Shown in pieces: positions 1 through 40,312 of a DNA stretch of 40,312 bases. Under the pieces are notes generated by a model, which was given only the letters and a program-made list of their open reading frames with translations, was not told where the DNA came from and ran no database searches. Position 1 is the first letter of the stretch. Every line of letters starts with the position of its first letter. This DNA is from Jaenimonas drosophilae (lineage: Eukaryota; Euglenozoa; Kinetoplastea; Trypanosomatida; Trypanosomatidae), in contig JASAON010001495.1 in assembly GCA_030849065.1 (NCBI GenBank), positions 1-40,312 on the forward strand. Direction: 5' to 3'. The translations under genes were made by a program, and so were the position numbers.

Positions 1-1
1 G

Positions 2-691
2 CGTGCATTTGCCGTACTTCCCATATGGCGCGGAGGCCTCACCACGGCCCGTCGTACCGCCGCCAACTCTGCGCGACCTCCATCACGGCGTCCTGCACCC
101 GCATCCTCTGCCGGCCTACGCACACGTACCACCACCAACAACAACAACTCACTCAGGACGATGAGCAAGCCGAGCGCATCGGTATCGAGCGCCGGTGAGC
201 GGCCGTGGGCGGCGTCTGGCAAATCGTCCGACGCCGCACCGCCACCGCGAGGCCGATTCAATCGCATGGCGCAGATTCACGGCTACGCCTTTACGCTCTA
301 CGTGTACGCGCTCGGTGAGAGCATCACCCTGATGGTGCTCTATCTCCTGCACACGGGCAAAGTGTGGGAGGTGGAGGTGGGCTCAATCCTCAGCGCCATC
401 TCTCCAGGACGATTTGGTAAGGATGAAAGCTCAACGGAGATACGCGTGATGGATCGTGGGCCAACGGTGTTGGGATGCACGCTATCCATGAGGTTGTTCG
501 GGAACTATCTTCTCGCAAATCTCATCACCTTCCCACTGTTGCCCGTGCAAATGGCATTTTGCCGCGCCACCGCACCGACGCTCGCCAAAATCGGCGCGCC
601 GCTCCTCCGTGTTGTGCGTGCACGCCGCCATGCGCGCCTTCATCAGCAAACCAACGCCATTCCGAAGGCACCATCATCATCAAAAAAGTAG
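2..691 (+). CDS. FAM210/DUF1279-like mitochondrial membrane protein, 5' end outside window
   Basis: The first in-frame ATG is at 161 and gives 176 residues. The same frame is open without a stop back to position 2, and the 53 upstream codons encode an Arg/Ala/Ser/Pro-rich stretch without any acidic residue, typical of a mitochondrial presequence. No pyrimidine tract with AG lies close to 161, unlike the other genes, so I favour a start upstream of the window. Numbering from 161, residues about 42-62 (FTLYVYALGESITLMVLYLL) and about 110-130 (FGNYLLANLITFPLLPVQMA) form two hydrophobic segments around a polar loop. This two-helix arrangement, with a Pro in the second helix, resembles the DUF1279/FAM210 family of mitochondrial inner-membrane proteins. 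The C-terminus is basic and ends in a Ser/Lys tail. The family assignment is by visual resemblance only. The reading frame is firm, the identity tentative. Confidence 0.6.
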   Translation, partial: RAFAVLPIWRGGLTTARRTAANSARPPSRRPAPASSAGLRTRTTTNNNNSLRTMSKPSASVSSAGERPWAASGKSSDAAPPPRGRFNRMAQIHGYAFTLYVYALGESITLMVLYLLHTGKVWEVEVGSILSAISPGRFGKDESSTEIRVMDRGPTVLGCTLSMRLFGNYLLANLITFPLLPVQMAFCRATAPTLAKIGAPLLRVVRARRHARLHQQTNAIPKAPSSSKK

Positions 692-1009
692 CGTACGGAT
701 AGTACATCCATCACACACACACACACATATTCCTTGTTGTTGTATTCATGATTCATCTCCAACAAGATGATGCTGTTCTTTGTACGCTGCATCATTTATT
801 CTTCTTCTTCTTCTTGTGCCTGATCACGTACACGGGTTGTTGTAGTAGTAGGCTGACGTAGCGTCCCAACAACAACACCAAAAAAAAACGTAGAATACGC
901 AGGCTGACGAACACGCCGCTCTGCCAACCATCAATAGGAGGTGTGATAGCTGCACTCATAGCACTATACGTCGTACTTGTTGTTTCACGTTGCACGCGAA
1001 CACAACACG
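692..1009 (+). other. Intergenic spacer with trans-splice acceptor region
   Basis: This spacer of about 318 bases holds a (CA)n tract near 713-726 and a TTC-rich pyrimidine tract at about 798-816. TAG repeats at 842-851 could be the spliced-leader acceptor for the gamma-carbonic-anhydrase-like gene; a second AG lies near 936. No ORF in it looks coding. Confidence 0.5.
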
Positions 1010-1894
1010 ATGCATTCTACGGCCACCGTTGTTCCAGGTGGGCGTGCCTACCTCGGCTTCATGATCAAGGATGTTGGCAGCCGTCTCTCCACGATGGCAC
1101 ACTTTTGGCGCACACACCGCCAACCATATCCCGTGATGCGCCACCAAAACATCCGCGCCTACCGCGGGTTGCTGCCGTTGGTGCAGGAGGCAGGCTTCAT
1201 TGCGCCGAGCGCCTTCTTGTGCGGCAATGTTGTGCTTGGCCATGATGCAACCATCTTTTATCATACCGTTGCGCGCAACTACCACCTCACCGAGCCAACG
1301 CGGATTGGCGATCATAGCGTCGTGATGGATCGCGCTACACTCATGGGCCAAGTGCGCATCGGCCATCATTCGTATATTGGCGTTGGTGCCACATGCGATT
1401 GTTGTGATATACATGACAACGTCTTCATTGGCCCTGGAGCATCCATCGCGGTGGGTGCTGTTGTTGAGAACGGCGCCATTGTGGCGGCGGGCTCGGCGGT
1501 TGGCAAGGATGTACGCGTGTATGCGGGTGAGCTGTGGGCCGGCAATCCGGCACAAAAGGTGGGCGAGGTGTCATCCGCACAAATGGTGGAGATGGAGCAC
1601 ATCATCCATGAAGCAATCGCAGCCGGTAAGGCACAACAACGTGCCATTCATGATCATGTGCAGCAGACGGAGGAGCTCGACGTGAAGTGGCTCTCCGAGG
1701 CGATGGCGATGATTGAGGAGCAGCAGAAGCAGGTACATGTCAAGCTGCCCGTGGATATCCCGCTCGAGGCACGTCGCTTCCTCACGCCACGCGTGCACAT
1801 GCGCCGGCCAGAGATGCACATGCGCATGTCATATCCAGTAAATCGCATCGCGCCATGGATGCCGAAGGTGGCCGACCAAACCGCCAACGCGTAA
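1010..1894 (+). CDS. Gamma-class carbonic anhydrase-like protein, probably mitochondrial
   Basis: 294 residues from ATG 1010; an open stretch further upstream begins with TTG, not ATG. Residues about 65-185 carry imperfect hexapeptide repeats of a left-handed beta-helix (for example NVVLGHDATI, RIGDHSVVMD, NVFIGPGASI, AIVAAGSAV), closing with WAGNPAQKV, the usual end of gamma-carbonic-anhydrase-like folds. An Arg sits at residue 89 and an IGHH motif at 117-120. The second and third zinc-ligand positions appear lost: family members have His in an LH motif and in MLHGC, but here the matching places read TLMG and YIGVGATC. It is therefore probably a non-catalytic CAL-type subunit. In mitochondria such proteins belong to a matrix-facing domain of respiratory complex I. 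A helical extension of about 100 residues follows the beta-helix and may mediate assembly. Family fold confident; catalytic inactivity is inferred by eye. Confidence 0.85.
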   Translation: MHSTATVVPGGRAYLGFMIKDVGSRLSTMAHFWRTHRQPYPVMRHQNIRAYRGLLPLVQEAGFIAPSAFLCGNVVLGHDATIFYHTVARNYHLTEPTRIGDHSVVMDRATLMGQVRIGHHSYIGVGATCDCCDIHDNVFIGPGASIAVGAVVENGAIVAAGSAVGKDVRVYAGELWAGNPAQKVGEVSSAQMVEMEHIIHEAIAAGKAQQRAIHDHVQQTEELDVKWLSEAMAMIEEQQKQVHVKLPVDIPLEARRFLTPRVHMRRPEMHMRMSYPVNRIAPWMPKVADQTANA

Positions 1895-2271
1895 ATGCAG
1901 ATTTTGCATATGTGTGTGTGTGTGTTGGTGTGTGTTGGTGTGTTTTCACCCGTGTACGAGTTGCGCCATGCCCACAATCATGGTGCATCAGTCGTATGTG
2001 TGTGGAGGTGATTGGCTCTTTGCGCTGTAGTGATAGTAGCAAGACAAAGAAAACACACATGTTTGGTACTCTCATTCTGATGCACATGTACGATGATTTA
2101 TTGTGATTGAAATAATGTGTTTTTTTTTCCCTCCATGGTGTAGTTGTTGTTGTTGTTGTTGTGTAGGAACACTTCCATCATTGGGCCACGCACCTTCGTA
2201 CTCACATCTTCGTTTATCGTCGTCTGCGCATTCTCCCCTCCACCTCCACCTCCACCTCCCCTTCATTCATC
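1895..2271 (+). other. Intergenic spacer with GTT repeat and acceptor
   Basis: It starts with a GT-rich stretch after the stop (about 1912-1942). A strong acceptor lies at 2120-2143, followed by a (TTG)n run at 2144-2161 and a second possible AG at about 2164-2165. The leader before ATG 2272 is rich in CCTCCA repeats. No gene seen. Confidence 0.5.
2120..2143 (+). promoter_or_regulatory. Predicted trans-splice acceptor for the gene at 2272
   Basis: A T8-CC-CTCC pyrimidine tract is followed by GGTGTAG, with AG at 2142-2143. This gives a leader of about 128 bases. Predicted from consensus only. Confidence 0.55.
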
Positions 2272-5133
2272 ATGATGCACCCGTCCTACACCGCGTTGGT
2301 CTTTCTCAACGTTGTGTTTGCCATCGCGATGGTTTTGACGTTGCGCGCCATCTTCTCCTCCTCCGGCTGGCAGACGTACGTGGGGGAGGCAGATGTGCTG
2401 CCCGACGTTCATCATCATCAGCCACAGTGTGTGGCACTGGATGGTCCTCCAGCACGCCTCTCACCCCTCCAATTGAACCTCTTCTGGCTCATGCGTTGCC
2501 GGACGCTGCCCATCACGGAATGGTACGGCAATCTGAGTGGTGCTGCCAACGCCACGGCCCTGCCAATGAATGCGTTGCGATGGATGGGCCACGATCAGGG
2601 TGTGTTGCTGCCACTTCATGCGATGTACCTCAGCCTTCTTGGATTCATGTACGAGTACGCCATCACATGGCAATGGAGCGGGTGGAGCAATCATGGCAGC
2701 GACGTGGCCTTGATGGAGGCATGGGTGAAGGGTGGCAAACAACACGAAGAGCAACCTCGCCATCACCATCATCATCATCATCATGCTGCTGCTGCTGCTG
2801 CTCCCGCCACGTCTGCCATGGAGGCACTTTATGCCCACGACGCACCGCCACCAACCCCCTTCTACGCCAATCTTGGTCCGGCAGACGAGGTGTTGCTGAG
2901 CTCCTCCGCACTCACCTATGAATCCATGCTCCCCGTGGTGCTGCCACTGCGGCAGGTGCATGGATTCCTCCTCGCGATGGTGGTCATTGTGGCTGGCGTA
3001 CATCTCACGTGGCGTCTGTGCTTCACGGTGGCATCGATGTTGGCCCACGCCGTCGCGGCACACGCCGAGGCAGAGATCGCGGAAGATGCGCCAACGTTGC
3101 GCTCCCACGATGCGCGCGACGTGCTCATTGCCCGCTCGGCACGTGCCGGTGCCGTGGTTCTCCTCCTCGCCGGTATACTGCCAACCTTTGTGCTGGAGCT
3201 CATCACCCTCGCCCCTGCCTGCCTCAGCACACTTCTCGTGCTGTACGCCATCGTCCTTCTCGTGGAGCTCGAGGCGGAGGTGCTCTGCCCTCCCTCGCAC
3301 TCACTGAATGATGCGATTCATCTCTACAAGACCACATCCGCCCCACTCGGCGCGAGCGGCAACATCGCCTTTTATGGTTTGCGCCATCGCCCCTCGGCGA
3401 TGCGCATGATCATGGCGGTGGCGCTGAGTGCGCTCGCCGCCGCACTCTTCCGACCGGCGGCCTACGTTGCACCCGTCATGCTGATGTGGGCACTCACATT
3501 GTGCTACCAACTGGCACACACACGTGTGTTGGTGTGCTCCACGACACGCAACACTGCCACAGGAGAGCTCGTGGCAACGCCCATTGCCTACTCCTCCGTC
3601 TATGAAGCACGTTGGCTTCACATGCGCTTGTGTGGTGTGGTGCTGGCGCTCGTGGGGGCCATGTGCTGTGCCAGCGTACCTTTTTTGTATCAGACGCAGC
3701 AGTGGTCGCAGATTCCAGCGTTGATGAATGCGTGGATGGGAACGAGGCAAGAGGTGGTGCCATCATCAACATCATCATCATCATCATCACCAACGTATGA
3801 ATTTGGTGCTACTTGCCCCGGAACCTTGACGCATGCGGATGCGGTGCGGGTACACGCCCAACCGCCATCCCCCAACGCGTGGCTCCTCAGCGACCTCTAC
3901 GGATATCCATCGTGGAGCACCATCCTCCCACACGTTGCTCAGAAGCTGCTGCACTATCACAACACAACACACGCGCAGGAACAAATGTGCGAGGATAGCT
4001 CCATGTGGATAAACTATCTTGGCATGGTGATGGTGGTCATGTGCAGCGCGGTGCCGATGTTTGCGTTGGCGGCGTACCGGCTTCGTCGCGCACCGCTTGT
4101 CTTCGATACGCCGGCCTCCTTCGCCGAGAATGAGCGCCGATATGAGGCAGAGTACGCGCGATATTGGCAGGATCGGTCGGCTGGCAAGCGTCCACCATCA
4201 TCATCATCATCATCATCTCCTGCCACATCATCTGCAGCATCCAAGGTGCACGCAACCTCCATCACCCGCGAGGAGTACCTCGTGAAGCAGATTATCTTGT
4301 TGATGATGATCGCACTCATCATCACCACCGCCGCTTCCATCTTTGTTCTAAACAGCAGCGCCACGAGCTACATCATGATCATTCCTATTGCCGCACTACT
4401 CATGGCGGTGAGAAACATCATCATGAAGCTGCGCAACGCCGCACCCAAGGCCCTCTTTTATCATGATGGAGATGCTTCAGCGGATTCATCCATTTCCACC
4501 TACATGGCGGAGACGAGCTCCGATTGGTGTCGCCACTCCACGGCCGTGCTCACCGACAACATGGATGATATTATCATCGTCTTGGCAGCGGCCGCCTACG
4601 CACACGCGGCGGCACCGCTGTTGCGCGATGTTCTTCGCCCGCTGAATGTGGCAGAGAATGTTGTGGCGTGGATTGTTGTGCAGGCGTGGGCCCGTGTGGT
4701 GTGGGAGATGATCCGTGGCAGCTACAAACGCGGCCATGGCGCATGGATTCAGTGGTCGCTGGCACTCGTGCTGATGTTGGTGGCGTTTTTCGTGAATGTG
4801 CCAACATCGGCGGGGGGCTCGACCATCGTGAGTGAGATTATTTACGGCGTGTGGCCCCGCGCAACAGCGGAGGAGGTGCCATCATCATGGAGGCAACGCT
4901 GCACCTTCAGTGCATCTGCGCTTGCTCCACTAGATGCAAGTAGCTCCATCCACGCCTGCATCAGCATTCTTCTTGGTCTGTGTGTTGTTGTGTTGGGATC
5001 TCGTCGTGTGTTGCGTCTGGCAGTAGAAACGGAGGAAGTTTCGTTTGGCAGCCCCGAATCAGAGCTCGGCACGTTTGCGCAACGTCCGAAGTCAGCTCCA
5101 TCACCAGCTCGCCGTGTGCAGCGACGACGATAA
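2272..5133 (+). CDS. Large multipass membrane protein, unknown function
   Basis: 953 residues. I do not recognise the family. By eye there are roughly 12-14 hydrophobic segments: near residues 8-27 (possible signal anchor), 115-133, 225-247, 290-335 (two adjacent), 375-412 (two), 451-473, 578-602, 670-715 (two), 765-785, 795-812, 824-843 and 890-910. Low-complexity inserts separate them: a His run followed by an Ala run near 163-180, Ser runs near 500-508 and 643-650, all encoded by CAT, GCT or TCA repeats. The last 40 residues are polar and basic (ending in Arg-Arg-Arg) and probably cytosolic. No pump, channel or transferase motif was found. The start is the first ATG after a good acceptor; a second ATG follows immediately. 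It may be a kinetoplastid-specific transporter-like or surface protein, but that is a guess. Confidence 0.85.
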   Translation: MMHPSYTALVFLNVVFAIAMVLTLRAIFSSSGWQTYVGEADVLPDVHHHQPQCVALDGPPARLSPLQLNLFWLMRCRTLPITEWYGNLSGAANATALPMNALRWMGHDQGVLLPLHAMYLSLLGFMYEYAITWQWSGWSNHGSDVALMEAWVKGGKQHEEQPRHHHHHHHHAAAAAAPATSAMEALYAHDAPPPTPFYANLGPADEVLLSSSALTYESMLPVVLPLRQVHGFLLAMVVIVAGVHLTWRLCFTVASMLAHAVAAHAEAEIAEDAPTLRSHDARDVLIARSARAGAVVLLLAGILPTFVLELITLAPACLSTLLVLYAIVLLVELEAEVLCPPSHSLNDAIHLYKTTSAPLGASGNIAFYGLRHRPSAMRMIMAVALSALAAALFRPAAYVAPVMLMWALTLCYQLAHTRVLVCSTTRNTATGELVATPIAYSSVYEARWLHMRLCGVVLALVGAMCCASVPFLYQTQQWSQIPALMNAWMGTRQEVVPSSTSSSSSSPTYEFGATCPGTLTHADAVRVHAQPPSPNAWLLSDLYGYPSWSTILPHVAQKLLHYHNTTHAQEQMCEDSSMWINYLGMVMVVMCSAVPMFALAAYRLRRAPLVFDTPASFAENERRYEAEYARYWQDRSAGKRPPSSSSSSSPATSSAASKVHATSITREEYLVKQIILLMMIALIITTAASIFVLNSSATSYIMIIPIAALLMAVRNIIMKLRNAAPKALFYHDGDASADSSISTYMAETSSDWCRHSTAVLTDNMDDIIIVLAAAAYAHAAAPLLRDVLRPLNVAENVVAWIVVQAWARVVWEMIRGSYKRGHGAWIQWSLALVLMLVAFFVNVPTSAGGSTIVSEIIYGVWPRATAEEVPSSWRQRCTFSASALAPLDASSSIHACISILLGLCVVVLGSRRVLRLAVETEEVSFGSPESELGTFAQRPKSAPSPARRVQRRR

Positions 5134-5160
5134 GCTTGATTAGCAGGGCACGCACAAACA

Positions 5161-5183
5161 TGTTGTTGTTGTTGTTGTTGTTG
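5161..5183 (+). repeat. (GTT)n microsatellite in a 3' flank
   Basis: Seven to eight perfect TTG/GTT units soon after a stop codon. This is one example of the GTT-after-stop pattern seen across the window. Confidence 0.9.
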
Positions 5184-5380
5184 GTGATGCAGGAGAAGGA
5201 GGCACGTACATGTGCGCGTTTTTCACGGAATACTCTGGCGTTGTTGCGAATATAAGAAATATTGTATCGTTGCGAAAAAAATTAATCTGTGATTGATGGT
5301 GTTGAGGGCAGCCACCACTTCCACCTGCTGCACCAACCCTCTTCATGTTGATGCATGTTGCACATCATCCATCTCATTCA

Positions 5381-5414
5381 CTTCATTTTTTTTTCTGGTG
5401 CTCTTTTTTTCTAG
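5381..5414 (+). promoter_or_regulatory. Predicted trans-splice acceptor for the sphingomyelinase gene
   Basis: A long T-rich tract (T10, then CTCTTTTTTTCT) ends in CTAG with AG at 5413-5414. The predicted leader is 129 bases and includes the ACA repeat. Confidence 0.65.
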
Positions 5415-5510
5415 ATTTGTTGTAGCACAAGATTATTCCGTTGGCCCAGACAAGTATCGTCCACGCACCACCATCTTCATCCTCTCCCTTCACCTCCAAC
5501 ACACACATAC

Positions 5511-5540
5511 ACAACAACAACAACAACAACAACAACAACA
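5511..5540 (+). repeat. (ACA)10 microsatellite in a 5' leader
   Basis: Ten perfect ACA units ending three bases before ATG 5544. This is the clearest case of CAA-type repeats placed immediately upstream of a start codon. Confidence 0.95.
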
Positions 5541-5543
5541 GCC

Positions 5544-7373
5544 ATGACGGAGATAACCGTACTCACGCTGAACCTGTGGGGCATCTTCAACTCCAAGATG
5601 CGCGAGGCACGCATGATCGCCTTCGCACAAAAAGTAGGCCACTACGACGTGATACTCCTCCAGGAACAATTCACCGATGATGATTGGGCCCTCATTCACC
5701 GCCACCTCCCCGCAGAGGTGCGCAGCTCGCGCTACGCTCAACGTTTTCCCAGCAGCTTCTACGGCTCTGGATGTGCCGTCTTCTCCAGGTATCCCATCAC
5801 GTCTGCTCTCTTCTTCACATATCCGCTGCAGGGGTACCCGGAGATGATTCTTCACGGCGATTTTTTCGCCAACAAGGGTGCGGCGTGCATTCGTTTGCAG
5901 GTGCCCGTGGTTGGTGGTGGTGCAGGATCCACGGCACAGACGGAGGAGTTGGTGGTATATACCACACACCTGGTGGCGGTGTACGAGCGCATCAGTGCGT
6001 TGCGTGGGCCAGCGGAGGAGCGCTACCACGCCATTCGTCTCTCCCAGGCCATCTCGCTCGCTGATTTTGTGGCGCAAACATCAAAACCCGACGACGCCAT
6101 CATCGTTGGCGGCGATTTCAATTGCGGGCAGGATTCGTTGGAGGTGAAAACATTCCTCGCCATCCTCGCGCGACGTGGGTTTCACCTCCACTCCACGTTG
6201 CCATCACCACGTGCGGTGCGGAGTGTTGGGGGCCGCACGCTCGCCGAGGCGCTGCACACCTTCTCCGACCGCAACCCCTTCAACGTGAGCAAGACGAGCT
6301 ACTTTAAGCTTCTCGGGATGCAGGCAGATATTCCTGCGCAGATTGATCATCTCATCATCAGCGCCAACCGTCTTCGCGTTGAGAACTATCGTGATTGTCC
6401 CGATGTGCCGGCGGACTATCCGCTCTTTGCTCGGCCACCACCAGCCACAACAACAACAACAACATCAGCCGGAGATGGTGCAGAGCACCAACCAGCATCA
6501 TCCACCACCACGCCCTGTGCTGTTGTGGTCATGCAAGACTGCCACGTTGTTTCACGTCCGGAAGAAGCACACGTCGTGGAGCAACTCCTTCAGCGTGTTG
6601 TGGCCATGCGCGGAGGCGTGGAGACATCCAAGGCACCAACCCTCTGCCCGATCTCGGATCACTACGGCGTGGCGGCGAAGCTTTCGTTGCGTCGTGGAGC
6701 AACAACAACAACAACACCGGGTGTGGAGGTGGCCACCGCAGATACCGCCGTTCTTGCCCAGGCAAGTGCGGTGCTGAACGCCTTCACGAACAAGCTCGAT
6801 CGCGATACTCGCATCTCCATGTATATGGCGGGTATCAGCTCAGCATTGTTGTTGTGCCACGTTGGCATGTTGGCCCACCACGCGAGGCAAACAACACGTG
6901 TTGGTGCAGATGTACTTCAACTGCTCTATCTCGAAGGACGGCAGGCGGGCAACGCTGAGGTGCCAACGGTTGGTGACGTGAGCCGCCAAGTGGCCACGAA
7001 GGCCCTGCGCGCCACCTCCGCCGCCACACGTTGGGTGGTCTCAACGGCCAAGAGCATCGCCGCGCCACCATCAGCATCCAACAACAACAACAATCATCAT
7101 CTTGCAGCTCCTGTTCAGCCGCTGCCACTGGCTGAGGTGGTGCCGCACATCGCACATGAAGCACAGACGCAGGTCGTGGAGGAGCTGCCCAACTTCCTCG
7201 GCACCGCCACGCAGTTGATGCAGAAGCCCTTCTCACTCCAACCCGCCATTTACACATTTAATGTTGTTGCCGCCGCCATCGTGAGCATTACATCCTTGGC
7301 GGTTGGGCTCATTCAACGTCGCGGCAACTCTGCGATTGCGCAAGAACAGGCGCGACGGGTCCGTGAGATGTAG
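5544..7373 (+). CDS. Neutral sphingomyelinase / inositol-phosphosphingolipid phospholipase C
   Basis: 609 residues. It should hydrolyse sphingomyelin or inositol phosphorylceramide to ceramide at a membrane, using Mg2+ and the endonuclease-exonuclease-phosphatase fold. Visible motifs: LNLWGIFN with Asn10, LLQEQF with the metal-binding Glu41, the P-loop-like GDFFANKG at 105-112 characteristic of neutral SMases, YTTHL, GGDFNCG with Asp191 and Asn193, IDHLI, and SDHYG with the catalytic Asp372-His373 pair. Two hydrophobic helices lie at about 425-445 and 567-590, matching the C-terminal transmembrane pair of ISC1-like and nSMase1-like enzymes. Low-complexity Thr and Asn inserts occur in the loop between IDHLI and SDHYG and between the two helices. 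All catalytic residues seem present. Confident family call; substrate preference cannot be told from sequence. Confidence 0.93.
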   Translation: MTEITVLTLNLWGIFNSKMREARMIAFAQKVGHYDVILLQEQFTDDDWALIHRHLPAEVRSSRYAQRFPSSFYGSGCAVFSRYPITSALFFTYPLQGYPEMILHGDFFANKGAACIRLQVPVVGGGAGSTAQTEELVVYTTHLVAVYERISALRGPAEERYHAIRLSQAISLADFVAQTSKPDDAIIVGGDFNCGQDSLEVKTFLAILARRGFHLHSTLPSPRAVRSVGGRTLAEALHTFSDRNPFNVSKTSYFKLLGMQADIPAQIDHLIISANRLRVENYRDCPDVPADYPLFARPPPATTTTTTSAGDGAEHQPASSTTTPCAVVVMQDCHVVSRPEEAHVVEQLLQRVVAMRGGVETSKAPTLCPISDHYGVAAKLSLRRGATTTTTPGVEVATADTAVLAQASAVLNAFTNKLDRDTRISMYMAGISSALLLCHVGMLAHHARQTTRVGADVLQLLYLEGRQAGNAEVPTVGDVSRQVATKALRATSAATRWVVSTAKSIAAPPSASNNNNNHHLAAPVQPLPLAEVVPHIAHEAQTQVVEELPNFLGTATQLMQKPFSLQPAIYTFNVVAAAIVSITSLAVGLIQRRGNSAIAQEQARRVREM

Positions 7374-7832
7374 AGGATGAGCACGATGCCTGTGTGTGGG
7401 ATGAGTTAGATGCACGCACTGTGCTTGGAAAATGAAACAGAAGAGGTTGTGTTGTTGGTGGATGGATTGATACGCACACACAACATTCGCTCACACAGCC
7501 AACCTCATTCTATACATGAGCCCAACTGTTGCCAAGGAAGAAGATTTGCTGCTGCATGTGTTGTGTGCAGCTCTCGCCAATCATCATCATCATCATCATC
7601 ATCATGTGCTCCGCTGTGTGTAGGCTAAAATGTTGGTGCCATTATCGATCTGATTGTTTCTTCTTTTTCATTCTTTTTGAGAGGAAACGAACACGTGGAT
7701 TGGCGAGGTTGCGCACAAGGAGAGAAAAAAAAGAGAAGAGTTGTTCTTCTTCTTGGAGAAGAAGTGCGTCGCAGGTGATGATGTTAATTGCGGTTCGTTC
7801 TTTGTGCTGCTGCACGAGTACGAACCACCTCC

Positions 7833-7850
7833 AATCTGAGATCTCAGATT
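7833..7850. other. Perfect 18-base palindrome
   Basis: AATCTGAGATCTCAGATT equals its own reverse complement. It lies in the middle of a spacer with no assignable gene. It could form a hairpin in RNA or be a dimer-binding site; function unknown. Confidence 0.7.
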
Positions 7851-8362
7851 AACACGTTGCCACAACCCCATCATGCCAAATTCATGTGGCCTCTCGTAGA
7901 GGTGATACCGTACTACTCACTGCCATCTTCACTCAGGCAGCCAACAATCTCTGCACTTGTCTTTGCTCGATATGCATCATACGCAAAACGTTCGTGGTTT
8001 GTCTGGTTGAGATGTGTTTGCGTCCATGAATATGGTGTTGTGAGGTACATACAGTCGCACACTGCCCATCATCTTCCCACTTCTTCATGTGTTTCTTGCA
8101 TAGGTTAGCCTCCGCCGCACAAGGAGGAACTTCGTTTCTTCATCTTCTGCTGAGTGTGGGGGTGTTGCTGCGGCAATTCTTATACTCACGCCACACATTT
8201 TTTTTTTTCTTCACCCAACAAGGAAGAAGACCAAACTCCTGCGTTCAACGATCGCGGAACACTCAATCAGCTCCGTGTTGGCAGGGATATCACCTTGTGT
8301 GTAGCTCCTTGTGTTGTTGCAGCTGGAGAAGTTGTTGCTGCACATTACGTCAGCGTACCTCA

Positions 8363-8381
8363 CTCTTCTTCTTTTTTTTAG
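8363..8381 (+). promoter_or_regulatory. Predicted trans-splice acceptor for the gene at 8393
   Basis: A CTCTTCTTC-T8 tract ends in TTTAG with AG at 8380-8381, only 11 bases before the ATG. Among the cleanest acceptors in the window. An alternative lies at 8221-8222 after T12. Confidence 0.75.
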
Positions 8382-8392
8382 AATAATTCATC

Positions 8393-10199
8393 ATGTATAC
8401 GCCCGTCATTGTACCTGCGCCAACGTCGGAGCAGAACAACGTTGATCTGCACAAGGTGGTGTTGCAGCTCGAGGCGCTGAAGGATGAGCGCGAGCGCTAC
8501 ATGAAGGAGGTGAAAACGGAGGTGTTGGAGATCAACGAAGGCACGATGGATTCACTACGCACCGCACATGCCGCAACCGTCGAGGCGTTCCGTGCGGCAC
8601 ACGCCGCCACCGTGGCCGCCAAGGATGAGCAAATCAATAGCCTCAAGGGTGGAGGAAACGATGCTCTCCAGCGTGAGCATGAAGCACGCATGAACCGGCT
8701 TCGAGATCAGTACCGCACAGACCTCCAACAACAGGAACAACGCAGCGCACGTGATAAAGATGCGCAGGACCAGGAGCTGCAACGTGTACGCCGCGAGCAT
8801 GAAATGGCCCTCGCTAACCTGAAGCAGGCCTACGATGCCAACATCGCCACGAAGGATGAGATGATTGATGCCCTGAAGCGTGCGCATGTGCAGGTGCAAG
8901 AAGCAGCCACGGCAGCAGCCTCACGTGAATCGCCGGAACAACAACAACAACGTCTGGCGGAGTTGGCACACCGCACGCAGGCCATTGCGAGTGAGATTGC
9001 GCAACGCGAACAACAAATTGCCGCCGACATCACGCATCGTCTCGCCCAGCAAGCCGCGGAGGAGCGGCAACACCGTCTCAATGATCGTAGCGCCATGACC
9101 AACGATGGTGCGGCGCTGAATGCGTTGAAGGACCGCCATGCCGATGCGATGCGTGCGTTGAGCGCCTCTCACGCCGACACCGTAGCTGCCAAGGATGATA
9201 TAATCGCCATGTTGCAAGGCAAACCTCCGCCACCACGCAACAACCCCTACAACAACAACTACAATCCATATGGTGGTGCGAGTTCTGGCATGTTGGCAGA
9301 TCCTCGGGACCGCAGCTACGCCGATAGCGCGCCGTACGATCGTAGTGGCCGAGGCCCCTATCCTCGAGATGATCATCTCATTGACGCCTACGGCCAGAGA
9401 GCTCCACCACGCGGGTTTGGCGATGAGTACGATGGCGGCCGCCAACAACGCTCGCCTTATGGATCCAATCGAGATCCTCCCTCCGCACGCTACGGGCGTG
9501 GAGGTGCCACACACCGGTATGGCGATGGTGATGGTGATGATGATGATGGTGGTTATGGATATGCACGCCGTGCGCCACCAACACCAACTCTAGAAGATCG
9601 GCTCCAGGAGGAGATGCGGCGCCAACGTGGGCAGCTGCCGCAATTCTGGCAAGCTGCCGAGCCCATGGCCAACTGGCACAAGGCGGATGATGCCGGTGCG
9701 CTCGCCGACGTCCTCCGCGATCAGCGTGGTGTACGCGAGGTGGATACAACCAACTCACCAACCACACCAGCTCTTGGCTATTTGGAGTATCTCCTCTCAC
9801 AACTTCCGCAGCTTGAAACGCTCACGATGGATCTCGGCGCCTACCGTTTTGTGCGCGACCCGCACGCGATGGATGCGGTGCGCCGACCATTTTCAAAGCT
9901 CCGCATTCTTCGTCTACGTCACTGCAGCAATGCCGCTCTCGCGGATATGGTGAAGGTGTTGCGGCATGGATGCCCAAAGCTGGAGGAGATTCAGCTTCAG
10001 CAGTGCAAGCAGCTCACCGACATCTATCCCCTCGTGGATCTGCCACACGTGGCGAAACTTGACGTGAAGGATTCTGGTGTGGGAGACATCTTCAAGGTGA
10101 TGCGCGAGCCAACGCGGCCAACCTCATCGGTGCCGCGGAGCTCCACCAACACCACTGCTAGAGAAGATCCCCGCTCGAAGCGTAGAGACAACAAGAGGA

Positions 10200-10232
<33 letters not shown>

Positions 10233-12091
10233 GCGCACGATCATCGGCACGCTCCAAATCTGATGAAAAGTCGGCGCGGCAACGCGAGAAGGATCGCGAA
10301 AGAGAGGAGAGGCATCGCAAGAAGGAGGAAGAACGCCAACGTCAGCGTGAGAAGGAGCGCGAACGTGAAGAACGTGCAGCACGCAAGAAGAATGAAGCAG
10401 ATCAACGCCAACGTGAGAAGGAGGAGAAGGAACGCAAGAAGGAGGAGGCAGAACGCGAGCGCTCAGCACGAAAGAAGGAGCGCGAGCGCGAAGAACGTGC
10501 AGCTCGCAAAAAGGAAGAAGCAGATCAGCGTCAACGTGAGAAGGATGCGAAGGAGCGGGAACGTTCCGCGCGCAAGAAGGAGCGCGAGAATGAAAAGCAG
10601 CGTCAGCAAGAGAGGCAGCTCGCCAAGGATGCCAAGCAGCGTGAGAAGGAAAAGGAAAAGGAGCGCAAACAACGCGAGAAGGATCGCAAGCGCACTCCAT
10701 CTCCCTCGAGCACCAAACACAGCCCCACAAGAAGCAGAAACAGCAGTAGCAGCAGCAGCAGCGGCGCCTCTGCTCACCGCACACCAACTCCACGCTCTGC
10801 GAAGCCATCCACGCCGCCATCCGCCACACGTGATTCGCAAGGTTATTGGCAGCATGACGACCGTGGCAGTGCGCAGCCACAGGATCCGCGGTACAGCGTT
10901 GATCGTTCCAGCCATCAACCGTTGAGCTGTAGTGAGCGGGCGGAGCTCTCAGACCGAGAGAACAGCCCCGCGCGCCACCAACAGCAGCCCTCGCGCAGCA
11001 GCGCAAGTAGCGCGGCCGGAGATACCCCTGGCTCATCTGATGCGGACAGCTCACACAACAACAGCGGAGGCAGTGCTAGCAAATCCATGGGCCTGAATGA
11101 GGAAACACTGCGTGGAGAGCCCGCCGTATCACCCGAAAAGACGCCAAGAAAGAGCTCGAGCAAATCCTCGCATCAGCCATCGCGCCAACCATCTGGCGCG
11201 CTGCGTAGTGGCGACCACTCAACACCACGCAAGCCATCGCAACAACTCTCGGCACAACCATCCAGTGCGCAGCAACTGCGCAGTGGTGATCGCTCCGCAC
11301 CGCTGCACTCACAACCATCTTCTGGTGTTAAGTCACGCAGTTCTCCGCAACAACAAAAAGATGCTCTTCGTTCGCCAAAACGTACTTCAACGGGTAGCTC
11401 CGACAGCGACCGCCCGTCAAGCGTGCCAACCTCCTCCACCGCCACGACCCTTTCATCGGTTGGCGCACGCCACATGGATCGCCGTGAGCTCCCGCCACTC
11501 CCATCACCCGATCATGTGCAGGTGCTCTCCACGCAACAGCTCTATCCGCCCATCAACTACACCGCAGCGTACGGTATCATGTTTGAGCTCGAGAGCCGCG
11601 TGGATATTATCCTCGAAGAGATCTTCTTTGAGCCGATGGCCTCACGGCCGCGTGGTGCCGCACGTTGGTTCTGGCGTGAAGGTGGGCTGGAGAACATGGA
11701 GATTCATCCAGATGAGTGGTACGAGGTTGGCAAGCAGCCAAAGATTAAGCTCATTGAGGGCAATCTGTACTCCGCCGGGCGTCTCGCGCTGCCCATGAAG
11801 GCTGGTCAGCGCTACTCCATCTACGAGAGCATCAACGACGGTGTAGGGCTGAAGGTGATGAAGAACATCATGGGCCACCTGGGAAAGATTGGGGATTTGT
11901 ACAAGCGAGACCGAAGTCTGGCCATCTTTGTTGGACGATTCAGTGGGCCTCCCGCCCCATTCTGCAATCTGGGGAGTGAAGAGTTTCCGGTGGCCTTTTG
12001 TGGCAGAATCACATATCAGCTCGCAGATGGCGCAAGCCCAAAGAAGAGCAAGTCGGGTGAGGCCAAGAAGGACAAGAAGAAGCGCAAGTAG
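8393..12091 (+). CDS. Coiled-coil / leucine-rich-repeat / charged-repeat protein with C-terminal beta domain
   Basis: 1,232 residues, no named homologue recognised. Residues about 20-290 are a long coiled coil with a recurring motif resembling AHAATVAAKDE (seen near 60-82, 155-165 and 255-272), suggesting internal duplication. Residues 290-400 are Gly/Tyr/Arg/Pro-rich and disordered. Residues about 445-570 carry leucine-rich repeats (LETLTMDL, LRILRLRHC, LEEIQLQQC, VAKLDVKDS). An Asp9 run near 603 precedes a Lys/Arg/Glu-rich segment (620-765) built on repeats such as QREKEREREERAARKK. Residues 770-1030 are Ser/Pro-rich. Residues about 1042-1212 form a compact domain, probably beta-sandwich, with alternating hydrophobic strands (IMFELESRVDIILEEIFFEP, SLAIFVGRF, AFCGRITYQL). 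A basic Lys tail ends the protein. The architecture suits a cytoskeletal or flagellar scaffold, which is inference. Confidence 0.88.
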
Positions 12092-12852
12092 TAGAGTAGT
12101 GCACGTTGTTGTTGTGGTTTTTTTTTGGAGGGAGATGAATCTGTATGCAACTACACGCGCACACACATATGCTCACCTACATCAGCACATACTCATTGCC
12201 TTCTCAAATCCGTAGATCTCACTTTGTTTTCCCTCTCTTCCTCATGATCATCATCGTTGCTGATGTGCGTGCGCACCAAGTGGGGCCGTGGCCTGTGTGT
12301 TTGGTGGTGCGTCAGGAGAGCTGCTCTTACTGCCTCCATGTGGCCTCAGTGTTCTGGACTCCCCAAATACTTCTTTTTTTTTGTTCTTGATTAACACGCG
12401 TGTTTCTACGCACATGCGCACACAACACAACACACGCACACATACACGCACATGCCATGAAGTGAATAATAATGATGGCGCATGTTGTATCTGCTTGTTG
12501 GCGATGTTGTGGTACGCGTAGATGAAAACCCCCGCGCGATGATTCGTCTTTTCTAGAGCCTTCCTTATCTCACTTTCTCTCCATCCAGCAAATTCTATAT
12601 ATTTTTTGTTGTTGTTTTCTTCTGTGCGTTGATGCCATGCTGCGTGGTGATGTACGCACAGATGTTGGAGATGAGGGAAACGGAAGTTTGGCTCCCAAAT
12701 TGTGGCGGTGATGTACCGTACCCACAACACGCGTTCTTCTTCACGCTCTGCACTTCAAAGATGAGAAGAGGCATCTTGTCTCTGCATGCGATCATCATGT
12801 CTGTGCGTGTTGTTGTGTGGGTTCGTTCATCCTGCCGTTGTAGCATTCATTC
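12092..12852 (+). other. Intergenic spacer
   Basis: About 760 bases with T-rich tracts (12119-12127, 12372-12381, 12598-12620), CA-rich stretches (12415-12455) and several AG sites. A 129-codon frame from ATG 12632 overlaps the small gene below but reads the repeats as Met and His runs, so I do not count it as a gene. Confidence 0.45.
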
Positions 12853-13053
12853 ATGGATCAGGATCATTTACATGTCAATGCCACGAGCTACGAAGGTATT
12901 TCATCATCATCATCATTATTATCGCCGCGTGATGATGATGATGATGATGAATCTCTACTTGTTCTTCGTAGATTTAGAGATGTGCCCGTTCCTCCAAACC
13001 AAACATATTTGTTGTGGCTGAGTGGTTTGGGTGGCGCACACAGGTTTTCGTGA
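12853..13053 (+). CDS. Small hypothetical protein, 66 residues
   Basis: I do not recognise it. Evidence that it is real: a good acceptor (pyrimidine tract 12821-12840, TTGTAG with AG at 12842-12843) lies nine bases before the ATG, and the microsatellites inside are read as Ser5 and Asp6, the phases used by the certain genes here, not as Met or Ile runs. The protein has a polar N-terminus, an acidic middle (residues about 28-34) and a C-terminus with mixed hydrophobic character (LLVLRRF, PPNQTYLLWLSGLGG). It may be a small complex subunit. The chance of a spurious ORF of this size is not negligible. Confidence 0.5.
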   Translation: MDQDHLHVNATSYEGISSSSSLLSPRDDDDDDESLLVLRRFRDVPVPPNQTYLLWLSGLGGAHRFS

Positions 13054-13402
13054 TGCTTTACCATATACACTCTCACACACACACACGTACACACACTCTA
13101 GAGCCCATTGTGTTCTATGTTTTTTTTTCGTTCATATAACTACAAGAAGAAGTTGTTTTCATCGATTCTTGTACATCTTCCATCTTCGGTCTCTCATCAG
13201 CACACGTTCGTCGGATGATGGTTGTGTGAATATGCAAGCCTCTCCTCACTCAATTTCGTGGATGATCATCATGATCATCATTATCATGTTCGCGTGTACG
13301 TACGCACCTCTTCGAGTACATGTTTGCAGCCTCATCATAACCTCTCTCATCACCCATCTTTTTTTATTTGTAGTTGTGCGAGGAAGAATCATCATCATCG
13401 TC
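13054..13402 (+). other. Intergenic spacer upstream of UBA2
   Basis: It contains a (CA)n tract at 13072-13096, a T9 run at 13121-13128, ATC repeats and the acceptor at 13356-13373. The UBA2 frame stays open through it back to 13022, but only from a non-ATG codon, and translates to hydrophobic pyrimidine-tract sequence; I treat it as non-coding. Confidence 0.5.
13356..13373 (+). promoter_or_regulatory. Predicted trans-splice acceptor for UBA2
   Basis: ATC-T7-A-TTTG then TAG, with AG at 13372-13373, 29 bases before ATG 13403. It decides the start at 13403 against the longer open frame. Confidence 0.7.
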
Positions 13403-15973
13403 ATGGCCACGCCCATCGTTGGATTTGTGGCCTACAAGCAACACAACGGAGATGAAGTTGATGATGGCATGGTGGATGAGATGAGCTGCTGCGTTGCGTC
13501 TTGGTCTTGTGAGGCGATTCGTGATGGTGTGCGCCATTTCATGCAACACCGAGGCCTCGTACACGCACACATTAACGTAGTGATGGGCCCCGTCTCTGCC
13601 ACACGTGGCATGATGATCTTTATCATCACCGTGGGCAAGGATGATGATGATGATAAGGGAGGTGCAACAACAACGAGGCACTCACTACTACCAGCATACC
13701 TCCACGCAGAAAATGAGAAGCGATGCCTGCCCATCATGTGGCAGAAGAAGCCACCCTCATCCGCATCCATTGCCAAGACATCAGCAACAACATCATCTTC
13801 TTGCGTTGGCCGTCATGTACTCCTCATTGGTGCAGGTGGGATTGGCTGTGAGGTGTTGAAGGTGCTCCTCCTCGATAGCCTTCAACGATGGCGGCGCGGA
13901 GATGCCAAGCATGTTGCACGCAACATCGTCATCGTGGATCTCGACGACATCGATGCCACAAACCTCAATCGCCAATTCCTCTTCACCACCGCAGATATTG
14001 GCAAATCAAAGGCAGAAACAGCACGTACCTCCGTGATGCGTTGGTTTCATGATCGTACATCATCATCATCATCATCACATGACGATGTTTCGCAGTACGT
14101 CCCCAACATTGTGGCCCACCACGGCAACATCAAGGCACCACACTTTGATGAATCCTTCTTTGGCCGTTTTCACATCATCATCAACGCCCTTGACAACGTC
14201 AGCGCGCGCCAACACGTGAATCGCATGTGCTCCGCCGTCTCTGTGCCGCTGGTGGAGAGTGGCACGATGGGCTACAACGGCCAGGTACAACCGATTCTTC
14301 GTGGTGCGTTGGAGTGCTATGATTGCCGGCCAACACCTCCTGACACGCAAACCTACGCGGTATGCACCATTCATGCACGACCAACAACGATGGTACATTG
14401 CGTACACTTTGCCAAGGAGCTCTTCAACGCACTCTTTGCTGGAGGCGATGATGGTGATGATGAGGAGGAGGTTGGGCCATCATCGCCATCCTTGGATGAT
14501 GCGGCAGCAGCCAGCAACAGCAACAACAACACAGAACAAGTGGGAGAGCTCACCTACATGCGTGCACGTCTTCGAGCGTGGCGTGTAGAGCAGAAGCAAC
14601 GTTGCATAAACAACAACGACAACAACAATGATCATGATGAGCTTCGGAACTTGATTCTTTTTGGTGTGGAGGTGTTGCGCCATATTGGCGTGGATAAGAT
14701 CAACGCAATCCTCGCCATGAAGAGTAGCTGGGGTGATGATGGCCCACCGGTGCCTCTCTCTGAGCACGTACTCAGCTCCGTCGCAGCACACATTGAGCAG
14801 CGCTGGATGCGTATGTACGCCAACGGGGAGTTGTGCTTGGATGAGCTGCCCATGGAGGGGCCACCATCTCGAGATGAATCTCTGCACCTCCGTGTGGCTG
14901 TTGCACTCTTCATCTCTGCCATGGCTCGCGCCGTACGTCGCAGCCATCATCATCATCAGCACACCTCCTTCAGCAAGGATGATGATGTGGCGGTGGATCT
15001 CATCGCCGCCACCGCTTCTCTTCGCGCGTGCAATTATCACATTTTTCGTCCACCAACAACTCAAGATGGAGAAGCATTATCATCCTATTCGGTGGAGGAT
15101 CTACGCACTATTGCGGGTGCCATTGTTCCTGCCATCGCCACCACCAACGCCATCATTGCGGCAGCAGCGGTGCAGCAGATGCACCATCTCATGCTACTTG
15201 CGGAGCACAACACACAACAACATTCAGAAAAGAACTGCGATGTTGGCAAGGCACGCATGGTTTATGTACGCCGTCAGCCACTGCAACAACGACGATGGCC
15301 GCCGGTACATAGTTGCTGGCTGCATGGTACATCATCATCATCATCATCATCATGCAGACGTAAACGTGAGCGTGGTGGCAATCATCTCGCACCCATCACG
15401 GATCATTTGATGCTGCACAGTGTGCTGCCTAACCTCCCATCTCCATCCTGCCACGTGTGCCAACGTGTACCACCGCCACACATCACGATTCTTTGCACGA
15501 CAACAACAACAACAACAACAACAACAACACTATCAACGTGGTGTTTGGCAGATTTTGTTCGTGCGTGTCTCGTGGAGGAGCTCGAGATGGAGGCACCGAG
15601 CGTCATGTGCGGAGCTCAACTCATTTATGAAGAGGAAGCCTTTGAAGCGTTGGGCGATGAGCCACTTGCACACTTCATCGCCAATGGTGATGTACTGCAT
15701 CTCTCGGTGGATGCTCTGAATCATGAGGTGGGATGGGTTGTGTCGGTACGCAACGCATCTACAAATGATGATGAAGAACAAAGGTGCTCATCAAGAGCAT
15801 TCAGCATTGTTGGTCTCGAGGAGGCCAAGAAGGCGGAGGCGGCGGCTGTGGCACAACAACAAGCTGCTCCAACCCACGAGAAGGATGGCACAGTTGATGA
15901 TGAAGATGAAGATGCACATGGTGTGGTGGAGATTGATTCCGATGACGATGAGGTGGTGGAGGTTAGCCAATAA
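13403..15973 (+). CDS. UBA2: SUMO-activating enzyme subunit 2 (UBA2-like E1)
   Basis: 856 residues. UBA2 pairs with an AOS1-type partner to adenylate SUMO and carry it as a thioester. Seen: Rossmann ATP-binding motif GAGGIGCE at 143-150, then DLDDIDATNLNRQFLF, NALDNVSARQHVN and the conserved G-T-M-GYNGQVQ stretch. A first zinc CxxC lies at 305/308 (CYDC) and a second at 683/686 (CHVC). The catalytic Cys321 is in YAVCTIHARP, followed by HCVHFAKELFNALF, as in known UBA2 proteins. A C-terminal ubiquitin-fold-like domain spans about 710-775. The acidic tail ends with VVEIDSDDDEVVEV, resembling a SUMO-interacting motif. Unusual: about 140 residues precede the Rossmann motif, where most UBA2 proteins have few. 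Asp/Asn/Ser/Thr low-complexity inserts lie in loops (about 345-385, 640-655, 695-705). No AOS1 gene is in the window. Confidence 0.95.
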   Translation: MATPIVGFVAYKQHNGDEVDDGMVDEMSCCVASWSCEAIRDGVRHFMQHRGLVHAHINVVMGPVSATRGMMIFIITVGKDDDDDKGGATTTRHSLLPAYLHAENEKRCLPIMWQKKPPSSASIAKTSATTSSSCVGRHVLLIGAGGIGCEVLKVLLLDSLQRWRRGDAKHVARNIVIVDLDDIDATNLNRQFLFTTADIGKSKAETARTSVMRWFHDRTSSSSSSHDDVSQYVPNIVAHHGNIKAPHFDESFFGRFHIIINALDNVSARQHVNRMCSAVSVPLVESGTMGYNGQVQPILRGALECYDCRPTPPDTQTYAVCTIHARPTTMVHCVHFAKELFNALFAGGDDGDDEEEVGPSSPSLDDAAAASNSNNNTEQVGELTYMRARLRAWRVEQKQRCINNNDNNNDHDELRNLILFGVEVLRHIGVDKINAILAMKSSWGDDGPPVPLSEHVLSSVAAHIEQRWMRMYANGELCLDELPMEGPPSRDESLHLRVAVALFISAMARAVRRSHHHHQHTSFSKDDDVAVDLIAATASLRACNYHIFRPPTTQDGEALSSYSVEDLRTIAGAIVPAIATTNAIIAAAAVQQMHHLMLLAEHNTQQHSEKNCDVGKARMVYVRRQPLQQRRWPPVHSCWLHGTSSSSSSSCRRKRERGGNHLAPITDHLMLHSVLPNLPSPSCHVCQRVPPPHITILCTTTTTTTTTTTLSTWCLADFVRACLVEELEMEAPSVMCGAQLIYEEEAFEALGDEPLAHFIANGDVLHLSVDALNHEVGWVVSVRNASTNDDEEQRCSSRAFSIVGLEEAKKAEAAAVAQQQAAPTHEKDGTVDDEDEDAHGVVEIDSDDDEVVEVSQ

Positions 15974-16334
15974 CCACACATCAGCAGCCACCAACTACAC
16001 CCGCACACGATCACCGCCCACCTACGTTGCCCCTAAATCACAGCAACAATCATGTAATACGTACGCATGCACATGTACGTACGTATGAATGTGCTGCCAA
16101 GTACTGTAATGAATCTTCTTCATCTATATTCATTTGTAAAGTGTGTTTCGTGGAGGTCGGTGGTGGCATCTCCACAACATTGGTAGCAACATCACAGGAA
16201 CGACTGCAGCGGTTGGAAGCTGCATTCATCATCATCATCATTATTCTGCTCGACGTTAATACTTCGAGAAGATTATTCATCATTAGTTGTGTGCATCATC
16301 ATCATCATCATCATCATCAATAGCACCACCAACA
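15974..16334 (+). other. Intergenic spacer with inverted repeat and CAT repeat
   Basis: An 8-base inverted repeat ATACGTAC/GTACGTAT lies at 16057-16064 and 16079-16086. A (CAT)n run lies at 16294-16319 in the leader of the next gene. The acceptor is probably AG at 16285-16286, though its pyrimidine tract is weak. Confidence 0.45.
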
Positions 16335-17924
16335 ATGGCACCACGTTTCTTTTCTTCTCGTGGACGGTACATCTTTGGTGGCACAGCCTGTGCTACTGCT
16401 TGTGTGTTGGTGCCACCAAAAGAGACACTTCCCTCCTCACTGCTTCCACCACGTGTGATGCTCGAAGGTGTTGGTCGTGTTGCTCGTTGTGCCATGGTTG
16501 GTGGCCAACTCTACATGGACTACGCACTCAGCGTAGGCCCCAACAACAGCCAAGATGAATGGGATGAGGTTCATATTCGTGCAGCACATCGTCTCGTACG
16601 TCTCGCCGAAACAAATGGCGGCTTGTACGTGAAGGCGGGGCAGATCTTCGCCAACATGAGCCACATTCTGCCACTTCACTACTGCCGCATCATGGCGGTG
16701 TTGCAGGATGCGGTGGTGAAGCGCCCCTTCTCCGAGGTTCAGGCCGTGCTGGAGGCAGAGTACGGTGTTGGAGATGTGCATGGCATCTTTGATGTGATTG
16801 ATGAAACACCGATTGCTGCTGCCTCTCTCGCACAAGTACATCGTGGCCACTTGCGTCGTGAAGATGTTGAAGTTGCGATTAAGGTGCAGTATATTGATAT
16901 ACGCCAACGTTTCTTGGGGGATATGCTCACCATCCAGGCGATGCTTGGGGTGGCGGGTTGGTTGTTTCCGGGATATGATCTCGGGCAGATCATTCACAAG
17001 CTCAACGATACGGTGGCGGCGGAGCTTGACTTCCGCATCGAGGCGCGCAACTGCGCACGAGCCGCGGAGGATCTTCGTCGCGGCGGTTTTGGCGATCGTG
17101 TTGTATGCACGACCGTGTGTGAGGGCTACACCACACCACGTGTGCTCATCACGCGCTTCGTGGATGATGCGGTGAAGATCAACGATGCGGCTGGCATGTT
17201 GCGTCGTGGTATCAACCCAAAAGAGGCCGCAACCTTCTTTTATGATGCGATGGCCTACCAAATCTTCACGACGGGCTTTTTTCATGGCGATCCTCACGCC
17301 GGCAACGTGTTGGTGCATCGATCGCCATCCACCGGACGTACACAAGTGGTGTTGCTGGATTTTGGCCTCTGCGGTGACTTGTCATCGCAACACAAACTCG
17401 AGATGAGCCAGATTTGGGCTTCATCGGTGGCACATGACGATGCCACGTTGGAGAAGATCGCACGACGCTATGATTGCACCGACTACGCACTCTTTGCGAG
17501 CTGTTTCTTGCAGCATCCGTACATTTACTACGCCGCGGGAGCTGGCCCGAGTGGGCATGGCGGGAAGGTGTCAATGGAGCAGGCGCGTGAGAGTATGCGT
17601 GAGACGATGAAGAACAAAATGTCTGAGGTTAACGCCATTGTGGCGGCATTTCCAAAGGAGTACGCACTTGTGTTGCGATGCATCATGGCCACCAAGGCCA
17701 TCAACAAGGAGCTGGGGGAGGTGGTAAACCGGCCACTGCGATTCTTGCGCTACGCACTGCCCAACGCCAACAGCACGCACTCCGTGAAGGTGTACTACAC
17801 AACGATGTTGCGTGCGTGGTGGATGGAGACGTGGAGCAGATGGGCGCTCTTCTTCCTCCAGTGGTTTGACCCCACACTCGCCGCGGAGTTGGAGCAACGC
17901 ACCAACCCCACAGCCGCCATGTAG
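16335..17924 (+). CDS. ABC1/ADCK/COQ8-family atypical kinase, probably mitochondrial
   Basis: 529 residues. This UbiB-type protein-kinase-like family acts in mitochondrial lipid and coenzyme Q homeostasis as an ATPase or kinase. Family hallmarks are complete: KxGQ motif K100-A-G-Q103 within GGLYVKAGQ, the Ala-rich nucleotide loop AAAS at 161-164 in place of a Gly-rich loop, Lys183 in VAIKVQ, Glu230 in AAELDF, the catalytic HGDPHAGN at 317-324, and DFG at 342-344. The GGLY version of the KxGQ region looks closer to ADCK1/ADCK5 than to COQ8. The basic N-terminus (MAPRFFSSRGR) and a hydrophobic stretch at about 12-27 suggest mitochondrial import with a membrane anchor. The start is ATG 16335; the frame extends upstream only via a TTG and a CAT-repeat Ser run. 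The subfamily assignment needs a tree. Confidence 0.93.
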   Translation: MAPRFFSSRGRYIFGGTACATACVLVPPKETLPSSLLPPRVMLEGVGRVARCAMVGGQLYMDYALSVGPNNSQDEWDEVHIRAAHRLVRLAETNGGLYVKAGQIFANMSHILPLHYCRIMAVLQDAVVKRPFSEVQAVLEAEYGVGDVHGIFDVIDETPIAAASLAQVHRGHLRREDVEVAIKVQYIDIRQRFLGDMLTIQAMLGVAGWLFPGYDLGQIIHKLNDTVAAELDFRIEARNCARAAEDLRRGGFGDRVVCTTVCEGYTTPRVLITRFVDDAVKINDAAGMLRRGINPKEAATFFYDAMAYQIFTTGFFHGDPHAGNVLVHRSPSTGRTQVVLLDFGLCGDLSSQHKLEMSQIWASSVAHDDATLEKIARRYDCTDYALFASCFLQHPYIYYAAGAGPSGHGGKVSMEQARESMRETMKNKMSEVNAIVAAFPKEYALVLRCIMATKAINKELGEVVNRPLRFLRYALPNANSTHSVKVYYTTMLRAWWMETWSRWALFFLQWFDPTLAAELEQRTNPTAAM

Positions 17925-17960
17925 TCGTGGCTATGAAGAATCATCACACAGATACACCAC

Positions 17961-17991
<31 letters not shown>

Positions 17992-18262
17992 TTGTTGTTG
18001 TTGTTGTTGTTGCTGAGGATGGTTTGTAGGAAGGTTGGCTTGTTTGCACTAGGCCAACAGGGTGGGACTAACTGTGTAACCTTCACGGTTCAGTATTCAT
18101 GAATGTTGTGTGTTGTGTGTTGTGTGAGCATCCATGCAATGCTCTTCTTCTTCTTGTTGTTGTTGTTGTTGTTGTTTGTTGCCTCATTGAGTAGTTTGTT
18201 CGCAGAGGTTTGCGTGTTGTGTGTATAGCACATTGTAGTTGTTCTAGTACCTCACCTCACTC
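17925..18262 (+). other. Intergenic spacer dominated by CAT and TTG repeats
   Basis: A (CAT)10 run at 17961-17990 passes directly into (TTG)7 at 17992-18012. A TTC/TTG tract lies at 18145-18180, followed by several AGs (the last, GTTCTAG, near 18246) that could serve the next gene. Confidence 0.5.
17961..18012 (+). repeat. Compound (CAT)10-(TTG)7 microsatellite
   Basis: Two different trinucleotide repeats are fused with only one or two bases between them, 37 bases after a stop codon. Confidence 0.9.
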
Positions 18263-19060
18263 ATGCGCAAGACGACGTGTTTGTGTGTGGCCCCGTGGGT
18301 GCCACCACCTCGCCACGATATCTTCACGACGGTGCCACCGCCACCCGGCGGCGAAGTTGGTGGCTCCTTCGGGGTTTCAACGGGCTACAGCGATCGTCTT
18401 GCACGTACACCACACTGGAAGCGCATGGCCATGAGCACCTACGCTCTCCGCATGAAGGAAAACACAACCTTTTATCCCATGAGCGTTCATCGCCCCGGTG
18501 ACTACGATGTTCGCTATCTCGCCACACCGTATCCAGATCATTTACGCCACCGGCCCTTGTTGGAGGTGGGCGAGGCGCGCCAGATCCCTGCGATACGCAT
18601 CCCAGTTATTTTTCTCCGCAACGTGTTCGATGATGTGAAACAAGTATGGATTGGCAAGAAGCATGAAACGGTGTACGTGGCACGTTCTTTTGCGCGTGAG
18701 GAGCTCATTCCGCAGCGCATGGCCATCTACGCCACCGAAGAGGCCTACCGTCTTCTGCACCTCCCTGTCGTGCATCACCACATTCATGATGAGATTCCGC
18801 ACAACATGGAGGCCTACCGCAAGTTGATGGAGAAGCAGCACTACGATGAGCAACAGTGGCAGTACACGGTGGAGTATCTCTTCAAGGCCTACGAGGCCGG
18901 GCCACCGGAGCTGCGCGACGTGTCGGAGGAGGAGTGGGATGGGGTGGAGGAGGTTGTTGGCTCCGCCGCGAGCAGCTCAGCGTCGGGAGGTGGCGCTGCA
19001 GGATCATCCCGCAAGGGCCCCATTAAACAGCGCAAGGCACGCAAGATCAAGCTCTTCTAA
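18263..19060 (+). CDS. Conserved-looking hypothetical protein, possible mitoribosomal component
   Basis: 265 residues, no family recognised. Residues 1-30 are basic, Cys- and Pro-rich without acidic residues until Asp19, compatible with a short targeting sequence. The central part (about 55-225) is rich in Tyr, His, Arg and aromatic residues and looks globular and RNA-binding-like. Residues about 229-250 are a Ser/Gly/Ala linker, and the last 15 residues are very basic (GPIKQRKARKIKLF). Composition and size resemble lineage-specific mitochondrial ribosomal proteins of kinetoplastids, but that is only a guess. There is no transmembrane segment. ATG 18263 follows within about 15 bases of an AG (TTCTAG). 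Confidence 0.8.
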   Translation: MRKTTCLCVAPWVPPPRHDIFTTVPPPPGGEVGGSFGVSTGYSDRLARTPHWKRMAMSTYALRMKENTTFYPMSVHRPGDYDVRYLATPYPDHLRHRPLLEVGEARQIPAIRIPVIFLRNVFDDVKQVWIGKKHETVYVARSFAREELIPQRMAIYATEEAYRLLHLPVVHHHIHDEIPHNMEAYRKLMEKQHYDEQQWQYTVEYLFKAYEAGPPELRDVSEEEWDGVEEVVGSAASSSASGGGAAGSSRKGPIKQRKARKIKLF

Positions 19061-19187
19061 CCAAACACACAATCACAATCACAACAACAACAAGAACATG
19101 TACGTGGTAGTAGATGTGTTGCGTCGTACCTTGACGACGACGGCCACTTCATTGCAATCTGTGTTGCACGCTCATCATCATATTGTG

Positions 19188-19207
19188 CTTCTTGTTCCTT
19201 CGTCTAG
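19188..19207 (+). promoter_or_regulatory. Predicted trans-splice acceptor for the gene at 19283
   Basis: GCTTCTTGTTCCTTCGTCTAG with AG at 19206-19207; the leader of 75 bases contains a (CAT)n run at 19259-19277. Confidence 0.65.
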
Positions 19208-19282
19208 GGTATCCATTGACGCGTCTTTCACGTGCTTCTACACAAACACAAGGCCAACACATCATCATCATCATCATTCGCG

Positions 19283-19624
19283 ATGAATTCCCCATTTGTG
19301 CGTAGCATCGTGGAGCCACTACGTCGTGAGGTTGCTCTGGGATGTACCGTTGGCACAGCCGCGCTCAGCGCCTTCACCTACTACTGGTACGCCAGCTCCA
19401 TCCGCCAACAACTCATTCGTACGCAACGCAATTGCCACGCCATCACGGAGAGCGCGCTGCGTGAGAGCAAAGAGAAGCTGAAGGAGGGTGAGAAGAACTG
19501 GAGTACCGATATTAAGGCACGGGATGCGCAGGTACGTCGTTTGGAGCTGCAAAACGTTGAGCAAACACGCAGTGTTGCACGTCTGGAGGCGGCCATGAAG
19601 ATGTGCCTCCCACAAAGTGATTGA
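19283..19624 (+). CDS. Small single-span membrane protein with coiled coil
   Basis: 113 residues. A hydrophobic segment at about 18-37 (ALGCTVGTAALSAFTYYWYA) is preceded by basic residues. It is followed by a highly charged helix, about 40-105, that looks like a coiled coil (ESALRESKEKLKEGEKNW, RRLELQNVEQT). The N-terminus MNSPFVRSIVEPLRREV could be a mitochondrial signal anchor, with the coil facing the other compartment. The longer open frame starts with GTG, so ATG 19283 is used; it overlaps the stop of a doubtful upstream ORF (19098-19286). Function unknown; tail-type adaptors of mitochondrial inner-membrane complexes have this shape. Confidence 0.78.
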   Translation: MNSPFVRSIVEPLRREVALGCTVGTAALSAFTYYWYASSIRQQLIRTQRNCHAITESALRESKEKLKEGEKNWSTDIKARDAQVRRLELQNVEQTRSVARLEAAMKMCLPQSD

Positions 19625-19967
19625 TTGATGGTGAAGACGAAAGTAGTTGTGTGTGTGTGTGTTGTACGCACATGCTTCGCTCATCATCCATGTAGGGTAG
19701 CACCGGTGTGCATCATCTGGCAACAACTGTCGTGGTGGTTGCGTATGTTGTACGTCCACCTGCGTGTACGAAAGTTTCTCATCATCTGCTTCTTTTTGTT
19801 GTTGTTGCACGTGGAGCACGTCATAAACTTGTTGTGTGTGCCATCATCATCATCATTATCATCTTCACTTCACGCTATCTCATCAGCAACATCTGTAAGG
19901 AAGCACGCATTGATATAATTGTTGTGTGTTGGTGTTTGTTCTTCTTCATTTACGATCATCTGCGTGG
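19625..19967 (+). other. Intergenic spacer
   Basis: GT-rich stretch at 19647-19662, (ATC)n near 19841-19862, pyrimidine-rich tract with CATCAG near 19864-19888 that may be the acceptor. The next frame is open upstream to 19926 but only from GTG. Confidence 0.4.
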
Positions 19968-22049
19968 ATGAATCGCAGGCACGACCCCGACGTGTGGGCA
20001 CCACCGCCAGGGGAGAACACCGCCAACGACGGCAACACAACAACAACATCATCATCAGCATTCCGAGACCACTTTCGTGATCGATCGGAAGTCATTGCGC
20101 GTGATGGCAGCAATGCACATCTCGCCACACGATCCATCAAGACCAACAAGACCAACACATCATCATCATCGTCAAACAACAACAACAACAACAACAACAA
20201 TGGAGGTGCGGTGGTGCCACGTGCGTGGATGCCCAATGCTGCGGCCAAGAAGCGTGGCATCGTGGATCCATCCATGGAGAAGAAGGTCAAGCAACATCAC
20301 AGCAACAACAACAACAGCTCCTCATCCTTCAAGTTGGTGTCTGGCAACGACGCACAATCATCCACGCAGGTACGTGTGATGGTGAATACGGTGCCATCAC
20401 ATTTACGCCACCAACAACAACAACAACAACAGCAGCAGCAACCATCACTTGGCTCATCATCCATGAACCGTCATTCCTCACTTCCACCTCCTTTGACCGC
20501 CTCACCAAGTCCGCCGAGCTCTGCGGAGGGCGATGATGATACGGCTAAGCACGTCTCGCAACAGCTCGTCAAGTCATTCTTGCAACAATTTCAGCAGCCA
20601 ACAACAACATCATCACGTCCAGAGGACATCAACGATCTGAAAATCTACGAAGATGATGAGGATGGTGGTGATGAAGATGATGGTCGTGGTGCATCTCCGC
20701 CCATCTCTCCCGGCACAAGGTTGGTGCATGTACGTCAGCCCGTTGTTGCGATTCCGCCGCGCGTGGCGGCGGCATCCGCATCGTTGCGGCCATCTCGCTT
20801 GGAACCTGTGCAGGTGCTGGAGCAATCATCTTCGCCAACACACGCAACATCACGTGGGCTAGACGATGAAGAGGTACATGAGGGTGATGAGATGGCAGAG
20901 GTCTCACTTGTCCTCTCTGACGAGGAGGAAGATGCTACGTTGGGCCCGTCGTTTCACGGCTTCGTGCCCGGATTGATGCCTCGCAACAACAACACTACTA
21001 CAGCAACAACAACCAAGGCGCCAGCTTCTCCGCCACACCTGAAGCCCCTCACCACTGCCACACTCCAGCGTGTGCAGATGAAGGACGGTGAATCTGCCAA
21101 GTCGCGTGGAGGTTGTGATGGCCGAGGGCCATCATCATCATCCGCACCGACGGATCGCTGCTCCACTTCACCCGCCGCCACTCGTGCAGAGCAACGTCGT
21201 GCCAACAACAACCACAAGACCTCCGCCAGCACCACTCGTGCATCGGCACCATCACACGAAGACTTGGATGGCAGCTCCAGCAGCCTGCCCACACACGCCA
21301 ACAACAACAACACATCGCCGAAACACGTACGTCGTGGTGGTGATGGAGCTCAGACAACAACAACAACAACAACAGCTGAACGACCGCCGATGCGGTACAA
21401 CTACGTTCCAAAACCACTTCTTCAACCACGTGCATCATCATCCCACGAAGATGCTGATGCGTGTGCTGCGGTTGGTGAATCGCCATCATCATCATCATCG
21501 TCAGCCAACAACAATAAGAAGAAGACGTACAAGCCCTACTCCTTTGACCAGTACCGCAGCATGATGGAGCAGGTGGCGCATGAGCGTCGTGGAGGTTTGG
21601 GGCCCAACGATAGCGACGAGCAACGTCTCGCCCGCAAGAAGAAGTTGCGTGAGAAGGAGTACGGCATGCGTGCAGCACAAGACACACGAGATATGCTCCA
21701 ACAACAACAACAACAACAAGGTGGTGGTGGTGGTGTTGGTGGTGGCGAGAGCGAAGGAAGCGGAGGAGGGCTTCGTCGTCAGCCACCGCCGAAGGAGGTC
21801 GTGGAGGCCCGTGAGCGGCGCCAACGTGCGTTGATGTACGCCAAACAGGTGCCCGTACCACAGGTGAAGCGTACCGACCAGCCTGCCGCAGCAGCCAACA
21901 ACAACAACAACAACGCCAGCAGCCCACTGACGCTCTCTCCCGCAGAATCTGCAGCGATGGCGCGCCAACAACGTTTGGAGGATCTCGAGGCGAAGCACGA
22001 ACAGAACGCCGAGGCCGTCAACGCCATTCGCCGCCAACTGCGTTTGTGA
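19968..22049 (+). CDS. Largely disordered protein, possibly flagellar
   Basis: 693 residues from ATG 19968. Most of the chain is low complexity: runs of Asn, Gln, Ser, Thr and Asp encoded by AAC, CAA, TCA, ACA and GAT repeats, with acidic patches near 220-240 and 305-325. The more ordered part is C-terminal: about 520-575 contains KPYSFDQYRSM, GGLGPNDSDEQRLARKKKL and KEYGMRAAQDTRDML, then after a Gln/Gly insert a charged helix (EARERRQRALMYAKQVP) near 612-630 and a final coiled coil. The order Tyr-x-x-x-x-Tyr, then GLGP, then a basic helix with a YAKQV ending reminds me of motifs in ciliary JHY-like proteins. That comparison is from memory and weak. No enzymatic motif is present. Confidence 0.8.
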   Translation: MNRRHDPDVWAPPPGENTANDGNTTTTSSSAFRDHFRDRSEVIARDGSNAHLATRSIKTNKTNTSSSSSNNNNNNNNNGGAVVPRAWMPNAAAKKRGIVDPSMEKKVKQHHSNNNNSSSSFKLVSGNDAQSSTQVRVMVNTVPSHLRHQQQQQQQQQQPSLGSSSMNRHSSLPPPLTASPSPPSSAEGDDDTAKHVSQQLVKSFLQQFQQPTTTSSRPEDINDLKIYEDDEDGGDEDDGRGASPPISPGTRLVHVRQPVVAIPPRVAAASASLRPSRLEPVQVLEQSSSPTHATSRGLDDEEVHEGDEMAEVSLVLSDEEEDATLGPSFHGFVPGLMPRNNNTTTATTTKAPASPPHLKPLTTATLQRVQMKDGESAKSRGGCDGRGPSSSSAPTDRCSTSPAATRAEQRRANNNHKTSASTTRASAPSHEDLDGSSSSLPTHANNNNTSPKHVRRGGDGAQTTTTTTTAERPPMRYNYVPKPLLQPRASSSHEDADACAAVGESPSSSSSSANNNKKKTYKPYSFDQYRSMMEQVAHERRGGLGPNDSDEQRLARKKKLREKEYGMRAAQDTRDMLQQQQQQQGGGGGVGGGESEGSGGGLRRQPPPKEVVEARERRQRALMYAKQVPVPQVKRTDQPAAAANNNNNNASSPLTLSPAESAAMARQQRLEDLEAKHEQNAEAVNAIRRQLRL

Positions 22050-22499
22050 TTGTGTTGTTGTGTGTCCGTACCAACACATCATGATGATGATCATCATCAT
22101 ATAGAAGAATTCTGAAATAGATGATGGAGCGGAGTGAGCTACATCGCCGCAGCAACACAGTGGAGGACGGAGGCACGCATCTCTGCCAAACCACCACCGA
22201 CTAGGTCTTGTGTTTGCTATCTTCTTCCTGCCATGTGAAGGCACTTGTTGCACGAATGCAGTACTCCCACACACATGTTGCGTGGATGCGTGCATTATCC
22301 TCATCATCATCATCTTCTTCTTCTTCTCTCGTGTTTCGCACCTCACTTGTGAAGTAGTCAGTCCTTCTCACCTCATCACTCTTCTTGCCGTAGTACCACA
22401 CTCAACACACTTCTGCGTCTGGAAGCGTCGCTCCCCCATTCGTCTTCCTCATTCTCAATCTTCTTCGGTTTTTTTCTTCTTCTTCAGGCCGCACACATC
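22050..22499 (+). other. Intergenic spacer ending in a textbook acceptor
   Basis: About 450 bases with (ATC/GAT) repeats at 22078-22100, pyrimidine-rich stretches at 22307-22328 and 22435-22485, and no coding-looking ORF. Confidence 0.5.
22461..22487 (+). promoter_or_regulatory. Predicted trans-splice acceptor for the gene at 22500
   Basis: TTCTTCGG-T7-CTTCTTCTTCAG with AG at 22486-22487, 12 bases before the ATG. Together with 8363-8381 it best shows the expected tract-AG-short leader-ATG arrangement. Confidence 0.8.
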
Positions 22500-24263
22500 A
22501 TGTCTGTTCCACGCATTGCGTTGCCACGGGCTCCGCCATCTCGCGTGGCGGCAACACCACGGGTACCATCGCCACCAACGTCTCGTGCGCCGGGAAGTAC
22601 GCCGCGCCTCAACACCGCACGGAGCACCGCCGCACCATCACGTGTTGCCACCCGACCAACACCACCACCTCCGCCAACACCCCCGCCAGCAACACCACGG
22701 ACGCCAGTGCCATCGCTGAAAGTGAGCTTCGAGCGTCTGCGCGAGGTGAGCAACAAGGAGTTGGCATCGGCGCAAGAGGTGGTGCGCGCACGCATCGTGC
22801 AGCTCTGCCGCGACATCATCGGCTCCATCGATGGCGCACTCGAAGAGGGTCAACGCTTAGAACAGGACTTTCACGCTCGTCGCGAAGCAGCACAACAGGA
22901 ACAACAACAACAACAACGCTCACCTGCCACCTCCTCGCGGAGTAAAGCACGTCGCAAGGCTGCTGCGAGCACATCCTCGTCGGGAGGTGCCGCCTCCACG
23001 AGCCCGGTGATGATGGATGCCCCAATCAGCAGCTACGACTACTCCGTGGAGCACCTCCTCTCACGTGCATCATCGTCATACGAGATTGCAACATCTCGCA
23101 GCGGCACCTCATCTGTGGCACCGACACAACCTTCTGCCGCACGCAAACACACATCCTCGATTGTGGTGCTGAACGATGCACCTGCCAACAAGACCAACAA
23201 CAACAACAACATCCATGGGAACGTGGTCGCGACCAATGCGGGCAATCTTCGCACGCATGTGGTGATGGCGAGCTGGGAAAAGGGTGTGAAGCAGTCGGCG
23301 GGTGCGATGCGCTCGGAGGTGGCGATGCGCGACGCAGAAATTAGCCGAGCACTTTGCGCATCAATCACAAAAACCGCACGTCAGAAGACCCCAACATCGG
23401 AATCGAGCTACTACTCCGTCTTGTATATGGGCTATGCACCTTCTTACAAGAACAACAACAACAACAACAACAACAGTGGAGCAGAGATGGCGGTCCTTCG
23501 ATGCCCCATGTTTGTTTCACGTACACACGCTGGCAATGATCTTGTGGCACTATCCAATGCCAGCAACAACAACAACAACAGCGTGCAAGACACAAGCTCA
23601 TCTCCCACGCGGCCCCCAACCGCCACGACCTCCTTTGGTACCTCTCGCAACAGCATCACTCCACGTCAGGCGAGCTCAACAACCGCGGAGATGTTGCGTG
23701 GCAAATCAGCCACAGCCCCTGTTCTTGCCATCACGTTGGATGCCCAACGTGTGCGCGAGGTTGTGCTCCCCTCTGCCAACAACCTCGCCAACCTCGAGCG
23801 CCGCATCGCCAAGTGCGTCCCTGCCACCAACACCAATTCCGCCATTGTGGTTGGTACATCATCCTCAGCATCATCTGGTGCTCTTCGTTGTACGCCATCC
23901 TTGCAGGTGTTCGAGATGGAGGAGGTGCTGGACCCGTACGGCGGTAAAAATCTCACGGCAGCGCAACGTGTGAAGGGCTTCCAAACGTGGGTGCGTCGCC
24001 ATGCCACTCATGACGACGTGAAGGAAACACAGGCCAACACCAACGAACACGAGTGTGGGCTCATCTTCGCAGATTTGTTGTGGGGTTCAGCAGGTGCTGC
24101 CAACAAAAACAACAACAACAGCAGCAATAGCAACAACAAGCCCTATGCGTACTACTGCTTCCCCGTCAATCGTGATGCCGCGCAGGATTCACTCACGCGC
24201 GATGATGCACCGCCGCTGTCGGTGGTGGAGCTCCTCTTGGCCAAGAACTACCTCGTTGGGTAG
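22500..24263 (+). CDS. Hypothetical protein with Pro-rich N-terminus and Asn-rich inserts
   Basis: 587 residues, not recognised. Residues 1-75 are Pro/Arg/Ala/Thr-rich and disordered, with a PPPPPTPPP core. Residues about 78-135 form a helical region (RLREVSNKELASAQEVV, CRDIIGSIDGALEEGQRL). Poly-Gln and poly-Asn runs follow (near 137, 231, 318-325, 358, 540). Ordered islands between the runs include residues around 255-300 (HVVMASWEKGVKQSAGAM) and 470-525 (LQVFEMEEVLDPYGG, QRVKGFQTWVRRHA). The C-terminal part (CGLIFADLLWGS, YAYYCFPVNRDAAQD, PPLSVVELLLAKNYLVG) looks globular. The islands suggest one folded domain interrupted by repeat expansion. ATG 22500 sits 12 bases after a strong acceptor. 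No function can be assigned. Confidence 0.85.
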   Translation: MSVPRIALPRAPPSRVAATPRVPSPPTSRAPGSTPRLNTARSTAAPSRVATRPTPPPPPTPPPATPRTPVPSLKVSFERLREVSNKELASAQEVVRARIVQLCRDIIGSIDGALEEGQRLEQDFHARREAAQQEQQQQQRSPATSSRSKARRKAAASTSSSGGAASTSPVMMDAPISSYDYSVEHLLSRASSSYEIATSRSGTSSVAPTQPSAARKHTSSIVVLNDAPANKTNNNNNIHGNVVATNAGNLRTHVVMASWEKGVKQSAGAMRSEVAMRDAEISRALCASITKTARQKTPTSESSYYSVLYMGYAPSYKNNNNNNNNSGAEMAVLRCPMFVSRTHAGNDLVALSNASNNNNNSVQDTSSSPTRPPTATTSFGTSRNSITPRQASSTTAEMLRGKSATAPVLAITLDAQRVREVVLPSANNLANLERRIAKCVPATNTNSAIVVGTSSSASSGALRCTPSLQVFEMEEVLDPYGGKNLTAAQRVKGFQTWVRRHATHDDVKETQANTNEHECGLIFADLLWGSAGAANKNNNNSSNSNNKPYAYYCFPVNRDAAQDSLTRDDAPPLSVVELLLAKNYLVG

Positions 24264-26300
24264 TACCCACACACCCACACACACACGTACGTACGTACAC
24301 GCCACAGACATACACATAAATATACACATAAACACACACATACAACACACGTACACATTCTCTTTGCGCGCACACACACACGTTCGTACATCACTTGTGT
24401 GATGTGGTGTGTCTGCCTGTATGCCAAGAAGAGAGAAGGTGTTGTGATGATGATGATGATGATGACCACCAAACCTGCATGAATTCCTTCGGCATGAAGG
24501 TTGATTTTGTTGTTGGTGTGCGAACGCCTTTTGTGTGTGTTTCTGTCTTTGCTACCCCTCAATACAGTGTATGCAGTGACGATGATGATGATGGTGTTGT
24601 TGTTGTTGCAGAGGACTGCCACGCATCACCTCTGCAACACGTTGATGAAGAGGAGGAGATGGAGGTTGTGTGTTGTTGGCCACGGTTTTTTTGTTTTTTT
24701 TTCATTAACGCTCGCGTGTCGTCTCATCTCGCATCATGTGTGCCCATGTTGATGCGTGCTTCGTAGAGCTCAGCCACACACACACGCCTCCTCCTCCTCC
24801 TCATTCTTCGTTGTTTCTCAACTCCCATGCATATCATCACTCTTGGTGATGATTCATATGCGGTGTTTTATGTTTCCTTTGATGTACGCGTACAATTGCA
24901 CGGATTTGCAGATGATGAGTGAGCCTCATATCTTCGTGTTGTTGCTGCACCCATCCGTGAACGGAAGTAACTTGTAGCACAACACGTGAATGAAGCTTTA
25001 TATTATGTTTTTCTTTACGTTTGTGTATGTACGCGTGAGCATGTGCGTCTGAGTATGCAGAAGTTGATGAAAAACTTCTCATACAGAGGCACACATGATA
25101 CCTCGGCATCCACGTGTGTGTTCGTGTGTGTTGGGAGTGCATCTGAATGATGATGAAGGGCTAATGAGATGTTCCTGCACACAGACACACCATCATCATC
25201 ATCATCATCATCAACCGTACACCCACACAATGAATGAAGGTGCTTGCAGAACACACATAGGTCATTGGTACACTCACACATGCACGCAGTTATATTTTAT
25301 CACCTCCGCATCACCGCCACATGGTAAATGCAACATGGGGGATCTGATCATGCGTTGATGGATGCCCTACACGTCAACCCCTACGACACACACCTACGCG
25401 CACACGTAGAGAGATCATCACGCATTGGCCGAGCGCCATCCTTCTTCTTTTGGCACACCCCCCACACACACACCTCCTCCCTCCTTCATCTTTTTTTTTT
25501 CTGCTCCCGTTCATGTTGACGTAGTTCAACGATGCGGCTCTCTCGAGCGCCATCTTTTTTTTTCTTGTGTGTAAAGGTGTTCGTGATTTTTTTTTTCGGA
25601 ATCTGAGTTGTGGCGGTGAGACAACGGTGATGATGATCAACCTAACTATCATTCATCACGACAACCCCAACACAAACACACACACACAAACACACCCAAC
25701 AACAACAACCGTATACAGCAATATACACTTTTTTTTGTTCAGTTACTTCACAATGCATCGCCATCACCCCAGATGCGTGTATTCAACGACGATACGAGAC
25801 CTAATACACCCTTCTTTTTCTTCTTCTTTTTTTTCGTTTCATGTTTGCCTCTTCATTCACAATCAGATGATGTACGTACGTATGCCGATGTTTGCGTGAG
25901 CGTGCGTCCATGCGCACACACATCACGACGTACGGAGAGAGGGGGAGGAGGAGGAATCTGCAAGATGAATGCTGGCAACGTTTGTAGCAGCAACGGAGAT
26001 TGTTTTTTTGTGTGTTGGGGTATGTGCCACGCATCACTAGCAACACACGATAACATCTCCAGCTGAGCTCATGTGTTGTGAAGTACGTTCTTCTTTTTTT
26101 TTCTTGTTGCTTTGTTTCCTGTACATGTGGCACGGCTCATCGGTGGCCGTATTAGTAGTTGCCGTGCTGCAGATGTGGTGTTGTTTGAGGAGCTCCTTTT
26201 CACCACGAAGTTGGTCTTTGTACGTACATCCATCCTCCTTCTCCCTTCATGATTATTGTGCTGTAGTTTTCTTGTAGTTGTTGTTGTGGGCCTGCCACAC
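24264..26300 (+). other. 2.0-kb gene-poor spacer with several acceptor-like signals
   Basis: It opens with a CA-rich stretch (24266-24382) containing (ACGT)n at 24285-24298. (GAT)n runs lie near 24444-24463 and 24580-24593. T-rich tracts lie at 24685-24703, 25491-25500, 25556-25563, 25588-25597, 25730-25737, 25810-25840 and 26088-26102; several are followed by AG without a long ORF behind. Two micro-frames (ATG 24827, 31 codons then TGA; ATG 25773, 97 codons with a Phe run) and a hairpin at 25053-25084 are discussed in the findings. The acceptor for the uL2m gene is AG at 26265-26266 or 26276-26277. Confidence 0.5.
25053..25084 (+). other. 12-base-pair hairpin with one bulge
   Basis: GTATG-C-AGAAGTT, loop GATGAAA, then AACTTCT-CATAC. 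All 12 pairs are Watson-Crick; the C at 25058 is bulged. It lies in a region with no assigned gene and lacks the T-run of a bacterial terminator. Possible RNA element. Confidence 0.6.
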
Positions 26301-27491
26301 ATGTTTCGCAGAGTGGCCACCACCGCGGTGGAGGTACATCATGTACATGGTGTGGCATCCACCGCCCTCCTCATCTCTGCCCGTGGCGCAAAGCTGCTGA
26401 ACCCAATTGGCAAACATGGCAGCCAGCACTACGGCCTCGAGCCTAAGCTGGAGGCGGGCAAAGATGTGCAGCTCAAACACACGGAGATGTACGATGGATA
26501 TACCGATGATTTTGGCGTGTACAAGGAAGGACCGCCCGTGGCGCTGCGTTTGGAGTACATCCGCAGCCCCGATCACGGCCATTCGCAACAACTCTTGCAA
26601 AAAGATGTGTGGTCCCCATTTCAGGTTGGTGCCAACATGATGACGTACACGCCCTTCTACTACGACTGGAAGGGCTTCAGCAGCAGAGACTATTGGGGGC
26701 ACCGAAGTGGCACCAACCCGGGCAGCAAGGTATTGATGGGGCATTACAAGCGCGACGAACAGCGTTCGTGGGGCCACCGCATCATGATTAACCACAAACC
26801 ACAAAAACGTGTGCCAAAGTGGCTCGCTTGTGTGGTACATATCCCCCGAAAGCGTTCGTTTCTGGGCTTCTTCTTGTACGCCAACGGTGCCTACGTCGCG
26901 GAGCTCCTCACCTACAAGCAGCTCCCACGCATCATTTACAACAAGCCCTTCCAGGGTTGTTTGCCAACGATTGGGCAGACGGTGGCACTCACGGAGGTGA
27001 GCTACGGCAAGGAGATTCATTCCGTGGAGATGTATCCCGGCCATGGTGGTGTGATGTGCAGGGCAAGTGGCACCGCGGCTGTGGTGTTGCGTGGAAGTGA
27101 GCCCGATTTGGTGCCACTTCTTCTCCCATCCAAGGAAGTACGTCTCTTTGATCGTAGCTGTCATGCCGTCTTTGGACGACGAGCTGGCGTGATGTATAAC
27201 CAACATCGCAATCATGGCAAACGTAACATGGAAGCCAACATGCCACATCGCCCGCGCGTGCACTCCAAAACAAAGCGTGTTTCCAGCCATCCTGCGGGTG
27301 GTGGCAACGGTGGCTCACCAAATTTGTTGGTGCCACTGGATTGGCGCATTCATCCACGAAACTCCGTCAAGTCCAAGTACTGGTTGTCAGGGTACATCCT
27401 CAAGGGTCGTCAGTACACCAAAAACCAAACCGTGGCGGATCTCAAGACCAAGACTTATGGATGGGGGAGCAGAGATCCGGTATACCGATGA
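26301..27491 (+). CDS. Mitochondrial large-subunit ribosomal protein uL2m
   Basis: 396 residues. uL2 binds 23S-type rRNA near the peptidyl transferase centre. Seen: a basic N-terminus (MFRRVATTAVEVHH) suited to mitochondrial import; at about 131-160 the RNA-binding region WGHRSGTNPGSK, KRDEQRSWGHR; at 222-260 the uL2 core LPTIGQTVALTEV, GKEIHSVEMYPGHGG and RASGTAAVVL, matching bacterial IGTxxHNIEMxPGKGGQLxRSAGT; at about 278-343 KEVRLFDRSCHAVFGR, HRPRV and SSHPAGGGNGG, matching the HPHGGGEG loop. Here one of the two His of that loop is Ala. Extra segments (about 35-125 and 340-396) have no counterpart in bacterial uL2, as expected for the protein-rich kinetoplastid mitoribosome. The frame upstream of ATG 26301 begins at TTG and is excluded. 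Confident family call. Confidence 0.9.
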   Translation: MFRRVATTAVEVHHVHGVASTALLISARGAKLLNPIGKHGSQHYGLEPKLEAGKDVQLKHTEMYDGYTDDFGVYKEGPPVALRLEYIRSPDHGHSQQLLQKDVWSPFQVGANMMTYTPFYYDWKGFSSRDYWGHRSGTNPGSKVLMGHYKRDEQRSWGHRIMINHKPQKRVPKWLACVVHIPRKRSFLGFFLYANGAYVAELLTYKQLPRIIYNKPFQGCLPTIGQTVALTEVSYGKEIHSVEMYPGHGGVMCRASGTAAVVLRGSEPDLVPLLLPSKEVRLFDRSCHAVFGRRAGVMYNQHRNHGKRNMEANMPHRPRVHSKTKRVSSHPAGGGNGGSPNLLVPLDWRIHPRNSVKSKYWLSGYILKGRQYTKNQTVADLKTKTYGWGSRDPVYR

Positions 27492-27836
27492 TCATGATCA
27501 TGGCAGCATGACGTGATGATGATGATGATGATGATGATGATGGTTGTTGTCGTCGTCGTATCATCATGGATTTACAGTGACGAGTTCGTTAAGGTTTGTT
27601 TCACATACAAGCAAGCGTATGCACGTACTCATCCTGGTGTACGTGTGTGTGCTCGCCCTTGCATCTTCTCGCTGTTGTTGTTGTTGTGTGTGTAGTGCTC
27701 CATACGTACATCATGTTTCTATTCCTCTTCTGTTTTATCCATCACAAGATTCATATTTACCAAAGAAATAGCAACCCCAAGAAAATCCCCTTCCTCTTCT
27801 TGTTCTCAAACACACAACACACAACATACCGTACAC
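27492..27836 (+). other. Intergenic spacer with GAT repeat
   Basis: A (GAT)n run at 27514-27542 follows the stop by about 20 bases. A tract TCTTCTCGC-(TGT)n-GTGTAG gives AG at 27694-27695; further AG sites near 27749-27772 follow CCTCTTCTGTTTTATCC. Either may be the SOD acceptor. Confidence 0.5.
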
Positions 27837-28526
27837 ATGTTTCGCCGTGTTTCCGCCGCCTCCCCCATCACCACGGTGATGATCTCTGCGCGACGCAACG
27901 CCTCCATCCTCGCGGAGCTCAAGTACCCCGCCGCCCTCCCACAGCTCCCCTACGCCTACCAAGACGGCATCCCACCCGTGTTCTCACCTCGTCAGCTTGA
28001 GCTGCACTACACCAAACACCACAAGGCCTACGTGGATAAGCTCAACACGCTCGGTGCGGGTTTTGAGGGACAGACGATTGAGGACGTCATCCACGCCGTC
28101 AAGGATGATGGCGCCAAGAAGGTTATGTTCAACCAAGCCGCGCAGCACTTTAACCACACATTTTTTTGGCACTGCCTCACCCCTCAGGGTGCGGCCATCT
28201 CTCCAGCGATGGAGAAGGCCATCGCGGCACAGTTTGGTGATGTGGCGAGCTTCAAGGCTGCCTTTGAGCAATCCGCCATCAATAACTTTGGTTCTGGCTG
28301 GACGTGGTTGTGCGTCAATGCCAAGAAGGAGCTCGTGATCAGCAACACGAGCAACGCACTCTGCCCCATGACAGAAGGTCTGAAGCCCATCCTCACCGTG
28401 GATGTGTGGGAGCATGCCTACTACAAGGATTTTGAGAACCGCCGCCCAGACTATCTCAAGGAGGTCTGGAAGGTTGTAAATTGGCGCTTCGTCGAGGAGA
28501 TGTACCACAAGGCCATCAAGGGATGA
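27837..28526 (+). CDS. Iron superoxide dismutase, mitochondrial
   Basis: 229 residues. It dismutates superoxide to oxygen and hydrogen peroxide. Residues 1-28 (MFRRVSAASPITTVMISARR and onwards) are basic and hydroxylated, a likely mitochondrial presequence. The mature enzyme starts near LKYPAALPQLPYAYQDGIPP. The four metal ligands are visible: His57 in LELHYTKHH, His107 in FNHTFFWH, Asp189 and His193 in DVWEHAYY. Gln103 in NQAAQHFNH lies where Fe-SODs, not Mn-SODs, place the active-site Gln. FGSGWTWL (151-158) and the C-terminal dimer region FENRRPDYL are intact. Length fits mitochondrial Fe-SODs of kinetoplastids, a lineage that relies on Fe-SODs. A (GAT)n run follows in the 3' flank. Confidence 0.97.
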   Translation: MFRRVSAASPITTVMISARRNASILAELKYPAALPQLPYAYQDGIPPVFSPRQLELHYTKHHKAYVDKLNTLGAGFEGQTIEDVIHAVKDDGAKKVMFNQAAQHFNHTFFWHCLTPQGAAISPAMEKAIAAQFGDVASFKAAFEQSAINNFGSGWTWLCVNAKKELVISNTSNALCPMTEGLKPILTVDVWEHAYYKDFENRRPDYLKEVWKVVNWRFVEEMYHKAIKG

Positions 28527-29490
28527 TGGCGTTTGTTGTGAATGAGATGATGATGATGATGATGATAAGTGGGAGAGGTTGTGTGTTGTAGTACTACGTG
28601 TGCATGTACGTGTGGTTGGTATGGGGAGGATGTGCTGGCGCCCAGAGTCAGCCAGGCACAAATACAAAATGAGGCCTATGCCCGCCGTGGATGAATTTCT
28701 TGCCGCCTGACATCCCTCGTTCATCCTCATCATCATTTTTTTCCCAACGCATGCACGTACGTACGTACATGAACGCACCTCTTCGTTCTTTTTTTTCTTC
28801 TTTCTTCGATACATACTCCAATACGATGGTTGGTGTTGCTGAGCCTTCTTCTTCCTTCCTACCCTTACGTTGATGGTCGTGAAGTGTGTTGTTGCTGATG
28901 ATGATGAGGATGATGATGATGATGATGATACGGACGTGCTGATGATGGTGATGTGTGTTTGGTGCGTATGGCACCAACCAAGAATGCGTTGATTGCCCAT
29001 CCGCAGCAACACTTCTTCATCATCATCTTTTCAAGAGAAGATGGAGTACGCACACATAGCACCACCATACCTGTGTTGTTGATGTGTGTTTGTATATCTT
29101 CTGCGCTCCTTTCATCAATACACGCACGCAACACACATCATTTTTTTCTTCTTCGGTTTCGGTTGCGGTTGTGGCCTGCGCTGTGGGGGGCTCTTCGCGG
29201 TCTGCGACTGCGGCAAAAGAAGATGATCAGCAAGCATCACTGACACGATGGCCTTGAAAACTGAGCTGCACCTCGCAACAACATTTGCGCTCACACTCTT
29301 CATCTTCTTCTTGATGCTTCGTTCATCTTCTCTTTGTTTTGTGTCATGCATGAAGTTCGTTTGATCATCTACACGTGCAACACACGTAGAAGTAAGTTGG
29401 CATCTCCACATCATCCTACACTTCGTCTTAACGCTCCATCACACACAACAACAACAACAACATCATCATCATCACTTATTGATAGAAGCA
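28527..29490 (+). other. 1-kb intergenic spacer
   Basis: (GAT)n at 28545-28567 and 28895-28929, (ACGT)n at 28755-28768, T-rich tracts at 28736-28743, 28786-28806 and 29141-29153, and a long pyrimidine tract at 29290-29340 that probably feeds the small-Tim acceptor (AG near 29389-29392). A 60-codon frame at 28691-28873 reads a repeat as Ser5 but lacks a clear acceptor. No gene is assigned. Confidence 0.45.
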
Positions 29491-29787
29491 ATGGCGGCAA
29501 ACATGGTTGTTGGCCAGGCCTTGTCTCAGTACATCATGATGGACTTCAGCAACGAGATTCTCAGTCAGTGTTGGGATGTCTGCTACGATCGCAATCTCAC
29601 ACGTGCGGAGCTCACGTCGGGGGGTGGGCTGACGGATGCCAAGGAGAGCAAGATGGAGGCGTGTGGCCGAAAGTGTGTTGCGCGCCACTTTGAAGTGATG
29701 AAGTTGATGATGGATACACGCACACTGCGAGAACAGGAGATGATGCAGGGATTGGCGCCCGGCACTCTAACGGGCCAACAGTTGTAG
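29491..29787 (+). CDS. Small Tim chaperone (Tim8/9/10/13 family)
   Basis: 98 residues. Twin CX3C motifs, CWDVC at 27-31 and CGRKC at 58-62, flanked by helices (ALSQYIMMDFSNEILSQ before, VARHFEVMKLMMDTR after), define the intermembrane-space small Tim fold with two disulfides. These proteins escort hydrophobic inner-membrane carriers and are imported by the Mia40/Erv route without a presequence. The loop between the motifs is 26 residues, longer than the usual 11-16 or so, and contains a Gly-rich turn (TSGGGLTD). The start is ATG 29491 after an ACA/CAT-rich leader; the frame opens upstream only through a TTG. I cannot tell which of the small Tims it is. Confidence 0.9.
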   Translation: MAANMVVGQALSQYIMMDFSNEILSQCWDVCYDRNLTRAELTSGGGLTDAKESKMEACGRKCVARHFEVMKLMMDTRTLREQEMMQGLAPGTLTGQQL

Positions 29788-29962
29788 GATGAGGATGTTG
29801 CACCCACACACATGGTGTGCTGATCTCATCATGCATCACTAAACACACAAAAACAACAACACACGTGATTGTATTCACACAACATACTCACTTTTTTGGG
29901 GGGGGATGCATCCCATGCAACATGTTGTTGGAAGTACATCACTGACATACATCATCATCATG

Positions 29963-29999
29963 TCCTTCTTCTTGTGTGGTTCTTCTACTTCATTCATAG
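29963..29999 (+). promoter_or_regulatory. Predicted trans-splice acceptor upstream of the giant ORF
   Basis: A 33-base pyrimidine-rich tract (CCTTCTTCTTG, GGTTCTTCTACTTC) ends in ATTCATAG with AG at 29998-29999. It is directly followed by ATG at 30000. The nearest long ORF downstream starts at 30182. Confidence 0.65.
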
Positions 30000-30125
30000 A
30001 TGAGGAGGCAAACGCACCTCCATTTACATCAACACGCGGCATTCTTGCGTGGAGTGGCACGACGGTGCTTTTGTTCTTGTGCTGCTCCAACGCGTGTGTT
30101 TTCAGCGAATAAGTACGGAAGATAG
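30000..30125 (+). CDS. 41-codon upstream ORF or short gene; presequence-like peptide
   Basis: The ATG begins at the first base after the predicted acceptor AG. The peptide starts MRRQTHLHLHQHAAFLRGV and continues with Arg, Cys, Ala and Ser, with no acidic residue in 41 codons, then stops at TAG (30123-30125). That is the composition of a mitochondrial targeting sequence without a mature protein. It could be a translated uORF controlling the giant gene, an isolated micro-gene, or an N-terminal piece of a disrupted or cis-spliced gene; its frame differs from the giant ORF and is closed by stops before 30182. Confidence 0.3.
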   Translation: MRRQTHLHLHQHAAFLRGVARRCFCSCAAPTRVFSANKYGR

Positions 30126-30181
30126 ATACATCTTCACTCAATAATATTATAGTTTTTTTTTGTTGTTGTTGTTGGTGCGTG

Positions 30182-33100
30182 ATGTTCGTCACACGCCAAC
30201 TTCGATGTGCGTTGCACGCCTACGTGTTGGCTGCCGTACAACAGGGTGAGTGGAGGGCATGTTTGGCAGCACTGGAGCACATGTCTGTGGCACAACTTGT
30301 GCAGATGCCACTGCCAACGATTCTGCCCTTGTTGGCACACCAACATCATCAGTGGGAGGCCTTGTGTATGATGCACGCATCCTTGGCAACAACAACAACA
30401 ACAACAGCAGCAACATCATCATCCATGTCGGAAGAAGAGATTGTGGCGAAGCTGCCACGTCTTTCTCCTGCCTCCTCGAGCACAAGCACCAATGATGTTC
30501 GTGAAGTTGTTGTTGAAATTCATGATGATGATGGCGTGGATGATGTTGTTGCCACTCAGTGGCTGCGTCATGCTGTCTTGGCTCCTGAAGCCGTTCAGTG
30601 TGGTGGTAGCGCATCCACCATGGTTCTCATCCTCCGCAACATGGCTGCACGCCATCATCATCTTGATGATCATCTTCGCTCAGAGTGTGCGCGTGTGATG
30701 GATGCGTGGCTCGCCGAACCAGGCAAGTACCCACGTTTATTGGCACACACAAGCATGAATGAGCTCCAACAGGCATCACGATGGCTGCGTGGAGAAGAGC
30801 GCACAACACAACACGGCGTACATGCATCATCATCATCATCATCAACATCAACGCAAGAGGCACAAACATCGTCATCACATCATGCGTGTAGCTTTCCACC
30901 TCACATCACCTCCATCTCTGCCGTGGAGATCATCCTTACCAATCTTCTTACCGCAATTGTGTTGGCACCATCTTCATCATCCATCTCAACAACACGTGGG
31001 CATCGTTCATTCATGCCCGCGGCAGATGCCATGGATCAGCTCACTCGATGGTGCAGCTCACAACGAGGCCACGTTGATGATGATGATGTGGCGGCATCTA
31101 TAATCGCCACGGTGCTACGGTGGATGCACAAGGGCACGAATGATGTTGATGGGGTACATCGTTTGGTGGCGGCAGAGTTGTTGCTTCGCGTCTTCGCCAA
31201 AAGCACAACTCCGCCAGCATCATCATCATCATCATCACTTGCATATGCCTGCATCACCGGCCTACACGTGGATGTTTTGCGGAGATGGAAAGTGCATCCA
31301 AAACAACAACAACAACAACATGATGCATCATCCATGCTAATCTATGTGCCATCACTCACATCAACGCGAACTCTGCCAATGGACGACGTACATGCGGAGC
31401 GATTGTGCGCCAAGGCTACAGCGGCGGAGGAGCACAAGGCGTGGAGGAGATGGTGCTCAACGTTGAGGTACATGTGGATGAACGCCAACGTGGATGCAGC
31501 TCTACGTCAAGGTGTGGCACACCAAGACAATCACAATGAGATCCATGATGACGTGCAACATAGGAGTACATCTTCATCTTCATCATCTGTGCTTGCCACG
31601 CTTCTTGCCGATCAGATCCTATCTGCACAACCTGTTGGTGATGCGATGATGATGTTGTCTCGCGCGGCATATGTTGATGGTGCTGTGGTGGCAGCTGCCA
31701 TGGTTGGTGTGGGAAGCACAGCATGGGCATCCATGCATGGTGCATCAACCTCGTCTGCACGTGTTGCCACGGCATCTGTGGATGAGTTGGTGGCAGCATC
31801 CATTGAGTACATCATCACATCGATGCGCTCCGACACAAGAACACACGTGGGTGGCGGTGTACGTATTGATGATGTTGTGGTGATGGATGCGTTGAGCATC
31901 ATGAATTCAGCCACCTTTGCATCCTTGGGCCTCCTTCACAAGAAGAAGAATGATGATGATGATCATGTGTGGAGCTGGGTGAGCTCACTCGATGTACGCA
32001 TGCAACAACGCGTGGTGGCCGTGTCTCGACGACTTGGTGCAGCCACCGCACGGCGATGGATGAGCATCACGCCAACCTTGGATGTTGGTGATGAGAGATG
32101 CCTCGCCTCTGTGTTGATGCTCCTCGTGAAGGAGATGCCAACAACAAACATGAAGATGGCGGATGCACGTCACAACACGTCCATGTTGGTGTCGCGTGAG
32201 CAGAGCAAACACACCGACGCCCTCGAAGATGATCATGCTGATGATGATGGTTTGGATGATCTCCTCAACACCGAGCGTCTTATAGATACCGCGACGGATG
32301 ATGTGCTCGACGTTGAGGTTGATGCAGCAACACCGTGGCTGTGGTTGGTGGCGTGTGGAGATGGTGGCATCAGCAATGTTGTGCGTCTTGGTGATGCACT
32401 CATTCATCGATACATTGAAGAGGTGCAAGACAAGAAGCACACATCATCATCATCATCATGTTTCACGAATACACCGCTTCACGTACTTCGAGCACTCATC
32501 AACGTCATGACCTCCGCCAGCACGCGCACAGAAATTGTGCGTGAGTGGCTCCAACGACATGTCACTCATCAACATCATCACGATAAAGCAACAACAACAA
32601 CAACAGCTTATTCATTGTTGGTGGTGCAGCTGGTGCTCGTGGCATCACTCCAGCATCCCTCCACGATCATCAACATGGAGGAGCAGATGCTCATGCTACA
32701 AGACTGTGTGTCTGGCCATGATGCAGGATCATCCGTGTTGCCATACGAGGATGTACTTCGATGTGTGGTGTTGTTGTTGCGTACTTCCGGTGATTCCGTC
32801 TATCATCAACACGCCTCCACATGTGCGTTGCGAGCAGTCCTGACGACGATGGAGGTCAGCCATGATTCAGCACAACACACAACAACACCAACAACAACAA
32901 CAACATCCATCTTGGAGTTGTTGTCTTGGATGTTGTTGCAACATCGTCACGCGCCACATTGGATGGGTGCGCTTGTGTTGCAGAGTGGTGCCGAAGACGA
33001 AGACGATGGTCTTGTGCGTGTTGCCCATCCGCATCAAGCTGATCATGTTGCTTTTCATCAACGGCATACACGCCGCTCATCCTCATCATCATCATCATCA

Positions 33101-36100
33101 TCATCATTGTGGCGTGCTCATCTGCACGACGAGCTCCACGCCTCCTCCGAGATCAATCTTAGACGTGTACGCCATCTCTTCTACCAACGCCAGCATGAGC
33201 TCACCATGACGGAGCTTGCGTGGTTTGCACAAATGTTGCAACGTGCCCCACTTCATCTCGTAGAGGACGTTGTAGAGTGCGCTCGGCAACGTGCGCATGT
33301 GAGCAACGATGCAACAACGTTAATCTCCATCATTCTCGCGTGTGTTGATGCCGCGGCACACTTTTGTATGAGTGTGGTGGCACATACACACTACATTCCC
33401 ACAACAACAACAACAACAACATCTTCTGATGGCACGTGTAACAACAACAACAAGAAGGTGGCCAAGACACGCAACCAACGTCTGTGGGAGCACACACGTG
33501 CAGTTGCGGTTGTGGTTGGTGCGTTGCGCTTGTGGCCAGCATCATCATCATCATCACGCCATCACCATGATGGTGTGGTTGATGATGACGTTGATGATGA
33601 TGATACTCATCGGCGATTGTTTGCGTCGTTGCGCATCGTTGCCTCCATCAACAGCGGAGATGACGCCAACATCATCCACGAAAAGATGTACGCCATGCTC
33701 ATGCAAACAAACCTCTACTCCTCCATGCACCAACATGTACGTGCGCGTGAGGATGTGTGTGCTGCGATTGAGATGGCTGCCAACGTTGGCGATGTGTTTG
33801 CGTTGATGGCGTACGCCGCACATCGGCAAAAATGGGCTCGGCCGCCCCTTCCGAGTGCAGCAATGTTGGCATTGATGCTCTCTGCACATCAGCACGGGCA
33901 CGTGAGTGGCCACGCACCAACAACACACAACACATCATCATCATCATCATCACCAACAACAACCACATTGACGCAGTTGATGGTTGATGGCGTTGAATCC
34001 ACGGCGGAGGTACTCGCGTGGAAACATGCGCAAAGCGTTGAAGAGATCGTCTTGTCATGCGGGCGTGGGCCACACGCAAACCATGATGCTGATGCTGATG
34101 TACGTGATGATGATGATGATGTAGAGGCAGTGTTGTTGTTGGAGTTGCGTCGAGTGGCAGCGCAACAACGGTGGCATCGCACGCATCGGCCCACGTCACA
34201 GTATGAGCAACGCGGTGCGATGCGCATCATGGACCTACTTGCCAACATCATGCGCTCACTCTACGGCCTACACATTGCCACACCAACAACAACAACAACA
34301 ACAACTGCACGCGTGACGGATGTGTGTTGGTGGTTGGAGGTGCCACGCATAGACGTCATGCATGAGTTGGTGGAGGTATCATCCTTGTGCGCATTGCAGC
34401 ATCGTGTGTTGATGATGATGAAACGTGTTCCGCTCGACGGCACGACGTGTGTTGCGCTGACACGTGTGTTGGTGGAGATGGTGGAGTTGGTGATGATGTA
34501 CGTACGCCAACACCATTGTGAAGAGGAGCGTGTGTGTGCGAAGAAGATGTGGGGTGAGATGCAGCAATGGATTGCACAACAATGCAAGAAAACCAACAAT
34601 CATGATGAAGATGATGTTGGTGGTGTTGGAGTTGGCATCATCTACGAGCATCTTCATCAGCGACTGATGGTGATGGAGGAGGTCGGACTGCACAAGAGAG
34701 CTCAACGTGGCAATGACTCACGTAGCATGGAGGAGCAACTTATTCTCCAGACAGATGCTACTGCCATGGATGTACGAGCACGCAACATGATGTTGCACGT
34801 ACACACACATGCATCACCAACATTGTGTTTGGCATCTCGACTGTGCCTCCTCGCGCATCGTTTGCGTCTGCGCGATGATTCGTGCGATGTTGTCAGCCAC
34901 GTTGTTGCGGCAGAGTACGTCACACGTTGGTGGAGTGAAGCGGAGCAATGTACGTCATCAACAACGTGTGCCGATGATGATGATGATGATGTGTGGTTGG
35001 CCTACGCATTGCGACGTACATCGGAGATCATTGAAGCGTCTCAGCTCATGACGTCGATGCACCAACTACGACTTGAAGTGCTTCCATCATCATCATCATC
35101 ATCATCATCACCAACGTGTGCCGCTTCAGCAGATTTGTTGGTGGCGTGCAGAGGTGCTCTCACGCAGTTGCGTTTTCGTCTTCACGCCGCTGTGTTGTGT
35201 CGCTTGCCGACGTACGTTGAAGGATGTATCTCAAAAAAGAACATGATGAAGGATGATCATCATGATGTTGATGGTGTACGAGATGCGGTGCTCATGTTGG
35301 CATGTGTGTTGGCGAGGCAGGCCATGGCGTTGTCAGCAACATCACCAACGGGCAAACACGCACGATGTTTGGCTGCACGTCTCGCGGAGATGGCATCAGC
35401 AACATCATGTACAACACACATCAACCAAGAAGAGATGCAGCGACGTTGGGTCCTTCACGTGCTGCGCGATGTGCTGGAGCCACACACATCCCCACGACGC
35501 ACCACATGCAATCACAGCCATCATCCATCAACATCATCTGTCATGATGTACGGCGATGTGTTTTGGCGATCCATGGCGATGATGATGGAGATGCCGCTTG
35601 AGCAGCAACTCGCCAAACATGCTGAGGTCTTTCATCTTCTTGGCAGTGCCATCACCACGCAGATGGAGCTCAACAACAGCAACAACAACAACAGCATTCA
35701 TGATGATGATGGTGGTGATGAAGCAGCAACAACAACAGAGTTGTGTTATGATCATGTTGCGGAGCTTCTTCTTTTTGTGGTGCTGAGTTCCTCCGTCATC
35801 CTCCACGGCGATGTTGTGTGTCGTGGCGGTGCCAATCGAAGAAACGTTCGGCGTGTGTGCTCCATCATTTCTGAGCACACACGATTCGCACTAATACATC
35901 AACAACAACAAGACGATGATGAAGATGATGATGTGTTGCATCCGTTGCTCGTGGCGGCGTTGTTTCGTGTAGCACATCGTGGTGCATCACGCACAAGCCC
36001 GTTGAATGCGTTGCTCATGACGTCTGGCATGTATCAGAACACGAACGTTGATGATGATGATGACGTACATGCGCACATACTTGGTGTTGTGGTGCAGGTG

Positions 36101-39100
36101 TGTCTTGCCTTCACGAACCGTGCAGGTGAGGTATCCATCTCTTCCGCAGAGGTGTTGTTGCAACAGCTTGGCCGTGTTGCTCCTCATCGTGTTGGTGTTG
36201 CCATGACGTTGATGCAACAACTCACGCCACGTGTGGGTGCCAACGTGTTCGCGTGTTGGCGCTGGAGATGTGTTGTTGCAGCCGTGGCGATGCAGTCGTG
36301 TGGGCCGTGGCAAATGACGGCCCTCGCCACACATGTGCTTCCCGCACTCATTCACAACAACAACAATGATGTTGTTGGTGGTGAGTTTTCGGAGCTCCTT
36401 CTTCCATCGCCAACACACACGTCAGTGTGGGAAACATCGGCGCAGCGATGGAAGCAACTTGATGAGCTCATGCACTCATCATCATCATCATCATCTCCTC
36501 TCGTGGAGTTGTTTCTTCGCGCACGTCGATGTGAGAATATCACAGCACAACACATTTATTGTGAATCGATGCGCGACGCAACAACAACAGCGGGATTGAT
36601 CCGCGCGAGCTCCGCCGGCGTGCGCGAAGTTTGGGCAAGCAGATGCACCAACTCATCAGCTTCATCATGTATTGATGATGATGTTGCTCAACGCATCTTC
36701 ATCACCACACAACTTGCCACAAACACATCAACATCGCTGACGTGTGAGTTGCACCAACAGCACACGTGGTGGTTGGAGTCTTCTGTGTTGTTTGCCGCAC
36801 AGAGCTCTCGTCGGCACACTGCATCAATGAGCTTGCCAACGGTAGATGAAGAACAGCAACAACAACAACAACATCGTGAAGAAGATGTGCGTCAGCAGGA
36901 CACAACAACATCATGGATGAAGAAGCGCTACGCCTATCCTGCATCCATGTGCCTCATCGCACCCATGGAGGAGATGATTAGCAACAACAACAGCAAGAAC
37001 AACACGAACGCAGCAGAAACATGTGCTTCATCATCATCAACACAGACGTGTTGGAATGTTGTTGGCACTTGTGCGTGGGTGCGTCTCGTGGATGAGCTCA
37101 GGTGTGCCGCGGATGATGCGGCGGTGTTGCGATGGATCAACGCACGTGTGTTGGCGGAGGATCTTCGCAGTACTGAGTTGTCAGTGGCTGCGTGGAAGAT
37201 GCTTCACCAACACAACATCATGGCATCTCCAACAACAACAACAACAACAACATCATCAACAACACAACTTCATTGTGCATTCATGTGTGCGTTGGTTCGT
37301 GTTGGTGATGTTTGTGATACGGTTGGCCGACAACTTCGTCTGGAGGTGTTGAGTTGGATGATTGCGAACGTCGTGGAAGCATCCGCAGCACAACAACACA
37401 AGAATTGTTGTGCAAATGATGATGATGATGATGATGTGGTGAGTGTTGTGGCGGCAGCATGTACGTTGGTGACGTCGTGGCTTCAGACCTCCTCCTCCTC
37501 CTCCGCGGCTGTGTTGGAGCAAGTCAAGGAAGATGTTGCGAACATCGCCACGTGCGTGGAGCTACTCCTTCGCTGTATACGTGGGGATGCTGCAGCTCGC
37601 ACAGAAATGATGAAGATGATTATGCATCCACGTGATGATGCTCATGTGTGTTGGCAAATGTCCTTGTGGCCGCCAGCGTTGTGGGAGCTGGCCTTGGCTT
37701 CAGCAATGCAGCCCACGACGGAGATGTGCCACGACGGTGCGTTGATGGAGTTGAGGCATCCACGTGTTGTGTGCAACCTGATGAAGCAGATGTTGGAGAG
37801 TGAGCTGCATCCATCTTCATCTCAGCACCGACTTGTGTTGCACCATCACCAACAACGTGTTGATGTTGCCGTTGCTGGGTTGAGCTCCTTGCGACCAACA
37901 ACACCGCCACATCGGCCACTTCTTCAGTTGGTGCATGTTGCACATGAATATCTTCATCATGGCAGATGTACGTGGACGCGCCCACACAAGGAAGAAGATG
38001 CAACACTCGCCGACAACAACAACAACAACAACAACATGGTTGTTTCATGGATCAAGCAAAAGAAGACGGAACCACTGGCGTCACGTCGTCGTGGTGTTGA
38101 TGTGGTCATGGCGATGATGATTGGCGCACTCAACACGTTTCATCAACGTTGCGGCGATGCGCACAACTTCGCCGTGTTTGCGGCCGCCGCACGTGACGCC
38201 TCTGCGATGCTCATTGAACCGTGGCAACATCAACCAACATCATCATCATCATCATGTGTGTTGTGTGTTGTGCCAACAGATTGGGAAGCGTTCCTCCGCT
38301 TTGTTGTGGCACGAATCTCACTTGCCCGCCGTCATGATAATGTTGATGTACGCACAACATCTGCGGTGATGAATATGATTCATCATGCTGCAGCATCCAA
38401 CCATGTTGATGCGAGGTTGGATGATGTATACGTACTTCAGCAACTTCTTCTTTTTGTGTTGCGAAGCCACATGGCGGCGATGTCGTTGGTGAGCCCCAAC
38501 GGTTTTCACGCGGAACGGCAGGCAGCCATCAACACAACATGGTCGGCGTGGATTCATGTGTTGCGTATGTGCCACAACATCAACGTACCAACAACTCCGA
38601 AGACGAAGAAGAGGAGCATCATCATCACCAACGCGAGCCTCATTGTGGAGCTGAAGGAGTGGGTTGGCCCTGTGGCAGTGAAGCTGATGCGTCGCTTATC
38701 ATGCACCACGACGCAACAACAACAACAACGTGTACCGCTCACGTTGGATGGTGTGTTTCACTTTTTTTGTGGAACATGGCGTTCGTGGACGCGACGACGA
38801 CGTTGGTGGCGTAACGCGCCGACCATCGTGGCAACACTGCGTCATGACGTTGATCAGCTGGAGCACAACTTGGGTGAGCTCCTTCAGCACAACAACAACA
38901 ACAACAACATGTTGGATCGTGGAGAGCTACTGAAGCGTATTCATCGTCGTTATTCATCTTTTGTGAAGCAAGCGCAGAAGTGCGCCCATCAGCACGGCAT
39001 CGTGCCTCCTCACGATATAATTCTGCGTAGCTTCTCTGTTGCTGTGGCCATCACGATGGTCGTGGAGAGGGATGGTGATGTTGTTGTTGTTGTTGGTGCC

Positions 39101-40312
39101 GATGTTGCAGCTGTTGCACTTCGGCTGTTCCTCGTGCTCCACCGCCTCATGATCATCACGCCAGTTGTGCTCGAGCACATTCTTGTGTTGGCGTGGATGG
39201 CGATGAAGTTGGATTCATCATCACCAACAACAACAACAACAACAACACGTTCAACATCATCTTCACCATCGTCACCAACCACGTTGGCCTTGCGTGCATT
39301 GATGCAGGTGTTGCAGCAGCACCAATCCGTACATCTCACCTCCACGAGTCTTGTGGCATTGATGGAGATGCGTGCGTACATCAACATTCACAAGATGAAG
39401 ATGAATAAGAACAACAACAACAACAGCGTCATTGATGTTGTTACGCTGCATCAATGGGCACTGTGGCGTGTAGTGTTGGAGCTGCAACATAAATCGTGCA
39501 TGGATCAAGTGGAGGTGATGCAGATATTGCGTTCATCCACCACCACCACCAACAACAACAACGTGGATGTGCAGATGAGCTCTACACTTCTTCATGATCT
39601 TCGCGACGGCTGCATCAACTTCCTTCTGACGCATCAGCATCATCAACGTGGCTACGACGCACCCTTCATCCACGCTGGTGAGATGGCGGTACACGCACTC
39701 GGAACTCATTCATCCTTTGTGTTGCAAGTCCTGGATGCAGCACACATACGCAGCACCTCACCGGTACAACGTATGTCTTCTGGCCGATCACGTCACCTTC
39801 TGCAGCTCCTCATGCTGGAAGAGGAAGAGAAGTTGTGCGTTTCTCTGCCAACATCATCATCATCAACATCCTTTGATGTGTTGTGGTTGTTTGCTGCTCC
39901 ACGTGCCGTGGATGGTGCGTGTCCGACAACGATGAAACAACTTCTGCATCGGCTGGCCTTTGCCACACATGCGCTCTCGTTGCGCGATGATGTACGTGGC
40001 CATGATCATCACCCGTGGAAGTACTTCATCTCCATGTTGATGCCATTGTTGTTGTTGGATCATCATCACGATGGTTTTCACGTGGATGCAACAACAACAA
40101 CAACAACAACAACGTGCGAAGAGTTGCAAAGTGTGGTACACGCACATCTACTTGAATGCCATCAACATCAAGATGATTCTCTCAGCATCATGTATGTGTG
40201 CTGCCAACGTACGTTGCGCGCCTTGTGCTCATCAACGTCTTCTTCCGTTTGGCCACTTGTGTGGGCACTTGCCATGGCAATGAAAGAGATGCAGCACATC
40301 AACACGAGTAGC
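30182..40312 (+). CDS. Giant ORF, at least 3,377 codons, unknown alpha-helical protein; 3' end outside window
   Basis: From ATG 30182 I read every codon to 40312 and met no stop; frame checks at 31139, 33359, 36599, 38759 and 40019 agree, and the window ends on a codon boundary. The other five frames hold only short ORFs. The protein begins MFVTRQLRCALHAYVLAAV, which could be an import signal. It continues as amphipathic helices rich in Leu, Val, Ala, His and Trp, suggesting an alpha-solenoid. Dozens of short Ser, Thr, Asp, His, Asn and Gln runs, encoded by TCA, ACA, GAT, CAT, AAC and CAA repeats, probably mark surface loops. I found no P-loop, kinase, protease, zinc-finger or clear transmembrane motif. 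A second start, in-frame ATG 30281, is possible if the AG at 30243-30244 behind the T9-(TTG)n tract is used. The family is unrecognised: large HEAT-like scaffold, PPR-like factor or flagellar protein are all open. Confidence 0.9.
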   Translation, partial: MFVTRQLRCALHAYVLAAVQQGEWRACLAALEHMSVAQLVQMPLPTILPLLAHQHHQWEALCMMHASLATTTTTTAATSSSMSEEEIVAKLPRLSPASSSTSTNDVREVVVEIHDDDGVDDVVATQWLRHAVLAPEAVQCGGSASTMVLILRNMAARHHHLDDHLRSECARVMDAWLAEPGKYPRLLAHTSMNELQQASRWLRGEERTTQHGVHASSSSSSTSTQEAQTSSSHHACSFPPHITSISAVEIILTNLLTAIVLAPSSSSISTTRGHRSFMPAADAMDQLTRWCSSQRGHVDDDDVAASIIATVLRWMHKGTNDVDGVHRLVAAELLLRVFAKSTTPPASSSSSSLAYACITGLHVDVLRRWKVHPKQQQQQHDASSMLIYVPSLTSTRTLPMDDVHAERLCAKATAAEEHKAWRRWCSTLRYMWMNANVDAALRQGVAHQDNHNEIHDDVQHRSTSSSSSSVLATLLADQILSAQPVGDAMMMLSRAAYVDGAVVAAAMVGVGSTAWASMHGASTSSARVATASVDELVAASIEYIITSMRSDTRTHVGGGVRIDDVVVMDALSIMNSATFASLGLLHKKKNDDDDHVWSWVSSLDVRMQQRVVAVSRRLGAATARRWMSITPTLDVGDERCLASVLMLLVKEMPTTNMKMADARHNTSMLVSREQSKHTDALEDDHADDDGLDDLLNTERLIDTATDDVLDVEVDAATPWLWLVACGDGGISNVVRLGDALIHRYIEEVQDKKHTSSSSSCFTNTPLHVLRALINVMTSASTRTEIVREWLQRHVTHQHHHDKATTTTTAYSLLVVQLVLVASLQHPSTIINMEEQMLMLQDCVSGHDAGSSVLPYEDVLRCVVLLLRTSGDSVYHQHASTCALRAVLTTMEVSHDSAQHTTTPTTTTTSILELLSWMLLQHRHAPHWMGALVLQSGAEDEDDGLVRVAHPHQADHVAFHQRHTRRSSSSSSSSSSLWRAHLHDELHASSEINLRRVRHLFYQRQHELTMTELAWFAQMLQRAPLHLVEDVVECARQRAHVSNDATTLISIILACVDAAAHFCMSVVAHTHYIPTTTTTTTSSDGTCNNNNKKVAKTRNQRLWEHTRAVAVVVGALRLWPASSSSSRHHHDGVVDDDVDDDDTHRRLFASLRIVASINSGDDANIIHEKMYAMLMQTNLYSSMHQHVRAREDVCAAIEMAANVGDVFALMAYAAHRQKWARPPLPSAAMLALMLSAHQHGHVSGHAPTTHNTSSSSSSPTTTTLTQLMVDGVESTAEVLAWKHAQSVEEIVLSCGRGPHANHDADADVRDDDDDVEAVLLLELRRVAAQQRWHRTHRPTSQYEQRGAMRIMDLLANIMRSLYGLHIATPTTTTTTTARVTDVCWWLEVPRIDVMHELVEVSSLCALQHRVLMMMKRVPLDGTTCVALTRVLVEMVELVMMYVRQHHCEEERVCAKKMWGEMQQWIAQQCKKTNNHDEDDVGGVGVGIIYEHLHQRLMVMEEVGLHKRAQRGNDSRSMEEQLILQTDATAMDVRARNMMLHVHTHASPTLCLASRLCLLAHRLRLRDDSCDVVSHVVAAEYVTRWWSEAEQCTSSTTCADDDDDDVWLAYALRRTSEIIEASQLMTSMHQLRLEVLPSSSSSSSSPTCAASADLLVACRGALTQLRFRLHAAVLCRLPTYVEGCISKKNMMKDDHHDVDGVRDAVLMLACVLARQAMALSATSPTGKHARCLAARLAEMASATSCTTHINQEEMQRRWVLHVLRDVLEPHTSPRRTTCNHSHHPSTSSVMMYGDVFWRSMAMMMEMPLEQQLAKHAEVFHLLGSAITTQMELNNSNNNNSIHDDDGGDEAATTTELCYDHVAELLLFVVLSSSVILHGDVVCRGGANRRNVRRVCSIISEHTRFALIHQQQQDDDEDDDVLHPLLVAALFRVAHRGASRTSPLNALLMTSGMYQNTNVDDDDDVHAHILGVVVQVCLAFTNRAGEVSISSAEVLLQQLGRVAPHRVGVAMTLMQQLTPRVGANVFACWRWRCVVAAVAMQSCGPWQMTALATHVLPALIHNNNNDVVGGEFSELLLPSPTHTSVWETSAQRWKQLDELMHSSSSSSSPLVELFLRARRCENITAQHIYCESMRDATTTAGLIRASSAGVREVWASRCTNSSASSCIDDDVAQRIFITTQLATNTSTSLTCELHQQHTWWLESSVLFAAQSSRRHTASMSLPTVDEEQQQQQQHREEDVRQQDTTTSWMKKRYAYPASMCLIAPMEEMISNNNSKNNTNAAETCASSSSTQTCWNVVGTCAWVRLVDELRCAADDAAVLRWINARVLAEDLRSTELSVAAWKMLHQHNIMASPTTTTTTTSSTTQLHCAFMCALVRVGDVCDTVGRQLRLEVLSWMIANVVEASAAQQHKNCCANDDDDDDVVSVVAAACTLVTSWLQTSSSSSAAVLEQVKEDVANIATCVELLLRCIRGDAAARTEMMKMIMHPRDDAHVCWQMSLWPPALWELALASAMQPTTEMCHDGALMELRHPRVVCNLMKQMLESELHPSSSQHRLVLHHHQQRVDVAVAGLSSLRPTTPPHRPLLQLVHVAHEYLHHGRCTWTRPHKEEDATLADNNNNNNNMVVSWIKQKKTEPLASRRRGVDVVMAMMIGALNTFHQRCGDAHNFAVFAAAARDASAMLIEPWQHQPTSSSSSCVLCVVPTDWEAFLRFVVARISLARRHDNVDVRTTSAVMNMIHHAAASNHVDARLDDVYVLQQLLLFVLRSHMAAMSLVSPNGFHAERQAAINTTWSAWIHVLRMCHNINVPTTPKTKKRSIIITNASLIVELKEWVGPVAVKLMRRLSCTTTQQQQQRVPLTLDGVFHFFCGTWRSWTRRRRWWRNAPTIVATLRHDVDQLEHNLGELLQHNNNNNNMLDRGELLKRIHRRYSSFVKQAQKCAHQHGIVPPHDIILRSFSVAVAITMVVERDGDVVVVVGADVAAVALRLFLVLHRLMIITPVVLEHILVLAWMAMKLDSSSPTTTTTTTRSTSSSPSSPTTLALRALMQVLQQHQSVHLTSTSLVALMEMRAYINIHKMKMNKNNNNNSVIDVVTLHQWALWRVVLELQHKSCMDQVEVMQILRSSTTTTNNNNVDVQMSSTLLHDLRDGCINFLLTHQHHQRGYDAPFIHAGEMAVHALGTHSSFVLQVLDAAHIRSTSPVQRMSSGRSRHLLQLLMLEEEEKLCVSLPTSSSSTSFDVLWLFAAPRAVDGACPTTMKQLLHRLAFATHALSLRDDVRGHDHHPWKYFISMLMPLLLLDHHHDGFHVDATTTTTTTTCEELQSVVHAHLLECHQHQDDSLSIMYVCCQRTLRALCSSTSSSVWPLVWALAMAMKEMQHINTSS

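What the first reader, a model, noticed from the sequence alone, without database searches (positions are those of the whole stretch)
30182..40312. Giant stop-free ORF of at least 3,377 codons with no recognisable domain
A single frame stays open for 10.1 kb and runs off the window. Such an ORF cannot be chance, even in repeat-rich DNA, because the other frames are closed often. The predicted protein looks like an alpha-solenoid peppered with homopolymeric loops, and no catalytic or binding motif is visible. A protein this size usually builds a large complex. It is the best candidate here for an undescribed component.
Basis: partly seen in the sequence, partly recalled or inferred. Interest (0 to 1): 0.8.

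Follow-up and report, generated by a model that had tools for sequence, protein, structure and literature searches.

The report
Giant helical trypanosomatid protein, function unknown
A real, very long gene of a trypanosomatid parasite, whose order of neighbouring genes matches that of the sleeping-sickness parasite, encodes a huge and mostly helical protein with no recognisable relatives found; it looks like a conserved gene of unknown job, not an artefact, and its end is missing from the assembly.

Summary
The frame from ATG 30182 to the contig end at 40312 has 0 stops in 3,378 codons (counted from the GTG at 30179). The other five frames have 97-176 each. Codon usage marks this frame as coding in 9 of 9 windows. 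Searched in three pieces, the gene has no second copy in the held genome. No relative was found in Pfam, NCBIfam, PDB or the large protein collection. 40312 is the true end of contig C204. The C-terminus was not found; no contig under 10 kb is held.

New here: gene order. C204 carries UBA2 and a small Tim before the ORF. Contig C235, found through SUMO, carries a DFG-less kinase, signal peptidase and SUMO. Their order matches T. brucei numbering (Tb927.5.3430, .3340, [slot], .3320, .3220, .3210), so the ORF fills the slot of a presumed Tb927.5.3330.

The alpha-solenoid reading is supported in part: an amphipathic helix signal, two low-confidence all-helical models and one confident stretch of about 80 residues. 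In the ORF, 28 of 30 longer trinucleotide arrays belong to two microsatellite classes. Preferred mechanism: a giant helical-repeat scaffold, perhaps in mitochondrial RNA metabolism; the mitochondrial step is inference.

The parts
30182..40312 (+). Giant open reading frame, at least 3,377 codons, 3' end cut by the contig end
30099..30105 (+). Acceptor-like TTTTCAG after a pyrimidine-rich stretch; ATG 30182 is the first ATG after it (candidate trans-splice acceptor, inferred)
   Evidence: sequence
30000..30125 (+). Small upstream ORF of 41 codons in another frame, Arg-rich start; 5' leader or a sign of another N-terminus, undecided
30182..30247 (+). First 22 residues free of Asp and Glu, with Arg at 5 and 8: weakly presequence-like N-terminus
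   Evidence: sequence; inference only
33122..33379 (+).
29491..29787 (+). Small Tim gene (zf-Tim10_DDP), slot of TbTim11/Tb927.5.3340 by gene order only
27837..28526 (+). Iron superoxide dismutase, MFRR presequence-like start
26301..27491 (+). Mitochondrial ribosomal protein uL2m
18263..19060 (+). Ribosomal L9-type protein, probably bL9m (Ribosomal_L9_N E 5.4e-8)
13022..15973 (+). SUMO-activating enzyme UBA2 homologue (ThiF, UBA_E1_SCCH; UAE_UbL below cut-off), slot of TbUba2 Tb927.5.3430; the true start is probably downstream of the listed GTG

Best explanation
The ORF is an ordinary protein-coding, single-copy trypanosomatid gene on the same strand as the annotated genes before it. By gene order it is the orthologue of the gene slot between T. 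brucei Tb927.5.3320 (pseudokinase) and Tb927.5.3340 (small Tim). It encodes a giant, mainly alpha-helical protein made of degenerate helical hairpins of about 35 residues, many of them separated by short stretches swollen by AAC and ATC microsatellites. Such a protein most likely works as a passive scaffold: the helical surface holds protein or RNA partners, and no active site is seen in the part that is held. I think the likeliest place is the mitochondrion, in RNA processing or mitoribosome assembly, as with the helical-repeat proteins (PPR, HPR/OPR) of other mitochondria. Shown: open frame, coding signal, no second copy found, gene order. Partly shown: helical repeats. Inferred: scaffold role, mitochondrial location, RNA.
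Confidence: 0.4

Rival explanations
1. It is the N-terminal solenoid of a known kind of giant HEAT/ARM protein (PIKK kinase, HECT ligase, GCN1- or UTP20-like) whose recognisable catalytic or conserved end lies in the missing part.
For: At least 3,377 residues of mainly helical sequence before any recognisable domain is typical of such proteins (general knowledge). One weak HEAT match, HEAT_ULK4 E 0.027, below cut-off, in the piece of residues 404-803. VIA rows include pieces of Tel1/ATM, STAG1, the TSC complex and USP9X.
Against: No Pfam family over its cut-off in any of nine pieces. No PDB sequence match to the whole held protein at E <= 10. The T. brucei PIKK loci that I recall are not at this slot (recalled, not tested). 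The structural rows are at background Z.
Confidence: 0.3
2. It is a cytosolic, nuclear or cytoskeletal trypanosomatid-specific giant scaffold unrelated to RNA or mitochondria (for example flagellar attachment or nuclear periphery).
For: [quoted passage not shown] Nothing in the sequence proves a mitochondrial site.
Against: N-terminal 22 residues free of acidic residues. The models show separate short helices rather than one long coiled coil, unlike many cytoskeletal giants (general knowledge).
Confidence: 0.25
3. Degenerate PPR, HPR or OPR protein in the strict sense, that is a true family member binding RNA through its repeats.
For: Residues 8-42 read like a PPR helix pair by eye; helix starts 34-36 residues apart in the confident stretch; organellar ribosome chains among the VIA rows. 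HPR and OPR show no strict consensus (passages of PMC12691811).
Against: PPR profile test at shuffle level, 55 of 500 shuffles as good; residues 8-42 score only -4.9; no Pfam PPR match; HPR and OPR could not be tested for want of seed sequences.
Confidence: 0.15
4. Not a gene: a stop-poor stretch of simple-repeat DNA.
For: 30 trinucleotide arrays of five or more units in 10.1 kb.
Against: The other five frames of the same DNA have 97-176 stops; codon signal in 9 of 9 windows.
Confidence: 0.01

Closest known systems
T. brucei chromosome 5 slot between Tb927.5.3320 and Tb927.5.3340 (presumed Tb927.5.3330)
   Same: Neighbours of the same kinds in the same order, over two contigs.
   Different: I have not seen the T. 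brucei sequence, its length, its strand or even an entry for that number; orthology is by position only, and the neighbours were matched by family and not by alignment to T. brucei.
Organellar helical-repeat RNA-binding proteins (PPR, HPR, OPR)
   Same: Helical hairpins with a 34-36 residue period in the confident stretch; weak structural rows from mitoribosomes; N-terminus weakly presequence-like.
   Different: PPR profile not met; very large (size comparison is general knowledge); no RAP domain in the held part.
HEAT/ARM giants (PIKK, HECT, GCN1, UTP20)
   Same: Thousands of residues of mainly helical sequence without domains.
   Different: No family match over cut-off; the diagnostic C-terminus is missing.
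Dynein heavy chain
   Same: Size class.
   Different: No dynein Pfam domain in 3,377 residues.

Membership tests
Real protein-coding gene | Open frame beyond chance with coding signal | tested here: met
Orthologue of the slot between Tb927.5.3320 and Tb927.5.3340 | Conserved neighbours in the same order on both sides | tested here: met
   neighbours matched by family, T. brucei order taken from locus numbers; the two contigs are joined by gene order, not by overlap
Orthologue of the slot between Tb927.5.3320 and Tb927.5.3340 | Sequence similarity to the T. brucei or Leishmania gene | not testable with these tools
   I had no way to fetch those sequences; protein searches returned nothing
PPR protein | Tandem 35-residue PPR motifs | tested here: not met
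   Pfam and NCBIfam no match; profile from own-genome PPRs at shuffle level, 55 of 500 shuffles as good. True repeats left out of the profile scored as low as -6.7, so degenerate PPRs are not excluded
HPR/OPR protein | Tandem 37/38-residue motifs | not tested
   no seed alignment at hand; structural rows inconclusive
RAP protein | C-terminal RAP domain | not testable with these tools
   C-terminus not found; PF08373 matched nothing in the held genome at E <= 1
HEAT/ARM giant | HEAT/ARM repeats plus family-specific C-terminal domain | tested here: inconclusive
   best HEAT match E 0.027, below cut-off; C-terminus not found; VIA rows at background Z
Dynein heavy chain | Dynein Pfam domains in the first 3,377 residues | tested here: not met
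Alpha-solenoid | Regular array of helix pairs over most of the chain | tested here: inconclusive
   helical periodicity; 646 of 3,377 residues folded, about 80 of them with confidence

The most novel reading that the evidence does not exclude
A trypanosomatid-specific giant mitochondrial helical-repeat protein that serves as a single-chain platform for kinetoplast RNA processing or mitoribosome assembly, doing in one chain of over 3,377 residues what other lineages do with many PPR/HPR proteins.
Probability: 0.15. Interest if true: 0.65.

Novelty: new member of a known kind. Interest (0 to 1): 0.33.

Why it matters
The gene order found here turns an isolated giant ORF into a testable gene in model parasites: one can tag or silence the gene between the small Tim and the pseudokinase on T. 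brucei chromosome 5. If the product is mitochondrial it would be a very large part of the kinetoplast gene-expression machinery. If it is a disguised HEAT giant, the work still names an unannotated gene slot. Microsatellite-swollen stretches may also help to explain why such a gene escapes sequence searches.

Tried and rejected
Chance or repeat artefact: rejected. Paralogues in the genome: three pieces covering all 3,377 residues, found only the gene itself (at E <= 0.001; at E <= 10) plus one noise match, 31% over about 82 residues, E 0.044. Homologous proteins: whole length (2,658 candidates scored), residues 975-1075 (14 candidates) and 2285-2385 (323 candidates), 0 at E <= 10. The search needs exact shared 5-residue words and I do not know which trypanosomatids the collection holds, so this is weak evidence of absence. 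Pfam: other weak matches, E 0.024 to 4.8, all below cut-off, taken as noise. PDB by sequence: 0 matches for the whole protein at E <= 10; residues 970-1074 gave nine matches, all antibody light-chain or scFv entries at E 0.28 and above, noise. RAP family in the genome: none at E <= 1. PPR: 2.9 at best, 55 of 500 shuffles as good. Internal repeats: no lag from 20 to 129 stood out by eye; no shuffle control was run. Contig overlap between C204 and C235: none for 15-60 bases; the last 300 bases of the window found only themselves. Continuation in small contigs: the first 10,000 bases of C1-C20 (20 of 370 contigs) listed; 12 of 20 have an ORF of 300 or more codons open at an end of the fetched stretch; I judged by eye that none continues this gene and made no similarity test. 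Two mixed genomes as the cause of uneven microsatellite density: uL2m and the small Tim each matched once, so not supported. Papers: of nine searches, one search found no text with Tb927.5.3330, only LinJ.08.0300 among the Leishmania identifiers tried (FeSODA, passage); searches gave no description of this protein in what the listings show. Passages of PMC8635915 on OPR consensus gave no full motif to test with.

Full report
Observation. The frame is real. It runs from ATG 30182 to the contig end at 40312 without a stop: 0 of 3,378 codons counted from the GTG at 30179, against 97 to 176 stops in each of the other five frames. A codon-usage score trained on eight upstream ORFs prefers this frame in 9 of 9 windows, 0.25-0.35 bits per codon against at most 0.213 elsewhere (it replaces, where one training piece was out of frame, with the same outcome). 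The window is the whole of contig C204 of an 18.79-Mb genome in 370 contigs, so the open end is an assembly limit.

Organism and neighbours. uL2m at 26301-27491 matches one solved chain (7aih_BL, 793 bits, over 376 of its 380 residues) far better than the next (63.5 bits); I recall 7aih as a Leishmania mitoribosome. Next come an iron superoxide dismutase and a small Tim. uL2m, the dismutase and the small Tim each read as one uninterrupted frame ending in an ordinary stop. I take this as a trypanosomatid; the species was not determined.

Gene order. I recalled that SUMO lies downstream in T. brucei and searched for it. Of six places that the family PF11976 matched, three are ubiquitin-L40 fusions and two are below cut-off; the SUMO-like one lies at the start of C235, minus strand. 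Read along that strand, C235 (47,332 bases, fetched whole) begins with 1,072 bases without a frame of 220 or more codons and with stops in all three frames. Then comes a protein kinase (Pkinase E 1.5e-15, profile positions 71-257) with HGD in the catalytic loop and no DFG, and near the other end a signal peptidase (Peptidase_S24 E 4.4e-5; Peptidase_S26 E 7.9e-4, below cut-off) and SUMO. In T. brucei, TbUba2 is Tb927.5.3430 (passages, PMC4426598), TbTim11 is Tb927.5.3340 (passages, PMC5584982), Tb927.5.3320 is listed as 'Pseudokinase, putative' (passage, PMC7952579) and as 'protein kinase' (passage, PMC2771046), type I signal peptidase is Tb927.5.3220 (passages, PMC4376731) and SUMO is Tb927.5.3210 (start of the abstract of PMC3796365 in the listing). 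The giant ORF therefore fills the slot between .3320 and .3340. The number Tb927.5.3330 is inferred from the numbering; the search for it found no paper text. I matched neighbours by family, not by alignment to T. brucei, which I could not fetch. The two contigs do not overlap, so the gap size is unknown. The smallest contig held is 10,105 bases if contigs are numbered by length, as those seen are, so a short contig with the C-terminus would not be held.

Homopolymers. 47 runs of four or more equal residues occur; 34 of 47 are written with one codon only. In the ORF 28 of 30 trinucleotide arrays of five or more units are AAC/GTT or ATC/GAT; the rest of the window has 43 of 49 and C235 64 of 71 in these classes. 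So most look like microsatellite growth tolerated by the protein. In the models 12 of 25 and 20 of 28 residues of runs of four or more lie outside helices, against 26% and 28% of all residues: enriched, not exclusive, partly the same run counted in both, and from low-confidence models.

Repeat family. A PPR profile from eleven repeats of four PPR loci of this same genome plus one consensus repeat gave a best score of 2.9 in the ORF; 55 of 500 shuffles reach it, and the reversed sequence reaches 2.2. PPR membership in the strict sense is not met. True repeats left out of the profile scored from -6.7 to 41.5 (the consensus 51.8), so degenerate PPRs escape this test. HPR and OPR could not be tested. 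PMC12691811 (passages) says their logos show no strict consensus; PMC11079077 (passages, abstract among them) reports domains resembling HPR in over 70 Plasmodium proteins, found by structure comparison.

Mechanism. Best supported: a giant helical scaffold without a second copy in the genome. Location and partners are inferred. The first 22 residues lack acidic residues and contain Arg, as many mitochondrial presequences do (general knowledge); that and the structural rows are the only mitochondrial hints. I put the whole chain of inference at 0.4, and the bare claim of a real gene in a conserved slot far higher.

Novelty. A known kind of thing (an uncharacterised trypanosomatid giant), newly placed by gene order.

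Noticed in passing
window 30000-30125: A 41-codon upstream ORF in another frame starts right after a TAG preceded by a pyrimidine-rich tract and reads like an Arg-rich presequence; either a leader ORF or a sign that the true N-terminus differs.
   Followed up: partly
window 1-40312, C235, C1-C20: Trinucleotide arrays are very uneven: 30 per 10 kb in the ORF, about 15-16 in the rest of C204 and in C235, 2.9 on average in the first 10 kb of twenty small contigs, of which 10 have none. uL2m and the small Tim match once each, so a mixture of two genomes is not supported by these genes.
   Followed up: partly
L012:4465-8928 minus strand: The kinase next downstream lacks the DFG motif, and the Pkinase profile matches it only from position 71, in keeping with the pseudokinase label of Tb927.5.3320.
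   Followed up: yes
C89, C121, C323 (L007, L008, L009): Three ubiquitin-L40 fusion genes with near-identical proteins; on C121 and C323 a similar but diverged gene follows by eye, so a segment may be duplicated.
   Followed up: no
window 8393-12091: 1,232-residue protein with weak LRR matches below cut-off and a long Arg/Lys/Glu-rich charged stretch.
   Followed up: no
genome G000: The held assembly seems to start at 10.1-kb contigs, so genes across gaps lose their ends; C235 cuts SUMO at its start.
   Followed up: partly
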